Source: Natrinema versiforme (GTDB lineage Archaea; Halobacteriota; Halobacteria; Halobacteriales; Natrialbaceae). Taken from it: 64,000 nucleotides of DNA. The stretch spans positions 1,302,001-1,366,000 of the forward strand of contig NZ_CP040330.1 in the NCBI RefSeq assembly GCF_005576615.1, written 5' to 3'. Position 1 is the first letter of the stretch. Every line of letters starts with the position of its first letter. This document shows, one piece after another, positions 1 through 64,000 of the stretch. Under the pieces are notes generated by a model that had not been told where the DNA came from, ran no database searches, and worked only from the letters and a program-made list of their open reading frames with translations. Made by a program: the position numbers and the translations under genes.

Positions 1-1
1 G

Positions 2-82
2 GTGGCCTACTGGGTCGCGAACCTGCTCGGCCGGTCGATCGACAAGCCGCGGAATCTGGCCAAGAGCGTGACGGTCGAATGA
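2..82 (+). CDS. C-terminal end of an unidentified gene (partial)
   Basis: The window opens inside a reading frame of 26 codons that ends in TGA at 80-82. The visible tail begins with a hydrophobic run (AYWVANLLG) and ends with a basic-to-polar stretch, which would fit the end of a membrane protein. Nothing here identifies the family. The next gene starts about 80 bases downstream on the same strand. Confidence 0.45.
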   Translation: MAYWVANLLGRSIDKPRNLAKSVTVE

Positions 83-163
83 CCCCGCTGGACGGAGTCG
101 CGCGATTCGGCCGCCGATCCGAATCGCGGTCATTTAAGTGATAGCGATGGCGCAGGGATACCA

Positions 164-991
164 GTGAGTCGTGTCGACCTGATCGTCGCGATCCTCGCCG
201 GGATCGTCCAAGGGATCGTCGAGTGGCTCCCCGTCTCGAGCCAGGGCAACCTCTCGCTGTTTCTGACGCTCGCGGGGACCGACCCCGCGGTCGCAGTGCA
301 GTTGGCGCTGTTCCTGCAGGTCGGGACGACGCTCTCGGCGGCGACCTACTATCGTGACGACATCGCGACGGCCGTCCGCGCGGTGCCCGGTTGGCGGCCC
401 GGCGATGCATACCGCGGCGAGAACGCCATCCCGTCGTACGTCGTCGTCGCCACGCTGATGACCGGACTCGTCGGCATCCCGTTGTACGTCTACGCGGTCG
501 ACCTCGCCGGCCAGCTCACCGGCGGCGTCTTCATCGCGGTCATCGGCGTCCTGTTGGTACTGACGGGGGTCCTCCAACTCGGCTCGGAATCGGTGTCGAT
601 GGGCGTCCGCGACGCGCCGACGCTGCCGGACTCGATCCTCGTCGGCGCTGTTCAAGGCGTTGCGATCCTTCCAGGTATCTCGCGGTCGGGTGTGACGACC
701 AGTGCGTTGCTGTTCCGCAGCTACGATCCGCCGGCGGCCTTCCGGCTCTCGTTCCTGCTGTCGATTCCCGCGAGCCTCGGCGCGGCCGCACTCACCGTCG
801 CCGGTGCCGGCGGCCTCCCCGGTATCGATCCCGCCCCAGCGGCGGTCGCGCTCGGGCTGAGTGCGATCGTCGGCTATCTCACCATCGACGCGCTCATGCG
901 AGTCGTCGATCGCGTGCCGTTCTGGCTCGTCTGTTTCGGTCTCGGTGGCCTCGCGATCGTCGGCGGTGGCGTCGTTTCCATCGTCGTGTGA
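164..991 (+). CDS. uppP: UppP/BacA-family undecaprenyl-diphosphatase-like membrane phosphatase
   Basis: A 275-residue polytopic membrane protein matching the UppP (BacA) family in length and in both signature motifs. The first is the Q/E-rich WLPVSSQGN segment at about residues 16-30 (QGIVEW, Glu20); the second is PGISRSG at about 170-176 with the active-site Arg174. The family hydrolyses polyprenyl diphosphate to the monophosphate carrier. In haloarchaea the carrier is dolichyl or polyprenyl phosphate, so recycling of a glycan lipid carrier is a reasonable role, and the STT3-like gene downstream fits this. The start is GTG at 164, which leaves the conserved N-terminal helix intact. A TTTAA element lies about 30 bases upstream. 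Confidence 0.85.
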   Translation: MSRVDLIVAILAGIVQGIVEWLPVSSQGNLSLFLTLAGTDPAVAVQLALFLQVGTTLSAATYYRDDIATAVRAVPGWRPGDAYRGENAIPSYVVVATLMTGLVGIPLYVYAVDLAGQLTGGVFIAVIGVLLVLTGVLQLGSESVSMGVRDAPTLPDSILVGAVQGVAILPGISRSGVTTSALLFRSYDPPAAFRLSFLLSIPASLGAAALTVAGAGGLPGIDPAPAAVALGLSAIVGYLTIDALMRVVDRVPFWLVCFGLGGLAIVGGGVVSIVV

Positions 992-1054
992 AACGATCAG
1001 TCGACGACCGGTCCGGGAACCGTCTCGGCGGGATCGCATTTCTCCGTCCAGAAA

Positions 1055-1063
1055 AGTTATAAC
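1055..1063 (+). promoter_or_regulatory. TATA-like box for the zinc-finger gene
   Basis: The sequence AGTTATAAC lies 26-34 bases before the ATG at 1089. This is the spacing expected for a haloarchaeal promoter that makes a leaderless mRNA. Inferred from position and composition only. Confidence 0.45.
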
Positions 1064-1088
1064 AGACTCCTGACTTGGTGTCGAATAG

Positions 1089-1253
1089 ATGCAACTAACG
1101 GACGACGCCGCTACTGGACGGTCCGTCCTCGATGCGCTCGAGGGGGACGGGTGCTCGTATTGCGAGGACGGGACGCTCGTTCGTGAACGGTACCACGGAA
1201 ACGCGGCGGTCGTCTGCGACGACTGCCACACGCCCGGCGCACAGGTGTGGTAA
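1089..1253 (+). CDS. HVO_A0556-type small zinc-finger protein
   Basis: A 54-residue protein with two CxxC knuckles, CSYC and CDDC, about 20 residues apart, and the end TPGAQVW. Paired CxxC knuckles and an N-terminal GRSVLDALEGD segment are characteristic of a haloarchaeal family of one-domain zinc-finger microproteins (HVO_A0556 family). It probably binds one zinc ion and acts as an adaptor or regulator; no function is known to me. A TATA-like box is correctly placed for a leaderless transcript. Clear coding pattern on the plus strand between uppP and the STT3-like gene. Confidence 0.8.
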   Translation: MQLTDDAATGRSVLDALEGDGCSYCEDGTLVRERYHGNAAVVCDDCHTPGAQVW

Positions 1254-1321
1254 CGCGGGCCGGCGATCGACGGCTCTCGGGAACGAAAACGTGATAGCCC
1301 CGTACACTCACCTGAGTCACA

Positions 1322-3778
1322 ATGCCTACTGACGGCGACTCGAGCCGACTCGCCGACGCGACGGCGACCTTTCTCGAAGACCGCGAGGACGGCGAGCGCG
1401 CGCTCGAGGCCGTCCTTACTGTCGACACCGAACACGACACCTGGACCTTCGACGATATCGATCTGGATTCGGGAACGTTCGGGGAACTCGTGTCGAGCGG
1501 CATCGTTGAGAAGGTCGACGGTGCGTATCGGGTTGCAGACCCCGAGGCCGTCGACGCAGTGATCGCAGGCGAGGAGGTCCAAACGGACTCGCGTTCAGTA
1601 CCTGCCGACCGCGATTTCGATCTCGAACGGTTCCGGACCATTGATCCTCGAGCGGCGATCGCGTTAGTCGGGGCGCTGATCGCCGTCGCCGGTGCGCGGA
1701 TGACGGCGTTTCGGTCGGTCTTTCAGCAGGGCTACGTCGTCTCGCCCGCGAACGATCCCTACTACTTCCGGTACTGGATGGAGGAGTTGCTTGGACGATC
1801 CTCGGGGCCCACGGACTTTGGTGTTCTTACGGATCCGTCAGGTGCTGTCTTCGGGACACGGCCGTTCGCCCACGCGACAAACTGGTTTCTCGCCGAACTA
1901 CTCGGCGGCGGACATGGCGCGGCCGAGACAGTCGCAGCGTGGCTGCCGATCGTCGCGTCCGTCGCGCTCGGGCTCGCGATTTACAAGCTCACCGTCCTGC
2001 TCACTCGAGACGTTCGAGTCGGGATCGCCTCCGTGCTCGCCTTCGCCGTGACGCCGATCAACGCGGTCTACACGGGGCTCGGGTTCATCGATCACCAACT
2101 TCACCAGTACTTCTGGCTCGGCGTCACGCTCCTGACGCTGACGTGGCTCGCCGTCGATCTGCAACGGCGACTCGAGCGCGGTAGTGACGACCAGGTGGCC
2201 GTTCGGGGCCACCTTCAGGACCCCGTGACGTGGGTCGTCGCCGCCGCGTTCGGGTTCTCGGTCGCGGCCGGGATCCACGCGTGGGGCGGCTCGCCGCTGC
2301 TGTTGGTCCCGCTCGCGGGCTACGTCGCGCTCCGCGTCGCGATGGACGCTCGAGCGGGCGTGTCGCCGACGCGTGCGAATCTGCCGCTACTCGTCGGGCT
2401 CGCCGTCGGGAGTGCGCTCTCGCTCGCCCTGCACCACCGCTGGGGCTGGCACGCGGAGTTCGTCGCGACCACGCCGGCGCTGGTCCTCAGCGGCGCGATC
2501 GCCGTGGTCGCGCTCGGCGAACTGTGGCGGCGGCTCGAGGGTCATCTCGGCGGGTTGCTCGCGATCGAGGGACTCGTCGCGGCCGGCGGCCTCCTCGCGT
2601 TTCGGCGACTCCAACCCGAGGACTGGGCGGAAGCGATGGCCCGCGTCGACGCCCTGTTCTTTCGCGAGGGCGCGACCGAGACAGCCTCGCTGTTTGCGAC
2701 GGAATACGCCGTCTTCTTCGGGCCGATGTACCAGCTCGGGATGGGCTTTTACCTCGCGCTCGTCGTGCTCGGCTGGGTCGCGTGGACCGTCGCCCGCCGG
2801 TACGAACCAGGTTGGTTGCTCGTCGGGACCTACACAGGGTATTTGCTCGTGCTGGCGGGGGTTCAGGTTCGCTTTGCTGGGCAGTTGGCGATTCCGCTGG
2901 CCGTACTGACCGGACTGGGGCTCGTCCAGTTGCTCGCGGTCGTTGAGTTGGCTAGGACGCCGGTTCCGTTCCGTGATTCAGATTCGGCGTCTTCGAGGAC
3001 CACTCGAGACCGTGACAGTGTCGCCACCGATGGCGGGCGGGCGCTCGAGCCCCCGATTTCGGTCCCCGATGGCCGAAAGGTCGGGTACGTCCTCGGCATC
3101 GGGCTGCTCGTGTTCGGACTGAGTCTGATCTACGTGCCCGGGTTGACGGCGGACGTGACCCACGACGAGGCACAGGTCGGGGCGGCCAGTGCGATCGACG
3201 ACCACGCCGAAGCGGCGAATCAGACCTATCCCGAGAACTTCGTGCTCAGCGAGTGGGGCGACAACCGGATGTACAACTATCTGGTGAACGGCGAATCGCA
3301 GGGGTACGGATACGCCCAGAGCAACTACGGGGAATTCCAGTCTGGGTCAGATCCGGATAGCTGGTACGACCAATTCGACGGCCGGGTCGGCTACGTCGTC
3401 GTGACCGATATCGACGGGGAGACACCGGATGAGAGCGCGCAAGCGCAGTTACTCGAGGAGCGGGGTACGGGCGGTGACGACGAAGACGGGCTCGCGCATT
3501 ATCAGGCGATTCTCGTCAGCGACGATGCCGCTGCGTTCGCCGTGGTTCCCGGCGCGACGCTCGAGATGAGTGGAGAGCCGGGCGCGAACGTGACCGTCGG
3601 GACCGACGTATCAGTGTCCGGTGAGTCGATAGCGTACGAACGAACCGCGTCTGTGGGTGACAACGGGCAGGCGACAGTGACGGTTCCGTACGCCGGCGAG
3701 TATACGGCTGGCGATCGAACGGTGACCGTTACCGAAGCGGACGTGCTGAACGGGAGTTCAGTGGGGCTCGAGGAGTGA
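1322..3778 (+). CDS. STT3-family oligosaccharyltransferase-like protein (AglB-like) with N-terminal winged-helix-like segment
   Basis: An 818-residue protein. Residues about 1-90 are soluble and acidic, and resemble a small winged-helix domain ending in EKVDGAYRVADPEAV. About 12 membrane segments follow (roughly 110-560), then an extracellular C-terminal domain. The first loop carries ND at 144-145 in PANDPYYFRYWME, the DxD-like metal site of STT3 enzymes. The catalytic WWDYG of AglB/STT3 is replaced by EWGDN at 644-648, in the segment LSEWGDNRMYNYLVNGES. I infer transfer of a lipid-linked glycan to an exported acceptor, but this is a divergent paralogue, not classical AglB. It lies 16 kb from the flippase and other glycan genes and close to uppP. 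The start is ATG at 1322. Confidence 0.8.
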   Translation: MPTDGDSSRLADATATFLEDREDGERALEAVLTVDTEHDTWTFDDIDLDSGTFGELVSSGIVEKVDGAYRVADPEAVDAVIAGEEVQTDSRSVPADRDFDLERFRTIDPRAAIALVGALIAVAGARMTAFRSVFQQGYVVSPANDPYYFRYWMEELLGRSSGPTDFGVLTDPSGAVFGTRPFAHATNWFLAELLGGGHGAAETVAAWLPIVASVALGLAIYKLTVLLTRDVRVGIASVLAFAVTPINAVYTGLGFIDHQLHQYFWLGVTLLTLTWLAVDLQRRLERGSDDQVAVRGHLQDPVTWVVAAAFGFSVAAGIHAWGGSPLLLVPLAGYVALRVAMDARAGVSPTRANLPLLVGLAVGSALSLALHHRWGWHAEFVATTPALVLSGAIAVVALGELWRRLEGHLGGLLAIEGLVAAGGLLAFRRLQPEDWAEAMARVDALFFREGATETASLFATEYAVFFGPMYQLGMGFYLALVVLGWVAWTVARRYEPGWLLVGTYTGYLLVLAGVQVRFAGQLAIPLAVLTGLGLVQLLAVVELARTPVPFRDSDSASSRTTRDRDSVATDGGRALEPPISVPDGRKVGYVLGIGLLVFGLSLIYVPGLTADVTHDEAQVGAASAIDDHAEAANQTYPENFVLSEWGDNRMYNYLVNGESQGYGYAQSNYGEFQSGSDPDSWYDQFDGRVGYVVVTDIDGETPDESAQAQLLEERGTGGDDEDGLAHYQAILVSDDAAAFAVVPGATLEMSGEPGANVTVGTDVSVSGESIAYERTASVGDNGQATVTVPYAGEYTAGDRTVTVTEADVLNGSSVGLEE

Positions 3779-3847
3779 GAGTCCACGGATATATCCTTCA
3801 CTGATCAGGCCGAAATATACAGGTCGAGTCCACTCCTTGTTGTCAGT

Positions 3848-4126
3848 ATGCCACAGACTGTGGATGACCTTCGAAACGAGATCCGGCTGGCCGTGGGGAG
3901 ATACGAACGTCAAGAAGCCACTGCTTTCACTAAAGAAGCTCTCGCTGCAATCTGTGACGCCGTGGACTACGGAATTGATACAAACCGTCTTCCTCCCAAG
4001 TCACAGATGCGGGCGGGAATTCTCTTGAGAATCGGCATATTAGATGAGGATAACCCAGACAAAACAGAGGGTCCCTTCCGCAAGAACGAACTCAAATTTA
4101 TCGCGGATTCGCTTCAGAGTGAGTAG
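3848..4126 (+). CDS. Small hypothetical haloarchaeal protein
   Basis: A 92-residue acidic, mainly helical soluble protein with no membrane segment or cysteine pair. The AFTKEALAAICDAVDYG stretch looks like an amphipathic helix, and the C-terminus (FRKNELKFIADSL) is helical too. I do not recognise a family. The AAATATA at about 3813-3819 lies 29-35 bases before the ATG, consistent with a leaderless transcript. It follows the STT3-like gene on the same strand after 69 bases, probably as its own unit. Confidence 0.6.
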   Translation: MPQTVDDLRNEIRLAVGRYERQEATAFTKEALAAICDAVDYGIDTNRLPPKSQMRAGILLRIGILDEDNPDKTEGPFRKNELKFIADSLQSE

Positions 4127-4157
4127 CGATCGTCTTTTAGGTCGTCTGACAATCTGA

Positions 4158-4610
4158 TTAGCAGGTGTGAGAGAGCCGAATCAGCCACTTGTAGCGGCGA
4201 CAAACAACAAGAGAAGGAACAGTGCTACGCTCAGTGCGACGAGATGTAGGGAGGCTGTATCTGTTGGTTCGGATGCGTAGCTCTGCGGCAACCATGAATG
4301 CCGTGACGGCGCCGAGAAAGACCAGGATCGATCCGAAGACGCTCGCGGTATACTGTGCGCGGACGGCTGGCCGATCGAGTGTGTAGTGGAAAGCGAAGAG
4401 ATCGACCCATGGTGAGTCGTGCAACGCGCGTAACTCGGTCTCGTAGATCGGCGCGATATGGTGGAAATCGGGCCCCAGTCCCCAGATTCCACCGAGTGCG
4501 ACGAGACACACCGGTATCCACGGCGTCAATCGATATCGGAGCGCGATAGGTGTTATGAGTAACAACAGGAGCGATGCGCCGACGAGATAGTGGGTGATTG
4601 CAGGTGCCAT
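4158..4610 (-). CDS. Small membrane protein, apparently frameshifted near its C-terminus
   Basis: The 150-codon frame starts MAPAITHYLVGASLLLLL and encodes about three membrane helices, with a THYLVG histidine near the N-terminus and a GPDFHH motif after helix 2. This pattern recalls YdjM-like membrane metal-dependent hydrolases. After about residue 112 the frame becomes hydrophilic and atypical. One base out of phase, the same DNA reads YASEPTDTASLHLVALSVALFLLLLFVAATSG and stops at 4181, which is a convincing final membrane helix. The likely ancestral protein ended there, so a single-base indel near 4275-4280 has replaced the last helix. Function unknown. Confidence 0.6.
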   Translation of the reverse strand: MAPAITHYLVGASLLLLLITPIALRYRLTPWIPVCLVALGGIWGLGPDFHHIAPIYETELRALHDSPWVDLFAFHYTLDRPAVRAQYTASVFGSILVFLGAVTAFMVAAELRIRTNRYSLPTSRRTERSTVPSLVVCRRYKWLIRLSHTC

Positions 4611-4695
4611 CAGTGTGCACCGGTTGTGAGGCCGGTCGGACGGACTGGTTCGACAGTCACAGGCTTCAGTAAGAGCCCTGTAATGGCTAGGGTGA

Positions 4696-4703
4696 GTGAT
4701 CTC
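4696..4703. repeat. Left copy of the IS6 target-site duplication
   Basis: GTGATCTC directly abuts the left end of the insertion sequence and is repeated exactly at 5402-5409. Eight base pairs is the duplication length typical of IS6-family elements. Confidence 0.8.
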
Positions 4704-5401
4704 CGCGGTGTTCAGATAAGGTTGAAGAAGTGAGGCGTAGCGTTTTCAAAGTGTTCTATGCCCGAAAACGCACGCCTCAGTTCTATTATCGGCCAGATTG
4801 ACTTGGGTTTTGTGGAGCGCGAGGCAACACCGCGGCTGTTGATGAAGCTCAGTATTCAGCTCCATCTTGCTGGACTCTCGCTTTCGAATACTGTTCGCGT
4901 TCTCGAGATATTAGGTGTTGACCGGGCCCGCTCGACTGTTCATAACTGGGTTCACAAGGCCGATCTACAGCCCAATTCCTGTCGAAGTCCGGATCACGTC
5001 GCGGTTGACGAGACAGTGATCCAGCTCGGTAATGAACAGTACTGGCTGTACGCAGCTGTCGATCCAGAGTCAAACGAATTGCTCCATACAAAGCTTGAAC
5101 CGACTAGAACTAAGGTTATCGCTAGTGCATTCTTCACGGAATTATGCGAGAAACACGACGTCGATGACGCTGTGTTTCTCGTCGATGGAGACAAGTCCCT
5201 GAACTATGCCTGTCAACGACATGGCCTCGATTTCAGATACGAACGGCATGGAAATCGGAACAGTGTCGAACGTGTATTTCGTGAGATAAAACGTCGAACC
5301 TCATCCTTCTCAAACTGTTTTAGCAATGCCTACGCAGAAACTGCTGATCAGTGGCTCAGATCGTTCGCCTTCGCATGGAATCAGTTAATCTGAACACGGC
5401 C
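4704..5401 (+). mobile_element. IS6-family insertion sequence, complete, 698 bp
   Basis: The ends are imperfect inverted repeats: the left end reads CGCGGTGTTCAGATAA and the inverse of the right end reads GGCCGTGTTCAGATTA, sharing GTGTTCAGAT. Both ends are bordered by the identical octamer GTGATCTC. The element holds one transposase gene in a size typical of haloarchaeal IS6 elements. The perfect duplication and intact transposase suggest a recent insertion, with no later deletion at either side. Confidence 0.85.
4758..5393 (+). CDS. IS6-family transposase
   Basis: A 211-residue DDE transposase. A helix-turn-helix occupies about residues 43-66 (SNTVRVLEILGVDRARSTVHNW). The catalytic residues appear as Asp84 in VAVDET, Asp143 in FLVDGD and Glu171 in SVERVFREIKRR, with family-typical spacing. 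The length equals that of other haloarchaeal IS6 transposases and no stop or frameshift is seen, so the enzyme is probably active. It fills nearly the whole insertion sequence. The ATG at 4758 follows the left inverted repeat by about 40 bases. Confidence 0.92.
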   Translation: MPENARLSSIIGQIDLGFVEREATPRLLMKLSIQLHLAGLSLSNTVRVLEILGVDRARSTVHNWVHKADLQPNSCRSPDHVAVDETVIQLGNEQYWLYAAVDPESNELLHTKLEPTRTKVIASAFFTELCEKHDVDDAVFLVDGDKSLNYACQRHGLDFRYERHGNRNSVERVFREIKRRTSSFSNCFSNAYAETADQWLRSFAFAWNQLI

Positions 5402-5409
5402 GTGATCTC
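5402..5409. repeat. Right copy of the IS6 target-site duplication
   Basis: GTGATCTC abuts the right inverted repeat and matches 4696-4703 exactly. Confidence 0.8.
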
Positions 5410-5569
5410 GAGGCCGATGTTCAGTACAGTCCGTGGACAGCTGTCGTCTCCAGTATGGATGCTCGAGACCGTATTCGGAAGTGACCGCCGAGAACCGCTC
5501 GAGGGACCTACCGACAGCTACCCAACCCTACTAACCAACCGTCTGTGTGATGTGTGGGTGTTGTGTGCT

Positions 5570-5588
5570 GAGAGAGTTAGCCTCTCTC
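5570..5588. terminator. Hairpin downstream of the pseudogene pair
   Basis: GAGAGAG and CTCTCTC form a perfect 7-bp stem around the loop TTAGC, 28 bases beyond the stop of the minus-strand pseudogene. It could be a terminator for that unit. No long T-run follows on either strand. The rest of 5410-5615 shows no coding pattern. Confidence 0.35.
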
Positions 5589-5615
5589 GAGGGTGAGTTT
5601 TACCCGGGTCTACGG

Positions 5616-6483
5616 TTACCCGTAGACGCCAGCTGTCTCCGGGTTTTGGTCCAGTTTGCTCGAGTCCGGGGCCTCACCCGGGATTGCTGCATCGGTGGGA
5701 AGTACGAGCCGGCGTTCGGTGTACTCGAGGCCGTTCTTTCGCTCGGTCCGTTTGCAGACGGTGAGCTGGTGACTCGAGAGGTCGATGATCGCGCCGATCG
5801 TCCGCGAGACGAGCTTTGTGGCGTAGCTCTCGCTGATGCCGTCCTCTTGTCTGCGGGTCCAGTGTTTCAGGTCGCTCGCTTTGACGGAGGCCTCGATTCC
5901 CTTACAGCCCGTCCGCCAGGGATCGTCGCCGATACTCGAGTCGATTCTGGCGTTCCACAGTTTCGCGGCCAATCGCGTCGGCAACGCGTTCGCCGTCGGT
6001 CGGAGCGCCTCCTCGTCCATCCGCGCGAGCTGCTGGATCGGGAGCAAGTCCCCGTAGGCGAGCGAGACGTACCATCGTCGAGGGGGTCTGCGCTCTCGGA
6101 GACTCGGAAATACGTCCGGCCGTCGTCCTTGGTGACCCGCTCGAGTCGGTTGCCGCGTATCTCGAGGTTGTATTCGTCGACGGTGTCGATCCGCAGGTGC
6201 GCGCCCTTCTCGAGTTCTTGCGACTGTAGTTCCTCGATTCGGTCTTTGTTCGTTCCGGCTTTGTTCAACGCCGCGTCGACGACATTTTCGTCCTCCGTTT
6301 GTGTGCGTTCGCACTCTTCGAGTCGGTCCTCGAGCGTCGCAGTGGTCTCCTCGAGGCGATCCGGTCGTCTTTCGTCTCTAGTTTCGTCTCGAGCTCCGCG
6401 ATTCGCTTTCGAAGGTGCTCGAGTTCGTTTTTGAGGGCCGCGGTTTCTTTCTGTGGCGGATTAGTGCTCGAGTGATCACTCAT
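5616..6483 (-). pseudogene. Degraded coiled-coil plus helical domain protein of a haloarchaeal plasmid/provirus family
   Basis: A single ancestral gene is readable across three frames. It starts MSDHSSTNPPQKE at 6483 and has a coiled coil (KNELEHLRKRIAELETKLE). It then shifts frame near 6350, where restoring one C in GCCTCGAGG gives ALEETTATLEDRLEECERTQ. It continues through NKAGTNKDRIEELQSQELEKG and a beta-rich segment (HLRIDTVDEYNLEI), and shifts again near 6075 before WYVSLAYGDLLPIQQLARM and a conserved C-terminal helical domain (LKHWTRRQEDGISESYATKLVS) that looks DNA-binding. I recognise the arrangement as common beside haloarchaeal plasmid and provirus genes, but know no function. Two frameshifts make it non-functional unless they are sequencing errors. 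Confidence 0.75.
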
Positions 6484-6864
6484 CGCCCTCACCTCCCGTC
6501 TCGTCCGTTTGGGTACCGTCCTCGGATGTGCCATCATTGTCGAAGGCATCTCGTCGTGCCGCCTCGAAGGGCCGCTGACCGTCGTGACACTCCCTTCCCA
6601 CTTGGAGGTCGTCTGGAGGTTCCACTCTTCAGTCCCAGAGAGGTGCCATCGCAGGCAGTCGAGTTCCGCCCGCAGCTCCCGGCAGTGACGCTTCGCTGCG
6701 CGGGTGGTGTCTTTCTCGAGGGTTTCGTCGTTGGTGATCTCATGGAGCAAATTGCTGGTGTGGACGTCGATCGCCTCGATCAGCTGGCGATAGGCGGTAG
6801 TCGATTGCTGTAATTCGTCCTGTCAGTCGGGGCTTTCATTACCCTGTGTCTCGTCGTCTGTCAT
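6476..6864 (-). pseudogene. Degraded partner gene upstream of the coiled-coil pseudogene
   Basis: The ancestral gene begins MTDDETQGNESPD at 6864, meets an in-frame TGA at codon 14 (probably a former TGG), and continues QQSTTAYRQLIEAIDVHTS, LHEITNDETLEKDTTRAAK and LRWHLSGTEEWNLQTTS. Near 6585 one C is missing from a GGCCC run. With it restored the protein would end EAARRDAFDNDGTSEDG...GGEGDE, overlapping the start of the next gene by eight bases. One nonsense codon and one frameshift are therefore visible. It is a small helical protein of unknown role, translationally coupled to its neighbour in intact copies. Confidence 0.7.
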
Positions 6865-7005
6865 GCTTCCGTAGGCTGGTTACAGGAACTTCTGGCGGAC
6901 TCGGTGACTCCACCACCGAACCGCGCTTTTCACGGATCCTCACTCTTGGATCCGTTTTCCGTCCCGCAGATCGATATTATAATATTGTCTAACAAAAACC
7001 ATATT

Positions 7006-7048
7006 TAGCATATCTGTAATAATGGAATAGCTAGTGATAGATGTGCTA
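7006..7048. promoter_or_regulatory. Inverted repeat upstream of a PhiH1-repressor-like gene
   Basis: TAGCATATCT (7006-7015) and AGATGTGCTA (7039-7048) form an inverted repeat with 9 of 10 positions matching and a 23-base spacer. A TATA-like TATAGTATAC begins at 7048. The AT-rich interval 6865-7089 separates this gene from the minus-strand pseudogenes, so the repeat could be an operator for divergent control by the regulator encoded next to it. Binding is inferred. Confidence 0.4.
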
Positions 7049-7089
7049 TAGTATACTTTGATGCAACTCCCTTTAGCAGTGCTCTACAG

Positions 7090-7347
7090 ATGCGAAAGCG
7101 AGCCGAGTGGATGACGCGGGCGGACGATGAAATCCTCGAGTATCTCGAAACTCACGGTGCCGGCACACTGAAATCCATTGCGGACGAAATCGATCGGAAC
7201 AACGACTACATCGGTACTCAGTGTCGAACGCTCGCTTCGTACGGGCTAGTCAATCGGCCATCCCGAGGGTTCTATGTCCTCTCCAAGTCAGGTGGTGCGT
7301 ATCTTGCCGGTGAGCTTGATGCCAGTGGGCTTGCGGATGATCGGTAA
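7090..7347 (+). CDS. PhiH1-repressor-like winged-helix regulator
   Basis: An 85-residue winged-helix protein. The N-terminal MRKRAEWMTRADDEILEYLE, a recognition helix around DRNNDYIGTQCRTLASYGLV, and a wing ending in GFYVLSKSGGAYLAGELDAS match the haloarchaeal PhiH1-repressor-like family, which is abundant on plasmids, proviruses and integrated elements. It probably binds the AT-rich intergenic region upstream. Its presence next to two decayed plasmid-type genes and an insertion sequence suggests it is the surviving regulator of an old integrated element. Confidence 0.82.
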   Translation: MRKRAEWMTRADDEILEYLETHGAGTLKSIADEIDRNNDYIGTQCRTLASYGLVNRPSRGFYVLSKSGGAYLAGELDASGLADDR

Positions 7348-7494
7348 TTTAGCACCCTGCTTGGTTCGTTGAGTACACTTTTGCGACCAATAACGTTTCG
7401 AGGCGAATTTCTCCAAACGACGTAAATGTGTTCCGCTAGAATACCGAAGAGCGACTCCGATTGATTGATACGAGTTGAAACACCCTACCCAAGT

Positions 7495-8427
7495 ATGACA
7501 AAACGAGTACTCGTAACAGGCGGGGCTGGGTTTCTCGGGAGCCACTTGTGTGAACGACTACTATCTGAGGGACATGAAGTAATCTGTCTCGACAATTTCG
7601 GTAGTGGGCGGCGAAAGAACATCAAGGAATTCGAAGACCATCCCTCATTTAAAGTCAACGACCGCGACGTTCGCATCTCGGAATCTCTCCCATCTGTTGA
7701 TCGGATCTATCACCTAGCATCTCGGGCTTCTCCAGCAGATTTTACCCAATTTCCCGTCAACATCGCGTTAGCGAATACCCAAGGAACACGCCGACTCTTA
7801 GACCAGGCCCGGGCCTGCGACGCCCGGATGGTTTTCGCCAGTACGAGTGAAGTCTACGGTGACCCTAAGGTTCATCCGCAACCGGAAACCTACACGGGGA
7901 ACGTAAATATTCGAGGAGCTCGAGGCTGCTATGACGAATCCAAACGATTTGGAGAAACGCTGACCGTTGCGTATCAGCGAAAATACGATGTTGACGCCCG
8001 TACAGTACGCATTTTCAATACGTATGGACCACGAATGCGTCCCGATGACGGGCGAGTAGTTCCGACGTTCGTTACCCAAGCACTTCGCGGAGACGATCTC
8101 ACAATCTACGGTGATGGTGAACAGACTCGAAGCTTCTGCTACGTAGACGATCTCATTGAGGGGCTGATTTCACTTATGCGGGTTGATAACCCTGAACATA
8201 ATGTCTATAATATTGGGAAAGAGAACGAGCGCACCATCAAGGAACTGGCGTATGAAGTACTTGGTTTGACCGATACTGAATCGGATATCGTCTACGAACC
8301 TCTTCCTGAAGATGATCCAGGCCAGCGCAGGCCTGATATTACCCGTGCTAAGACAGAATTGGACTGGGAACCAAAAATATCGCTACGTGAGGGATTAGAA
8401 GATACAATTACATATTTTGACAACTGA
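7495..8427 (+). CDS. NAD-dependent sugar epimerase/dehydratase, UDP-glucuronate decarboxylase-like
   Basis: A 310-residue extended short-chain dehydrogenase. The Rossmann motif GGAGFLG is at residues 9-15, [10 protein letters not shown] at about 116-124, and the catalytic Tyr146-xxx-Lys150 in CYDESK. The later motifs [19 protein letters not shown] and [17 protein letters not shown] are typical of UDP-xylose synthase (UXS) enzymes, so it probably converts UDP-glucuronate to UDP-xylose or makes a related 4-keto sugar. The start is set at ATG 7495 because the family begins just before the Rossmann motif. It is the first gene of the glycan region; the downstream 1.2 kb is decayed. Confidence 0.82.
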
Positions 8428-8523
8428 ATCCCGGAAACGTATAGCGTCTGAAATTTTTCTCGTATGCTGAAGGGGACAGTTTGAAATCGATGAGAATGAT
8501 TCAGAACTGAATATTTCAGATGA

Positions 8524-8802
8524 GACCCATGCCCAGCTGATTTAGTTTGGGTTCGTGATTACTTCACCGAGAGGGTCCCTCATTTCACTAGCGATTATAG
8601 ACAGCAAATTCACACCTCGCATAATAATGCTGATAATAGGCAGGTGGTGAATGAATCGAAACTCGTTAGTGAACTTAGAAAGCGAGAGTTCGAAGATATA
8701 AATCACTTAACTCAAATATATAATATAAAGCAAATAATTATGGGATATAAATTATGTGATTGGGGTACATGGTACAGAATTTACAAATACCACATTCACT
8801 GA
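8524..8802 (+). pseudogene. Relic of a GT61-family glycosyltransferase
   Basis: An open stretch of about 92 codons without a plausible start follows TGA at 8521-8523. It reads VWVRDYFTERVP, then QQIHTSHNNADNRQVVNESK and LVSELRKREFEDINHL. This aligns along its length with the intact GT61 protein encoded at 24895-26055 (WLRNRVFSNSP, RRIYVSRRDATTRKVINEVE, LMNAIRKYGFE), including the RxVxNE core. The segment after the FE position has lost several residues, and the PHGSNL motif that should follow is absent. It is a C-terminal fragment only and cannot encode a working enzyme. Confidence 0.65.
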
Positions 8803-9617
8803 TTCAACTGCAACTCTCTATTTTTCTGGGGCAGGAATTTATAATTTTTATTATTTCACTTATCAACAGCTTGGTTTTGATTACGACTTCTTTATATCGT
8901 CTTAGACGATTAATGGTGGTCTTCTTGTTAATGTAGTTACTGTTATAGAAAGAGTGAATAACTTTGTGCATTGAAGCCTGATTGAGTCGAAGCAATGCGT
9001 GATGCTGCTCTCAACGCGCGGTACAGACTGCGGAATGAGATACTCGTAACAGTGTGTACAGTACTGATCTATATCGTGCCTTGGCAGCGCTGGATCCTTG
9101 AGACAACTTCTAATCATCCCAGAATGACCAAGTTTTATAGGTCACTTGAGATTAAATTTTAAGGAAAGAATGTATGATTGAATGCATTCTCTCCATTACT
9201 TAGTAGCATGAGTATATGATTGGTCAACACCATTTTGTTGTTGGATCTTTGGATATGAAAATCGAATACATTCCCAAAGTGGTACATCATCTACTCGTAG
9301 ATTGAAGAGAGAATGCTCAAGTTCGAATTCCGCTAACTCGTTCGGGTCAATATCCATGGAAGGATTTTGGATGGTGTGGTCTTTTCGCCTACGTCCTATA
9401 GATTCGGGTGGAGTCTATAGTGTTACCACCCAGAGTATGGGCCCCATTCTGAATATCGGTCACCTTGGTACCCATTCTATGCGTCGCAACTACATTACCA
9501 AATTCAAGTGTACGACGTGCGGCGAGGTTCATGATACTCCTCATGCAGGCCGAACGTGTTGTGACAGCTAGCGTCGAGTCGTCGACGATACTTTCCTGTC
9601 CGGAGTACTCTGTCAAA
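8803..9617. other. AT-rich decayed intergenic region
   Basis: About 0.8 kb without a convincing intact gene. A minus-strand stretch near 8990-9117 contains the fragment DIDQYCTHCYEYLIPQ, and a short plus-strand frame at 9479-9571 carries a CxxC pair; both may be scraps of zinc-finger genes. Base composition is distinctly lower in GC than the flanking epimerase genes. I read it as a scar of lost glycan-cluster genes, continuous with the GT61 relic. Confidence 0.5.
9479..9571 (+). CDS. Possible 30-residue zinc-finger microprotein
   Basis: ATG at 9479 opens a 30-codon frame reading MRRNYITKFKCTTCGEVHDT and ending RTCCDS. The CxxC knuckle, followed 13 residues later by CC, resembles zinc-binding haloarchaeal microproteins. 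It is short, lies in a decayed region and has no clear promoter, so it may be a fragment. Confidence 0.25.
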   Translation: MRRNYITKFKCTTCGEVHDTPHAGRTCCDS

Positions 9618-10550
9618 CTAGTCGCGGTAGTACGGAATCGTCCGCTCGAGGCCCTCCTCGAAGTCGACATCAGGTTCGTATCCGAGCAAGTCTTTAGCCT
9701 TCGAAATATCGGCGTTCGAGTGTCGGACATCGCCTGGACGTGGCGAGTCGTATTCCGGTTCGATGTCCGTCCCGAGGAGTTCGTTGAGGGTGTCCACGAG
9801 TTCGTTGATCGTCACGCGCCCGCCACAGGCCACGTTAAACGCCTCGCCGGTCACGTCGCCCTCCGCAGCGAGCACGTTCGCCTGAACCGTGTTGTCGATG
9901 TAGGTGAAGTCGCGGGACTGCTCGCCGTCCCCGTAGATGACCGGCTGCTCCCCGCGAACCAGGAGATTGATAAACTTCGGGATAACGGCGGCGTATTCCC
10001 CGTTGGGGTCCTGTCGCGGGCCGAAGATATTGAAGTATCGGAGCGCGACAGTGTCGATGTCGTAGAACTCGCTACACTGGAGAGTCAATTCTTCGGTGAA
10101 CTGTTTCGAGAGGGCGTACGGCGACTCGGGGCGCGTCGGCATCGTCTCGACCTTCGGAAGTTCGTCGCTCGAGCCGTACAGCGACGACGAGGACGCGACT
10201 ACGACAGTATCGATGTCGGCTTTGCGGGCGGCATCGAGAACGGTCGCGGTTCCGGTACAGTTGCCGTCAGTCGTGGTTACGGGATCGTCGACGCTCCGTG
10301 GAACCGACGGCACGGCAGCCTGATGGAAGACGTAGTCGACACCTTCGCTGATCGAGGCCATCAGGTCGGCGTCGCGGATATCGCCCTCGTGAAACTCGAA
10401 CGCTTCGTCTGTCGAGAGCGACTCGAGGTTTTGCTTTCTCCCGGTCTCGAAGTTGTCGACACCGCGGACGGTGTATCCACGCTCGAGCAAAGTATCCGCG
10501 AGGTTCGATCCGATAAATCCGGCAACGCCGGTCACTAAAGCAGTCGGCAT
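9618..10550 (-). CDS. UDP-N-acetylglucosamine 4-epimerase-like (WbpP type)
   Basis: A 310-residue extended short-chain dehydrogenase with the Rossmann motif GVAGFIG (8-14), ASSSSLYG (119-126) and the catalytic Tyr145-xxx-Lys149 of SPYALSK. NIFGPRQDPNGEYAAVIP and IYGDGEQSRDFTYIDN are typical of the GalE/WbpP group. It lies 50 bases downstream of a nucleotide-sugar dehydrogenase on the same strand. A WbpP-WbpO-like pair would turn UDP-GlcNAc into UDP-GalNAc and then UDP-GalNAcA. Substrate choice between glucose and GlcNAc forms cannot be settled from sequence. The start is ATG 10550, immediately before ALVTG. Confidence 0.82.
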   Translation of the reverse strand: MPTALVTGVAGFIGSNLADTLLERGYTVRGVDNFETGRKQNLESLSTDEAFEFHEGDIRDADLMASISEGVDYVFHQAAVPSVPRSVDDPVTTTDGNCTGTATVLDAARKADIDTVVVASSSSLYGSSDELPKVETMPTRPESPYALSKQFTEELTLQCSEFYDIDTVALRYFNIFGPRQDPNGEYAAVIPKFINLLVRGEQPVIYGDGEQSRDFTYIDNTVQANVLAAEGDVTGEAFNVACGGRVTINELVDTLNELLGTDIEPEYDSPRPGDVRHSNADISKAKDLLGYEPDVDFEEGLERTIPYYRD

Positions 10551-10600
10551 ACTCTCCTGTTCTCGAGGGGGTACGGTTGAGTGTTCCGGCTCCGAGATGA

Positions 10601-11872
10601 TTACAGCCGGACCACGTTCGAACTATCGAGCCCGTTCGTCGCGTTCCGCGTATCGAACACGAGCGGTGCGCCGTCGACGATCGCCTCGATATCCAGTACC
10701 GAGTGGTCCGTGACGATGACCGCACAGTCGACTGTCTCGAGCAGTTCAGTCGTCAACGGAACCGACTCGTATTCGATTCCCCCGACGTCGAGGGTCGGGA
10801 CGTGGGGATCGTGATACTCGACAACCGCGTTCCACTCCTCGAGTTGCGCGATGATGTCGATGCTTGGCGACTCCCGCGTATCCGAGACGTCCGGTTTGTA
10901 CGCACCGCCGATGACGAGTACCGTCGCGTTCGACATTGCGACCCCGCGATCGTTGAGTCGTTCCACGACCCGCTGGACGACGTGCGCCGGCATCTCCCGG
11001 TTGACCGTATCCGCCAGATCGATGAACCGCGTGTCGACGCCCTGCTGGTTCGCCTTCCAGGAGAGATAGAACGGATCGATTGGAATGCAGTGGCCGCCGA
11101 GTCCCGGTCCCGGATAAAACGGCATGAATCCGAACGGCTTCGTCTCTGCGGCCTCGATCGCATTCCAGATATCCACGTCGAGTTCGTGCGCGATCTGTGC
11201 GAGCTCGTTAATGAGGCCAATGTTGACCGCGCGGAACGTGTTCTCGAGGAGTTTCACGAGTTCGGCTTCCGTCGCTGATTCGACGCGCACTACCTCGTCG
11301 AAAACCGGCTCATAGAGCGCTTCGGCTCGATCACCGCAGGTTGGCGTAACACCACCGAGCACTTTCGGGATGTCCGTCGGCCCGTACTCTTCGTTTCCGG
11401 GATCGATCCGTTCAGGTGAGAAAGCAAGATAAATATCTTCTCCGATGGTTGCGCCGTTTTCGGCGAATACGTCACCGATCGCCTCCTTCGTTGCCCCGGG
11501 ATAGACTGTACTCTCTAGGATAACCGTACATCCGTTCGGAACGATGGGTGCGAGTCGTTCGGCTGCGTCGATGACGAAGGACAAATCCGGCGTGTCCGTC
11601 TTTCGAAGCGGTGTCGGGACACAGATCGAGATTCCATCGACGTCGAAGAGCGAATCGTAGTCAGTCGTGGGGACGAGACCGTTCTTGACGGCATCGGCTA
11701 CTCTCGCGTCCGACACGTCGTTCACCGTCGATTCACCGCTGCGGAGTCGTTCGATCGTGTCCGCATCGACGTCAACACCGACTACATCGTAACCCGCGTC
11801 GTGCATCGCCAGCGCCAGAGGGAGTCCGACGTATCCCAAGCCGACGACACCGACCCGCGTTTGCTCAGCCAT
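10601..11872 (-). CDS. Nucleotide-sugar dehydrogenase, UDP-HexNAc dehydrogenase type (WbpO/TviB-like)
   Basis: A 423-residue member of the UDP-glucose/GDP-mannose dehydrogenase family. It has GLGYVG at 11-16, the central dimerisation segment (ELVKLLENTFRAVNIGLINE), the catalytic Cys262 in GLGGHCIPIDP, and a C-terminal Rossmann-like domain (GGAYKPDVSDTRES). GGHCIPIDPFYL and VPTPLRK are closer to UDP-N-acetylhexosamine dehydrogenases than to UDP-glucose dehydrogenase. The enzyme oxidises C6 twice with NAD to give a uronic acid. MAEQTRVGVVG at 11872 is taken as the start; ATG 11881 and GTG 11890 are in frame just upstream. It is probably cotranscribed with the WbpP-like gene. Confidence 0.87.
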   Translation of the reverse strand: MAEQTRVGVVGLGYVGLPLALAMHDAGYDVVGVDVDADTIERLRSGESTVNDVSDARVADAVKNGLVPTTDYDSLFDVDGISICVPTPLRKTDTPDLSFVIDAAERLAPIVPNGCTVILESTVYPGATKEAIGDVFAENGATIGEDIYLAFSPERIDPGNEEYGPTDIPKVLGGVTPTCGDRAEALYEPVFDEVVRVESATEAELVKLLENTFRAVNIGLINELAQIAHELDVDIWNAIEAAETKPFGFMPFYPGPGLGGHCIPIDPFYLSWKANQQGVDTRFIDLADTVNREMPAHVVQRVVERLNDRGVAMSNATVLVIGGAYKPDVSDTRESPSIDIIAQLEEWNAVVEYHDPHVPTLDVGGIEYESVPLTTELLETVDCAVIVTDHSVLDIEAIVDGAPLVFDTRNATNGLDSSNVVRL

Positions 11873-12126
11873 ATACGCCATCGGATACACCTCAGGGATT
11901 TCACTCCATCGTTTACGGAGTTTCGTATAAGGGTATCAGCACTTCCAATATCTGCTTTCCAACTAGTCAAACCGAAATCACACGGCACGACACCCTCGTT
12001 CGCCTCAAAATTCTGAAAATCGACCTTTCCCAGCAGTCAACTACGAGATCACGACATCGCCTCACACCAATTGCGGAAAACGAGTCTTAAGTTCTCGAGG
12101 TGTCTTGCCACGAGTGTGATCTCTCG

Positions 12127-13245
12127 ATGACTGACTCTCGGCCTCGCGTCTTCCATCTCATCACGCGCTTGCTCAAGGGCGGTGCAGAGGCCAAGACGAT
12201 GGCGACAGTGCTCGGCCTCGAGGACTACGAGTTCACCGTCGGTTACGGTGCTGCTGTCGATCAGGATCAGGTCAACCGACTCGAAAGTGCCGGTGTCGAA
12301 ACGAGGCAGTTTCCGCTAATTCGCCACTACAATCCAGTGACGACGCTGCCTGCCGTCGCTTCGCTCGCGGTGTACCTGCGACGGAACGACTTCGATATCG
12401 TCCACACGCACAGCACTGAGGCCGGCATTATCGGACGCTTCGCGGCTGCTTTGGCTGGCGTTCCACATGTCGTTCACACCGTGCACGGAGTGCCGTTCGC
12501 CGACGATCGGAGCGCTGCGCTCAACCAGTTCGTCCTCGCCTGCGAGCGCGCGGCTGCAAAGTCCACCGATCGCATCGTCACCAACGCCGACGTGATCGCC
12601 GACGAGTATCTCGAGCGCGGGATCGGTACTGCAGACCAGTACACTACGATCTACAGCAGCGTTGACCTCGAGGCGTTTCGAGATGCCGAGCCTGCAATGG
12701 ACCTTCCCGGGACTCGCCCGCGGATCGTCATGATCGGACGCCTCGCCGAGGGGAAAGGATTCGATCTCATGCTCGAGGCTGTGGCGTCGCTCGAGACCGA
12801 TGTCTCCGTCTACTTCGTGGGGCAGGGGCCGTTGTTCAACGATCTCGAGGAGGAAATCGCCGATCGAGGACTCTCCGATCGCGTGTCTCTGCTGGGCTAC
12901 CGCGACGACGTTCCGAACGTGCTAGCTGCGAGTGACGTGCTCGTCCTGCCGTCGTATCGAGAAGGGACACCGCGCGTGATTACGGAAGCGATGGCCAGTG
13001 GGTTACCGGTGGTTGCAACCGATATTGCAGGAATTCCGGAACAGGTCGCCGAGGGTGAGTCCGGTTATCTGATTCCGACAGGGGATGCCGATGCTCTCGC
13101 TGATCGGCTGACCACGCTGTTAGCTGATCATGAGGAGATGGAACGGATGGGTGCTCGGGGACTCGAGCGGGCTGAGGCGTTTTCTGTTGATGCTATGCTC
13201 GAAGCGATCGACCACCTGTACGATGAGCTTATTACAGAATCATGA
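12127..13245 (+). CDS. GT4-family glycosyltransferase
   Basis: A 372-residue GT-B enzyme. The N-terminal acceptor domain begins FHLITRLLKGGAEAKT (the GG loop) and includes HTHSTEAGIIGR and HTVHGVPF. The C-terminal nucleotide-sugar domain has IGRLAEGKG and the E-x7-E signature in YREGTPRVITEAMASGLPVV. This is a retaining GT4 enzyme acting at the cytoplasmic face on a lipid-linked glycan. A CTTAAG element lies about 36-41 bases before the ATG. The gene is divergent from the UDP-GalNAcA genes and is followed after 110 bases by an alkaline-phosphatase-superfamily gene and a NodB deacetylase, probably one transcription unit. Confidence 0.88.
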   Translation: MTDSRPRVFHLITRLLKGGAEAKTMATVLGLEDYEFTVGYGAAVDQDQVNRLESAGVETRQFPLIRHYNPVTTLPAVASLAVYLRRNDFDIVHTHSTEAGIIGRFAAALAGVPHVVHTVHGVPFADDRSAALNQFVLACERAAAKSTDRIVTNADVIADEYLERGIGTADQYTTIYSSVDLEAFRDAEPAMDLPGTRPRIVMIGRLAEGKGFDLMLEAVASLETDVSVYFVGQGPLFNDLEEEIADRGLSDRVSLLGYRDDVPNVLAASDVLVLPSYREGTPRVITEAMASGLPVVATDIAGIPEQVAEGESGYLIPTGDADALADRLTTLLADHEEMERMGARGLERAEAFSVDAMLEAIDHLYDELITES

Positions 13246-13355
13246 GACAGTACAGGGTATCTGGAATAAAAATACCGTTCACGCCGGGAACGTGCGGAAA
13301 GACTATGATGAGAAAGACACAGAGAATATAACCATTGAGAGATGATCCCCAGCAA

Positions 13356-14909
13356 ATGACGACGGTTGTCCTCGGATTAGACGGGGGATGCTTCGAGCTG
13401 ATCCAACCGTGGATCGACGATGGTTCTCTTCCTACGTTTGCTACATTGACGCGAGACGGCGTTGCTGAAGATATGCAGAGTTGTCTCCCTCCAGTCACCT
13501 GCCCGAACTGGCAGTGTTACGCTACCGGCACCAATCCAGGAAAGTTGGGTGTGTTTTGGTGGGAATCTATCGATAGAGACGATTGCAAGATCGAGAACAG
13601 GAGCGCTGCCGAAGACTTCGACGGGACCCATTACTGGCAACTTCTCGATGAGACCGCTGCAGTCATCAATCTGCCAACGTCGTATCCACCATCCGAGACG
13701 GATGGCATACATATTGCGGGCGGGCCTGGAGCAGACCAAACCGGCTATACGTATCCTGAATCGCTGGAATCGAAACTCAAGGTGCAGTACGACTACTCTG
13801 TCCATCCAGAAAAAATGGCTCTTCTATCCGGCGACGATCCGGATAACGCCTGCGTTGAGGAGATCTACGATTTGATTGACTCACGATTCGACGTGCTTGA
13901 GGACGAACTCGAGAGCGGAGAATACGAGATTATTCACATGACTGTGTTCTACCTAAACGTTCTCCAGCACTTCTACTGGGACATGGATGTCGTAAAACGA
14001 GCGTGGGAGAAGATCGACGAACGAGTCGGCCACATTCTGTCGAGCGATGAGCTAGACAACTTCTTCGTGATGTCCGATCACGGCTCCAACGAAATCAAAA
14101 CGACGTTTCGAATTAACACGTGGCTCGAACAGAACGGCTATCTTTACACCGAGTCGAGCATAAGCGACTATCTCCATCGGATCGGAATTACGCAGGAACA
14201 TGTCCGCCCAGTATTAGCAATGTTAGGAGTGGAGTGGTGGGCCCGCCGGTTGCTCCCGAAACGGATCCAGATGGCGCTTCCTGATTCGGAAGGATCAGTC
14301 GATAAGAGCGGCAAAGAAGAGGTTATCGACTGGGACCGTTCAAAGGCGGTTGCGAGTGGACAGGGTCCAGTGTACGTCTTATCTGATGATCTCGATGAGA
14401 GGGAGCGAATCATGGACGAACTGATTTCAGATCTCGACGGTCTCACTGACAGAGCAGGGAGCCCGGTATTCGACCGAGTTCTACCGGGTGAGGACGTTTA
14501 CGATGGATCACATGTAGAAAAGGGGCCTGACATAATTCTCGATCAAGCTCCCGGCGTCCATATCGAGGGGAAAATCGGGAGCGATTCCGTATTCGGCTCG
14601 CCGAGCAAGTGGCACGGCGAAAATAAGGACACAGGGATGTTCATCGGATACGGTCCCGATATCGACGAAGAGACCGAAATCCGAGATATGCACATTCTCG
14701 ATATCGCGCCGACACTCCTCCACCTTCATCGAACTGACGTTCCTGAATACATGGACGGGCAGGTCCGACTCGAACTATTCTCCTCCGAGTCGGAACCGAG
14801 GAACCGAGCGGTATCACGGAATGACTCAGAGGTTGCCGACGATTCGACGAGGGAATCCGTCGACCGTGATGTGACCAGCCGACTCGAAGATCTGGGCTAC
14901 ATGGAATGA
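13356..14909 (+). CDS. Alkaline-phosphatase-superfamily phosphodiesterase (type I phosphodiesterase/nucleotide pyrophosphatase type)
   Basis: A 517-residue soluble protein with no signal peptide. Metal and catalytic positions are all visible: Asp9 in LGLDGG, the nucleophile Thr48 in PPVTCPNW, the DH pair in FVMSDHGSNEI, and the late His in WHGENKDTGM followed by IGYGPDI. This matches AlkP-superfamily phosphodiesterases, which hydrolyse or transfer phospho-groups. It overlaps the deacetylase gene downstream by four bases (ATGA), so the two are translationally coupled, and it follows a GT4 gene. Haloarchaeal glycan clusters often carry such genes; the substrate is unknown. ATG 13356 is chosen because the family starts right before the metal Asp. 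Confidence 0.85.
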   Translation: MTTVVLGLDGGCFELIQPWIDDGSLPTFATLTRDGVAEDMQSCLPPVTCPNWQCYATGTNPGKLGVFWWESIDRDDCKIENRSAAEDFDGTHYWQLLDETAAVINLPTSYPPSETDGIHIAGGPGADQTGYTYPESLESKLKVQYDYSVHPEKMALLSGDDPDNACVEEIYDLIDSRFDVLEDELESGEYEIIHMTVFYLNVLQHFYWDMDVVKRAWEKIDERVGHILSSDELDNFFVMSDHGSNEIKTTFRINTWLEQNGYLYTESSISDYLHRIGITQEHVRPVLAMLGVEWWARRLLPKRIQMALPDSEGSVDKSGKEEVIDWDRSKAVASGQGPVYVLSDDLDERERIMDELISDLDGLTDRAGSPVFDRVLPGEDVYDGSHVEKGPDIILDQAPGVHIEGKIGSDSVFGSPSKWHGENKDTGMFIGYGPDIDEETEIRDMHILDIAPTLLHLHRTDVPEYMDGQVRLELFSSESEPRNRAVSRNDSEVADDSTRESVDRDVTSRLEDLGYME

Positions 14910-15868
14910 CCGACACGACCGGCGTATTTACCCTCTCGCTCGACACCGAACTCGCCTGGGGAACGTTCGACGTCGGACGGCTCGAAGCACATAAGACAGC
15001 GTACCGGGCGACGCCGGACATCATCGAACGGCTCTGTGAGCTGTTCGACGAGTACCAGATTCCGGCGACGTGGGCGCTCGTCTCGCACCTCCTCGTGGAC
15101 TGTCGGCACGGACGGGGACACGCAGACCGGACCCTGCCGGATTTCCCGTGGATCGACGACTGGTTCGCCGAAATGCCGTGTTCGAGCGGACTCGACGAGG
15201 GGTTGTGGTACGCTCCGTGGATCGTCGATCGGCTACAGGCCTGCCAAACGGACCAAGAAATCGGCCTCCACGGAGCGACACATATGCCTCTCGGAGCGAA
15301 CGGGTGTTCGAGACGAAACGCCGAGGAAGAACTCGAGATCGCCATCAAAACACTCCGAGAACATGGCGAGGAGCCAGAAACGTTCGTCTACCCGCGAAAC
15401 GATATCGGCCACGTCGACGTACTCCGTGATAACGGGATCCGAACCTATCGAGAAGTAGACGCACGCTGGTACGAGCGATCGTTAGTTCCTGATACGGCGA
15501 AACCGCCACTCAGGTTCCTCGACGAGGCGACGCAACGAACACCACCAATCGTAGAGCCAACGCTGAACGACGGTCTCGTAGAACTACCCGGATCACAGAT
15601 ATTCCGCCCGAGCCACGGCGGCTGGCAATACGCGCCTACCGGAAGCAGCGTCGCTCGAGCGAAAAAGGGGCTACAGCGCGCCGCTCAGACGGGTGGCGTG
15701 TTCCATCTGTGGTTTCACCCTTTCAATCTCGGACACGCCTCGTCAAAGGACATGGAACGGTTCGAACGTGTGTTAGCCATGGCTAGCGAACTTGCAGAGA
15801 ACGGTGAAATCGAGCGCCTCCCAATGCGGGAAGTGGGAATCCGAACTCGGCAGGGACGATGGGGATGA
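14906..15868 (+). CDS. Polysaccharide deacetylase (NodB-like, carbohydrate esterase 4)
   Basis: A 320-residue protein whose first NodB motif is LSLDTELAWG with Asp13. The metal-binding HGATH follows in EIGLHGATHMPLG, and VYPRNDIGHV carries the typical Arg/Asn region. FHLWFHPFNLG near the C-terminus supplies the last conserved His. It would remove N-acetyl groups from HexNAc in a glycan or glycolipid, plausibly the product of the UDP-GalNAc route. No signal peptide, so it acts in the cytoplasm. It overlaps the AlkP-superfamily gene by four bases. Confidence 0.85.
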   Translation: MTDTTGVFTLSLDTELAWGTFDVGRLEAHKTAYRATPDIIERLCELFDEYQIPATWALVSHLLVDCRHGRGHADRTLPDFPWIDDWFAEMPCSSGLDEGLWYAPWIVDRLQACQTDQEIGLHGATHMPLGANGCSRRNAEEELEIAIKTLREHGEEPETFVYPRNDIGHVDVLRDNGIRTYREVDARWYERSLVPDTAKPPLRFLDEATQRTPPIVEPTLNDGLVELPGSQIFRPSHGGWQYAPTGSSVARAKKGLQRAAQTGGVFHLWFHPFNLGHASSKDMERFERVLAMASELAENGEIERLPMREVGIRTRQGRWG

Positions 15869-15916
15869 ACTCATTTTCAACTGCCGAGTGATACAGTATC
15901 AAAATAAGCGGCCATA

Positions 15917-16582
15917 TTATAAACCACATCTAATATACATCGTTTGAAATCGGAAGAAGAGCGTGGATGCAATCCATTTTATACTCCAGTCGCTAACATT
16001 CCGAGTAAATAATTTACGTGATTCGATCGACTCGTGCTCGATATGAAAGCCTTGGTTTAGCAACATATCACGAATCTCCGACGGAGAAAAATGGTGGGGA
16101 TGAGGGCGATCTATATACTGTATTCTATTTCTGATGTATTCCGGTAGTGAATACGTATTTATTTTGAATAGAAACGTCCCTCCAGGCTTTAACACTCTAG
16201 CAATTTCCGCTAAAACCGTGGAGGGCTGAACAGTATGGTCAAGCACATTTATATTTGCAGCGACATCAAAGAAATCGTCATCGAAGGGAAGAGACTCACC
16301 AGCACCTTGAATGACCGGTTCTCCAGAGAGGCGGGGATTTGAAACTTTGCCTAAGATCGGATCGAGGCCGATTATTGTACCCGCATCCGGCACGTGTTCT
16401 TCTATAGAATAAACGAGACCTCCAGTACCACATCCGACTTCTAATACAGATTTCTGTCCGAACAGATTATCCGGAGAGAGATCAAATCTATCAGCCAGCC
16501 AATCTAGTTGTCCGTATGATATTTCTTGGTGATAATCCGTCTCCACTTCTTGTGCTTCGTTCCACCGACTGATCGAGTCCAT
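15917..16582 (-). CDS. Class I SAM-dependent methyltransferase
   Basis: A 221-residue protein with the SAM-binding motif VLEVGCGTGGL (about 46-56), an acidic end of the second strand (TIIGLDPI), and the motif-III-like INVLDHTVQPSTVLAEIARV followed by LKPGGTFLFKIN. This is the UbiE/COQ5-like (Methyltransf_11) fold, and in this setting it probably methylates a sugar. Codon use shifts to AT-rich here. A TATA-like TCATATAGG at 16607-16615 lies about 28 bases before the start, consistent with a leaderless message. Confidence 0.87.
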   Translation of the reverse strand: MDSISRWNEAQEVETDYHQEISYGQLDWLADRFDLSPDNLFGQKSVLEVGCGTGGLVYSIEEHVPDAGTIIGLDPILGKVSNPRLSGEPVIQGAGESLPFDDDFFDVAANINVLDHTVQPSTVLAEIARVLKPGGTFLFKINTYSLPEYIRNRIQYIDRPHPHHFSPSEIRDMLLNQGFHIEHESIESRKLFTRNVSDWSIKWIASTLFFRFQTMYIRCGL

Positions 16583-16698
16583 TGGTCCGATTCACGGCTA
16601 TCGCTCATATAGGTATTATCGTTCGCCTTTATCAAATTTATCTAGATTGTTGATAGATTAGATTGAATTTACTCAGTAGCACGTTTCAATACACAATA

Positions 16699-18303
16699 TC
16701 AGATATATCCAAGATCTTCTAGACGCTGTTGAACAGCGTCATCGTCTTCTCGTCCAACCCCGGTATCACTGTCAACGAGGTCCGAAATGGGGTGCTTCGA
16801 CGGTATGACTCCGTCTACATCCGTCTCGATTAGTAATTCTGTTCGAACTTCGCCGTCCATTTCCTTCGGAATCGGCGCTCCATGGAGAGAAAGTAAAGTC
16901 GGTGCCACATCGTAGATCTGCCCCTCGATTTCCGTTCCAGAATCGATCGATGGTCCGGAGGCGATGATGATTCCCTCACGATTGTGTCCACCGCTACGAG
17001 CTTTCGATGGTGGGCCATCAGAGAAGATTTGCCCGCTTGCCTTTGGACGAGGATCGACGGCACATTCAAAATCGTCGATTTCGATCATGAGATCAGGAGC
17101 AAGATCTGTTTTTGGACCATGGTAGACACCGTCCGGCTCGTAAATATCGATTTCACTTGGCCCGTCTTCGAGTGTCACGAGCGATTCTAATCCATCGATA
17201 ATTTCCTGTTTGTCTTCCGGATCATCGGAAAGGAGATAAATCATCCCGCTAGTGAGATTTTGCCTCGGGGCGAAGGCAATGCTGCTCTCGAAATCGATGT
17301 CTTCGCCAGGCGTTTTCCGGACTGACTTACCGACCGATTTTGCCAAGTCATTTAATTGGGGAACCAGACTAACGACTGATTCACCGATTCGACGAAGATA
17401 CGGGAAATACGTGGTCCGGACTTGATCGGTAAGCGACTGTTCTGTGCGATTCAGGTATCCCTCTTGCTCGAGCCACTCGTTCGAATGGAACGTTTTGTTA
17501 ATAGGGCCGAATCCATGGTCCGAGACGATGACGAGGTCGGCGTCTTCAGCACGAGCGATGTCTGCTACCGTGCCAACTGCCTCATCGACTCGCATCCAGA
17601 TTCGTTCCAACATTTCTTCGTGACCAGCTGTCGAATCGTACAGAACGTGGTCTTCGTCAGCGTAGCGCCAGAAGTAGTGCTGTGCCCAATCAGTAGCGCT
17701 TATAATTCCGAAGAAGTGGTCGGGATCTTTTTCGGAGATTAAGTACTCGATCGCGGTTTCACGCTTCCCGATGATATCTAACAGGTCGGATTCCAACTTT
17801 TCGGGATAACCCTGGTATTTCGGATCAGCATACGGAACTTTTACTCGATAGCCGTCAGTCACATCATCGAGTTCCGAACCGAGTGATTCAGGATACGTAA
17901 TTGTTTCATCTGCTTCCGATCCCAGGCCACTAACCATGAATCCGTTTGTTTCGTACGGCGGATACAGCATTGGGTAATTGAAGATACCTACTGACTGATC
18001 GTGAGCTGATAAAATGTCCCAGAAGCTCTGCCCATGGAATTTGTCCGACCCCAGTGTTTCGAACTCGAACGAGTCTGGACTTTCACGATTGAGGAAGTAG
18101 AAAACGCCGGTTTTTCCCGGATTCTGTCCTGTCGCCATAGAGAGCCATGCAGGGGCAGTGATAGGCGGGAACGTGCTCTCTAAGTCTCCGGAACTTCCGG
18201 ATGAAATAACTTGCTTTATATTGGGAAGAGCCCCATCACGAATTAATGGTTGCAGAACATTCCAGGTAGCTCCATCTAGACCTATAACTATTGTATCAGT
18301 CAT
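16699..18303 (-). CDS. Alkaline-phosphatase-superfamily phosphodiesterase, second copy
   Basis: A 534-residue relative of the protein at 13356-14909, with Asp10 in IGLDGA, nucleophile Thr49 in PPITAPAW, DH in IVSDHGFGPINKTFHSNEWL, and the late His in GGHNREGIIIASGPSI. Both copies end in the same LEDLGY tail, so they are true paralogues. It is cytoplasmic, has no signal peptide, and overlaps the upstream GT4 gene by eight bases, repeating the GT4-AlkP pairing at 12.1-14.9 kb. The substrate is unknown. Base composition lies between the GC-rich and AT-rich blocks. Confidence 0.85.
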   Translation of the reverse strand: MTDTIVIGLDGATWNVLQPLIRDGALPNIKQVISSGSSGDLESTFPPITAPAWLSMATGQNPGKTGVFYFLNRESPDSFEFETLGSDKFHGQSFWDILSAHDQSVGIFNYPMLYPPYETNGFMVSGLGSEADETITYPESLGSELDDVTDGYRVKVPYADPKYQGYPEKLESDLLDIIGKRETAIEYLISEKDPDHFFGIISATDWAQHYFWRYADEDHVLYDSTAGHEEMLERIWMRVDEAVGTVADIARAEDADLVIVSDHGFGPINKTFHSNEWLEQEGYLNRTEQSLTDQVRTTYFPYLRRIGESVVSLVPQLNDLAKSVGKSVRKTPGEDIDFESSIAFAPRQNLTSGMIYLLSDDPEDKQEIIDGLESLVTLEDGPSEIDIYEPDGVYHGPKTDLAPDLMIEIDDFECAVDPRPKASGQIFSDGPPSKARSGGHNREGIIIASGPSIDSGTEIEGQIYDVAPTLLSLHGAPIPKEMDGEVRTELLIETDVDGVIPSKHPISDLVDSDTGVGREDDDAVQQRLEDLGYI

Positions 18304-19456
18304 GGTATTCTCCTATCTTTTTGACTATGTTTTCCGCTAACGTATCCCATGTTCGGTTTTCAATACTATATTCTCGACCTCTGTTCCCCATCTGGTTCCG
18401 CTCTTCGATAGGCAGATCAATTAATACCTCGATCGCCGATCGAATGCTATCTGGCGAAGAATCATTTATCAATTCACCTAGGTCATGTGTTCCGATGAAT
18501 TCCAGTTCAGTGGATTTTGTTGCAATAACTGGAACTCCACAGCTTAAATACTCAAATACTTTCATAGGGCTACCCCAATGATCTGGATCAATAACACCAT
18601 ATGCGAGATCACTCGCCGAAATATATATATTCACTTGATTATGATCAATGAATCCTGGGAAATACGAATCTATATTCAAATCATGAGCGAGTGACTTAGT
18701 TTTATCTAGCATAGGGCCATCTCCTACCAATAATAATTTAACATCTTCATCTAAGCGGTCAATTGCTTCTAGTAGTGGTTCGAGACAGTGATACTGTTTG
18801 AAGCTGCCAACAAATGTTATAACAAAATCCTCATCGTCAATAGGTTCGTGAATTCTTTCTCTGGCGGCAGATCGTGGTACCGGACTGAACTGATTTGTAT
18901 CTACTCCATGGTGGAATATCTCTATTGAGTCATCTGCGATATTTCCTCGAGATTGTATCCACTCTTTTGCTTCTTCATATGCCGCGAAAGTATACGTGCT
19001 GTTCTTCGCATTTATTGTTGCTATTATCCTTGCTAAGAGAGATGCACCAATAAACGGTGACATCCTTGAGATTGTTTTTTCCATCAATCCCTCAACTAAT
19101 AGTATTTGGGGAATATCATTCGAATATGAATAAAATGGTGGAGTTAGTAAACTGACTTTCAATGAACAAACGATCCCATCAATGTTGTTGTTCTTTTGTA
19201 TTTTTCTTAATTTTCGTAGTATTTCTGGTTGGGCACTAATATGCCACGCTGGATCCCGTCGCCTCTTTTCAGTTATGTATTCTGGAGTTACGTTGTCTGA
19301 TGATAGAACTTCCGGGGGATCGTTAGACGGTGTTGGGCAAATAATGGTCAACTGAACACCATCAATTCTAGATAGTGCGTTAGCGATCTGACGAGAATAT
19401 AAGTTTTGTCCAGATTCTCCAGAAATGTCAACTAACATGACGATAGTAATATGCAT
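18296..19456 (-). CDS. GT4-family glycosyltransferase
   Basis: A 386-residue GT-B glycosyltransferase. Typical features are the N-terminal GESGQNLYSRQIANAL, TFVGSFKQYHCLEPLLEAI at the start of the donor domain, LLVGDGPML, and a donor-site region WGSPMKVFEYLSCGVPVIAT carrying the conserved Glu. Its stop overlaps the start of the AlkP-superfamily gene by eight bases, so the two are made together. The gene is AT-rich, unlike the 12.1 kb GT4 gene. Confidence 0.85.
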   Translation of the reverse strand: MHITIVMLVDISGESGQNLYSRQIANALSRIDGVQLTIICPTPSNDPPEVLSSDNVTPEYITEKRRRDPAWHISAQPEILRKLRKIQKNNNIDGIVCSLKVSLLTPPFYSYSNDIPQILLVEGLMEKTISRMSPFIGASLLARIIATINAKNSTYTFAAYEEAKEWIQSRGNIADDSIEIFHHGVDTNQFSPVPRSAARERIHEPIDDEDFVITFVGSFKQYHCLEPLLEAIDRLDEDVKLLLVGDGPMLDKTKSLAHDLNIDSYFPGFIDHNQVNIYISASDLAYGVIDPDHWGSPMKVFEYLSCGVPVIATKSTELEFIGTHDLGELINDSSPDSIRSAIEVLIDLPIEERNQMGNRGREYSIENRTWDTLAENIVKKIGEYHD

Positions 19457-19554
19457 GAATTGTGTAGGCCTTTCCGATTAGTGGTCTTCAACTTTCCGAT
19501 TATTTCCAAACTGGAGCGATATTTTTAATATTTAATAACAGTATTGGAATTATA

Positions 19555-20721
19555 TTATAATTGTATAATCTCGTGCAGTCTTTTCTTTTGCTTAGTTCTA
19601 GTATATTCACTGGCAGCTTCCTTTGCCCCTTCTTTTAAATTTTGACGTATCTTATTATCTTTTATAAACTTGGAAACAATACGGGATAGATCATTATCTG
19701 ACTTGAATGTATTGATACCAGGCATTAGCCGATCGGGAACTTCATACCATTCTGGAAGTAATAATGGTGTCGCATTGCGGATTGCATCTGAAATAGCACC
19801 AGACCCCTTGCTTTGACCATAGTGTTCAACAAACCCATCTGATTTTCTAGTTCTTCGTAGAGGGCTAATAAGAAGGTTGCTCTTTTCAATATAGTGTGAG
19901 AATTCTTTCTCAGGTATCCAATTATGGAAACTAACTACCTTCATCCTCGGACCTTCAAATTTTTTAGCTCTTCTAATGATACTTTCGCCATAGTCACCAA
20001 CTGGTTGACCTAATAATACGAATTCAATATCATTCATACCAATATTGGATAGACTTTCTAGCGCTCTAAGAATAGTCTCATATTCTCGTCGGCTTTCGTC
20101 TATCAAACCTGGTACGGTTATTGTAATCGGGCTTTCTTGATCATGGGCTTGGCTAAGCTCGGAACTTTCTTTAATATTATTTTTATGTATGACTGATGTG
20201 AACGTCTCGACAGTAGTTTCATGGAAGTGATTTCTAGCATATACCATTATTGGCTCAAATTCCACTAACAATAGATCTATTTTTTTTAGGAATTTTTGTT
20301 TTATGGGGTATTTTAGATAATTATATATTTTTGGAGTGAGTCCGATTTCTCTACCAATCCATCCATTTAAATCGTATGCGAAAAGAATGAATTGGCAATT
20401 TGGGTTAAAGTTATCGTATTGCAGATAGTCGAATATAGTTCCATAGAACGGGAATGATATTAGTGAATCAAGATTAACCATCTCTTGGGACTGTATGCGC
20501 GATAGGAAGGAATGATCCGTTTCATGGTCTTTTTTTGTAACCCAATTAATATCATTTTGGAGAGTAGAAGTCTTGCCGATTATTCGTTTGCAAATCCCTT
20601 CTGTAGTGAAAACTGTAACGTTAGCTATTTCAGCAGTAATTTTACAGAGATCAAGAAGATAATTTTCATGAGATGATAGATTAAGTAATCCGATGTTTGG
20701 TCGCATAGAATTTTGCTTCAT
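19555..20721 (-). CDS. Divergent GT-B glycosyltransferase
   Basis: A 388-residue, very AT-rich gene. The N-terminal half is unusual (NIGLLNLSSHENYLLDLCKI). The C-terminal half has GT4-like elements: VTIPGL-like TITVPGLIDESRREYETIL, VLLGQPVGDYGES, VVSFHNWIPEKEFSHYIEKS and the donor-site segment GSGAISDAIRNATPLLLPEW. I assign it as a glycosyltransferase of GT1/GT4 fold with moderate certainty. It stands upstream of the GT4/AlkP pair on the same strand after a 98-base gap. The start is ATG 20721; ATG 20706 (MRPNIGLL) is a good alternative. Confidence 0.7.
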   Translation of the reverse strand: MKQNSMRPNIGLLNLSSHENYLLDLCKITAEIANVTVFTTEGICKRIIGKTSTLQNDINWVTKKDHETDHSFLSRIQSQEMVNLDSLISFPFYGTIFDYLQYDNFNPNCQFILFAYDLNGWIGREIGLTPKIYNYLKYPIKQKFLKKIDLLLVEFEPIMVYARNHFHETTVETFTSVIHKNNIKESSELSQAHDQESPITITVPGLIDESRREYETILRALESLSNIGMNDIEFVLLGQPVGDYGESIIRRAKKFEGPRMKVVSFHNWIPEKEFSHYIEKSNLLISPLRRTRKSDGFVEHYGQSKGSGAISDAIRNATPLLLPEWYEVPDRLMPGINTFKSDNDLSRIVSKFIKDNKIRQNLKEGAKEAASEYTRTKQKKRLHEIIQL

Positions 20722-21084
20722 CCTCAGAAGAAGTCTTATTGAGGGAGTATAGTATATATTTCGGATCCCGATTAGAGGTGTATAATGGTCGTTATCTGAA
20801 AGATTGTGTTTCTCGCAAAGTTCTGGAGAAATATAGCTGCCGGATCAGTGCTATGTCGATCAAATAGCGCAATATCAAGAAGTAGCTTTGATTTATCATA
20901 CAACTAATCTCGCAACGGTGACCCGTCCTCAGAACGAGGAGTGTTCTAGTGGTCTCACGAGAGCTGATCTCGTAGATGTCAGTCGTGTCGCGTCCGCTAT
21001 CAGCCAGACAAATACCTATTATCAGATGACTTGTTGAGAACGTTCTATGCTGAGTGAGGACTTTCCAAATCCTAACTAAATGTA
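20722..21084. other. Intergenic region with a GC-richer insert
   Basis: About 360 bases without a gene. The stretch about 20905-21060 is clearly richer in GC than the AT-rich genes at both sides and contains a small hairpin (CACGAGA / TCTCGT near 20957-20974). It may be the remnant of a mobile element or of a lost gene, but no recognisable protein can be read from it. Confidence 0.3.
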
Positions 21085-22248
21085 TTAACTATTCATATAA
21101 TTTTTTGCTGTGGTTTTATCGGACACTGCACATAAGATTGCACCTAGGACAACTTGGTGAACACTGGGAGTTGCGGGGTAGAGAGATATCTCAATAAGTA
21201 CAACTACGTATAACGAAATGAGAACTATTATTGGCCGAATATTGGCATTTGGCGAGTTTTGGACTACTCGAAAGCCAATAATAAGTGGGTAAATAAATAT
21301 GGTTAAGAATATAGATCCGGCCACAATCCCACTAGAGGTGAAGTAAATTAATGGAGTAAAATGAAGTGGATGGGGAGAATACATCATAAATTGGTCCCAT
21401 CCGATTCCCTGTACTGGATTTTTAAAAAGTATATTCATTGCAATAGAAACCTGGTCAAGTCGGCCTATAACGGACTGGAATCGAAGACTTACTAACCAAA
21501 ATACACCAAATATCGATATTAATGTTATTATAATAATGGTCGGTTTAAATAATCTATTATTCCGAAATTTATACCACCCGAGAATACAGAATCCAGCAAA
21601 AAGAGCAATGACACTACTTCGAGACTGTGACGCAAAGATACTAACGATACCACCGCAGATCACAAATGATAGTACTAAGCGTATGTCGTCCCGGTCAATG
21701 TCTCTCCACATACTAATGCCGCTAATCACTGTTGTAGATACTATAATACCGTGTGTTCCAAATAGTGTATTAATACCTATGCCTCCCTGAGAAAACCCCG
21801 GAAATAGTACTGCTGATTCACTAGCGATTGGAATTATACCTAAATGTGCTAATAGATCGGCACTAATTATCGGAATACCGGTAATCACTAGATATTTAAA
21901 GAATTGATTGGAAGTAGTGCTTGTGATTGATGCAATCGATATTATTCCTATGCAAATCGCCAAAATTTGCTTCAACATTTCATCAAACGGTAGATAAGAA
22001 ATATTGAATATAAATATAGAAAGTATTAATATTATATATGCATAAACAAATCTTATCGAATTCCTATAAATAGTCATACGATCATGGTTTATGAGCAGGA
22101 AAATAGTGAAAATAAATGGGGTTGCAATCCAATATAGATTTATTTGGTAATTCATAATATCTAGAACATGAATTGCGACCCCTAATTGCAGAAGTATAGA
22201 AATGATGAATAAAGATACATCCGAAATTTTATGTTTTTGTGATCCCAT
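21085..22248 (-). CDS. O-antigen ligase/polymerase-like polytopic membrane protein
   Basis: A 387-residue protein of about 11 membrane helices, extremely AT-rich. The central SQSRSSVIALFAGFCILGWY and the following loop NPVQGIGWDQFMMYSPHPLHF are hallmarks of the Wzy/WaaL (O-antigen ligase) superfamily, in which an Arg and a His in the large extracellular loop act on a lipid-linked glycan. It would polymerise or ligate glycan units outside the cell after flipping. ATG 22248 is preferred over ATG 22260 because a TACTTAAG element at about 22271-22278 lies the usual 27 bases before it. Confidence 0.75.
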   Translation of the reverse strand: MGSQKHKISDVSLFIISILLQLGVAIHVLDIMNYQINLYWIATPFIFTIFLLINHDRMTIYRNSIRFVYAYIILILSIFIFNISYLPFDEMLKQILAICIGIISIASITSTTSNQFFKYLVITGIPIISADLLAHLGIIPIASESAVLFPGFSQGGIGINTLFGTHGIIVSTTVISGISMWRDIDRDDIRLVLSFVICGGIVSIFASQSRSSVIALFAGFCILGWYKFRNNRLFKPTIIIITLISIFGVFWLVSLRFQSVIGRLDQVSIAMNILFKNPVQGIGWDQFMMYSPHPLHFTPLIYFTSSGIVAGSIFLTIFIYPLIIGFRVVQNSPNANIRPIIVLISLYVVVLIEISLYPATPSVHQVVLGAILCAVSDKTTAKNYMNS

Positions 22249-22375
22249 TTGGCAGATCATTTTGTGTGGATACTTAAGTAATCTTCTCTAACCATAGATG
22301 TCAAAATTTTGTAATGGGATTTGAACATCTCAATTCCAACAGATAGATAGTGCCTGGCAGTAGCTTTGTCAATAG

Positions 22376-23437
22376 ATGAACCTCAGATCAGAGCTTGCAG
22401 ATCGTCCGGTTTTCATCACTGGAGCGGACGGGTTTATTGGATCTCACCTTGTGGATCGATTAATCGAATATGAAGCAGATGTGCACGTGTTTGTACGGGC
22501 GACATCTAGCGGCGAATTGAACAACATTAGATACCTGCGCGACGAAATTACGGTCCATAGAGGCGACCTTCGAGACAAACACTCTGTGGACGAAGCACTT
22601 CGATCACTCGAAGGACACAGCGATACCCTCATTTTCCATCTTGCTGCACAAGCTCACGTCGGGGAGTCGTGGGATCGACCGTACGAAACTGTGGACACGA
22701 ACATCACTGGGACCCTTAATCTTCTCCAGTCCGTTGTTGACCTCGATCTCGACATCGCGAAATTTGATACGGCTGGAACGAGTGAGGAATACGGGAACGT
22801 AAAAGAGGAGATGATCGGAAAACACGAGTTCGAAGAAGACGGCCGAGTGCTACTCAGTGAGCGCTCTCCAGTTAATCCGACCAGCATCTACGCAACGTCG
22901 AAGTTGGCTGCAGACTTCCTCACGATGAATTACAACGATGCCTACGGACTCCCAACCGTCACTACTCGGATGTTCAATAATTATGGCCCTCGACAAAACC
23001 CACGGTACATCACTGGCACAATAATCACTCAGGCGCTAGAACGAGAAATTGTCGAGTTAGGTAACTTAACTCCAAAGCGCGATATGTGTTACGTCGCAGA
23101 TGGCGTGAGTGGCCATCTGCATGTTGCACTCGGTGGGTCGGCAGGCGAACAATACGTCTACGGACACGGTGAGAATATCTCAATGCAAAGATGGGCGGAC
23201 ACAATCCTCGAGGTAGGCTCAGAACACGGTTACTGGGATAACCCCGAGATCGTTCAGGATGAGGATCGATTCCGTCCTGGCGATAGCGACGTCGAAGAGC
23301 TGCTCGTCGGGTACGAAAAGCTCTACGAGGAGACCGGTTGGGAGCCAAAAGTTTCGTGGCGTGAAGGAATCCGTCGAACCATCGATTGGTATGCGAATAA
23401 CTCCGAGAGCTGGTACGGTCGGGTGGACTGGCGATGA
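22376..23437 (+). CDS. gmd: NAD-dependent sugar dehydratase, probable GDP-mannose 4,6-dehydratase
   Basis: A 353-residue extended short-chain dehydrogenase with GADGFIG near residues 16-22, [10 protein letters not shown] in the active-site loop, and the catalytic Tyr-xxx-Lys in [27 protein letters not shown] and [10 protein letters not shown] complete the family pattern. The TSEEYG motif resembles the TSELYG of Gmd. The next two genes encode a GDP-fucose-synthase-like enzyme and a GDP-mannose hydrolase-like Nudix protein, the order seen in enterobacterial colanic acid clusters. Assignment to Gmd therefore rests on context as well as motif; RmlB- or CDP-sugar-type dehydratases remain possible. 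Confidence 0.72.
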
Positions 23438-24402
23438 GCGATGAAACGAAGGAGTTCTGGGATGGCCGAACGGTAATGGTGACGGGCGGTGCCGGCTTTC
23501 TAGGCAGCCACCTCGTCGAAGAGTTAGCGGCTCGATCCGATTCTGTAAACATTTTTGTTCCACGAAGCGACGAGTACGACCTCCGAGAGAAATCCGATAT
23601 AAAACGTGCCTTCGTGGATTCAAATGCTAACACCGTTATTCACCTCGCGGCAACCGTCGGGGGCATTGGTGCGAACAAAGAAAATCCGGGTCGGTACTTC
23701 TACGATAACGCTATCATGGGTATCGAACTCATGGAACAGGCCCGACAGCATGGCGTTGATAAATTCACGATCCTCGGAACGATCTGTGCCTATCCAAAGC
23801 ACACACCCGTCCCGTTTAGCGAGGATGATCTATTCGATGGGTATCCTGAGGAGACGAATGCTCCGTATGGTATCGCAAAAAAAGCCCTCTTAACACAATC
23901 GCGAGCGTATCGGAAACAGTGGGATTTCAACAGCATCTATCTGCTTCCAGTGAATCTGTACGGACCACGAGATGATTTCGACCTAGAATCCTCGCATGTT
24001 ATTCCCGCGATTATTCGTAAATGTATTGAAGCTCGAGAGAACGATGAACACTCAATTACGGCCTGGGGCACTGGCGATCCGACTCGAGAATTCCTCTATG
24101 TGAAAGACGCAGCGGAAGGTATTCTAGCTGCGACAGAACAGTACAATTCGTCGGACCCGGTGAACCTCGGAAGCGGTGAGGAGATATCCATTCGGGATCT
24201 GGTTGAGACGATCGTAGCAGAGACGGGATTTGATGGAACCGTTGAGTGGGATACGTCGAAACCAGACGGTCAGCCACGACGGAGACTCGATACCTCAAGG
24301 GCCAAAGAGCGGTTCGATTGGGTTGCGTCAACGAAATTCCGTGACGGTCTTCGGAAAACCATCGAGTGGTATAAGACGCACAAGGACGAAATCCATGAGT
24401 GA
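23434..24402 (+). CDS. fcl: GDP-L-fucose synthase-like epimerase/reductase
   Basis: A 322-residue short-chain dehydrogenase. GGAGFLG is near residues 18-24, [16 protein letters not shown] matches the Fcl signature around the substrate loop, [19 protein letters not shown] gives the active-site Ser/Thr-Cys region, and APYGIAKKA supplies Tyr and Lys. [11 protein letters not shown] is also typical. Fcl epimerises and reduces GDP-4-keto-6-deoxymannose. The start overlaps the end of the preceding dehydratase gene by four bases (ATGA), so translation is coupled. Confidence 0.83.
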
Positions 24403-24847
24403 ATGGATTCCAGAAGAGGAGTGGGAAACCATTGTGAGGAATGTGCCGATCCCTTCGGTCGATCTTGTAGTCGAGTGTCCGGACGGCTTCGTTCTCGGTA
24501 AGCGGACCAATGAACCCGCTAGAGGCGAGTGGTTCGTTCCTGGCGGCCGCGTAAAGAAGGGTGAAGAACTAGGAGAGGCCGTTCATCGTCTTGCAAACGA
24601 GGAACTGGGGACTGGTGTTGAAATCCACGAGGCTATCGGAACGTTCGAACATTTCTATAGAACTTCAGAGATCGGATACGAGAAACATTATATCGCACAT
24701 GGATATCACGTGTGGTCGGAAGAGACTGATTTTGAAGCGGACAATCAACACAGCGAAATCAAAATTTTTGAGGAGTCACTGCCGGACTTTCATGACTATG
24801 TCGATAAGTATTTTCGTAGTGTTGATCCTCGAAACGCGAGTATTTAG
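24395..24847 (+). CDS. gmm: Nudix hydrolase, GDP-mannose mannosyl hydrolase type
   Basis: A 150-residue Nudix protein. The box [20 protein letters not shown] continues ELG. It lacks the standard REU-x-EE core but matches the altered box of GDP-mannose mannosyl hydrolases ([27 protein letters not shown]). The enzyme cleaves GDP-sugars and may balance the GDP-mannose pool. The start at 24395 overlaps the fcl stop by eight bases; the frame is open further upstream but lies inside fcl and is not typical of the family. This completes a gmd-fcl-gmm operon. Confidence 0.83.
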
Positions 24848-24894
24848 CTGAAATCGCAAATTGTCCTAGCGATATATTAAAACCATCTTAAATA

Positions 24895-26055
24895 TCAGAC
24901 TGATCCATTGTTCAAATAATTAATAATTGCTTCCTCGATCTTTTCTACGTCTACGCGTATATCACCACCTTTGTTCTTAGCAGTCACAAATCTGTAATCT
25001 ATATCGAGTATTTCCGAAATTCCGTGATAGCACGCAGAACCGATTGGTTCGTAAGAAAACTCAATAATATCTGTATCTGAAGAGAATACGATATTTGCTA
25101 GATTTGAGCCGTGTGGTCCGACAACCATGTCTGCTTGCGAATATAATTGTACTTGGTCCTGGAAAGAGAGTTTACCAGGGACATAAAGCTCGAATCCATA
25201 TTTCCGAATTGCATTCATTAGTTCTACCTCATTAATAACCTTTCTGGTTGTTGCATCACGGCGAGACACATATATTCTGCGCGAAAACTCGTCATTGTCA
25301 CAGTTACTGGAAGGTGAATTACTGAAAACTCGGTTGCGAAGCCAGAATACGGCAGTTGGATCGAGTATATCTCGAGAACGACGAAGAGAGGGGACGAGTA
25401 ACTTTTCGGTAGACGCGTGTTCCCATTCCCATTCAATCCAATTGTTTGAAGTGTATCCCACGTGCCGTAGACTTTCTTTCATCCACTGTGAGGGGGAAGG
25501 CGGAAGTATGATTGTAACGGATTCTCCAGTCTCTTCTTCGTAACGCTCTACACCTTCCAATTTTGGCAGGTGATCGAATAGCCAGTGAAAATATCCATTC
25601 CAACGGCCGAACAATGGAAAGTATGTACCTGATAGTTCTATTGGAGTAGATTTTTTATCTCGAACGTAATCACGAGCTACTTTCTCCCAAAATCGGGGTG
25701 CAGTGTTCCATAATTGAGTGGTTTGATCGCCGTTCGAAGTTGTTTCGAGGATCATTTTATCAGTTCCTGTTTTACCAATCCCCCAAGAGCTGAATAGCTC
25801 TGCGTGTTCTACTACTGAAACAAAAGCGGTATCAAAATGGTGTACTTCGGAAAATTCTTTAATTCTGTTGGGGATAGTCTCACTTTTTTCTGGTAGATCA
25901 ATCGACACTGTACCGCCATTCGTATAATAATAGGTGTTGTGAGCCGCTACGAGTTCTTCGCGATTCAGAACTCTGTTTCGTAGCAGACGCTCAAGAACCG
26001 GAGTTGCAGTCTTTGATAAGGTGTGTGTATTCATAGTAAAAACATTCTGGTTCAT
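24895..26055 (-). CDS. GT61-family glycosyltransferase
   Basis: A 386-residue AT-rich gene. GRWNGYFHWLFDHLPKL carries the conserved HW-x3-D region, RRIYVSRRDATTRKVINEVE the RxxxNE core, and VVGPHGSNLANIVF the GPHGAxLxN signature of GT61 (DUF563). These are inverting transferases for capsule or N-glycan sugars. It faces the gmd-fcl-gmm operon convergently with a 47-base gap. A decayed relative of the same family remains at 8524-8802. The start may be ATG 26055 or ATG 26034. Confidence 0.85.
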   Translation of the reverse strand: MNQNVFTMNTHTLSKTATPVLERLLRNRVLNREELVAAHNTYYYTNGGTVSIDLPEKSETIPNRIKEFSEVHHFDTAFVSVVEHAELFSSWGIGKTGTDKMILETTSNGDQTTQLWNTAPRFWEKVARDYVRDKKSTPIELSGTYFPLFGRWNGYFHWLFDHLPKLEGVERYEEETGESVTIILPPSPSQWMKESLRHVGYTSNNWIEWEWEHASTEKLLVPSLRRSRDILDPTAVFWLRNRVFSNSPSSNCDNDEFSRRIYVSRRDATTRKVINEVELMNAIRKYGFELYVPGKLSFQDQVQLYSQADMVVGPHGSNLANIVFSSDTDIIEFSYEPIGSACYHGISEILDIDYRFVTAKNKGGDIRVDVEKIEEAIINYLNNGSV

Positions 26056-26103
26056 ATTAATTATGAAATATGTGTTTTCGGAATGCGACCCTCAAGAATG
26101 GCG

Positions 26104-27114
26104 TTAATTCTTGTACCCCAGGGCTTCTAATTGTTCTTCTAACTCAGAAGTATCTATCGCTGAAGTCGCTTCAGTACGGCTTTCTACTGTTATATTGCGT
26201 CGCTTCGAACCCCGTTCAACGATCAACCACGGTACTTTGCACAGTTCGACTGTTTTGGGATTGCGGTAGTGTTCGTACAGTTTCCCTAAAAGCAGATAGG
26301 GTCTTTCCCCAAACATTTCACCATGGTCGGAACTAATTACTACTTTACCAGCGATATTTTTGAGGAGAGTATCGACATCTTCCAAAACAATTTCGAGCGT
26401 CTCTCGATATGCCTCGCGTGCTGCTTCTTCGGAAATTTCCCCAGTTGCGACTAACTCCATTATACGTTTTCCTTGGGATCGTCTTTCATTGGGTGCAGCA
26501 CCCCCAATTTGGGCCTTCTCTCGCAACTTTTCTGCAGTAGGTCCCAAGGGAGGATCATGCGGTTGCATATAATGAACGATAATTCGTTTGTTAGGATACT
26601 TTTCGTGAGCCTCAATCGCGGAAGCTGTCACATCACCTGGTCTTACACACTGCATCTCCGAATCCCAATTAGAGATCGGTTCTGTAATAACATCATGAAA
26701 AATATCATTATCGACTAATCTCACATGAGGATTTGCAGTTACGTATACCGTGTCGTGTATATCTTTTCCGACGAAGTTTCTTTCTATAAATCGTCTACTA
26801 TCCACTCCCTGAGAGATTTTGTGAGTTAAGTCGCCAGAAATAGAATTTATATCACTAAAATCATCAAATCGACAGGCATCGAGCAAAATAAGCGTGTCCC
26901 AATCTTCATCCATTATATCCGTTCCCGACCCGTGTTTAACGGTAAACAGAGCGTTGTATGGATATTTCAATAACCAGAACGGGAACGGTGTCGAGTTGTT
27001 AGTCACCGTTGGTTTTGGATATAATGTATTGGATGCGCGAGCAATACTTCTCTTCAATAGCGTACTCAGGCCTTCTGTTCGATAGGCTTTGACCACTTTC
27101 TTTAATACACTCAT
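26104..27114 (-). CDS. Sulfatase-like alkaline-phosphatase-superfamily protein
   Basis: A 336-residue protein with TLILLDACRFDDF (metal Asp), HYMQPHDPPLG, and VVISSDHGEMFGE (metal DH) typical of sulfatase/phosphoglycerol-transferase-like members of the superfamily. No membrane helix and no signal peptide. It ends LEEQLEALGYKN, a tail resembling the LEDLGY ends of the other two AlkP-superfamily proteins in this cluster. MSVLKKVVKAYR at 27114 is taken as the start; the frame is open for 16 more codons without family support. Substrate unknown. Confidence 0.75.
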   Translation of the reverse strand: MSVLKKVVKAYRTEGLSTLLKRSIARASNTLYPKPTVTNNSTPFPFWLLKYPYNALFTVKHGSGTDIMDEDWDTLILLDACRFDDFSDINSISGDLTHKISQGVDSRRFIERNFVGKDIHDTVYVTANPHVRLVDNDIFHDVITEPISNWDSEMQCVRPGDVTASAIEAHEKYPNKRIIVHYMQPHDPPLGPTAEKLREKAQIGGAAPNERRSQGKRIMELVATGEISEEAAREAYRETLEIVLEDVDTLLKNIAGKVVISSDHGEMFGERPYLLLGKLYEHYRNPKTVELCKVPWLIVERGSKRRNITVESRTEATSAIDTSELEEQLEALGYKN

Positions 27115-27198
27115 GGGTATCTGACAATATTGTGATTTGTACTCGATCGTTCTAAATAGCAATTACGTGGTGTGTATCTGCTGGGCACATAAACATAT

Positions 27199-29004
27199 TC
27201 ATTTTTTGGACTGGAGACCGTACAACTCCGCATACTTTCCATCAGTATCGACCAACTCCTGGTGCGTACCGGATTCGGTAATTCGTCCATCTTCCACGGT
27301 AAAGATCCGGTCTGCGTTCTTGACTGTGGACAGGCGATGTGCGATGGTGATGATTGCGTAATCGCGGTCCATCCCCTCGACTGCTTCTTGGACCTGCTTC
27401 TCTAGGTTTGAATCCAGATCGCTCGTCGCCTCGTCCAGAATCAATAGATCGGCGTCCTCAATCAATGCTCGAGCCAGTGCTACTCGCTGTTTTTGACCAC
27501 CAGATAGTTGCACGCCTTCATCACCTAGTTGCGTTTCGTACCCGTCCGGAAGGTCTACCAAGAACTCATCGACTTTTGCGATTTCACACACTCGGTCTAG
27601 CTCTGAGGTAGTTACCTCTCTGTTCCCAATGGTCAGGTTGTATCGAAGTGTGTCGTTGAAAATAAACGGGTTTTGCCGAACAACGGACAACCGATCTCGC
27701 CACTCGTCGATATTCATCTCGTCGATTGGTACTCCGTTAGCTCGGATGTTCCCTCGGTCAACTTCGTACATCCGGGCGAGAAGAGATACGATCGTTGACT
27801 TGCCTGCCCCCGACTGTCCAACGAACCCGATGAATTCGCCTTTTTCAACCTCGAAATTCATGCCGCGAAGTACCTGCTTGTCGTCGGTATATGAGAACCA
27901 CACGTCGTCAAATTCAACGCATTCAACCTCAGACGGGACCTCGTGAGTAGAATTGTTTGGCTCTTTGTTGGTTTCCAGTTCACGGATGAACTGCTGGGTT
28001 CGAACCAGATGCGGAAGGTCGTTCTCGACTTGGTAGAACTTTTGATTCACAGCGCTTACTTTCGGCCCAAGTCGAAACATTGCAAAGAGAAATACACCCA
28101 TTGCACCGATCGAAAGGTTAGCGTATGTGAGTGCGAGGAAAATAAGGAGGAATACCGAAACAGAAACGCCGAGATTATAAAATCGACTAAGTGCTGCTTC
28201 GTTACGTCGAAGCTTGATTCGTGCACTGGTATATTGATTTACTGCGTCGATAAAGTCGTTGTACAGTTCGGTGGCGAGACCAAAGATACGGACATCACGA
28301 ATCCCTTGCGTTCCTGCTTGAGCAGTTTCCTGTCGACGTTCATTTGCGTCAGCAACAAGATCGCCAGTTTTGTACCCTGGTTCAATTACGTGTCGGAGCA
28401 ACACTGTGAGACCACCGAGAGTAATAGCTGCAACCACTGTAAGGTAGGGTGCAAACATGAATGCAAGTGTGAGATATACAATTGAGAGAAAAATTTGTTC
28501 GATTAATTGTACGACGCGCATAATCACTCGTCCGGCGTAGAAGGTTTGTGTGACGATTGCATTCAAAATATCGTCAGATCCTTCTTCATCAAAGTATTCT
28601 ACGCGAGCATTAAGTGCATTATTGAATGCCCGAAGCTGCAAATCACGGATGTAGTAGGTTCGCAAAGCCTCCCGAAACCAGTCGACGAAGAAACTACTTG
28701 TGTAGCGGGCTGTCATCACAGCTGAGACACCGACTACGACGTTGCCAAGTGTGAACGGGATTCCAAGCATTTGATATGTAGTCACAAAGATAGCCATCAC
28801 ACCACTCGCCTGCGCAGTTGGATCGTTGACCTGGACAATCTCGATAATCGGAAGAATAAAACTCAGACCGACTCCTTCTAACATTGCTGCGACCAGACCA
28901 AGCAGAATAATCGATCCAGTAAACCTCGGGTTGAAACGGGCAACATCGAGAAGAGCATCGATTTTTTCATACCTATCTGCTCCCTCAGAATCTGAATCTG
29001 ACAT
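27199..29004 (-). CDS. ABC-type glycolipid flippase (PglK/MsbA-like half-transporter)
   Basis: A 601-residue fusion of an ABC exporter membrane domain (about 1-330, six helices) and an ATPase domain. Walker A is GQSGAGKST, the signature LSGGQKQRVALARAL, Walker B LLILDEATSDLD and the switch His in IAHRLS. It would work as a homodimer. In a cluster with glycosyltransferases, a polymerase/ligase-like protein and no Wzx, it is the natural candidate for moving the lipid-linked glycan across the membrane, as PglK does. Confidence 0.87.
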   Translation of the reverse strand: MSDSDSEGADRYEKIDALLDVARFNPRFTGSIILLGLVAAMLEGVGLSFILPIIEIVQVNDPTAQASGVMAIFVTTYQMLGIPFTLGNVVVGVSAVMTARYTSSFFVDWFREALRTYYIRDLQLRAFNNALNARVEYFDEEGSDDILNAIVTQTFYAGRVIMRVVQLIEQIFLSIVYLTLAFMFAPYLTVVAAITLGGLTVLLRHVIEPGYKTGDLVADANERRQETAQAGTQGIRDVRIFGLATELYNDFIDAVNQYTSARIKLRRNEAALSRFYNLGVSVSVFLLIFLALTYANLSIGAMGVFLFAMFRLGPKVSAVNQKFYQVENDLPHLVRTQQFIRELETNKEPNNSTHEVPSEVECVEFDDVWFSYTDDKQVLRGMNFEVEKGEFIGFVGQSGAGKSTIVSLLARMYEVDRGNIRANGVPIDEMNIDEWRDRLSVVRQNPFIFNDTLRYNLTIGNREVTTSELDRVCEIAKVDEFLVDLPDGYETQLGDEGVQLSGGQKQRVALARALIEDADLLILDEATSDLDSNLEKQVQEAVEGMDRDYAIITIAHRLSTVKNADRIFTVEDGRITESGTHQELVDTDGKYAELYGLQSKK

Positions 29005-29198
29005 AATGATAATCTACTCTACCATCCAGGTGGAGGCATCATAATCTCGTCGGTCCACATACGTAGATGGAACAAGATATAAAAATAGTACTAATGTCTT
29101 TGTCGGAATATGTTCAGTAGAACCAAGAAGATAACTATCATAATTACCGGCCTCGTTTGATAGAGCACTAATTTGGCGCTATATTGAAAACAGTATAT

Positions 29199-30680
29199 CT
29201 ACCAATTAAGAGCCAAAACATCTACTAGAATCTTCCAGATTTGACGGATAACGATCTTTACGTCGAACCAGAACGACTGCCGACGGACGTACTCGAGATC
29301 ATACCGAAGTTTCGCCGCAGGCGCGTGTCCAGTGATATCGTTGATCTGGGCTAGACCGGTCAGCCCCGGCTTCACGAACCAGCGTTTCTCCCAGTCAATC
29401 CCGTCGCGCTGAATCTTGGTGTCGAGTTCCGGGCGCTCTGGACGCGGTCCAACGACACTCATATTGCCGACGAGAATCGACCACAGCTGGGGAATTTCGT
29501 CGAGGTGCGTTTGCCGAAGAATACGACCGACGCGCGTTACGCGTGGATCAACGCCACCCGCATCCTCGTCGCTGATTTTTGCACCGGTCTCGGATTCGGC
29601 GTTCTCGACCATGCTGCGGAACTTGTACACGGAGAACTCCTCGCCGAACACGGCAGTACGATCTTGACTATAGAGGATCGACCCGGGATTGTCGAGTTTG
29701 ATTGCAACCGCAATGACTGCCATTAGCGGCGCAAGTGTAACGAGAGCAGCCGTTGCAAACACCATGTCGAACACCCGCTTGAACAGGTGATCCAATGGAT
29801 CCCAGGGCTCGAGATCTACGTCGACTAACTCGCCGATGTCGCCCTCGGAGACCAGTACGCTGTTGGCGTACTTTCGGTGGACCTTCGTGTCGACGCCGTG
29901 TTCGTGACAGGCGTCCAGTGCCCCGAAGAACTCCGCGCGGTCGGCGTTCCGGAACGCGAGCACGACGGTATCGATGTCTTGGTCGACGAGTGCGTCCTCG
30001 AGTCGCGAGAGGCCTCCGAGTCGCGAGAGGCCGGCGAGTCCGTCTGGTCCTTTTGACTCGAGGCTCGCGTCACTAGCCGTCTCGAGGGTCAGTCCGCCAT
30101 CGGCTCGCACTTCCGAGTCACCAGCGATATCGTTCTCGTTGAATTCATGGTAACCGACGTTCGACGGGCAAAGATAACCCAGAACTGGTGCGTCAATCGC
30201 GGGCGCGATCCGTTCGATTTGGGCTAGATCGTCGCCGACGATGAGCGTGCGTCCGTCCGAGCTGCTCGGTTGCCGGCGGATCCAGACAAACCAAGCAGGG
30301 ATCACGAGCGCCAAGATTCCGACGATCATGACCAGCGTCGCCCTCGGGAGTCGGTGGGACCACTGGAAGTAGCCCAACGTTGCGAGCATGAGGCCTGCGA
30401 CCAGCACGCGTTTCTGTGCCAGGACGATGGTATCTAGAATCCGTCGTGGACGGGGTTTGTACAGCGGCAGGAGGGATACGACAACGGCGAGAACAGTCAA
30501 ACTCAGGGTCCAGTACAGCGATAAACCGGTCAGGGTAGTGACCTCGAGGCGATTGAACAGCGGCACGTAGGACGTAAATAATTCCTGTGCGAGCGTGTAG
30601 TTGGCGGCAGTCACAGAGGCGACGGTCAACGCAACCACGCCGAGTACACTGCCGATCCGAAACCGCCAACCAGTAAGCAT
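29199..30680 (-). CDS. Polyprenyl-phosphate sugar-phosphate transferase (WbaP-type, bacterial sugar transferase family)
   Basis: A 493-residue protein: about four N-terminal membrane helices (residues 8-130), a Rossmann-like CoA-binding-type domain (about 145-285), a reentrant helix ([20 protein letters not shown]) and the catalytic domain. Hallmarks are [38 protein letters not shown] and [10 protein letters not shown]. These enzymes transfer a sugar-1-phosphate to the polyprenyl or dolichyl carrier and so start a glycan chain. GAGTATATC about 28-36 bases upstream of the start suggests its own promoter. Confidence 0.9.
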
Positions 30681-30778
30681 TGGTTACTCTCGTCCCACGA
30701 CATTGTGATATACTCTTTGGTATCTGTATCTCGAGTATCATTAAATAGAGTTTAAATATAGGAATCGATGACTCCACA

Positions 30779-32029
30779 TCAGCTGTCCGACTCAGAGCCG
30801 GACTTGTCGATATTCTCGGCCTCGGCCTCCGAGTCGGAGTACGGGATGAACCCCCGATTCGGCGTCACAGTTCCCGACTTCAGGGCCAGCTGACCGTGGC
30901 CCGTCCGTTGCGAGGACTGTGGCCCGCAACGGAGGAATTTCCAGCCGATATTCTTCGCCGCGTTGTAATCCGCGTGCGCTTCCATTCCACATTCCTCACA
31001 GGCGAAGTGATCTCGAGACACACGATTCTCTCGACTCTCGTGACCGCACTCGCAGCAGCGCTGACTCGTGTACGCGGGATCGACAAAGACGACTTCGATA
31101 CCCGCTTCCTCGGCCCGGTACTCAACGAACTCGACGAGCGTTCGGTGCGCCCACTGGTGGAACGTCCGGTCAGCCGAGATCCGATTCTGGATGTGACGAA
31201 GGTTTTCGAAGACAATATGTGAACAGTCGTACTCCTCTGTCTCTTCGAGAATTGCATTCGCGACTTCGTGGAGGGACTGTTGGTGACTGCGTGCTTCGCG
31301 ACCACTAATGGCGGCAAGGGTGCGGTGTGCCGATTGGGTCCCGGTTTTCTGTAGTCCACTGCGAACGGCCTCGAACTGTCGTTGTCGGTGTGCGAACTCA
31401 CGACCCGATTCGAAGCGCGCGGTCGACGTCACAGCGAGGTTCTCGATCCCGAGATCGACCCCGAGAACGCGTTTTGGCTCTCGCTCCTCGACCGACGGCC
31501 GCGGCCGTCGAAAACCGAGATGGAGAAAGTACGAATCGTTACGCGTGACGAGCGTCGATGCGCCGATTTCCCATGCATCGGCCTCGATGAACTGCCACTG
31601 ATACCCCTCATCGTCGCTGGGAAGCACCAACTCACACCGAACGCGTTGCTCGACCGTGGTCAGAGATACTGTCTGATCGTCGAATAGCGAGAGGGTCTTC
31701 GGCTCGTACCTGATAGTGGGCGACGTGAACTCCGGTTTCGATACCGATTGGTCGTGTTCTTCCAGAGTTGCAACGGCGGAGAGCGCATCCGCAGCGTGGT
31801 GGATCGCGAGGGTGGCATGCATACTCCCCAAGCCAGTATCCTCACGGATGCGGTCGTACGCGAGCGATTGGAGTCGACGCTTCCCGCATATGTCGTTCCG
31901 CCAGCCGATATCAGCTGCAAGTTGACAGCCCTCGCGCCATGCTCGACTGGTCTTCTCAAGCAGCCTCGCGTCTGTTGGTGAGACGCGGAGCCGCGTGATT
32001 GCCGTTCGAGTAAGGTAATTACTCGCCAT
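30779..32029 (-). CDS. tnpB: TnpB-type RNA-guided nuclease (IS1341/IS605 OrfB)
   Basis: A 416-residue protein with an N-terminal nucleic-acid-binding domain, a split RuvC domain and a zinc ribbon. The catalytic residues are Asp192 in GVDLGIENLAV, Glu275 in IVFENLRHIQNRI and Asp354 in HADYNAAKNIG. The zinc ribbon uses Cys325, Cys328, Cys344 and Cys347. All key residues are present, so nuclease activity is likely. No TnpA gene is adjacent, so this is a solitary IS1341-type copy. By family rule its guide (omega) RNA should overlap the 3' end of the gene and run to the element border around 30.73-30.78 kb. The exact borders cannot be set. Confidence 0.9.
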   Translation of the reverse strand: MASNYLTRTAITRLRVSPTDARLLEKTSRAWREGCQLAADIGWRNDICGKRRLQSLAYDRIREDTGLGSMHATLAIHHAADALSAVATLEEHDQSVSKPEFTSPTIRYEPKTLSLFDDQTVSLTTVEQRVRCELVLPSDDEGYQWQFIEADAWEIGASTLVTRNDSYFLHLGFRRPRPSVEEREPKRVLGVDLGIENLAVTSTARFESGREFAHRQRQFEAVRSGLQKTGTQSAHRTLAAISGREARSHQQSLHEVANAILEETEEYDCSHIVFENLRHIQNRISADRTFHQWAHRTLVEFVEYRAEEAGIEVVFVDPAYTSQRCCECGHESRENRVSRDHFACEECGMEAHADYNAAKNIGWKFLRCGPQSSQRTGHGQLALKSGTVTPNRGFIPYSDSEAEAENIDKSGSESDS

Positions 32030-32086
32030 GTATCAAGCGGTGGACCATCACCGGTGAGCGGCGAACTACACCCAAGCGAGGCGATC

Positions 32087-32491
32087 TCATGGTGGACACC
32101 CTTCAGTCGGTGGGCTGAACGCCCGGACCGCCAATTCGGTCAGACACAATCGATGGCTGCGCGCCGTCGACAGTGTGATCGTCCCGAGGCGACCCCCGAC
32201 AAGCACCTCCGTCACACCGAGCGTCGGTGACCGGACTCTCTCAGGTACGCACCCGTGGCAATACAGTCTTGAAACGATCCAGTCCGTTGTCTCGGCACAT
32301 CGATACGCATACGCGAACACGATGTCGGTCTCGTGTAGCGCCTCACCACAGCTGATGAAGACGGCGCCATTGGCGTACGGTCCAACGGGATGGCCAGCTA
32401 ACACCGCTTCTGGGGTTGCGATGACCGTGGTCTCGTCGTCGGGGGCACAGTCGTTCGGCGACCGGTGCCGACAGGCGTCGTCACTGGGCAT
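32087..32491 (-). CDS. Hypothetical haloarchaeal protein with paired cysteines
   Basis: A 134-residue protein with the conserved-looking core EAVLAGHPVGPYANGAVFIS, CGEALHETDIVFAYAYRCAE and LYCHGCVPE, then TEVLVGGRLGT. Cysteines are placed as in a zinc ribbon. I have seen this pattern among haloarchaeal plasmid and element genes, without a known function. MPSDDACRHRS is taken as the start. It overlaps the gene upstream by eleven bases and is probably cotranscribed with it. Confidence 0.65.
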   Translation of the reverse strand: MPSDDACRHRSPNDCAPDDETTVIATPEAVLAGHPVGPYANGAVFISCGEALHETDIVFAYAYRCAETTDWIVSRLYCHGCVPERVRSPTLGVTEVLVGGRLGTITLSTARSHRLCLTELAVRAFSPPTEGCPP

Positions 32492-32630
32492 CGGTTCTCC
32501 CCTCCGGGTGGCGCGCCGCGTCGAAGCACGCGAAACAGGAGAGTCGATCCCCAGTCGGACGGTCACACCAGTCGTGATCGCACAATTCGTCAACCGGATC
32601 GCTTTCAGTGATGGAATCCGTAGTTATCAT
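32481..32630 (-). CDS. Small cysteine-rich protein, probable zinc finger
   Basis: A 49-residue acidic protein with CDHDWCDRPTGDRLSCFACF, two cysteine pairs that could hold one zinc ion. It starts at ATG 32630 and overlaps the next gene by eleven bases. The AT-rich divergent promoter region lies upstream. Likely a regulatory or adaptor microprotein of the mobile region. Confidence 0.6.
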   Translation of the reverse strand: MITTDSITESDPVDELCDHDWCDRPTGDRLSCFACFDAARHPEGRTDAQ

Positions 32631-32742
32631 TGCTTCTCGAGCCTCTGAGAAGCACGGTTCGGTGTGCCAGCACCGAGCCACAGTCTTTCTGTGACGACCC
32701 GCACTTCTCATGTGGTTCTATTTCGGCCAGCGCCTTATATTT

Positions 32743-32775
32743 TGCTTAGCAAAGTGCTTAGATGATTGCTAAACA
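32743..32775. promoter_or_regulatory. Inverted repeat between divergent genes, putative operator
   Basis: TGCTTAGCAA (32743-32752) and TTGCTAAACA (32766-32775) are inverse copies with one mismatch; the inner TTAGCAA/TTGCTAA is perfect, with a 13-base spacer. A TATA-like TTATATTTT (32735-32743 region) borders it. It lies between the cysteine-rich protein gene (minus strand) and the winged-helix gene at 32830 (plus strand), so it is a good candidate for autoregulation by that regulator. Confidence 0.5.
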
Positions 32776-32829
32776 GATCGTTCAGTATAGAGTGCAGTAT
32801 TATGTTCTGCGAGACAAGATACATCACTA

Positions 32830-33069
32830 ATGGTTAACCAGAGCTATGAACCGAACGAGCGAGAGGAGGTTATTATCGGATTGTTCAAAGAAGGGAGGGA
32901 ATCCGATGATCCATGGGGACGCGCAAACCCACAATTTTTTCGCGATCAAACGGATCTAGAAAAGGGGCAGGTCGAATATGCCCTCCGAAACCTCACTAAT
33001 GCAGGCTGGATTCGCCGATTGAATAAAGGAGGTCTCTACGAATTCGTCGAGGACCCCCGCGAAGCCTGA
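32830..33069 (+). CDS. Small winged-helix DNA-binding protein
   Basis: A 79-residue protein. NEREEVIIGLFKEGRE, the helix pair RDQTDLEKGQVEYALRNLTN and the wing AGWIRRLNKGGLYEFVEDPR form a complete winged helix with little else, as in haloarchaeal element-borne regulators. It faces the two small minus-strand genes across an inverted repeat and probably binds there. Base composition is more AT-rich than the decayed terminase genes next to it. Confidence 0.7.
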   Translation: MVNQSYEPNEREEVIIGLFKEGRESDDPWGRANPQFFRDQTDLEKGQVEYALRNLTNAGWIRRLNKGGLYEFVEDPREA

Positions 33070-33260
33070 GACTGTGGCCACTACGGGTCGGCAGGGGCTG
33101 CGGGCCGCACCGCGCGCCACACCCGGATGGGTGTGCGCTCGGCAGACCATGCTGCAGTTCTCGCCGGCGCCGGCGGAGGAAGGCGGCGCGGCCAACAACA
33201 CACCGCATGACTCATACTGCGAGTGATCGACAGCCTCCATCGCGCCCGGTAGTGACGCGT

Positions 33261-34300
33261 CTACCGACCGGCGACACCCATACAGGCGTAGCGCAGTGCG
33301 TCGAGCAGTGATCCTCTGCGACCGCCGTGTCAACGTGGTCGGCCTTGTAGCCGAGGAACTCCCGGATCAGGGTTTGACACCGCTCCGAGATCAGGAGCCC
33401 AACTGCGGACTGTTCTGATTGCGTTGTCTCGGTACTGACTGTCTCACTACGGGGTGGCTCGCCCGCGCGCCGCCTTTCCCCCGTGGACGACGAGAGGTAG
33501 GTGCCACCGGGAACCCCACCCATCGTCATGATTACCTTCTCGCGGGAGCCCACGTCTAGGTTGCCATCGGCCTCGAGGCGGGTGCGCACCGCCACGAGCC
33601 CCTCGTCGAGGTCTTCGTCACGACCTCGCCGCCGTCGCTGGCACGGTTGAGCGTAGCGATCCGGGCGGGGTCGTGCTCGTCGTCGATCGTCCCCCTGGCT
33701 TCGCGGTGTCGTCGAGCCAGACCCGAACGTCCTCGAGGTGGCGTTCCGACTCGGAGAACGCATCCGGATGATGAACTGTTCGAACACCGGCTTGCTGAGC
33801 TCGAGACTGACACGGGGATCGGCCCGCCATGAGCAGCGCCGGATCCCGCCAGCTGTCGGCGACGCGCTCGCGGGCCGCAGCGTGGAGGATGAGGAGTGTC
33901 ACGGCTGAACCCGTCGTAGACCTACCCCTGGGCAGCGACGACGCCGCCCCGCAGCGCCTGGACCTCGCGGTCGGTGCCGCCGAACTGGCGCGCGGAGCGC
34001 CCGCGCGTGCCGGCGTCGAGATACGGGTTGTCGAGCGTCGAGGCGCGTACTACCTCGAGGTCGAGGCCGATCGGGTCGCCCGTACCCTGGCGCTGGCCGA
34101 GGATCGCCCAGGCGTCGTTGTAGCCGTTGCCAGTTAGCGTCCAACACTGGACTCTCGGGCCCACAACGCCGCGGAACCGACTGCCGAGCATCTCCAGCAG
34201 GTCGTGGAGATCGACCGCATCGCGGCTGGGCTCGTCCAGCCAGATGGCGCCGAACTCGTCGCCGGCGTACCGGTTCCAGCGATTGGCTGAGCGAGAAGTC
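33261..34300 (-). pseudogene. Broken terminase large subunit (TerL) of a tailed provirus
   Basis: Fragments in three frames join into the C-terminal part of a TerL: RYAGDEFGAIWLDEPSRD (Walker B-like region), then MLGSRFRGVVGPRVQCWTLT, NGYNDAWAILGQRQGTGDPI, VVRASTLDNPYLD, and RVWLDDTAKPGG. It continues to EDLDEGLVAVRTRLEADGN, LISERCQTLIREFLGYKADHV and EDHC-LDALRYACMGVAGR at 33261, where a single C restores the frame. The N-terminal ATPase half with Walker A is missing, and several indels break the rest. It directly follows the small-subunit-like gene, the usual viral order. Confidence 0.75.
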
Positions 34301-34700
34301 AGAGCGAATCTGCGAGTTCATCCACCGTCTTGTCACTGGCCGAGAGTTCTGTCTTGAGATCTCCCTCGTGCAGTTGCCGCTCGAAGTTGATCGACCGGTT
34401 GATCTCCTCCCGAATCTTCCGTTCCTGCGTCAGATCATCGTCGTCGCGGGCGCGGTCCGCGAGTTGATGAAGTTGTTGGCGGTTCGCGCGGAGCTCCCGG
34501 AGAAGGGTAATCCCATGAATATCGCGGAACTCGTCGAGGCGTGGCAACCACTCGGAAATCAAGGCGATATCCTCGGTGACCGTCGCCTCTTCCACGTCGA
34601 ATTCGGCTGCAATCTCCGGGACAACCGCCTCGCGGCGTTCCCCTCGCAGCACGTAGCGTTCCCAGAGCTGTCTGCGCCGAGCGCGTTCTGATGATGGCAT
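34299..34700 (-). CDS. Terminase small-subunit-like helix-turn-helix protein
   Basis: A 133-residue helical protein. RRQLWERYVLRGERREAVVP leads into a helix-turn-helix (EIAAEFDVEEATVTEDIALI), followed by SEWLPRLDEFRDIHGITLL and a long charged helical tail with NRQQLHQLADRARD. The layout and the broken TerL right behind it support a DNA-recognising terminase small subunit. No damage is seen, though without a large subunit it cannot package DNA. Confidence 0.6.
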   Translation of the reverse strand: MPSSERARRRQLWERYVLRGERREAVVPEIAAEFDVEEATVTEDIALISEWLPRLDEFRDIHGITLLRELRANRQQLHQLADRARDDDDLTQERKIREEINRSINFERQLHEGDLKTELSASDKTVDELADSL

Positions 34701-34786
34701 GATTGATCAGATGGGGTGGGGCACGGTACCATACGGGTTGGAGGCCCATAGGTATTGCACTGGGACGATGGCACTGGCACCGACGG

Positions 34787-36007
34787 TCAGCGCTCGTTTC
34801 TGACCGCCAGGTAGTCCGACTCTGTCGTGTACGGATCGATCGCCTCGGAGACCCACGCCGGCTCGAACGTTGTCGTGATCTGTTTCACGCGACCGTCGCG
34901 ACCCCGTGCGTCGATCCAGGTCTCAACGAGCCCCATCGTCTCGAGATCGGTGACCACGTCGCGGATCGCACGCTCGCCGAGATCGAACTCCTCAGGATAC
35001 GCGTCATCATCGAGGAGTGTTCGAATCTCGCTCGTCGTCACGGGCTGGTTGCGCTCAGTTCTCTCCGTCTGTCCGGTAATCCCGGTCAGAACCAGAAAGT
35101 GATTGAACGGAAGTTCGAGCAGTTTCGCGATCGTCGCCTCGCGTTCGGTCGCCTCCAGGTTGGCGTCGAGACAGTCAGAGGTCACCTGGGTGAGCCCGCG
35201 CTCGGTCGCGGTCTCGCCGGCCTGCCGAAACAGCGTCAGCGCCTTCCGGGCGTCGCCCCACCGCCGGGCGGCCTCCTGCACGCCGTACTCGACGACCGCG
35301 TCCGGTAGGGCGCCCTCGTGAAACGCTCGTGCGAGGCGCGGCGCCAGCAGCGCCTCGAGGCCAGCGACTCCGTACGGCGGGAAGAACACGGCCTCGTCGC
35401 TCATCGCGCTTTCGACGCGACTATCCAGGCGGAGATCGACCTCGAGTAACTCGTTGCTCACCAGCCAGACCGATAGCGCAATCCCGCGGGCGAGTTTCCC
35501 CTCGCCGCGGAGCAACCGATAGAAGAACTCGCTGGGATCGTAGTTGGTGTCGTGCCGGACGTGGTCGATCTCGTCGAGGATGAGCACCGTCCACTCGGGA
35601 TACTCGACAAGGGCCGCCCAAATCTCCGTAAAGACGCCGTCCAACCCCTCGTAGGCACCCTTTCGTTCGCCCGTAAGCTCATACAGGATCTCGTTGGCCG
35701 CGCTAAACAGCGTCCGACACTCCTTCAGGTTGACGTACTCGACGGCCACGCTGTCGTGGCGGGCGGAGAACTCCCGACAGACCCGCCGTGTCGTCAGCGT
35801 CTTCCCGGTGCCCGGCGGGCCGTAGACCGAGACGGTCGGCGGCAGGTAGCCGTCGTGGATACCGTTGAGTATGGTCGCGAGGGCGCGCTCCTGGCCCTCA
35901 CGGGCGTGGACCTCCGTGGGGGCGGCCAGCGGATCCAGTGCTCGCTTGTCGGCGAAGACGCTCTCCGTGGGCGCGGTCTCGTCGAAGAGATCGTCGTAGT
36001 CGCGCAT
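34787..36007 (-). CDS. orc1: Orc1/Cdc6-family replication initiator
   Basis: A 406-residue AAA+ protein. Walker A is YGPPGTGKT, Walker B LILDEIDH, with sensor and lid segments (VSNELLEVDLRLDSRVESAM) and a C-terminal winged helix (TSEIRTLLDDDAYPEEFDL, AIRDVVTDLETMGLVETW). These proteins bind origin repeats and load MCM. It lies next to terminase genes and is a plasmid/provirus-type paralogue rather than the chromosomal initiator. No origin-repeat cluster is obvious nearby. MRDYDDLFDE at 36007 is chosen; an in-frame ATG lies at 36049. Its 5' end is the edge of the foreign block, 50 bases from a truncated epimerase. Confidence 0.85.
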   Translation of the reverse strand: MRDYDDLFDETAPTESVFADKRALDPLAAPTEVHAREGQERALATILNGIHDGYLPPTVSVYGPPGTGKTLTTRRVCREFSARHDSVAVEYVNLKECRTLFSAANEILYELTGERKGAYEGLDGVFTEIWAALVEYPEWTVLILDEIDHVRHDTNYDPSEFFYRLLRGEGKLARGIALSVWLVSNELLEVDLRLDSRVESAMSDEAVFFPPYGVAGLEALLAPRLARAFHEGALPDAVVEYGVQEAARRWGDARKALTLFRQAGETATERGLTQVTSDCLDANLEATEREATIAKLLELPFNHFLVLTGITGQTERTERNQPVTTSEIRTLLDDDAYPEEFDLGERAIRDVVTDLETMGLVETWIDARGRDGRVKQITTTFEPAWVSEAIDPYTTESDYLAVRNER

Positions 36008-36054
36008 GGCTCCAGCGGAACTACGAGTGTCTATGTGGTCACCTAACATAGCAG

Positions 36055-36755
36055 TTGGCCTCGGCGACCCGACACACTGACCTCGAGCGGGTCATCCTCG
36101 CCTCCTCCTCGTCGGTGTACGGCAAGCCGGAGTACCTGCCCTACGACGAGGCCCACCCGACGAATCCGGTCTCGCCCTACGGCGTCTCGAAACTCGCGAG
36201 CGAGCAGTATGCGCGGGTCTACAACGAGATTTATGGCCTGCCCACCGTCGCACTCCGCTACTTCACTGTCTACGGCCCGCGGATGCGCCCGAACATGGCG
36301 ATGACGAACTTCGTCTCCTGGTGTCTTCGTGAGCGTAGCGAACGAAGGCTCGAGAGAGCCTGCTCTCTCGGTGTCTGCACGGCGAGCCGCCGGTGATCTA
36401 CGGCGACGGAAACCAGACCCGCGATTTTACCTACATCGAAGATATCGTCCGGGTCAACGAACAACTTCTCACGGACGACAGCGCCGACGGTGAAATCATG
36501 AACGTCGGCTCGACGGACAACATCGACATTCTCACACTCGCGGAAGTCATCCGCGACGCGATCGATCCGAGCCTCGAGCTCGAGTTCGACGAGGCCCGCG
36601 AGGGCGACGCCGAACACACGCACGCCGACATCTCGAAAGCCAACGACGTACTCGGCTACGAGCCCACTGTCGATATCAGAGAAGGTGTCTCGAAGTTCAT
36701 TGACTGGTATCGCGACAACCGCGAGTGGTACGACCCACTCGTCCGCTCGTCATAA
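36055..36755 (+). pseudogene. 5'-truncated and interrupted UDP-glucose 4-epimerase-like gene
   Basis: From ATRHTDLERVILASSSSVYG onwards this is a typical sugar epimerase: SPYGVSKLASEQYARVYNEI supplies the Tyr and Lys, then RYFTVYGPRMRPNMAMTNFV, IYGDGNQTRDFTYIEDIV, and a normal end at 36755. The first 100 or so residues, including the NAD-binding GxxGxxG, are missing; the break falls where the Orc1 block begins. A 50-bp insertion at 36327-36376 shifts the frame; deleting it gives NFVSWCLHGEPPVIYGDG. The gene is therefore dead twice over. It may once have belonged to the glycan cluster. Confidence 0.85.
36320..36376. repeat. 50-bp double-hairpin insertion flanked by 7-bp direct repeats
   Basis: GGTGTCT occurs at 36320-36326 and again at 36370-36376. 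The insert between holds two palindromes: CTTCGT/ACGAAG (36325-36330 with 36342-36347) and a perfect 9-bp stem CGAGAGAGC/GCTCTCTCG with a two-base loop (36351-36370). Removing 50 bases and one repeat copy restores the epimerase frame exactly, so this is a true insertion and not divergence. It resembles a MITE or REP-like mobile hairpin. Confidence 0.75.
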
Positions 36756-36968
36756 CCGCACATCCTCTCTAATTACCTCCGCGATCTCAATCGGTGGCCT
36801 CAGACCTCGATTGTCTGCTGCCCTCCCGAGGAGACCTCGAGTCGACCTGTGACGGCTCGAGCCGATTCCGTGACGAGTACGGATTTTGTATACGTTCCAA
36901 ACAATCCACCGAAAGACACATTTCAATATCCCATCCATTTAACTGTGATTCGTTCGAAAGGTCCAGCT

Positions 36969-39782
36969 ATGCGAAGACGCGAAGTCATCGTCGGAAGCGG
37001 TATCGTCGCGACCGTTGCCCTCTCCGGTTCAGCCGGCGCGGCGACGAACCAAACTGACGACGGCCAAGCGATGTCGTCGGCCGACGGCGACCTTGAGACC
37101 GTCCTCGAATTGCTCCCCGCGGATGCGGCCCTCGACGCGAACTACCTCCGACTGCAGTACTCCCACGTCGACGGACGAGACGCGGAGGCCGTCGACTATC
37201 AGACGCGGCAGATCCTGGAGGGGGTAGCGGAGGTCGACGGCGAGATAGACCCGGAAGCGGTATCGGATATCGTCTCGGTCGACACGGAGAACGGTAATCT
37301 CCAACTCAGCGCCGCGACCGGTTCGTTCGACCGCCCGAGTACGGACGCCGCCAACACTGAGGAACGAGGTGACTGGCGAATCGCCGAGGTGAGTGATGGC
37401 GAGGCTTTCGCCGCTGCAGATGACCGACTGATCGCCGTCTCGGCGACCGAAACGGATCCGACGGACATTGCCGGAACGGCGGTCGATGCCGCCACCGGAG
37501 AGACTGAGACGGTCCTCGTCAGTCCCGACGCAACCACGTCCGTCTTCGAACGGCTCGAGTCCGCGGAGTTCGTCGTGTTCTTCCCTGACCTCGAGGCGAT
37601 CGACTATCTCGAGTTCGACGACAGGGTCGAATCGTTCGGCGCTGGCTTCGAAGAGTCGCCGGCGGAGCGGTCGGGGACCGGGACGGTCGAGTCCGAGTAC
37701 GTCTTGGAACTCGCGTCGGATGCTGACGTCGACGACGACTGGATCCTCGAGCAACTCGAGCGCATCGAACAGGGCGAGTTCGTCGAGACAACGATCGAGC
37801 GGGACGGAACGTTCGCCCACGTCGAGGCGGTCGTCGACCTGCCACCCGAACGCGACCGTGACGCAGCGCCCGACGCCCGCGTTCGGGCGAAGTCGAGCGC
37901 CGACGAGGGACGGGTGACGTTCGAACACAGCAGTGGCGAAGCAATCGACGCCGCAGACCTCGAGGTATGGATCGACGGCGAACTCGCGGATCGACAGCTC
38001 GCCGATGAGTACGACACGTTTACCGAGGGAGATTCCTTCGAACTCGAGACAGGGCCGGTCGCAAATGTCGGGCTGCGCTGGTTCGACGAGGGCGAGGACG
38101 TCTACTACTATTACGCCACGACGCTCGTCGGCTCGGAATCGTTCGAGGCGAGCCACGATCCCGAGACGGACTCGGTGGAGATCACGTACGCCGGCGAACT
38201 CGATGCGGATCCGGGCCGTCTCGAGATCGTTCACCGGCAGCGCGACGGCGGCCAGGACCGAAACAACGGACCGACGAGGACCGACCGAACGACGCTCGAA
38301 GATCTCGAGAGCGTGTCGGGATCGCTCGGACAGGGCGAAACCATCACGGTCGAAGACGTGACACTCGGCGACCGTGTCTCGCTCGAGCCGACGGCACCGG
38401 CCAATCCGAACCGCGGACAGCGGTCGCTGGCACAGATTCGCGTTCGACCGCCGCGTATCTACCTCGATCGCCGCGAGGGGACCCTCGTCGCACGGTACGT
38501 AGGTGATCGGGAACACGATGCGGACGAATTCCGCGTGCTGATCGGCGACGAACCCGCCGAAACGCAGTTCGCGGACGTAACCGATACCCTGTCGGCGAAC
38601 AGCGAACTCGAACTCGGCGAGGTTTCACACGGAACCACCGTGACCGTCGAGTGGCTCGAGCCCGATCCGGACGATCCCGTCGTCATCGAGGAGCAGGTCC
38701 TTCGCCCGCACGGTCGCGTCGATTTCACGTACGACGATGCCGAGGGAACGGTCGTCGGCGAGTTCCGAGAGGGCGACGAGATCGCCGCCGATGCCCTCGA
38801 ACTGCGGATCAACGACGAACCGGCGGCGACACAGCCGGCCGACGAGTACGAGACGTTCTCACCCGGTGATGACGTACGCGTTGCTGGTGCCCCGTTCGAA
38901 TCGGTCGAACTCGTCTGGGAGGGGCCCGACGACACCGAATACGATCTCGGCCGCATCACCGTTGGTCGGGACGCGCTCGACGCGGTTTACGAACCCGAGA
39001 CGGAGACGATCGAACTCGTCTATACGGGTACACAGCCCGCCGATCCGTCGGCGCTGTCGGTCGAGCACGCTGGTGACGGACCGCGATCGGGCGACGGGGA
39101 TCGCCTGTTCGCCGAGCAGTACGACACCCTCACTGAGGGCGATAGCGTGGTGATCGAAGACGTCGCGATCGACGATCGAATCTCGGTTATGCTGGTCCAG
39201 GAGGGGGACGGCTACGTCTCCCACCGGTCGCTGTTCCACTTCACGCCGGAGCCACGGTTGGCGTTTAGAATCGAGGAACGTGACGGGGAACTCGTCGCCG
39301 TCTACCGTGAGGAGACGAACCGCGACGCCGATGCCTTCCGGTTCCTCGTCGACGGCGAACCGGCCGGCGTACAGCCGGCCGACGAGTACGAGACGCTGAC
39401 CGGCGGTGAAGAGATCGAACTCGGGGAGTACCAGGCCGGTACCGAGATCACGGTCGAGTGGACCGTTCCCGATGAGCCGCGGGCGGTTACCGAGCACGTC
39501 GTCGTCCCGGACGCCGAGTTCGATGTCGAATACGATTCCGACGATGGGAGCGTGACCATCGAACACACGGGCGGTGATGAGATCGCCGCCGATGATCTCG
39601 GGGTCGTCGTCGAGCCGACGATGCACGAACCGCAGGGCTGGGACGACTACGAAACGGTTTCGAAGGGCGATGCCACGACGGTGGACCTCGACGAGGCGAG
39701 CGAGCGCGACCGTGATCCGGTTGCGGTCGTGATCGTATTCAAGGGGAGCGACGCGATCAGCCACGAACGTCTCGACGGATGA
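36969..39782 (+). CDS. Secreted multi-repeat beta-sandwich protein with Tat-like signal
   Basis: A 937-residue, very acidic protein. It starts MRRREVIVGSGIVATVALSG, a twin-arginine-like signal, with a cleavage site near SAGA-ATN. After about 270 residues come at least five repeats of about 100-115 residues. Each contains V.(F/Y)..GE.(I/D)AADxLEVxIDGExAxxQxADEYxTxxxGDxxE with a closing (E/T)VTVEW-like strand; examples start near DEGRVTFEH, REGTLVARY, AEGTVVGEF, DGELVAVY and DGSVTIEH. The repeat resembles the C-terminal beta domain of haloarchaeal type IV pilins (DUF1628). No C-terminal membrane anchor is visible. Probably a secreted or surface-associated adhesin-like protein; function unproven. 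CATTTAAC about 30 bases before the ATG fits a leaderless promoter. Confidence 0.75.
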   Translation: MRRREVIVGSGIVATVALSGSAGAATNQTDDGQAMSSADGDLETVLELLPADAALDANYLRLQYSHVDGRDAEAVDYQTRQILEGVAEVDGEIDPEAVSDIVSVDTENGNLQLSAATGSFDRPSTDAANTEERGDWRIAEVSDGEAFAAADDRLIAVSATETDPTDIAGTAVDAATGETETVLVSPDATTSVFERLESAEFVVFFPDLEAIDYLEFDDRVESFGAGFEESPAERSGTGTVESEYVLELASDADVDDDWILEQLERIEQGEFVETTIERDGTFAHVEAVVDLPPERDRDAAPDARVRAKSSADEGRVTFEHSSGEAIDAADLEVWIDGELADRQLADEYDTFTEGDSFELETGPVANVGLRWFDEGEDVYYYYATTLVGSESFEASHDPETDSVEITYAGELDADPGRLEIVHRQRDGGQDRNNGPTRTDRTTLEDLESVSGSLGQGETITVEDVTLGDRVSLEPTAPANPNRGQRSLAQIRVRPPRIYLDRREGTLVARYVGDREHDADEFRVLIGDEPAETQFADVTDTLSANSELELGEVSHGTTVTVEWLEPDPDDPVVIEEQVLRPHGRVDFTYDDAEGTVVGEFREGDEIAADALELRINDEPAATQPADEYETFSPGDDVRVAGAPFESVELVWEGPDDTEYDLGRITVGRDALDAVYEPETETIELVYTGTQPADPSALSVEHAGDGPRSGDGDRLFAEQYDTLTEGDSVVIEDVAIDDRISVMLVQEGDGYVSHRSLFHFTPEPRLAFRIEERDGELVAVYREETNRDADAFRFLVDGEPAGVQPADEYETLTGGEEIELGEYQAGTEITVEWTVPDEPRAVTEHVVVPDAEFDVEYDSDDGSVTIEHTGGDEIAADDLGVVVEPTMHEPQGWDDYETVSKGDATTVDLDEASERDRDPVAVVIVFKGSDAISHERLDG

Positions 39783-39938
39783 ACGCTTCCGGTCTCGCTA
39801 CTGGATCATCCACTGGCCTCCGAGCACAGGGCCCGGAATGCCGTACTCAGAGCGCTCTCCAGCGTTTCTGACTGTTAGACTGTGCAAGCGTCGCTGTCTG
39901 CGATCAGCCGGTTCCTTACAGCGGTAGCGAAGCGAAAG

Positions 39939-39957
39939 CCCACCCCTTAGGGGTGGG
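39939..39957 (+). mobile_element. Relic of an IS200/IS605-type right end (hairpin)
   Basis: CCCACCCC and GGGGTGGG form a perfect 8-bp stem with loop TTA, preceded by AGCGAAGCGAAAG and followed by AGGAGGTCA. Such hairpins close many haloarchaeal IS200/IS605 and IS1341 elements, where the same region is the end of the guide RNA. The upstream 39860-39938 has a matching GC-rich, non-coding character. No TnpB is attached, so only the end survives. Confidence 0.4.
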
Positions 39958-39963
39958 AGGAGG

Positions 39964-40242
39964 TCAATGGTCGATCGTTGCCCCGCCACAGTAGAACAAC
40001 CGCACCGAGAACGTCGACGACGTTCTCGAGAGGAAGTCTCCGATCTGTCGATACGAGGTCTCGATTCCCCACCGACTCTCATACGTTTTGCCGATTCGAT
40101 GCGCCTGTCGCTGTGTCACCTCCCGGTTTGTGATGAACGACACAGATTCCACGTCCGTACCTTCTCGTACGGGCACGACAAACCGCGTGATTGTAACCGG
40201 TTCATACGAGGATCGCGGCCGCGACATCGTTGTTCGAATCAT
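39964..40242 (-). pseudogene. Fragment of an IS4-like transposase
   Basis: The minus strand reads VSFITNREVTQRQAHRIGKT, then YESRWGIETSYRQIGDFLSR and SVRLFYCGGATIDH. This is the Y-(2)-R-(3)-E-like region with the last catalytic Glu of an IS4/ISH-type DDE transposase. The N-terminal parts with both Asp residues are absent, and the C-terminus is cut at the IS605-like hairpin. The interval 40243-40439 has no intact gene and may hold further decayed parts. Confidence 0.65.
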
Positions 40243-40439
40243 CGCGCTCGAGGGAGGCGAATTTCGGACAGGGCCGGTCTGTAACGACCGAGGTAAGATG
40301 CTGACTGCCGCTCAATCCCGTTCGAATACGATGCCCCTCGTCCTTTCGTCTGTGAAACCGATGACTCGCTTTCGACGATGGCAAAACGGCGGAGTACTGT
40401 GGCAGATGGTATAAGATGGTTCATCCCATAGATGGAATC

Positions 40440-40886
40440 ATGCGGGACAATGCTCGCGTTTCGGATGGGGATCTCGCCGTCGATATCGATCTCGAGGGGT
40501 TTCGATCGGTATTCGATGACGCCGACGTTTGCTATGCCGTCCTGTTCGGATCGTTTGTCACCGGATCGGGATCGCCGACATCCGATCTCGACGTTTGCGT
40601 ACGATTCGTCGATGAGTGTTCGCGACGCGAGCGGTTTCGGCAGCGGAATCGAATTGACAGCGCGCTCCAGTCGTATACCGCTCCCTTCGTGGACGTGAGT
40701 GATTTCGAGGCGCTTCCCGACACCGTCGCACAGAACGCGCTTCAAGATGGGTTCCTCGTGTACGGCGATCCCGCGACGAAAGCGGCAGACGAGCGACAGC
40801 TCGCACAGCAGACCAATGAGTCGAGCGAACAGCGTGAACGGCGGCGACGCGAATTCATTGATCGCCTCGCCGAAGGGAACGTCTAA
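40440..40886 (+). CDS. mntA: MntA-type minimal nucleotidyltransferase antitoxin
   Basis: A 148-residue protein with the exact MNT motif GS-x10-DxD: Gly37, Ser38, Asp49 and Asp51 in FGSFVTGSGSPTSDLDV. In characterised MNT-HEPN systems this enzyme adds AMP units to a tyrosine of the HEPN toxin and silences it. The C-terminal part (TVAQNALQDGFLVYGDP) is also typical. The stop codon overlaps the ATG of the HEPN gene by one base, the usual coupled order. MRDNARVSDG is taken as start; ATG 40416 is in frame upstream. Confidence 0.88.
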   Translation: MRDNARVSDGDLAVDIDLEGFRSVFDDADVCYAVLFGSFVTGSGSPTSDLDVCVRFVDECSRRERFRQRNRIDSALQSYTAPFVDVSDFEALPDTVAQNALQDGFLVYGDPATKAADERQLAQQTNESSEQRERRRREFIDRLAEGNV

Positions 40887-41308
40887 TGGTCGATGAAGCG
40901 ATCGTCGTGGATCGACTCGAGTTGATCAACCAGTATACGAACGAATGTAAGGAGATGCGTGAGGTTGCCAGAGAGGAGTATCTCGACAATATCGTCCTCC
41001 AACGTGCTGTTGAACGTTCATTGATGAACGCGATCCAGTCCTGTATCGATCTAGCGAGCCATATCCGAGCGGCTGGAAATCTCGAGACCGCCGAGACATC
41101 ACGCGAAGAAATCGAAGCGCTTGTTGCGGCCGATATCGTCTCCGCTGAGACGGGCGCGAAGCTCGCGGAGGCCGTTGGCTTTCGGAACCATCTCGCACAT
41201 CGATACGGTAATGTCGATCACGACCTTGTATATGATGTTCTACAGGGTGATCTCGAGTGGATCGATCAGTTCCAACAGGAAATCGCAGTGTGGTTTCGAG
41301 ACCAGTGA
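40886..41308 (+). CDS. hepT: HepT-type HEPN toxin (DUF86)
   Basis: A 140-residue all-helical protein with the RX4HXY motif intact: Arg100, His105 and Tyr107 in GFRNHLAHRYGNV. HEPN toxins of this family are RNases; Tyr107 is the expected target of the partner nucleotidyltransferase. The upstream gene overlaps by one base. Both catalytic and modification residues are present, so the pair should be functional. It stands between transposon relics and core genes, a usual place for such systems. Confidence 0.88.
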   Translation: MVDEAIVVDRLELINQYTNECKEMREVAREEYLDNIVLQRAVERSLMNAIQSCIDLASHIRAAGNLETAETSREEIEALVAADIVSAETGAKLAEAVGFRNHLAHRYGNVDHDLVYDVLQGDLEWIDQFQQEIAVWFRDQ

Positions 41309-41552
41309 CATTACGAAGCACCAGTTTATGTCTGAACCTACAGGACAGTTGATAGGTAACGCTGCAACGGCAAGGTTCTACATCGACTTACGGCCAACAT
41401 AGATAGTCCCGCGCTCGTAGAAGTTGTCTGTGAGATTACCAGTCTGGGGACTCGAATCCGAAAGTACTCGATGACCACCATCCGAAGTAGTCCGCTCCTG
41501 ACGAGTAGCAGCCGCCGCCTTACTATGCCGGCCGACGGACAACGCGCTGACG

Positions 41553-42023
41553 ATGCCCGTCCGTCTCCCGTTTCCGGGGCCGTCCGTTCGATGGGTCCCA
41601 GCCATCCTCGTCGCGGGGCTCATCTGTTACTGGTCGGTCGTCACATCGCCGCCGTCGATCACGGTGCCCCTCGAGGCGTTACTGACCGGTCCCACCGATA
41701 GCGCGCGGGCAGCGATTATTATCATCCCCGAACTCGACTGGTTTGACCTGCGCCACGGACTCGCGTACGCAGCATTGGCACTAAGCCTCGAGTACGCCTT
41801 TCCGGACGGAGAGACAACCAGTGCCCGCACAATTCTCCTGCTGTTCTGCGTCACGATCATCTACGGCGCGCTGATGGAAGCGGGACAGCTGTTCCGTCCC
41901 GCTCGAGTCGCGTCGATGGCCGATATCGCGAGTAACACTGTCGGAGCAGGGACCGCACTCGTGCTCTCCAGCCTTGAGCACAGGCCTCACCTCGGTCCGA
42001 ACCGCTCGAGTAACGAGTCCTGA
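41553..42023 (+). CDS. VanZ-family membrane protein
   Basis: A 156-residue protein with four membrane helices. WFDLRHGLAYAALALSLEYA and IIYGALMEAGQLFRPARVAS, then MADIASNTVGA match the VanZ-like signature (H-x-x-x-Y near helix 2, E-x-x-Q, and D-x-x-xN). Function in archaea is unknown; the family is linked to envelope and glycopeptide phenotypes in bacteria. Confidence 0.8.
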   Translation: MPVRLPFPGPSVRWVPAILVAGLICYWSVVTSPPSITVPLEALLTGPTDSARAAIIIIPELDWFDLRHGLAYAALALSLEYAFPDGETTSARTILLLFCVTIIYGALMEAGQLFRPARVASMADIASNTVGAGTALVLSSLEHRPHLGPNRSSNES

Positions 42024-42111
42024 AACCCAGTCCCAAACACGACTCGAGCACCGACACTCGCTCGAGTACCGATACGATCAAGGACGCGCCGTCCATCGTC
42101 GCGGGCACCGA

Positions 42112-42645
42112 ATGCGTCCCGCGATCAGGCTCGCCGTCGTCGCCACACTGCTCGTCGTCCTCGGTGGGCTCTGTGTCCACTACGGCGCGGCGTACGACGA
42201 GAACTGGCCCCACCCGACCGGTGATCAGATTCAGGACCGGGGAGCCGACGCCTTCGTCGGCGACCGCGTGCTCCTGTTCGGCGAGGTTCGAGCCGTCGAT
42301 GCCGACGCCGAAACGATTACGATCCACGTCACGGACGACAGCGATGCAGTTGCGGCCGAACTCACAGTCACCGGCGTCGAACAGCGAGTGGAACCGGGTG
42401 GCGTCGTACAGGTGTACGGCGTCCTCGAGTCGGCGTCGACGATGCACGCGGATCGAACGGTAGTCGTGAACCGTGATCCGTCGGCGACCGCGTTCAAACT
42501 CGGGGCGTCGGTCGTTGGCCTGCTACTCGCGGCGGGGCACTTCCTCCGGCATTGGCGGATCGATGTTCGGGAACTCGCGTTCGAACCGAGAGCCGCCGAC
42601 CCCGAGCGTGACGCCGAACCCAGGGAGGGACACCGCCGTGGCTGA
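42112..42645 (+). CDS. Membrane-anchored OB-fold-like protein
   Basis: A 177-residue protein with an N-terminal membrane helix (RLAVVATLLVVLGGLCVHYG), an extracytoplasmic beta domain (GDRVLLFGEVRAVDADAETI, TVTGVEQRVEPGGVVQVYGV) that reads like an OB fold, and a second helix near residue 130-150. The last residues are charged and cytoplasmic. It overlaps the next gene by eight bases, so the two are likely functional partners. Family unknown to me by name. Confidence 0.65.
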   Translation: MRPAIRLAVVATLLVVLGGLCVHYGAAYDENWPHPTGDQIQDRGADAFVGDRVLLFGEVRAVDADAETITIHVTDDSDAVAAELTVTGVEQRVEPGGVVQVYGVLESASTMHADRTVVVNRDPSATAFKLGASVVGLLLAAGHFLRHWRIDVRELAFEPRAADPERDAEPREGHRRG

Positions 42646-43126
42646 TCTCCTTTCACATGTCCTGCTCGCGTACGCGGGCTGTACGATTGCGAGCTGGTAT
42701 CGCCCGATCCCGGACCGCTGGATCGCCGTCGTGATGGTTGGGGCGGTCCTGCCGGATCTCAATCGGATCACGCTGCTCGTCGCGAACGGAACGCTCGAGG
42801 CGGCCCTCGGCACCCCCTTCGACTTCGGCGCACTGTCGACGCTCGGCGGCGGTATCGTCCTCGCGGGCATCGGCGCGATGGTCGTCGCCGACCGGCACCG
42901 ACGGGCGTTCGCCGCCCTCCTCGCGGGCGTGCTCTCTCACCTTGTGATCGACGGGGTCAAGGCCTACGCCGACGGGGCTGCTGGCGCGTGGTTGTACCCG
43001 TTCACGTGGGCGCGCCATCCGACGCCGAGTCTGTACGTGTCCTCGGATCCGGCGGTCCTCGCGGTCGCCGTCTCGGTCGCGGTGATCGCGTTCGCACTCG
43101 ACAGGTTCGCAATTCGACCGCAGTAG
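42638..43126 (+). CDS. YdjM-like membrane-bound metal-dependent hydrolase
   Basis: A 162-residue membrane protein starting at GTG 42638. LLSHVLLAYAG supplies the first His, GAVLPDLNRI the PD motif, and GVLSHLVIDGVKAY the second His/Asp, together the metal site of the YdjM (DUF457) family. Several haloarchaeal genomes carry these as small inner-membrane hydrolases of unknown substrate. It overlaps the OB-fold-like gene by eight bases. Confidence 0.75.
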   Translation: MADLLSHVLLAYAGCTIASWYRPIPDRWIAVVMVGAVLPDLNRITLLVANGTLEAALGTPFDFGALSTLGGGIVLAGIGAMVVADRHRRAFAALLAGVLSHLVIDGVKAYADGAAGAWLYPFTWARHPTPSLYVSSDPAVLAVAVSVAVIAFALDRFAIRPQ

Positions 43127-43220
43127 GCTGCCCGGCGACCGCTCTCGTCGAGAGCATCGACATAACAATGCCTATGGTCCCGCAACCGGCTTTCTCCCGC
43201 ATGAACATCCGGAGGACTTC

Positions 43221-44048
43221 ATGCCGCTGATCGACGACGAGGGAAACCTCTTCGGCGTCGTCAACGTTATCGACGCGCTCGCGGTCTGTCTCGTCGTCGC
43301 CGTTCTGGTCGCTGGCGTCGCCGTCGTCGGTGCCCTCAACGACGGAAACGGAACTGGCGGCCCCGAGACGGGAGACGAGAACAATACGAGCCAACAGGCG
43401 ACGCGCTACGCCACGATCGATCTCGGCACCCAGCCCGATTACGTCGCGGAGACCGTTGCGGAGGGCGATCAGGTGGCCGTCGCTACCGAGGGTCACAACC
43501 TCACGCTCACCGACGTATACGTCTCTCCGACGAACGGCGGCGACGACGGACACGTGGTCGTCCGCGCCGAAATCGACGGTGAGTATCCGCCGACCGACGC
43601 CGACGAAACGGCGTTCCAGTTCGACAACAGTTCGGTTCGAATCGGTTCGGACGTGGCGATCGACACTGCTGATTACGAACTCGAGGGAACCGTCCAGCGA
43701 CTCGAGGAGGACGGCACGACGCTGCGCACCGCACGGACGACCGTTCGACTCGAGTCGAACGTGTCTGCGACGACGGCCGACGCGATCGAGTCGGGCGACG
43801 AGTACCGGTTCGCGGGACGAACCGTCGCGACCGTCACCGACGTTACGACGACCGAGCTGGACAATTCGTCGGCGATCGCCGTCGACCTCGAGGCGGATCT
43901 CGTGACGTTCGACCGGGCCGGCACGCAGACGTTCGGCGGTCGGTCGCTCGAGACCGGCTCCCGGCTCACCCTCCGGACGGAGCGCTACGACATCAGCGGC
44001 GACCTGCTCCGCCGCGGGCCGTCGGAACCGATCGACGAGACCGACTGA
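43221..44048 (+). CDS. DUF4330-family membrane-anchored protein
   Basis: A 275-residue protein. DEGNLFGVVNVIDALAVCLV and the following helix are typical of DUF4330 N-termini. The rest is an extracytoplasmic, acidic beta-rich region with two similar segments (about 55-150 and 160-270). It ends two bases before the next gene, suggesting one operon. No function is known. Confidence 0.75.
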   Translation: MPLIDDEGNLFGVVNVIDALAVCLVVAVLVAGVAVVGALNDGNGTGGPETGDENNTSQQATRYATIDLGTQPDYVAETVAEGDQVAVATEGHNLTLTDVYVSPTNGGDDGHVVVRAEIDGEYPPTDADETAFQFDNSSVRIGSDVAIDTADYELEGTVQRLEEDGTTLRTARTTVRLESNVSATTADAIESGDEYRFAGRTVATVTDVTTTELDNSSAIAVDLEADLVTFDRAGTQTFGGRSLETGSRLTLRTERYDISGDLLRRGPSEPIDETD

Positions 44049-44050
44049 TC

Positions 44051-44689
44051 ATGCTGGATCGCGCACTCGAGCGGTCGCGGGTCGTTCGATTCCTCGAGTC
44101 GCTCCCCGAGCGGGCCGCCGCCGCAGTCGAGGCCAGCGGCCTGCGCCGCCTCGGCGAGACGATCTCCCAGTGGGTCCGTGCCTCGTACTGCTATCGGTGG
44201 CTCACGGCCGAGCCCGACCCGGACGTGATCGTGATCGATCTCCGAGAGACCTACACGGTCGGCCCGATCATTCGAGTCCTCGAGTGGACGGGCGACCGGC
44301 TCGCGGACGGCTACGCGAATTCGCGGACCGAACCCGCTGTGTCGCGAGCCGCCGCGGCGGTTCGGGCACAGCCGATTCGAACCGCCGGCGCGGTCGGTCT
44401 CGCCTGCGTACCAGTTTCGTTGCTCGCGCTCACCCTGTTGGGTGCGCTCTCGATCGCGCTGTTCGCCGGCCATCTCGTCGCCGCGGCGCTCTCGGCGGTC
44501 GCGCTCCGATCGACGCGGTCGCTCGCGGATCTCCGCGAGAGCCGGCCAGTCTCGCTGCTCGCGGCGGTACTCGAGCCGCCAGAGCCGCCAGAGTCGCCTG
44601 AATCCCACCGGAGAACCGGAAAGAACGAGTCGGACGAGCCTGCGAACGAACCGGCGGAAACTGCCGACGACGAAGACCCCGATCGATAG
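44051..44689 (+). CDS. Hypothetical membrane protein
   Basis: A 212-residue protein with an amphipathic N-terminal half, two closely spaced membrane helices (about 114-155) and a Pro/Glu-rich acidic tail (EPPEPPESPESHRRTG). It starts two bases after the DUF4330 gene and is presumably cotranscribed. I do not recognise a family. A segment EPDPDVIVIDLRETYTVGPI suggests a short beta strand before the helices. Confidence 0.65.
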   Translation: MLDRALERSRVVRFLESLPERAAAAVEASGLRRLGETISQWVRASYCYRWLTAEPDPDVIVIDLRETYTVGPIIRVLEWTGDRLADGYANSRTEPAVSRAAAAVRAQPIRTAGAVGLACVPVSLLALTLLGALSIALFAGHLVAAALSAVALRSTRSLADLRESRPVSLLAAVLEPPEPPESPESHRRTGKNESDEPANEPAETADDEDPDR

Positions 44690-44708
44690 AACTGAGAACG
44701 GGACCCGA

Positions 44709-45452
44709 CTACAGGTCCATCCCGCCGTTGACGTCGATCACTTCGCCGGTCACGTACGACGAATCCTCGCTCGCGAGGAACCGAACCACCGCGGCGACGT
44801 CCTCGACCTCCGCTAACCGCTCGAGCGGGATGCCCGAAACGATCCGCTCGAGCACCGCGTCGGGGACGCTCTCGAGCATGTCCGTCCGGGTGAACCCGGG
44901 CGCGACGCAGTTAGCAGTCGAGCCGCCCTTAGCGAGTTCGAGCGCGATCGTCCGCGTGAAGCCGAACATCCCGCTTTTGGCGGCCGCGTAGTTTGCCTGT
45001 CCGAAGTTGCCCTGTTTCCCGACGACGCTCGAGATGTTGATCAGTCGGCCCTCGTCGGCGTTCCAGATGTCGTCGTAGAACAGTTGCGTGCAGTTGAACA
45101 TGCCGCCGAGGTTGACGTCCATTACGCGGTCCCACTCCTCGCGGGACATCTCGGTGAACTGCTTGTCAGCAGTGATGCCGGCGTTGTTCACCAGTACGTC
45201 ACACTGGCCGAAGGCCTTGTGGCAGACCTCGCGCATATGTTCGACCTCTTCGCGGGTGGATACGTCGGCTTGGGCCGCGACGGCGGAGCCGCCCGCCGAC
45301 TCGATGGCGTCGACGGCCTCGTAGGCGTCGCCCTCCGACGAGCGGTAGTTGACGACGACGTTCGCCCCCTCTTCGCCGAGGTATTCGGCGATTCCGCGAC
45401 CGATCCCTTTCGCCGACCCCGTGATTACGCAGGTGCGACCATCCATGGACAT
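44709..45452 (-). CDS. phaB: Short-chain dehydrogenase, acetoacetyl-CoA reductase (PhaB-like)
   Basis: A 247-residue classical SDR. TGSAKGIGRG is the cofactor loop near residues 11-20, NNAGIT follows at about 90, and the catalytic Ser-Tyr-Lys appears in ISSVVGKQGNFGQANYAAAK. The C-terminal INVNGGMD-like end (DVNGGMDL) fits FabG/PhaB enzymes. The basic residues in VNYRSSEG suggest NADPH. It lies 105 bases behind phaC on the same strand and would supply (R)-3-hydroxyacyl-CoA for PHA synthesis. The start may be ATG 45452 or 45446. Confidence 0.85.
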   Translation of the reverse strand: MSMDGRTCVITGSAKGIGRGIAEYLGEEGANVVVNYRSSEGDAYEAVDAIESAGGSAVAAQADVSTREEVEHMREVCHKAFGQCDVLVNNAGITADKQFTEMSREEWDRVMDVNLGGMFNCTQLFYDDIWNADEGRLINISSVVGKQGNFGQANYAAAKSGMFGFTRTIALELAKGGSTANCVAPGFTRTDMLESVPDAVLERIVSGIPLERLAEVEDVAAVVRFLASEDSSYVTGEVIDVNGGMDL

Positions 45453-45557
45453 GAGTCACACATTCGACGACCGGTGATAAATAACGACCCGTTAGTTGCC
45501 GGCCGGCTATCGGAGAGAACAACCCGACTGACCGCCCTCGACGGGAAGGAGACCGCG

Positions 45558-47141
45558 CTACAGTTCTCGAGCCTGTTCGATCCAGTCCTCGAGCCGGCTC
45601 GGCGAGATCCCCGTCTCGGCGGCGAGTTCGGCCACGTCGGCCGCGGCGAGTTGGTCGAACGTCTCGATCCCGGCCGCCGTGAGGTCGTCGGCGTACGCCC
45701 CGCCAACGCCGGTCAGATCGGTGAGATCGTCGGTTTCGGCCTCGATTTCGGACGCGGCTTCCTCGCCCGCGACTTCCTCGACGACGTCCTCGTCGACGGT
45801 CATCTCGCCGGGTTCCGCGGGTTCCGTCTGCACGTCGTCGTCGCCGCGTTCGACGATTTCGTCCGCGGAACGATCCTCGCCGTGACGGTCGCTCGTCTCG
45901 GCGTCGAGATCCGTCTCGGCATCCGACCCGGTCTCGACGCTCGCTCCGCCGTCCGCGAGATCCTCGGCACCGGATTCGTCGCCTTCGACGTCCTCGGCGA
46001 GAGCGGCGTCCGCGTCCGTGGGCTCGGGCGTCTCCGGTTCCGATTCGACATCGGTGCCGTTCGACCGCTCCTCGAACCAGTCACAGACCTGCGGCCAGAG
46101 TTCCTCGTGGCTCCGCGAGGAGACGGACATCCCGATGTGGCCCGTCGGGAACTCGAGGACCTCGGTGTCAGTCGAGGCGATCGCGTCGTTGAACGGTTTG
46201 GAGGCCTCCGGAGGAATGAGGTGGTCGTACTCGGCGACGATCTGGAGGACGGGCATGTCGATGGTCGTGATGTCGACGTGTTCCCCGCCCAGTCGAAGCT
46301 CGTTCTCGTAGAGCTTGTTGTCCTGGTAGATGTCGCGGATGAACTCCTCGTAGGCCTCGCCGGCCATGTCGATCCCCTCGTCGAGCCAGCGCTCCATGCG
46401 CGCGAAGTTCTCGACGAAGTCCTCGTCCTCCATGTTGTCGTAGAACCGGACGTACTTCGTCACGTTGTTCGCGACGGGGTCCATCAGCGCGAATCCGACG
46501 TCTAAGAACCCGGCGGGGACGTTGTCGAAGGTCTCGGTGACGGTTTCGGGGTCGTAATAGTCCTCGGCACCCCAGAGCTCGAGGACGCCGCCGTCGCCGG
46601 CGAAGCACAGCCCCGAGGCCATCAGCGCGAGGTTCTCGACCTTCTCGGGGTACAGCGAGGCGTACATGGCCGACTTCGTCCCGCCCATGCAGTAGCCGAG
46701 GATGTTGATCGAATCCTGCCCGGAGCGCTCGCGGACCACGTCGACGCAGTTGTCGACGTACCGGTTGACGTAGTCGTCGAGCGAGAGCGAGCGGTCGAGT
46801 TTGGACGGCTCGCCCCAGTCGATCAGGTAGACGTCGAAGCCGGCCTCGAGCAGCGTCTGGACGACCGAGCGGTCGGGCTGGAGATCGAGGATGTACGGCT
46901 TGTTGATCAGCGCGTAGACGACGAGGATGGGGATGTCGTGTTGCTCCTCGGTCATCGGTTCGTAGTGGAGGAGCCGGAGTTTGTTCTCCTCGTAGACGAC
47001 CTCGCTCGGCGTCTGCCCGACCTCGATGTTCTCGACGGTTTCGGTGCGCTCGGGGGCGACCTGCGTCTTCTCGGCCAGGTCGGCGGTCGCCTCCCAGGCC
47101 TGCCGTTGCATGTTCAGCGCGGTTGCGAAGGGGTTGTTCAT
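45558..47141 (-). CDS. phaC: Class III PHA synthase catalytic subunit PhaC with C-terminal helix-hairpin-helix extension
   Basis: A 527-residue alpha/beta-hydrolase. The lipase-like box GYCMGG places the nucleophile at Cys151; the triad continues with Asp in [10 protein letters not shown] and His in [10 protein letters not shown]. Residues about 365-465 are an acidic linker. The last 55 residues read [20 protein letters not shown] and [14 protein letters not shown], a helix-hairpin-helix-like domain. The enzyme polymerises hydroxyacyl-CoA together with PhaE at the granule surface. It overlaps phaE by four bases. The tail is unusual for bacterial class III synthases. Confidence 0.92.
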
Positions 47142-47686
47142 TGCTCGGTTTCGAGGTGCTCGAGGACGCGGTCGAGTTTCTCCTCGACGGCGTGCTGGCG
47201 GCGCTCGAGTTCGACGAGGCGGTCACCGATCTCGACCACGTCCTCCTCGGTCGCGAACCCGAGCGTTCGGAGCGTCTCCTGGGCCGCCTCGTCGGCCTGT
47301 TGCTGGAGTTCGAGCACGTCGCCGACCGTCTCGCCAGTCATCTTGGCGAAGGCGGTCGTCGACATGACATCCTTGAACGCGTCGTTTGCCGTGTTGAGCC
47401 AGATGTCGCGGAACTCCTCGATGTCGACGTCCTCGCCCTCCAGTTGGTCGTTCATCCGGTCGACCATCTGCTGGGAGGCGGTCATCCACGTCTCGTAGGC
47501 CTTCGCGTAGCCCTCGACGCCGTCGGAGAGTTCGTTGTCCTCGCTGACCTCGCCGACCGTCTCCGACCAACTCTCGACGAACTCCGCCTGCGCCTCCATG
47601 TTGTCCTCGAGCGCCTCGAGGAATTGCTCGTTCCACTGTTCGGCGAACGCGTTCCAGTCCTGCATGGGGGGTTGTGAGTCGGACAT
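47138..47686 (-). CDS. phaE: PHA synthase subunit PhaE (haloarchaeal type)
   Basis: A 182-residue helical protein: [20 protein letters not shown] at the start, [20 protein letters not shown] in the middle, and a coiled-coil end ([20 protein letters not shown]). Haloarchaeal PhaE is about this short and required for PhaC activity. The four-base overlap with phaC couples their translation. It follows the phasin gene by 42 bases. Confidence 0.88.
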
Positions 47687-47728
47687 GGGTGAAAATTGAT
47701 TACGTACTGTGAAAAGCGGTTCCCCGGG

Positions 47729-48214
47729 TTACGCCGAGACGTCGAACTCGTCGGCGGCCTCTTCGACGTTTTCGGCGACGGCACCGACGTTCGCCTCGAC
47801 CTGTTCGTGGGCTTCCAGTGCCGCGTCGAAGGAGGTGTCGACGACCTCGGAGTAGCTCGCCGCGAACTCCTCGTAGGCGACTTCGGACTCCTCGAGGGCC
47901 TCGAGGGAGGCGTCGACCGACTGGGACTGGGCCTCGGTGGCCGACTCGAAGCTCTCGTCGACGAGTTCGCGGAGCTCGCCGAAGTCGGCGGCCTCCTCGG
48001 GCAGCGAGGCCTCCAGGGCGTCGAAGTAGGCGTGGATCGCGCCCTTGGTCAGCTCGGCGTTGGATTCGGCGAGCGAACTCGAGGTCTCGATCGCATCGGC
48101 GAAGGCGCTGATCGAGGTCTGCTGGGCCTCGAGGGCGTCGTGGGTCAGGGACTGGCTCTGTTCGAGTGCGGTGCGCTGTGCGTCGAAGACTGCGGTGAAT
48201 GGGTTCTGGGTCAT
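47729..48214 (-). CDS. phaP: PHA granule phasin PhaP
   Basis: A 161-residue, fully helical acidic protein starting TQNPFTAVFDAQRTALEQSQ, with repeating alanine/glutamate heptads and no membrane helix. This is the phasin pattern: it coats PHA granules. It lies between phaR and phaE, in the order phaR-phaP-phaE-phaC known from other haloarchaea. Confidence 0.85.
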   Translation of the reverse strand: MTQNPFTAVFDAQRTALEQSQSLTHDALEAQQTSISAFADAIETSSSLAESNAELTKGAIHAYFDALEASLPEEAADFGELRELVDESFESATEAQSQSVDASLEALEESEVAYEEFAASYSEVVDTSFDAALEAHEQVEANVGAVAENVEEAADEFDVSA

Positions 48215-48222
48215 GGTCGTGA

Positions 48223-48537
48223 TTACTCCTCTCGGTCGCGTTTGACGGGGACGACGATCGTCTGGACGATATCGCCCTCTTCGATGTCGAGGGCCTCCCG
48301 TTCGGGGCCGGGAATGCTGATCCGACCGCCGCTCTGGACGCGGGCCTTGAACGTCGCCGTACCCATGTTCATCGGCCCGAAGGCCGACGTATTCTCGAGC
48401 GGGTTCGCCGACGTGGCCTGTAGCAACTGTTTCATCATCTCCTGCTGGGATTCGGCGACCTGCTCGCCCGCTTCCTGCATCTGCTCGGTAAACATCGCGG
48501 GCGGGAACCAGGGCGATCGGTCGGAGTCGTCCGTCAT
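48223..48537 (-). CDS. phaR: AbrB-domain regulator PhaR of the PHA genes
   Basis: A 104-residue protein. The N-terminal half is helical and may bind granules. The C-terminal half (FKARVQSGGRISIPGPERE, ALDIEEGDIVQTIVVPV) is an AbrB/SpoVT swapped-hairpin domain. In Haloferax mediterranei such a PhaR regulates phaRP and granule formation. It is the first gene of the unit; a TCTTATCATG element about 25-30 bases upstream fits a leaderless start. Confidence 0.83.
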   Translation of the reverse strand: MTDDSDRSPWFPPAMFTEQMQEAGEQVAESQQEMMKQLLQATSANPLENTSAFGPMNMGTATFKARVQSGGRISIPGPEREALDIEEGDIVQTIVVPVKRDREE

Positions 48538-48722
48538 CGATAGATCATTGGATCGCAGACATGATAAGACTTTCCACTAGATACCATTAGATGGCAGAGA
48601 ATGGTATAGCACGGATCGGTGCACTGATTGATGGTTCTGGTGACCGTCACGACTGGCTAGGGATGACTCGAGGGAGTCACGATTTCGGGCTACCTGTGCC
48701 AGAGAGCGGCGTTCCAACCGGA

Positions 48723-48749
48723 TTTTACCGGTATTTCAGAGCGGTAAAA
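48723..48749. promoter_or_regulatory. Inverted repeat upstream of phaJ, putative operator
   Basis: TTTTACCG (48723-48730) and CGGTAAAA (48742-48749) form a perfect 8-bp inverted repeat with an 11-base spacer. It lies about 25 bases before GATATAC (48774-48780), itself 24-30 bases before the phaJ start. This is the position of an activator or repressor site. PhaR or another regulator could bind here; unproven. Confidence 0.5.
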
Positions 48750-48803
48750 CCGCGTTGTGACAGCCAAAGAAGTGATATACACCCCACTCTTAGCCGCCCG
48801 TAG

Positions 48804-49442
48804 ATGCCATACCAGAACCGCGGCGAAGACAACCTGACGGCCATGACGAACGCGTGGTCGGCGATGACGCGAGGGTTTCTTCGAACTGCGACAGCGGCGA
48901 ATCGTGCGGCCGTTTCCGCGATGGTGCCCTCCACCGACGGCGAGGACGAGCCGGAGACGAACAGGGTCGCCCCGTCGGTCCCGTCGGTCGACTACGCCGA
49001 TCTCGACTGGCAGTTCGACCGGACCGTCGACGACCCCGACCACATCAGCGTCGGCGACACCGTCACCTTCGAGAAGGCGTTGACCGACGAGGACGTTCGG
49101 GCGTTCGCCGCCGTCAGCGGCGACACGAACCGACTCCACCTCGACGGGGACTTCGCGGCCGACACCCGCTTCGGAGAACGCATCGTCCACGGCACGCTCG
49201 TCTCCGGGCTCATCAGCGCCGCCCTCGCTCGGCTCCCCGGCCTCACCATCTACCTCTCGCAGGACCTCGAGTTCAGCGGCCCCGTCGGCATCGGCGATCG
49301 GGTCTCGGCCCGCGTCGAGATCGTCGAGGACCTCGGCAACGACCAGTACCGACTCGAGACGGTCGTCCGCGACGAGGACGACGACGCGACCGTGATCGAC
49401 GGCGAGGCCGTCGTCCTGATCGACGACCTGCCGGCCGAATAG
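48804..49442 (+). CDS. phaJ: MaoC-family (R)-specific enoyl-CoA hydratase (PhaJ-like)
   Basis: A 212-residue hot-dog-fold protein. The catalytic D-x4-H lies in SGDTNRLHLDGDFA, followed by RFGERIVHGTLVSGLISA, the MaoC/PhaJ signature. About 75 additional N-terminal residues are helical and variable. The enzyme hydrates enoyl-CoA to (R)-3-hydroxyacyl-CoA and so feeds PHA synthesis from fatty acid or related routes. It is divergent from phaR and has its own promoter with an upstream inverted repeat. Confidence 0.85.
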   Translation: MPYQNRGEDNLTAMTNAWSAMTRGFLRTATAANRAAVSAMVPSTDGEDEPETNRVAPSVPSVDYADLDWQFDRTVDDPDHISVGDTVTFEKALTDEDVRAFAAVSGDTNRLHLDGDFAADTRFGERIVHGTLVSGLISAALARLPGLTIYLSQDLEFSGPVGIGDRVSARVEIVEDLGNDQYRLETVVRDEDDDATVIDGEAVVLIDDLPAE

Positions 49443-49524
49443 CCGGTTTCGACGGCTCGAGGCCCGTTGCCGCCGATCAAGCCGTTGCAACGTTGCTAAG
49501 TAGCTGCTCGCGGAACGGGCGCAC

Positions 49525-50967
49525 ATGACTCTCTTTGGAACCGCGGGAATCCGCGGTCCGGTCGATGAGGTATCGCCGTCGCTGGCGCTTTCGGTCGGTC
49601 GAGCCGCCGGCGAGCCCGGCGAAACGTTCGTCGTCGGCCGCGACGGCCGGGTAACGGGGCCGGCGCTCGCGGCGGCGATGGAAGCCGGCCTCGAGAGCGC
49701 CGGTGCGGACATCCGCCGCGTCGGACAGGTGCCCACGCCCGCACTCGCCTTCGCCTCGCAGGGGCGTCGCGGCGTGATGCTCACCGCGAGCCACAACCCG
49801 CCCGAGGACAACGGCATCAAACTCTTCGTCGACGGCGTCGAGTACGACAGCGACGCCGAACGGATCATCGACGACCGCGTCGCGAGCGACGACTCCCGGC
49901 TCGCCCGCTGGGACGAGTGGGGCGAGTCCGAGCGGCTCGCGGTCCTCGATCGCTACCGCTCGGCCGTCGAAACCTACGTTCGCGAACAATTCGGCGCTCG
50001 GTCTCGAGACGGCGACGCTCCGGCCGACCCCCTCGCGGGGCTTCGGGTCGCCGTCGACTGCGGGAACGGCGTCGGCGCGCTCGCGACGCCGCAGGTCCTC
50101 GAGCGCCTCGGGGCCGATGTCGTCGCGATCAACGCGTCCGTCGACGGCCACTTCCCCGGCCGGGAGAGCAAACCGACCCCGGAGACGCTCTCGGAGTTCA
50201 CCGAGTTCCTCGCTGGGGGCAGCGAGGCCCCACGCGCCTCGGACGGGGCGAGCGGTGACGCCGCGAGCGGCAATTTCGACCTCGGACTGGCACACGACGG
50301 CGACGCCGACCGGCTCGTCGTCCTCGGCCCCGACGGCGAGGTAATCCACGAGGATACCGTCCTCGCCGTCGTCGCGGCCCACTACGCGGCGGACAGCGAC
50401 GCGGCCGACTCCGTCGTCGTCACCACACCTAACGCCTCCGCACGCATCGACGAGCGGGTCCGCGCGGCCGGCGGCCGGGTCGAACGCGTCCGACTGGGGT
50501 CGCTTCACGAGGGCATCGCCCGGGAGCGCTCCCGCGGGTCCGACGACACCGAAATCGTCTTCGCCGCCGAGCCGTGGAAACACATCCACACCGCCTTCGG
50601 CGGCTGGATCGACGGCGTCGCGAGCGCCGCGGTCGTGGCCGCGCTCGTCGCCGACGCCGGCGACACCGACTCGCTCCGGGAGCCGGTCACCGAACGCCCC
50701 TACCGCAAGGTCAGCGTCGAGTGCCCGGACCCGGCCAAACCCGACGTCATGGCCGCCCTCGAGAACGACCTGCCCGATGCGTTCCCGGACGCGACCGTCG
50801 ACACGGACTACGGCGTCCGCCTCGAGTTCGCGGACGCCTCGTGGCTGCTCGTCCGCCCCAGCGGCACCGAACCCTACGTGCGCCTCTACGCGGAGAGCGA
50901 TTCCGTCGACGAACTCGTCGCGGAGGCGCGGGCGGTCATCGAGACGGCAGTCACCGAAACCGCGTAA
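49525..50967 (+). CDS. glmM: Phosphohexomutase (phosphoglucosamine mutase/phosphomannomutase family)
   Basis: A 480-residue alpha-D-phosphohexomutase. TLFGTAGIRGPV is the N-terminal substrate loop, TASHNPPEDNGIKLF the phosphoserine loop, HDGDADRLVV the metal site and RPSGTEPYVRLYAE the phosphate-binding domain. GlmM or phosphomannomutase/phosphoglucomutase activity fits; specificity cannot be read safely. The product would feed nucleotide-sugar synthesis. The length is a little over the family norm because of an acidic insertion near residues 225-255. Confidence 0.83.
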   Translation: MTLFGTAGIRGPVDEVSPSLALSVGRAAGEPGETFVVGRDGRVTGPALAAAMEAGLESAGADIRRVGQVPTPALAFASQGRRGVMLTASHNPPEDNGIKLFVDGVEYDSDAERIIDDRVASDDSRLARWDEWGESERLAVLDRYRSAVETYVREQFGARSRDGDAPADPLAGLRVAVDCGNGVGALATPQVLERLGADVVAINASVDGHFPGRESKPTPETLSEFTEFLAGGSEAPRASDGASGDAASGNFDLGLAHDGDADRLVVLGPDGEVIHEDTVLAVVAAHYAADSDAADSVVVTTPNASARIDERVRAAGGRVERVRLGSLHEGIARERSRGSDDTEIVFAAEPWKHIHTAFGGWIDGVASAAVVAALVADAGDTDSLREPVTERPYRKVSVECPDPAKPDVMAALENDLPDAFPDATVDTDYGVRLEFADASWLLVRPSGTEPYVRLYAESDSVDELVAEARAVIETAVTETA

Positions 50968-51096
50968 GCCGGGTCCATCAGTTATCGACGACAGATCACA
51001 ACGATGGAACGAATAGCAGGCGAATAGTTGACACCCGACCAGTCAGATTCCGAAGTTTCGACGGGTATATACCACGTCCCTGCGCTATCCCGGCAC

Positions 51097-52149
51097 ATGG
51101 TACAGAATCGACGACAGTTTCTCGAAGGTGCGAGTGCAGTCGGACTCGCCGGTATCGCCGGCTGCGTCGGTGGGTTCGGCGACGGCGGCGACACGGAGTA
51201 TCAGGTCGGGATGGTGTACGCGACCGGCGGCACCGGCGACGACTCGTTCAACGACATGGCACAGCAGGGAGTCAAGGAGGCGCGCGAGGACTTCGACCTC
51301 TCGTTCCAGAAAACGGAGCCGGACAACGAAGGGCAGTTCGAGAGCGCACAGCGGGACTTCGCCGAGTCCGGCGACTACGATCTGATCAACTGTATCGGCT
51401 ACGCTCAGGCAGGCGCACTCGGGGAGAACGCCCCCGACTATCCGGACCAGAACTTCATCATCGTCGACGAGGTCGTCGAGGAAGACAACGTTCGGAGCTA
51501 CACCTTCGGCGAGCCCGAGGGCTCGTTCCAAGTCGGTCACTTGGCCGGCCTGCTAACCGATCGCGAGTTCGCCGCCGGTACCGGCGAGACGAACCCCGAC
51601 GCCAGCACCGTCGGCTTCGTCGGCGGCACCGAAACGCCGCTGATCCAGTCGTTCGAGGCCGGCTTCCGGGCCGGCGTCGAGTACGCGAACGACGACGCCG
51701 AGGTCGTCACCTCGTACGTCGGCGACTTCAACGACACGGGCCAGGGACAGTCGACCGCCCGATCGATGTACCAGAACAACGACGCGGATATCATCTTCCA
51801 CGCGGCCGGCCGAACCGGTATCGGCGTCTTCCAGGCGGCCCAAGACGAGGAGCGGTTCGCGCTCGGCGTTGACGACGACCAGTCGCTCTCCAACGATAAA
51901 TTCGCCGACGTTATCCTCGCGAGCATGGTCAAGCGCGTCGACAACGCCGTTTACAACGCCATCCAATCCGTCGTCGACGGCAACTTCGAGGGCGGCGAGT
52001 CCGAAACCCTCGGCCTCGAGGAGGACGGCGTCGGCGCCGTCTACGGTGACCAACTCGGCGACGAGATCCCACAGGAGATCAAAGACCAGCTCAAGGAGTC
52101 CCGACAAGCAATCATCGACGGCGAGATCGACGTCCCAAGCGACCTGTAA
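51097..52149 (+). CDS. BMP-family nucleoside-binding lipoprotein of an ABC importer
   Basis: A 350-residue protein starting with a Tat lipoprotein signal (NRRQFLEGASAVGLAG, lipobox AGC). The mature part has QVGMVYATGGTGDDSFNDMA and the VDDDQS segment typical of Bmp/PnrA/Med-type purine-nucleoside-binding proteins. It delivers nucleosides to the permeases encoded downstream. GGTATATACC at about 51062-51071 lies about 30 bases before the start. Confidence 0.87.
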   Translation: MVQNRRQFLEGASAVGLAGIAGCVGGFGDGGDTEYQVGMVYATGGTGDDSFNDMAQQGVKEAREDFDLSFQKTEPDNEGQFESAQRDFAESGDYDLINCIGYAQAGALGENAPDYPDQNFIIVDEVVEEDNVRSYTFGEPEGSFQVGHLAGLLTDREFAAGTGETNPDASTVGFVGGTETPLIQSFEAGFRAGVEYANDDAEVVTSYVGDFNDTGQGQSTARSMYQNNDADIIFHAAGRTGIGVFQAAQDEERFALGVDDDQSLSNDKFADVILASMVKRVDNAVYNAIQSVVDGNFEGGESETLGLEEDGVGAVYGDQLGDEIPQEIKDQLKESRQAIIDGEIDVPSDL

Positions 52150-52153
52150 CCGT

Positions 52154-53797
52154 ATGACCGAGTCGGAAGTGGAAACGACTGACGGGACGGAATCGACCGA
52201 AGCGGTGGGGCGGGGGGCTGCCGGTCTCTCGGAGACGGGGAGCGATCTCGCCGTCCACCTCGACGGCATCACCAAGCGATTCCCAGGTGTCGTGGCGAAC
52301 GACGACGTTGATCTCCGCGTCGAACGGGGAACCGTCCACGCCCTGCTCGGCGAGAACGGGGCCGGCAAGACGACGCTGATGAACGTCCTCTACGGACTCT
52401 ACGAGCCCGAGGAGGGACGGGTTGTCGTCGACGGCGAGGAGCGGACGTTCGACTCGCCCCGGGAGGCCATCGACGCCGGCATCGGGATGATCCACCAGCA
52501 CTTCATGCTGGTCGATCCCATGACGATCGCCGAGAACATCGCCTTAGGGAACGAACCCACGAAGTGGTTCGGGATGGCGATCGATCGCGACCGCATCCGC
52601 CGCGAGATTCGCGACCTCTGTGACCGATACGGCTTCGAGGTCGATCCGGACGCCGCCGTCGAAGACGTAAGCGTCGGCGTCCAGCAACGCGTCGAGATCC
52701 TCAAGGCGCTGTTTCGCGGTGCGGACGTCCTCATTCTCGATGAGCCGACCGCCGTTCTCACACCCCAAGAGGTCGAAGCCCTCTACGACGTCCTCGAGGA
52801 ACTTACCGCCCAGGGGAAGACGATCATCTTCATCACGCACAAACTCGAGGAGGCGACCCACGCCGCCGACGCGATCACCGTCCTCCGGGACGGGAAGTCC
52901 GTCGGAACGGTCGACCCCGGGCGGACGAATCGGGAAGACCTGGCCGAGCGCATGGTGGGCCGTGAAGTCATCCTCGAGGCGGAGTCGGAGCCGGTCGAGA
53001 CGGGTGATGCCGTCCTCTCGACGCGAGACGTTACCGTCGAGGACGCCCGCGGCGTCGAGGCGGTCTCCGGGATCGACCTCGACGTGCACGCGGGCGAAAT
53101 CCTCGGTATCGCCGGCGTCGACGGCAACGGACAGGCCGAACTGGTCGAAGCGATTACCGGCCTCAGGACCCCCGACGAGGGGACGATCACCTACGAGGGG
53201 ACGGACATCACGGCGTGGTCCCGCCGCCAGCGAATCGGGAACGGGATGGCCTACATCCCGGAGGATCGTCAGGAACGCGGGCTCGTGATGCCGTTCAACC
53301 TCGTCGAAAACGGCCTCCTCGGGAGCCAGCGATCGCCGCAGTTCGCCGCCGGCGGCCGCATCGACTGGGACGGCGTCCGCGACCACACCGAAGACATCAT
53401 CGAGACCTACGACGTCCGACCGCCGGACGCCGACGCGGAGGCGCATTCGTTCTCCGGTGGCAACCAGCAGAAGTTCATCGTCGGCCGCGAGTTCGAACGC
53501 GACCCCTCGCTCGTCGTCGCGACCCATCCGACCCGCGGCGTCGACATCGGGTCGACCGAGTTCATCCACGACCGCCTGCTCGAGCTTCGCCGGGAGGGGG
53601 TCGCGGTCCTCCTCGTCTCTTCGAATCTCGACGAGGTCCGGTCGCTGTCGGACCGGTTGGCGGTCATCTACGAGGGAGAGTTCATCGACGTCACCGACCC
53701 CGACGACGTCACCGAAGAGGACCTCGGGCTCCGCATGGCCGGCCAACGGCCGGACGAGGAGTTCAACGGCGGTTCCGACCCGGGTGAGTCACAGTGA
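52154..53797 (+). CDS. Nucleoside importer ATPase with two ABC domains
   Basis: A 547-residue protein. The first ABC domain has Walker A GENGAGKTTL, signature-like VSVGVQQRVEIL and Walker B LILDEPTAV. The second has the degenerate P-loop GVDGNGQAEL and signature SGGNQQKFIVG, as in RbsA/NupA-type ATPases, where only one site is catalytic. It starts four bases after the lipoprotein gene and overlaps the first permease gene by four bases (GTGA). Confidence 0.9.
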   Translation: MTESEVETTDGTESTEAVGRGAAGLSETGSDLAVHLDGITKRFPGVVANDDVDLRVERGTVHALLGENGAGKTTLMNVLYGLYEPEEGRVVVDGEERTFDSPREAIDAGIGMIHQHFMLVDPMTIAENIALGNEPTKWFGMAIDRDRIRREIRDLCDRYGFEVDPDAAVEDVSVGVQQRVEILKALFRGADVLILDEPTAVLTPQEVEALYDVLEELTAQGKTIIFITHKLEEATHAADAITVLRDGKSVGTVDPGRTNREDLAERMVGREVILEAESEPVETGDAVLSTRDVTVEDARGVEAVSGIDLDVHAGEILGIAGVDGNGQAELVEAITGLRTPDEGTITYEGTDITAWSRRQRIGNGMAYIPEDRQERGLVMPFNLVENGLLGSQRSPQFAAGGRIDWDGVRDHTEDIIETYDVRPPDADAEAHSFSGGNQQKFIVGREFERDPSLVVATHPTRGVDIGSTEFIHDRLLELRREGVAVLLVSSNLDEVRSLSDRLAVIYEGEFIDVTDPDDVTEEDLGLRMAGQRPDEEFNGGSDPGESQ

Positions 53798-55041
53798 GGG
53801 ACCGATTCGAGTCGGTCCTCGAGCGCCTCGCTCGACTGTCGGTCCTCGACCGGATCGTCATCAGCGTCGCGGCGCTGTTGGCCGCCGTCCTCATCGGCGG
53901 TATCCTCGTCTTCGTCTCCGGAGCGTTCGCCTCCTGTCGGACCGGCCTCCAGCTGGGCGGGACGACGTTCTGTTACAACCCGATGCAGGTTTACTACGAA
54001 CTGTTCTTCGGGGCGCTAGGCCACCCGCTCGAGGGCGGCTGGTCGCTGACTAATTACCGCCTCGCGACGACGCTCCAGTGGACGACGCTGCTGATCTTCG
54101 CGGGGCTGTCGGTCGCAGTCGCGTTCCGCGCCGGGTTGCTCAATATCGGGACGCAGGGACAGTTGGTCGTCGGTGGCCTCGCGACGGCCGTGACCGTCGT
54201 CTACGCGGCGTCGGTCGTTCCCGGCGGATTCGTCGGGACCGTCGTCCTCATCCCGCTCGGCGTCCTCGCGGGCGCGGTCGGCGGCGGGCTCTACGGCGCG
54301 ATTCCGGGCGTGCTCAAGGCCTACGCTGACGCCAACGAAGTCATTACGACGATCATGCTCAATATTATCGCTGCCGGCATCACGTCGACGCTGCTCTCCT
54401 GGCAGTTTCAGGACCCCGATAGTAGCAATCCGGAGACGAGACCGATCCCTCAGTACGCCGAGATACCGAGCATCCCCCAGATCGGGTTCGAGGAGGTAAA
54501 CTTCTCGCTGCTCGCACTCGCGTTCGCCGTCGCGCTCATGATCGGTATTGCGTGGCTGCTCACTCGGACGTCGTTCGGCTACGAGCTCTGGACGAGCGGC
54601 GAGCAGCCGAGCGCGGCCGCCTACGGCGGCGTCGACGAGAAGCGGATGACCGTCGCCAGCATGACCCTCTCGGGTGCGCTCGGCGGGATCGGCGGTGCCT
54701 TCTGGGTACTGATGGTCCACGGCCAGTGGCTCGAGAACGTGCCGTCGCTCGGCTTCGACGGCATTGCCGTCTCGGTGCTGGCCGGCAACAGCCCGATCGG
54801 CGTCGGCGCGGCGGCGTTTCTGTTCGGCATCTTCGAGAGCGGCTCGCAATCGATCGGTACCGCCACGAGCGTTCCCAAGGAACTGGTCGGCGTCCTGACC
54901 GGGCTCATCATCCTCTTCGTCGCGATGCCGGAGTTCTTCCGGCTGATCGGCCGACGATACGTCGATTTCGGAACGACGGAGCCGGTCAGGCCCGACGGCG
55001 GTGACTCGGCGGCCGACGATGGGGGTGATGGCGATGCGTAA
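53794..55041 (+). CDS. Nucleoside importer permease, subunit 1
   Basis: A 415-residue protein with about ten membrane helices. FRAGLLNIGTQGQLVVGGLA, then VITTIMLNIIAAGITSTLL and the EKRMTVASMTLSGALGGIGG coupling helix match the BPD_transp_2 family (YufP/NupP). The C-terminus is acidic and rich in glycine. It starts with GTG inside the end of the ATPase gene. Confidence 0.88.
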   Translation: MRDRFESVLERLARLSVLDRIVISVAALLAAVLIGGILVFVSGAFASCRTGLQLGGTTFCYNPMQVYYELFFGALGHPLEGGWSLTNYRLATTLQWTTLLIFAGLSVAVAFRAGLLNIGTQGQLVVGGLATAVTVVYAASVVPGGFVGTVVLIPLGVLAGAVGGGLYGAIPGVLKAYADANEVITTIMLNIIAAGITSTLLSWQFQDPDSSNPETRPIPQYAEIPSIPQIGFEEVNFSLLALAFAVALMIGIAWLLTRTSFGYELWTSGEQPSAAAYGGVDEKRMTVASMTLSGALGGIGGAFWVLMVHGQWLENVPSLGFDGIAVSVLAGNSPIGVGAAAFLFGIFESGSQSIGTATSVPKELVGVLTGLIILFVAMPEFFRLIGRRYVDFGTTEPVRPDGGDSAADDGGDGDA

Positions 55042-56080
55042 CCCGCTGGACCGAACACGCGAACTCCTCGCTCGGCGGCCGCTCGCGACGGCTTTCGGTG
55101 CCGTCGCCGTCTTACTGCTCGGTCTCTGGCTGACGCCGGCGAGCTGGCAGACGTCGACGCTCCAACTCGCCGTTCCGATCGCCCTCGCGGCGATCGGCGG
55201 TATCTTCGCCGAGAAGAGCGGCGTCATCAACATCGGCATCGAGGGCCTGCTGATCGTCTCGGCGTTCTCCTCGATCATCGTCGTCGACTGGCTCGGCGAC
55301 GCGGGCACGACGTTCGGCCTGACGAATCTGTGGTGGGGACTGCTGGCCGGCGTCCTCGTCAGCGTCCTCTTCGCACTCGTCTTCGCGATCGTCTGTCTCG
55401 AGTTCGAGGCGGACCAGATCATCGCCGGGCTGGCGGTCTGGCTTATCTCGCTCGGGCTGGCGCCGTTCGCCTCGCAGATCCTCTTCGGGAGCCCGAACAC
55501 CGCGAGTATCACTCGGTTCGGGAAGGTGACCCTCCCGGTGCTGTCGGAGATTCCGCTCGTCGGCTACCTGCTGTTCGACACCGAACCGCAGGTGTACATC
55601 ATGCTCGTCGCTGCCGTCGCGGGCTGGTATCTCCTCTCCCGCACGAACTTCGGGCGGTGGGTGGTCGCGAGCGGCGAGAATCCCAAGGCGCTGGATACGG
55701 CCGGTATCGACGTCCACAGGGTCCGCTACGCCGCGGTACTCCTCTCGGGCGTCTTCGCCGGACTCGGCGGCGCGGGCTTCGCCCTCGGGACGCTCGGCAC
55801 GTTCACCGGTGCCGGCGACACCGCGATCAACGGCCGCGGGTTCATCGCGATCGCGACCTACCTGCTCGCGAACTACCACCCGATCGGTGCCCTCGTCGGG
55901 TCGTTCCTCTTCGCGGGGCTCAATTCGATGCAGGACATGCTTCAGACGGCGGGCTACTCCGTTCCGACGGAACTCATTCGGACGATCCCGCACATGACGG
56001 TCATCGTCGTCCTCGTGCTCGTCGGCCGCACCCGCCTACCGGATGCCGCCGGCGACCACTACGAGTCCGGCGAGGACTGA
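55028..56080 (+). CDS. Nucleoside importer permease, subunit 2
   Basis: A 350-residue protein with about nine membrane helices. AIGGIFAEKSGVINIGIEGL is the signature of the YufQ/NupQ type, and NPKALDTAGIDVHRVRYAAV the ATPase-coupling segment. It overlaps subunit 1 by 14 bases if ATG 55028 is used; ATG 55034 and 55019 are also in frame. It completes a four-gene ABC nucleoside importer. Confidence 0.88.
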   Translation: MAMRNPLDRTRELLARRPLATAFGAVAVLLLGLWLTPASWQTSTLQLAVPIALAAIGGIFAEKSGVINIGIEGLLIVSAFSSIIVVDWLGDAGTTFGLTNLWWGLLAGVLVSVLFALVFAIVCLEFEADQIIAGLAVWLISLGLAPFASQILFGSPNTASITRFGKVTLPVLSEIPLVGYLLFDTEPQVYIMLVAAVAGWYLLSRTNFGRWVVASGENPKALDTAGIDVHRVRYAAVLLSGVFAGLGGAGFALGTLGTFTGAGDTAINGRGFIAIATYLLANYHPIGALVGSFLFAGLNSMQDMLQTAGYSVPTELIRTIPHMTVIVVLVLVGRTRLPDAAGDHYESGED

Positions 56081-56155
56081 CCGCCGCCGGCCACGGCGGC
56101 CGTCGAAACCGCACCGGTCGATGCCTTCTTACACCCGCTCGAGCTATCACCCGTC

Positions 56156-56554
56156 GTGACTGCACACGATCTCATCGACGCCGCTCGTGACGTTCAGGGA
56201 CGAGCTCACGTTCCCTATTCCGAGTACCCGGTCGGTGCCGCCCTCGAGACCGACGACGGCGAGGTCTTCGTCGGCTGTAACCTCGAGAATGCGAACTTCA
56301 GCAACAGCCTCCACGCCGAGGAGGTCGCGGTCGCCGAGGCGGTCAAGAACGGCCACCGCGAGTTCTCGCAGCTCGCGGTCAGCTCCGGCCGCCGGGACGC
56401 CGTCACGCCCTGCGGGATGTGTCGCCAGACCCTCGCGGAGTTCTGCGACGACGACCTCGTCGTGCTCTGTGATGAAGGAGATGACGGCGCCCCGACCGAG
56501 TACACGCTCGGCGAACTGTTGCCGAACACGATCACGCAGGAAACGCTCGAGTGA
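56156..56554 (+). CDS. cdd: Cytidine deaminase
   Basis: A 132-residue zinc deaminase with HAEEVA (zinc His and catalytic Glu) and PCGMCRQ (zinc Cys pair). VPYSEYPVGAALE and GCNLENANFSNSLHAEE complete the Cdd pattern. It turns cytidine or deoxycytidine into uridine or deoxyuridine, which fits the importer upstream and the uridine phosphorylase downstream. The start is GTG 56156, 75 bases after the permease gene. Confidence 0.92.
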   Translation: MTAHDLIDAARDVQGRAHVPYSEYPVGAALETDDGEVFVGCNLENANFSNSLHAEEVAVAEAVKNGHREFSQLAVSSGRRDAVTPCGMCRQTLAEFCDDDLVVLCDEGDDGAPTEYTLGELLPNTITQETLE

Positions 56555-56560
56555 CATCCT

Positions 56561-56586
56561 CCCCGTCCTAATGGGCGGGGCTTTTT
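56561..56586 (+). terminator. Hairpin plus T-run after cdd
   Basis: CCCCGTCC (56561-56568) and GGGCGGGG (56573-56580) form an 8-bp stem with one G-T pair and a TAAT loop, followed by TTTTT. It starts seven bases after the cdd stop and probably ends the importer-cdd unit. The flanking GTGACATCCT is also typical of IS200/IS605 ends, so a domesticated transposon hairpin is possible. Confidence 0.6.
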
Positions 56587-56659
56587 CCTCGCACTTCCGT
56601 AACGGGGCGGCGGTTCCGGACCGATTCGTATTCCGCAGGGCCCCACGACCGCGCTCACG

Positions 56660-57094
56660 CTACGATGTCGTCTCCTCGAGGTACTCCCTGAGAATCGTCC
56701 GGTGACACCGCTTTTTCTCGGTGTTCTCGAAACAGACCAGTGCCAGCGATTCGCCGGCGGCCAGCCGATCGGCAAGCGTCGCGATCGCGTCCCGCGCCTC
56801 GCTCGAGTCCTCGAGATACGCCCGGTACGCGTCCTCGAATCCGACCCGATCCCACGCGGCATTGTGTGCGCCCTCCTCGCAGAGTCCCTGCATCTTCATC
56901 TCCTCTTCGGCGTCGCGCATCTCCTCGAGCAGGTCGGCCGGCGGGCCGAGTTCGGGCCGGTTCTCGTCGACGGCCGAGTGAAACCACGAGGTCGGCTGGC
57001 GGACGACGCCGACGCGCGTCGCGTCCGCCGGCAACTCGACGAGATCGTGCTGGATCGCCGCGACGTAGGTGTCCGCGAGCGTCCCGCGTTCCAT
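56660..57094 (-). CDS. DUF488-family protein
   Basis: A 144-residue protein with LALVCFENTEKKRCHRTILR, the ending that marks DUF488 (a conserved C-x-H-R near the C-terminus). The family has no established function. It is transcribed away from the uridine phosphorylase gene, sharing the same TATA element. MERGTLADTYVAAIQHD at 57094 is chosen since the TATA element stands about 27 bases before it; ATG 57106 is in frame. Confidence 0.8.
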   Translation of the reverse strand: MERGTLADTYVAAIQHDLVELPADATRVGVVRQPTSWFHSAVDENRPELGPPADLLEEMRDAEEEMKMQGLCEEGAHNAAWDRVGFEDAYRAYLEDSSEARDAIATLADRLAAGESLALVCFENTEKKRCHRTILREYLEETTS

Positions 57095-57117
57095 ATCAGG
57101 AGCCACGTGTGCCCCGC

Positions 57118-57127
57118 ATTTATATAC
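57118..57127. promoter_or_regulatory. Shared symmetric TATA element of a divergent promoter
   Basis: ATTTATATAC reads TATA-like on both strands. It is centred about 27-29 bases from the DUF488 start (minus) and about 32 from the uridine phosphorylase start (plus). Both distances suit leaderless transcripts, so a single element may serve both genes. Confidence 0.5.
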
Positions 57128-57154
57128 ACCGTCGGATCGAACCGCCGGTACTCA

Positions 57155-57976
57155 ATGGCTCGCGACAGCGAAGACCCGAACGCCGATGTCCAGTACCACC
57201 TCGAGGTCGGTCCCGAGGACGTAGCCGACACCGTGCTCCTCCCCGGCAATCCCGAGCGCCTCGAGAAGATCGTCGCATTCTGGGACGACCACGAGATCCG
57301 GGCTCACCACCGCGAGTACCGGACGGCGACGGGCACGTACGAGGAAACGCCGATCTCGGTCACGTCGACCGGAATCGGCAGCCCCTCCGCCGCGATCGCC
57401 GTCGAGGAACTGGCTCGAGTCGGCGTCGACACCTTCGTTCGGGTTGGCTCCTGCGGGGCGATCCAGCCCGAGATGGCTGTCGGTGATCTGGTGATCACCA
57501 CGGGGGCAGTCCGCCAAGAGGGAACCAGCGACGAGTACGTCCGACCGGACTACCCCGCCGCCGCCGATCACGAGGTCGTCTCCGCGCTGGTCGCCGCCGC
57601 CGAACGGCTCGGTTACGACTACCACACTGGCATCACGATGAGCGCGGACTCGTTCTACGCCGGGCAGGGCCGTCCCGGGTTCGAGGGCTTCGAAGCCGCC
57701 GGCGCGGACGACATGCTCGACGAACTCAGAGAAGCGAACGTCAAAAACATCGAAATGGAAGCAAGCGCCGTTCTGACGCTCGCGAACCTGTACGGACTCC
57801 GTGCCGGTGCGGTCTGTACCGTCTACGCCAACCGCGAAACCGGTGAGTTCAGGACCGAAGGCGAATCTCGCGCCGCGGAGACGGCGTCGCTCGCGACGCG
57901 GCTTTTGGCGAAAATGGACGCAGTCAAACGCGAGGCCGGCGTCGACCGCTGGCACGCCGGACTCTCGCTCGAGTAG
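57155..57976 (+). CDS. udp: Uridine phosphorylase/nucleoside phosphorylase
   Basis: A 273-residue PNP/UDP-family enzyme. VLLPGNPERLEKI is the phosphate-site start, VGSCGAIQPEMAVGDLVITT the central motif, NIEMEASAVLTLANLYGLRA the substrate site with Glu-Met-Glu. The EMEAS motif and overall length indicate uridine phosphorylase. It releases ribose-1-phosphate from uridine, completing the path from imported cytidine through Cdd. Confidence 0.88.
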   Translation: MARDSEDPNADVQYHLEVGPEDVADTVLLPGNPERLEKIVAFWDDHEIRAHHREYRTATGTYEETPISVTSTGIGSPSAAIAVEELARVGVDTFVRVGSCGAIQPEMAVGDLVITTGAVRQEGTSDEYVRPDYPAAADHEVVSALVAAAERLGYDYHTGITMSADSFYAGQGRPGFEGFEAAGADDMLDELREANVKNIEMEASAVLTLANLYGLRAGAVCTVYANRETGEFRTEGESRAAETASLATRLLAKMDAVKREAGVDRWHAGLSLE

Positions 57977-58041
57977 CGATAGCTGTCTTCCCGCTCGAGG
58001 AATCTACAGAATCACTGTGTCCCGTCAATTGACGCGTCCCG

Positions 58042-58809
58042 TCAGTCCCGCATCCGGACGATCCCGTTCTCGAAGACCTTCCGGTTCGGGACGATGTACT
58101 CCTCGGAGTCGTCCTCGATCTTGGTGACGAACAGGTCGACCTCCTGGACGATGCCCGTCTGATCGCCGATCCGGATCTCGTCGCCGATTCCGTAGGGCTG
58201 GTTGAGCAACAGATAGATCCCAGCCGCACTCGAGACGAGGAAGTCCTTGAACGCGACGGTGCCGACGATGACGATGCCGACGGCGTAGACCGTCAGCAGG
58301 ATCAGCAGGGCCAGCACGTGGACGCCGACCTGCCCGAGCGCGATGATGAAGGTGACGTACAGCACCGAGTACTTCACCAGTTTCGGGATGACCGACACCT
58401 CGGGGAGCTTGACGCCGCGCAGGTACTCGCTGACGATCAGCTCCGACTTGTCCGCGACGATGAATCCCAGAATGAGCACGAGAACGGCGATGAACAGCTG
58501 CGGGATGAACTCCGTGACGCGGAGCCAGAAGGCGTCCGTATCGAGCAACTGGGCGATGTGGATCGCGGTCAGGACCGCGATCCCGTAGATGAACCACGAA
58601 CTCAGGCGCGCGACAATCTCAACCGTCGAGGTGCCGATCGACTGGGCCGTCCGCTCGAACGGCGTCCCCTCGACGGCCTCGGGCACTCCCGAGGCCGAGA
58701 GCAGTTCCTCGTTGAGCCGCCCGACGAGGTAGCCGACGACGAACCCGAGCGCCAGTACCGCCGCCGCTATCACGGCCGGCTCGTTGAACAACGGCTGCCA
58801 CGCTACCAT
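58042..58809 (-). CDS. mscS: Small mechanosensitive-channel (MscS-like) protein
   Basis: A 255-residue protein with four to five membrane helices and the MscS beta domain: VGTVAFKDFLVSSAAGIYLL, LNQPYGIGDEIRIGDQTGIV, TKIEDDSEEYIVPNRKVFEN. It ends right after the beta domain and lacks the large C-terminal cage of bacterial MscS. It starts one base after the dacZ stop, so it is made with the cyclic-di-AMP synthase and probably takes part in osmotic control. Confidence 0.85.
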   Translation of the reverse strand: MVAWQPLFNEPAVIAAAVLALGFVVGYLVGRLNEELLSASGVPEAVEGTPFERTAQSIGTSTVEIVARLSSWFIYGIAVLTAIHIAQLLDTDAFWLRVTEFIPQLFIAVLVLILGFIVADKSELIVSEYLRGVKLPEVSVIPKLVKYSVLYVTFIIALGQVGVHVLALLILLTVYAVGIVIVGTVAFKDFLVSSAAGIYLLLNQPYGIGDEIRIGDQTGIVQEVDLFVTKIEDDSEEYIVPNRKVFENGIVRMRD

Positions 58810-58810
58810 A

Positions 58811-59623
58811 TCAGTACGCCTCCGGATCGACCTCCAAAATAAGTTCACCGGCCTTGAACGCCCGGACGAGCCCGTCGCTCTCGGAGAGCACGATCGAAAT
58901 GGCGTTCGTATCCCGGGTGATCGCACCGCCGGCCATGTGTCGCGCGCCGAGTCCCTTCGGCATGTCGACCCCCTCCGCCGACGGCTCGAGGTAGCGATAG
59001 GCCGAGACGATCTTCCCCGCATCGGAGATGATAAAGGCGCCGTCGAGCCGCGAGAACTCCTTTAGCATGACGTTGACGATCGGATCGCCGACGTGGACGT
59101 GGGACTTCTCGAAGGGGTTGTACGAGAGCGGGCGGGACTTGTTCATCACCTTCCCCGCGTCGCCGACGACGAACAGCGCGCCGACCGGCTTCCCCTTCTG
59201 GCCCTTCTGTCCCAGTTCGATCGCCAACTCGAGGACCGCCTTGACCACCTCCGGGTCCGCGCGGGATTTGACGAACAGGTCGTAGATCCCCGTCTGGGTC
59301 TCCGCATCCGCCCGGACCCGAGAGACCGTATCGATACTGTCGCTGAAGACGCTCGTCGCACAGGCGAGGTCGTCGCCGTCCTCGATCACGCCCTGCTCGA
59401 GTGCGCCCTCGAGACCGAACCGAATCCGATCGGTTATCTCCTCGAACTCGAGGGGGAGTTCGACGAACGTCTCCGCGCCGACGGCGTTTTCGGTGCCGAC
59501 GACGACCACGTCGAGATCCTCGACATCCGCGAACCGTTCGTAGTACGATCCGCTTGGCGAAAAGAGCACAACTGCATCGACACTCGCAAAGAGTTCCCCA
59601 AACACGTCGTCTAACCCGGCCAT
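58811..59623 (-). CDS. dacZ: Diadenylate cyclase DacZ
   Basis: A 270-residue protein. Residues 1-110 form an N-terminal domain with predicted Rossmann-like strands. The C-terminal DAC domain has LDGAFIISDAGKI (DGA motif) and GLGARHMAGGAITRDTNAIS (RHxxA motif), the ATP-binding catalytic pair. It condenses two ATP to cyclic di-AMP, essential in Haloferax volcanii. A CGCTTATTC element lies about 32 bases upstream. Directly followed by an MscS-like gene. Confidence 0.9.
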   Translation of the reverse strand: MAGLDDVFGELFASVDAVVLFSPSGSYYERFADVEDLDVVVVGTENAVGAETFVELPLEFEEITDRIRFGLEGALEQGVIEDGDDLACATSVFSDSIDTVSRVRADAETQTGIYDLFVKSRADPEVVKAVLELAIELGQKGQKGKPVGALFVVGDAGKVMNKSRPLSYNPFEKSHVHVGDPIVNVMLKEFSRLDGAFIISDAGKIVSAYRYLEPSAEGVDMPKGLGARHMAGGAITRDTNAISIVLSESDGLVRAFKAGELILEVDPEAY

Positions 59624-59916
59624 TGATGATACAACCCGGGCCTGCGCGAATAAGCGTTATGGAGTGTCTGACACGTGTCTGCCGATAATATCCGGTTCTA
59701 CCGGGCGTAATTAGTGTCAGTGACCATCGGCTGAGTCGGTCACAGCACGCGGCTCGAGTCGCCCGTGAACCCGTTCCCGGCTCTGTACCTTGTCTGTCTA
59801 TTTTTGCGGTCGCTCGAGGATGCGGTCAGTGTCAGATCCGAATTCAGATTGGATGAAGACGGGGCACTTGGGGCTGCTCGAGTGCTGTGACTACCGAATT
59901 CGAACCGGTCGGCGAG

Positions 59917-59948
59917 TGCTGTTGCTCGCGAGTTTGCTCGCGACAGCA
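59917..59948 (-). terminator. Hairpin at the 3' side of tRNA-Leu
   Basis: TCGCGAG and CTCGCGA form a 7-bp stem with loop TTTG, extended by TGCTG/CAGCA across a four-base bulge. It starts two bases after the tRNA 3' end on the minus strand and may act in termination or 3' processing. Confidence 0.45.
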
Positions 59949-59949
59949 A

Positions 59950-60034
59950 TGCGCGGGACCGGATTCGAACCGGCGGACCCCTACGGGACAGCGTCCTAAG
60001 CGCTGCGCCGTTGGCCTAGCTTGGCTACCCGCGC
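59950..60034 (-). tRNA. tRNA-Leu(UAG)
   Basis: 85 nucleotides with acceptor GCGCGGG/CCCGCGC and discriminator A. The D arm is GCCAAGC-AGG, and the anticodon stem CAGCG/CGCTG holds the loop CTTAGGA (anticodon TAG). A long variable arm, as in class II tRNAs, and a T arm with GGTTCGAATCC complete it. No intron in the anticodon loop and no encoded CCA. Confidence 0.92.
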
Positions 60035-60080
60035 TCGTCTCCCGATTTTCGCGAATCGAGTAAGTACCTGTCGGTCCGAG

Positions 60081-60254
60081 TTAGCTGTGTTTGACCGGCT
60101 CCTCCGGTGACCAATCCGGCGGGACGATAAACGTCACGTGTTCTGGGTCCCGAAGTTGGTGTAGCTCCGCGGCCTGTTCGGCCAGCGACCGCTCCCGGTA
60201 GGGCATCTCGAGCCCGCAGCCGGTACAGACGAGTTTGCAGGTTGGCTCTTTCAT
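60081..60254 (-). CDS. Small CxxC zinc-binding protein
   Basis: A 57-residue protein starting MKEPTCKLVCTGCGLEMPYR, with CTGC as one zinc knuckle and a third Cys upstream, then a helix (SLAEQAAELHQLRDPEHVTF). It resembles small haloarchaeal zinc-ribbon proteins annotated without function. It is convergent with the tRNA only by strand; there is a 47-base gap between them. Confidence 0.65.
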   Translation of the reverse strand: MKEPTCKLVCTGCGLEMPYRERSLAEQAAELHQLRDPEHVTFIVPPDWSPEEPVKHS

Positions 60255-60487
60255 AGAGGTCGGACCGCCGCCGCGACGGGTGCTATCCTCACCTTCGGCT
60301 GACGGCTGGTTTAGTAGTTGTCTCCTAGTGAAATCGACCGAGAACGGCCGTATTTCCGAGGTATTCGTATCTGAACGTTGCCGTCCGTAGTGAACCATTG
60401 GTGGACGACGCAGCCTCACGCTGGGCGACCGGCGTCGCCGAGGCCGCGGTCCGTACGTTTATGCCGGCCGCTCCGGTAGCCGTTCGT

Positions 60488-60796
60488 ATGCACAGCGCCC
60501 GGGATCGCGTCGAGTACGAACCGTGGCTCGAGGAACTCGAGACCGTCGCCGACCGACTGGAGCTCTCATCGGAAGCGCGGTCGTGTGCGGTCGATCTCTT
60601 CCTCGCCGACGTTCCTGCGGCCGATCGCTCGAAACAAGCGGTGTTGGCCGCCAGCCTCTATGCCGGCTCGCTCGTCGCCGGTGACGGCCGCACGCAGGGG
60701 GCGGTCGCCGAGGCCGCAGACGTCTCTCGGCTCTCGATCCAATCGCGCTGGAAGGACCTCCTCGAGTCGGCCGGACTCGAGCCGCCGCGGTGGTAA
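60488..60796 (+). CDS. Single-cyclin-box TFB-like protein
   Basis: A 102-residue protein. LEELETVADRLELSSEARSC, DRSKQAVLAASLYAGSLVAG and TQGAVAEAADVSRLSIQSRW are the helices of one TFIIB cyclin fold; the last segment matches the DNA-binding helix-turn-helix of TFB repeat 2. The zinc ribbon, B-reader and first cyclin repeat are missing. It may modulate promoter use by competing with TFB, or be a stand-alone regulator. ATG 60488 is chosen; ATG 60461 is possible. Confidence 0.72.
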   Translation: MHSARDRVEYEPWLEELETVADRLELSSEARSCAVDLFLADVPAADRSKQAVLAASLYAGSLVAGDGRTQGAVAEAADVSRLSIQSRWKDLLESAGLEPPRW

Positions 60797-60997
60797 GACG
60801 CTCGTACAGGGACTGTTACCCGCACAGTGGCGGACTGGGTTCGCATAAGTATACGATACGAGAACGAACGCACCGGGGTGTTTCTATCGGAAATTGCCAT
60901 CAGAATCGTCGTTCGAGCAGTATCGCGCTCTTCGCCGCGCCAACTGACCAGCCCACGGTCGATCGGTAGGCTCGACTCGTATCGGTCGGCGGCCGCG

Positions 60998-61465
60998 TCA
61001 GTCGTCGGTGACGATATTTCCGTGTTCGTCGATCTCGCCCTTGACGATCCGGGTGCTCGAGATGATGTCGCCGTCGTCGGCGAGCACGTGTGGGACGACG
61101 ACGACCTCGAGCGGGTCGTGGCCGCGCTCGCGTCGGATCTCGTTGATCCGCTCGCCGCCCTCGCGGGTCTCGGGGGAGACGACGAGGTAGTCGTACTGGG
61201 GTTCGGTCGCGATTCCCGTCGGCGACTCGAGCATGCGGACCTCGAATTCGCGGTCGTAATCGGCCGCGATCGACTCGAGTTCGGTCTCGAGGTCGGCGCT
61301 CCGTTCGTCGTAGGAGCGGACGCGTCGGTCAACGTCTCGTGTCTTCGGCGCGAGTTCGTCGCTGGTCAACCCGACGGTCACGTCCCCGAGTTCGAACGCC
61401 CGTTCGAACAGCCGCCGGTGGCCGTCATGAACGGGGTCGAAGGTCCCACCAAGCGCGACGTCCAT
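60998..61465 (-). CDS. coaD: Phosphopantetheine adenylyltransferase, archaeal type
   Basis: A 155-residue nucleotidyltransferase. VALGGTFDPVHDGHRRLF contains the HxGH-like motif (HDGH), and ISSTRIVKGEID the second ATP-binding motif (ISSTR). The archaeal PPAT family has this length and ending. It makes dephospho-CoA from 4'-phosphopantetheine and ATP. The start ATG 61465 lies directly before the first strand. Confidence 0.88.
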   Translation of the reverse strand: MDVALGGTFDPVHDGHRRLFERAFELGDVTVGLTSDELAPKTRDVDRRVRSYDERSADLETELESIAADYDREFEVRMLESPTGIATEPQYDYLVVSPETREGGERINEIRRERGHDPLEVVVVPHVLADDGDIISSTRIVKGEIDEHGNIVTDD

Positions 61466-61618
61466 ACCCCACTTCACTGCCGCGGTGCGTATAAAACGGT
61501 CGAAACGCCGTATTCTCTCGCGGGGGCGTCTCGGAGCACGTTCCGACCGCGGAGGTTCGACGATTGTCGAAACTCCCCTTCGCATTGTTTTTAGTAGTCC
61601 CCTGCAGTGTCACCCGGT

Positions 61619-63874
61619 ATGGGACTAGACGAGGACGCACTGGAGTACCACCGCACCGATCCACCCGGAAAGATCGAGATCTCGACCACGAAACCGACGA
61701 ACACGCAGCGGGACCTCTCGCTCGCGTACTCGCCCGGCGTCGCCGCGCCGTGTCTCGAGATCGACGAGGACGAGACCGACGCCTACAGCTACACGGCGAA
61801 GGGCAACCTCGTCGGCGTCGTCTCGAACGGCTCGGCCGTGCTCGGACTCGGCGACATCGGCGCACAGGCCTCCAAGCCCGTCATGGAAGGCAAAGGCGTG
61901 CTGTTCAAGCGCTTCGCCGACATCGACGTCTTCGACGTTGAACTCGACGAGGCCGACCCCGACAAGATCGTCGAGGCCATCAAGATGATGGAGCCGACCT
62001 TCGGCGGCGTCAACTTGGAGGACATCAAGGCGCCGGGCTGTTTCACCATCGAGGAGCGCCTGCGCGAGGAGATCGACATTCCCGTCTTCCACGACGACCA
62101 GCACGGCACCGCGATCATCTCGGGTGCGGCGCTGCTCAACGCCGCCGACATCGCCGGAAAGAGCCTCGAGGAACTCGAGGTCGTCTTCTCCGGTGCCGGG
62201 GCGAGCGCGATCGCGTCGGCCCGCTTCTACGAGTCACTCGGCGTACAGAAGGAAAACATCACGATGTGTGACTCCTCGGGGATCATCACCGAGGAGCGCG
62301 CGGCCGAGGGCGACGTCAACGAGTACAAACAGCAGTTCGCTCGAGACCTCCCCGAAGGCGGCCTCGCGGACGCGATGGAAGGCGCGGACGTCTTCGTCGG
62401 CCTCTCGATCGGCGGCATCGTCTCCCAGGAGATGATCCAGTCCATGGCCGAGGATCCGATCGTCTTCGCGATGGCCAACCCCGATCCCGAGATCGGCTAC
62501 GAGGAGGCCAAGGCGGCCCGCGACGACACCGTCATCATGGCCACCGGCCGCTCGGACTACCCGAATCAGGTCAACAACGTCCTCGGCTTCCCCTTCATCT
62601 TCCGCGGGGCGCTCGACGTGCGCGCGACCGAGATCAACGAGGAGATGAAGGTCGCCTGCGCCGAGGCGCTGGCCGAACTCGCCCGACAGGACGTGCCCGA
62701 CGCGGTCGTCAAGGCCTACGGCGACGAGCCGATTCAGTACGGCCCCGACTACATCATCCCGAAGCCGGTCGATCCCCGCGTGCTCTTCCGCGTCGCGCCC
62801 TCGATCGCCGAGGCCGCGATGGAGTCCGGTGCCGCTCGCACCGAAATCGACCTCGAGGAGTACGAGGAACAACTCGAGGCCCGCCTCGGAAAGTCCCGCG
62901 AAATGATGCGCGTCGTCCTCAACAAGGCCAAGAGCGACCCCAAGACGGTCGCGCTCGCGGAGGGCGAAAACGAGAAGATGATCCGCGCGGCCTACCAGAT
63001 CCAGGAGCAGGGGATCGCCCTGCCGGTCCTGATCGGCGACGAGGACGAGATCAAGGGGACGGCCGCGAACCTCGGGCTGGACTTCGACCCGACCGTCGCC
63101 GATCCGTCCGTCGGTGACTACGAGGAGTACGCCGACCGGCTCCACGAACTCCGCGCCCGCAAGGGCATCACGCGCAGCGAGGCCGGCGAACTCATCGAAC
63201 GCGATACGAACTACTTCGGGAGCGTGATGGTCGAACAGGGCGACGCCGACGCCTTGCTGACCGGCCTCTCCCATCACTACCCCTCGGCACTCCGACCGCC
63301 GCTGCAGGTCGTCGGCACCGACGACGACGTCGACTACGCCGCCGGCGTCTACATGCTCACGTTCAAGAACCGCGTGATCTTCATCGCCGACGCGACGGTC
63401 AATCAGGACCCCGACGAGGAGGTCCTCGCCGAGGTCACCAAACAGACCGGCAAGCTGGCGCGACGGTTCAACATCGAGCCGCGGGCGGCCCTGCTCTCGT
63501 ACTCCAACTTCGGCAGCGTCGACAACGAGGGAACCCGAAAGCCGCGCAAGGCGGCCGCAATGTTACAGGACGACCCCGAAGTCGACTTCACGGTCGACGG
63601 CGAGATGCAGGCCGACACCGCCGTCGTCGAGGACATCCTCGAGGGCACCTACGGCTTCTCCGAACTCGACGAGCCCGCGAACGTGCTGGTCTTCCCGAAC
63701 CTCGAGTCGGGGAATATCGGCTACAAGCTGCTCCAGCGACTCGGCGGGGCCGACGCCATCGGCCCGATGCTGGTCGGCATGGACAAGCCGGTCCACGTCC
63801 TCCAGCGGGGCGACGAGGTCAAGGACATCGTGAATCTGGCGGGCGTGGCGGTCGTCGACGCCCAACAGGAGTAA
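61619..63874 (+). CDS. maeB: NADP-dependent malic enzyme of MaeB type (malic enzyme plus PTA-like domain)
   Basis: A 751-residue protein. Residues about 1-430 are malic enzyme: LAYSPGVAAPC, KGNLVGVVSNGSAVLGLGDI, the metal site around FHDDQHGTA, and the nucleotide-binding VVFSGAGASAIA. Residues about 430-750 match phosphate acetyltransferase (AEGENEKMIRAAYQIQEQGI; EVDFTVDGEMQADTAV), which in MaeB enzymes binds acetyl-CoA as a regulator. It converts malate to pyruvate and CO2. GTTTTTAG at about 61586-61593 lies about 29 bases before the start. Confidence 0.9.
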   Translation: MGLDEDALEYHRTDPPGKIEISTTKPTNTQRDLSLAYSPGVAAPCLEIDEDETDAYSYTAKGNLVGVVSNGSAVLGLGDIGAQASKPVMEGKGVLFKRFADIDVFDVELDEADPDKIVEAIKMMEPTFGGVNLEDIKAPGCFTIEERLREEIDIPVFHDDQHGTAIISGAALLNAADIAGKSLEELEVVFSGAGASAIASARFYESLGVQKENITMCDSSGIITEERAAEGDVNEYKQQFARDLPEGGLADAMEGADVFVGLSIGGIVSQEMIQSMAEDPIVFAMANPDPEIGYEEAKAARDDTVIMATGRSDYPNQVNNVLGFPFIFRGALDVRATEINEEMKVACAEALAELARQDVPDAVVKAYGDEPIQYGPDYIIPKPVDPRVLFRVAPSIAEAAMESGAARTEIDLEEYEEQLEARLGKSREMMRVVLNKAKSDPKTVALAEGENEKMIRAAYQIQEQGIALPVLIGDEDEIKGTAANLGLDFDPTVADPSVGDYEEYADRLHELRARKGITRSEAGELIERDTNYFGSVMVEQGDADALLTGLSHHYPSALRPPLQVVGTDDDVDYAAGVYMLTFKNRVIFIADATVNQDPDEEVLAEVTKQTGKLARRFNIEPRAALLSYSNFGSVDNEGTRKPRKAAAMLQDDPEVDFTVDGEMQADTAVVEDILEGTYGFSELDEPANVLVFPNLESGNIGYKLLQRLGGADAIGPMLVGMDKPVHVLQRGDEVKDIVNLAGVAVVDAQQE

Positions 63875-63877
63875 CGC

Positions 63878-64000
63878 GTGAGCGAGGACGCCGCCGACCG
63901 CCGGGACGCCGACTCGAGTCCCGACCGCCGAGACGCCAACGCCGACGCCGATCGACCCTCGGCAACGGCCGTCGCGGAGCGACAGGGCCCTGACACTGGC
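63878..64000 (+). CDS. Start of an acidic, low-complexity protein (partial)
   Basis: GTG at 63878, three bases after the malic enzyme stop, opens a frame that stays open to the window end. The 41 visible residues are rich in Asp, Ala and Arg (SEDAADRRDADSSPDRRDA). They could be a disordered N-terminus. The family cannot be named. Confidence 0.4.
   Translation, partial: MSEDAADRRDADSSPDRRDANADADRPSATAVAERQGPDTG

Follow-up and report, generated by a model that had tools for sequence, protein, structure and literature searches.

The window, a stretch of 64,000 nucleotides, carries an AglB-like oligosaccharyltransferase gene (1322–3778, + strand) that anchors a cluster with two AlkP-superfamily genes, designated here PDE1 and PDE2. 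The oligosaccharyltransferase is 40% identical to the AglB-profile match of another collected locus (L195), which also harbors a PDE2 ortholog. The original prediction described two modules, each pairing a GT4 glycosyltransferase with an AlkP-superfamily phosphodiesterase, and profile matches confirm the genes as claimed. In the first, GT4-1 (12127–13245, + strand; PF00534, E = 2.6e-42, with PF13692 and PF13439) precedes PDE1 (13356–14909, + strand; PF01663, E = 5.8e-28), whose first ATG lies at 13356 within a longest open reading frame that begins at TTG 13335. PDE1 overlaps by 4 bp a NodB-like polysaccharide deacetylase gene (14906–15868, + strand; PF01522, E = 5.5e-6), the product of which belongs to the NodB/CE4 family by score (26.8 bits, cut-off 23.1) and by its SLDTE, HGATH, and LWFHPF motifs. 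The divergent half of this cassette consists of an SDR-family, nucleotide-sugar epimerase-like gene (9618–10550, − strand) and a UDP-sugar dehydrogenase-like gene (10601–11890, − strand). In the second module, GT4-2 (18296–19456, − strand; PF00534, E = 1.2e-20) overlaps PDE2 (16699–18303, − strand; PF01663, E = 4.3e-37) by exactly the 8 bp predicted. Downstream of PDE2 is a SAM methyltransferase gene (15917–16582, − strand; PF08241, E = 6.1e-18), in the slot that PDE2 orthologs give to a sulfatase-like AlkP gene.

PDE1 and PDE2 are paralogs (~37% identity), and direct reading of both N-termini revealed no signal peptide, as had been proposed. With PF01663 scores of 98.9 and 128.9 bits, respectively, against a curated cut-off of 23, both are members by profile. 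AlphaFold2 predicted an ENPP-like fold with good confidence for PDE1 (pLDDT 91), for which the top PDB matches were ENPP1/ENPP3 and bacterial NPP, and for PDE2 (pLDDT 79, pTM 0.82), which matched ENPP1/ENPP3, Xac NPP, and ENPP6; the closest solved folds include a UDP-GlcNAc complex. The pair thus has the fold, the Thr nucleophile, and the second metal site in common with the ENPP/NPP family (PF01663; ENPP1, ENPP3, Xac NPP, phosphonoacetate hydrolase), but differs in being cytoplasmic, in sharing only ~12–15% identity in fold alignments, and in carrying a low-confidence linker followed by an LGY tail. A third AlkP member, called sulfatase-like, had been placed at 26104. The short protein encoded there (26104–27162, − strand) is AlkP-like, but its profile matches are weak (PF00884, E = 0.008; PglZ, E = 0.018). 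Its VHYMQPH motif and LEALGYKN tail mark it as the same type as VNG1063H of Halobacterium salinarum, for which published primers encode VHYFQPH and KELGYIE (PMC11980604).

Gene linkage and co-inheritance across haloarchaeal loci

Linkage between GT4 and AlkP genes recurs beyond this genome. Among 82 non-redundant PDEs, 14 have a co-directional GT4 gene directly upstream, compared with 4.6 ± 1.9 (maximum 9) in 500 shuffles of labels inside each locus; for other genes of the same loci, excluding glycosyltransferase and NodB genes, the count was 2/294. The association is above chance, but at 14/82 it is not the rule, nor is it specific to GT4. A glycosyltransferase of any kind lies within 4 kb of 51/82 PDEs and a NodB-like gene within 4 kb of 49/82, and the commonest partner overall is the NodB-like deacetylase, which adjoins 29 of the 82 (permutation mean 11, maximum 19). 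For PDEs of the PDE1 clade, the order AglB–GT2–GT4–PDE–NodB-like was observed in Halorubrum, Halapricum, Halorientalis, and others, and AglB adjoins PDEs in five loci (L069, L119, L120, L122, and L180). Loci with two GT4–AlkP modules occur also in Halorientalis regularis (L117) and in three genomes of the same family (L079–L081), while two further loci (L202 and L203) pair a PDE1-like with a PDE2-like gene alongside GT4 and NodB. Haloarchaeal glycan loci can hold up to six AlkP-superfamily genes resembling phosphodiesterases or sulfatases; five loci (L078–L082) encode four to six each. The CxPxR nucleophile motif of formylglycine sulfatases (PF00884; C/S-x-P-x-R) was found in 0/72 sulfatase-like neighbors, and the PDEs have Thr. 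Hydrolytic sulfatases are therefore unlikely among these neighbors, and we rejected that assignment.

The two modules differ in how they are inherited. The PDE1 cassette is collinear in Halobacterium, Halolamina, and Halobaculum, where GT4 and PDE1 are 71–79% identical to those of the window. In the corresponding loci (L109, L111, and L115), GT4-1 orthologs (71–75% identity) lie directly upstream of the PDE1 orthologs, and the epimerase-like and dehydrogenase-like genes are likewise collinear (78–80% and 77–81% identity, respectively). NodB orthologs (50–66% identity) directly follow PDE1 orthologs in 6/8 loci. Co-phylogeny of the GT4 and its PDE, a check suggested with the original prediction, thus roughly holds for the first module. 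It finds no support in the second, because GT4-2 differs from the GT4 upstream of most PDE2 orthologs. An upstream GT4 is present in 6/9 cases, but the lineages differ, and only two GT4s beside PDE2 orthologs are related to GT4-2 (46% and 31% identity). With the GT4 lineage swapped in this way, we discarded co-phylogeny for GT4-2 and PDE2; the steadier partner of PDE2 orthologs is the downstream sulfatase-like AlkP gene (7/9).

Metal-site residues and the PDE1 clade

Both phosphodiesterases had been said to keep Asp, Thr, Asp-His, and the late His. In the alignment, PDE2 bears this out with all seven residues of the canonical NPP set (DTDHDHH), but PDE1 departs from the set (DTNHDHN; D9, T48, N201, H205, D241, H242, and N423), having Asn423 in place of the late His. 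Asn201 also replaces the Asp of the D-x-x-x-H motif, leaving His205 as the sole remaining ligand of the first metal site. The two changes (D210 to N/M and H363 to N in NPP numbering) co-occur in the PDE1 clade, a large one, without loss of the nucleophilic Thr or of the second metal site. Across the PDE tree, 44 proteins have the D/H state, 80 have N or M with N, one is a diverged outlier, and none is mixed; these counts are enriched in one-metal proteins, since the genome-contig scan used the one-metal-clade alignment and one of its two search patterns has [MN] at D210. The N at H363 was not part of the selection, and family searches made without the [MN] pattern give the same split between D/H and N. 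A broad 17-sequence alignment yielded no conserved stretch for the scan. By profile and fold, PDE1 is a relative of NPP, but it is not a canonical two-metal NPP.

These observations bear on what the enzymes might do. The fold matches, the full two-metal site of PDE2, and the overlapping GT4-to-PDE gene order would all suit a housekeeping pyrophosphatase that, in the manner of extracellular ENPP-type enzymes, hydrolyzes nucleotide or nucleotide-sugar by-products (UDP, UDP-sugar, or PAP-like) and so drives the reaction of its partner transferase forward. We consider this unlikely, as one metal site of the PDE1 clade has only one of its three ligands left, and the several paralogs encoded per locus would be superfluous for a general hydrolase of by-products. 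The same ligand losses, which extend across the whole clade, could instead indicate pseudoenzymes that have given up catalysis and persist as binding or scaffold subunits of a glycosylation complex. This appears improbable, since the Thr nucleophile and every ligand of the second site are retained in essentially all members and Asn423 is nearly invariant, the pattern of a site that looks re-tuned rather than decayed. Because the clade lacks half of the usual bimetal site, group transfer by PDE1 would more likely proceed by a one-metal mechanism.

A one-metal site has precedent among the phosphotransferases LtaS, EptA, and MCR, in which the catalytic metal sits beside a Thr nucleophile, as in PDE1. 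LtaS has one Mn near this residue and is missing a full second site, and the metal ligands of EptA/MCR/LtaS are Glu, Thr, Asp, and His (PMC7576196); PDE1 retains an analogous D, T, D, H set. An enzyme of this kind would place a phospho-alcohol on the glycan. However, these proteins belong to a different family and are membrane anchored, acting outside the cytoplasm, whereas PDE1 appears soluble and neither PDE1 nor PDE2 has an anchor or signal; no phosphorylated haloarchaeal N-glycan was found in the literature examined. We therefore regard an LtaS- or EptA-like role as doubtful.

Candidate roles in surface-glycan decoration

The closest functional parallel comes from the AglB cluster of Hbt. 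salinarum, in which two AlkP-superfamily proteins, Agl30 (VNG1056C) and Agl31 (VNG1057C), were reported in 2025 as glycan sulfotransferases: deletion of their genes abolished the glycan sulfates, and expression in Haloferax volcanii conferred them (PMC11980604). Like PDE1 and PDE2, they are AlkP proteins encoded in an AglB cluster and end in L-x-x-L-G-Y, with primer-encoded tails of HLEDLGYL and LEELGYT (PMC11980604); they are cytosolic or membrane associated. That study assigns Agl31 to the arylsulfatase family, gives Agl30 no family, and places neither in PF01663. The LEDLGY tail, noted earlier as common to PDE1 (14883–14900) and PDE2, does occur in both but is not special to them. An L-x-x-[LMF]-G-Y C-terminus terminates 130/144 PDE homologs and 64/71 sulfatase-like AlkP homologs of the collected loci, compared with 2/1143 other genes. 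Being generic to AlkP proteins of these loci, it was rejected as diagnostic of the two modules; it nonetheless offers a handle for finding such proteins in haloarchaeal glycan loci.

Taken with the linkage statistics, residue changes, and predicted fold, this precedent leads us to infer that PDE1 and PDE2 act on the glycan, and that they add a group rather than remove one. The likeliest job is the placement of a charged group, sulfate or phosphate, and the enzymes probably decorate a lipid-linked glycan. The complete reading, in which cytoplasmic ENPP-like enzymes of an AglB-type surface-glycan pathway add an anionic group to that glycan, is one we favor tentatively, at a little under an even chance. 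The neighboring GT4 would place a sugar on a dolichol-phosphate-linked glycan at the cytoplasmic face, the NodB-like enzyme would probably deacylate an amino sugar, and the AlkP enzyme would next attach the anionic group through its Thr nucleophile. PDE1 would probably move this group by the one-metal mechanism, with sulfate favored because Agl30 and Agl31, the only AlkP proteins from a haloarchaeal AglB cluster whose function has been tested, are sulfotransferases. The intact site of PDE2 could suit a phosphodiesterase/pyrophosphatase, but also a phosphotransferase or sulfotransferase. The same observations are also compatible with a hydrolase that strips off a group or disposes of a by-product.

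The original prediction also inferred that the enzymes add or remove a phospho-group. The genetic tie of cytoplasmic AlkP enzymes to glycan assembly stands, but a phospho-group is only one option, given that the tail-sharing proteins transfer sulfate (PMC11980604) and PDE1 has lost a metal site on which canonical AlkP phosphodiesterases rely; sulfate appears at least as likely as phosphate. A supply of PAPS is not evident from the genome of the window, in which ATP sulfurylase (PF01747) was absent, APS kinase (PF01583) gave only a partial P-loop match, and PF01507 matched weakly. APS-kinase matches are likewise weak in Halobacterium genomes, so this gap is not decisive. The term "undescribed system" proved too strong, as AlkP glycan decorators in AglB clusters have been described, but our searches found no description of the PF01663 lineage or the one-metal clade, and literature searches for COG3379 and AlkP–deacetylase clusters returned nothing specific. 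If PDE1 and PDE2 are glycan decorators, many archaeal surface-charge modifications could be assigned, and a class of one-metal AlkP transferases would become testable.

A bolder and rather improbable extension casts the PDE1 cassette as the archaeal equivalent, assembled from unrelated parts, of heparan sulfate N-deacetylase/N-sulfotransferase (NDST), which pairs a deacetylase with a sulfotransferase. GT4 would load the lipid carrier with an N-acetyl amino sugar, deacetylation by the NodB-like enzyme would expose the amine, and the one-metal AlkP protein, of a previously unrecognized class, would sulfate or phosphorylate it before export. The sulfotransferase of NDST is not known to be of the AlkP type, and that of the PDE1 cassette is a candidate. 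The parallel is an analogy only, because the NDST1 paper makes no polysaccharide-deacetylase or CE4 statement. Nearer at hand, reported UPF0104–polysaccharide deacetylase–glycosyltransferase neighborhoods (PMC5898192) cluster NodB-like and glycosyltransferase genes in archaeal glycosylation loci, as here, but AlkP-superfamily genes, unmentioned there, are present in the locus described above.

GT4–phosphodiesterase pairs and their linkage

In this part of a haloarchaeal chromosome, the GT4, phosphodiesterase and NodB-like genes of the original prediction are all open frames with Pfam support. The glycosyltransferase gene GT4-1 (12127-13245) precedes that of PDE1 (13356-14909), an AlkP-superfamily protein matching PF01663, which overlaps a NodB-like (polysaccharide deacetylase-like) gene (14906-15868) by 4 bp. 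On the minus strand lie a methyltransferase gene with Pfam support (15917-16582), the PDE1 paralog PDE2 (16699-18303; PF01663) and GT4-2 (18296-19456), the last two sharing 8 bp as proposed. An AglB-like gene is at 1322-3778. G+C content is 37-59% over the island (8 to 32 kb) versus about 65% in its flanks. Transposase-like genes (4758-5393 and 30779-32029) flank the low-GC island, consistent with gene exchange. Directly upstream of GT4-2 lies a glycosyltransferase-like protein (19555-20721) whose only GT4 match falls below the threshold (PF00534, E 0.006).

Loci of 20 kb were picked around PDE homologs, their genes called by composition and labelled with purpose-built profiles, with representatives verified by Pfam. 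In this phylogenetically uneven sample, 82 PDEs were left once relatives above 80% identity had been removed, and 14 had a co-directional GT4 gene directly upstream (mean 4.6, SD 1.9, maximum 9 in 500 shuffles). A NodB-like gene was adjacent in 29 of the 82 (shuffle mean 11, maximum 19) and within 4 kb in 49, membership resting on profile comparison that was strong for group x277 (99.9%) and weaker for c13 (95%) and x263 (82%); GT4, GT2 or DUF354 genes lay within 4 kb of 51. The predicted GT4 linkage beyond this genome is thus real, but only a minority of PDEs show it, and the partner is more often NodB.

The PDE1 cassette also includes SDR and UDP-sugar dehydrogenase genes, divergent from GT4-PDE-NodB. 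It is collinear in Halobacterium sp. CBA1126 (L109), Halolamina pelagica (L111) and Halobaculum gomorrense (L115) at 66-81% identity per gene, whereas in 100 genomes of the same family no full-length match to PDE1 exceeds 44%, a pattern that suggests horizontal acquisition. Six of eight PDE1 orthologs (55-79% identity) have NodB (50-66%) directly downstream; a GT4-1 ortholog is in the locus of six, directly upstream in three. Around related PDEs, the order AglB, GT2, GT4, PDE, NodB-like recurs (L069, L070, L119, L120, L122, L180).

A coupled change at the metal site

The solved structures that best match the AlphaFold2 models of PDE1 and PDE2 (mean pLDDT 91 and 79) are those of ENPP1/ENPP3 and Xac NPP; ENPP6 ranks high as well. 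Homologs from 100 same-family genomes and from a scan of a bacterial and archaeal genome collection were aligned over seven ligand and nucleophile columns, which we take to be D54, T90, D210, H214, D257, H258 and H363 of Xac NPP; the D-x-x-x-H and DH columns match phosphonoacetate hydrolase in a HMMER alignment. PDE2 reads DTDHDHH and PDE1 reads DTNHDHN, so the late His, predicted for both, is kept in PDE2 and replaced by Asn in PDE1.

The most surprising result is that this change is coupled across a large glycan-linked clade. Among 125 tree sequences, D210/H363 pairs were D/H in 44, N/N in 70 (two truncated) and M/N in 10, plus a single diverged outlier, and mixed states did not occur; family searches made without the one scan pattern that favoured [MN] at D210, a pattern that did not favour the H363 change, give the same split. 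All modified sequences group together, as a one-metal clade reaching Thermoplasmatota (L124), Candidatus Methanoxibalbensis (L123) and Anoxybacillus (L182). The replacement Asn at H363 is nearly invariant, which favours a retuned site over a dead one. One-metal AlkP enzymes include sulfatases. With one metal site lost, PDE1 stands nearer to such enzymes, LtaS among them. In LtaS, EptA and MCR, a metal is coordinated beside the Thr nucleophile (PMC7576196).

Within the clade, PDEs with Met at D210 (L072, L074, L076, L077, L178) lie in operons with Gfo/Idh, UDP-sugar dehydrogenase, DUF354 and the unannotated protein c13, and in part DegT aminotransferase and GT2, resembling a diacetamido-uronate pathway. 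In L139, L127 and many of L126-L179, which come from Haloarcula, Halorientalis and their relatives, the neighbours of a one-metal PDE include a 224-aa GT2, a NodB-like protein and membrane proteins of UPF0104-like and GT-C-like appearance, and the set recalls a polyprenyl-phosphate amino-sugar route of the Arn type.

The C-terminal tail and candidate functions

The LEDLGY tail claimed for both PDEs is not theirs alone: L-x-x-[LMF]-G-Y ends 130 of 144 PDEs, 64 of 71 sulfatase-like proteins and 2 of 1,143 other genes; the homologs in L123, L124 and L182 lack it. In both models a low-confidence linker precedes it, and the tail may be a structural element or docking peptide. Across all collected loci, this one short tail is common to AlkP subfamilies otherwise hard to align.

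For the AglB cluster of Halobacterium salinarum, deletion and expression in Haloferax identified the AlkP-superfamily proteins VNG1056C (Agl30) and VNG1057C (Agl31) as sulfotransferases; VNG1063H did not affect sulfation (PMC11980604). Translating the primers of that study gave the C-termini HLEDLGYL, LEELGYT and KELGYIE, and a VHYFQPH stretch in VNG1063H; the window protein at 26104 (VHYMQPH) resembles the VNG1063H type. The CxPxR motif occurs in none of 72 sulfatase-like proteins.

As PDE1 and PDE2 share the tail, lie in an AglB cluster and look cytosolic, glycan decoration appears the best reading for them; for PDE2, a role as by-product pyrophosphatase is plausible. As to the group involved in decoration, the original prediction named a phospho-group, and sulfate is the only one with experimental support for any AlkP protein found here in an AglB cluster. 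The whole genome of the window has no PF01747 ATP sulfurylase and only weak APS kinase matches, none full-length, which counts against sulfate, tempered by similarly weak matches in Halobacterium. Overall, the observation behind the prediction is partly confirmed and its interpretation partly supported.

PDE2 orthologs and loci with several AlkP genes

A survey of 391 genomes of the class yielded nine PDE2 orthologs (47-71% identity). For six of them the gene directly upstream is a co-directional GT4, five of these GT4s being barely similar to GT4-2 and one 46% identical. Seven are followed directly, usually with overlap, by a sulfatase-like AlkP gene (about 488 aa), the slot held in the window by the methyltransferase. 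In L202 and L203, the PDE2 ortholog adjoins a PDE1-like gene (35-36%), accompanied by relatives (50-52%) of GT4 and NodB; two GT4-AlkP modules per locus also occur in L117 and L079-L081. In the AglB-flippase loci L078-L082, AlkP-superfamily genes of the PDE and sulfatase-like types number four to six or more per locus. Many same-family genomes share a conserved glycan locus (L083, 9193-10884; L095-L107) in which a canonical two-metal PDE and a NodB-like gene are divergently oriented, with Gfo/Idh, DUF362 and SDR genes coming next; the window's genome has its own copy at about 1.44 Mb (G000:C2).
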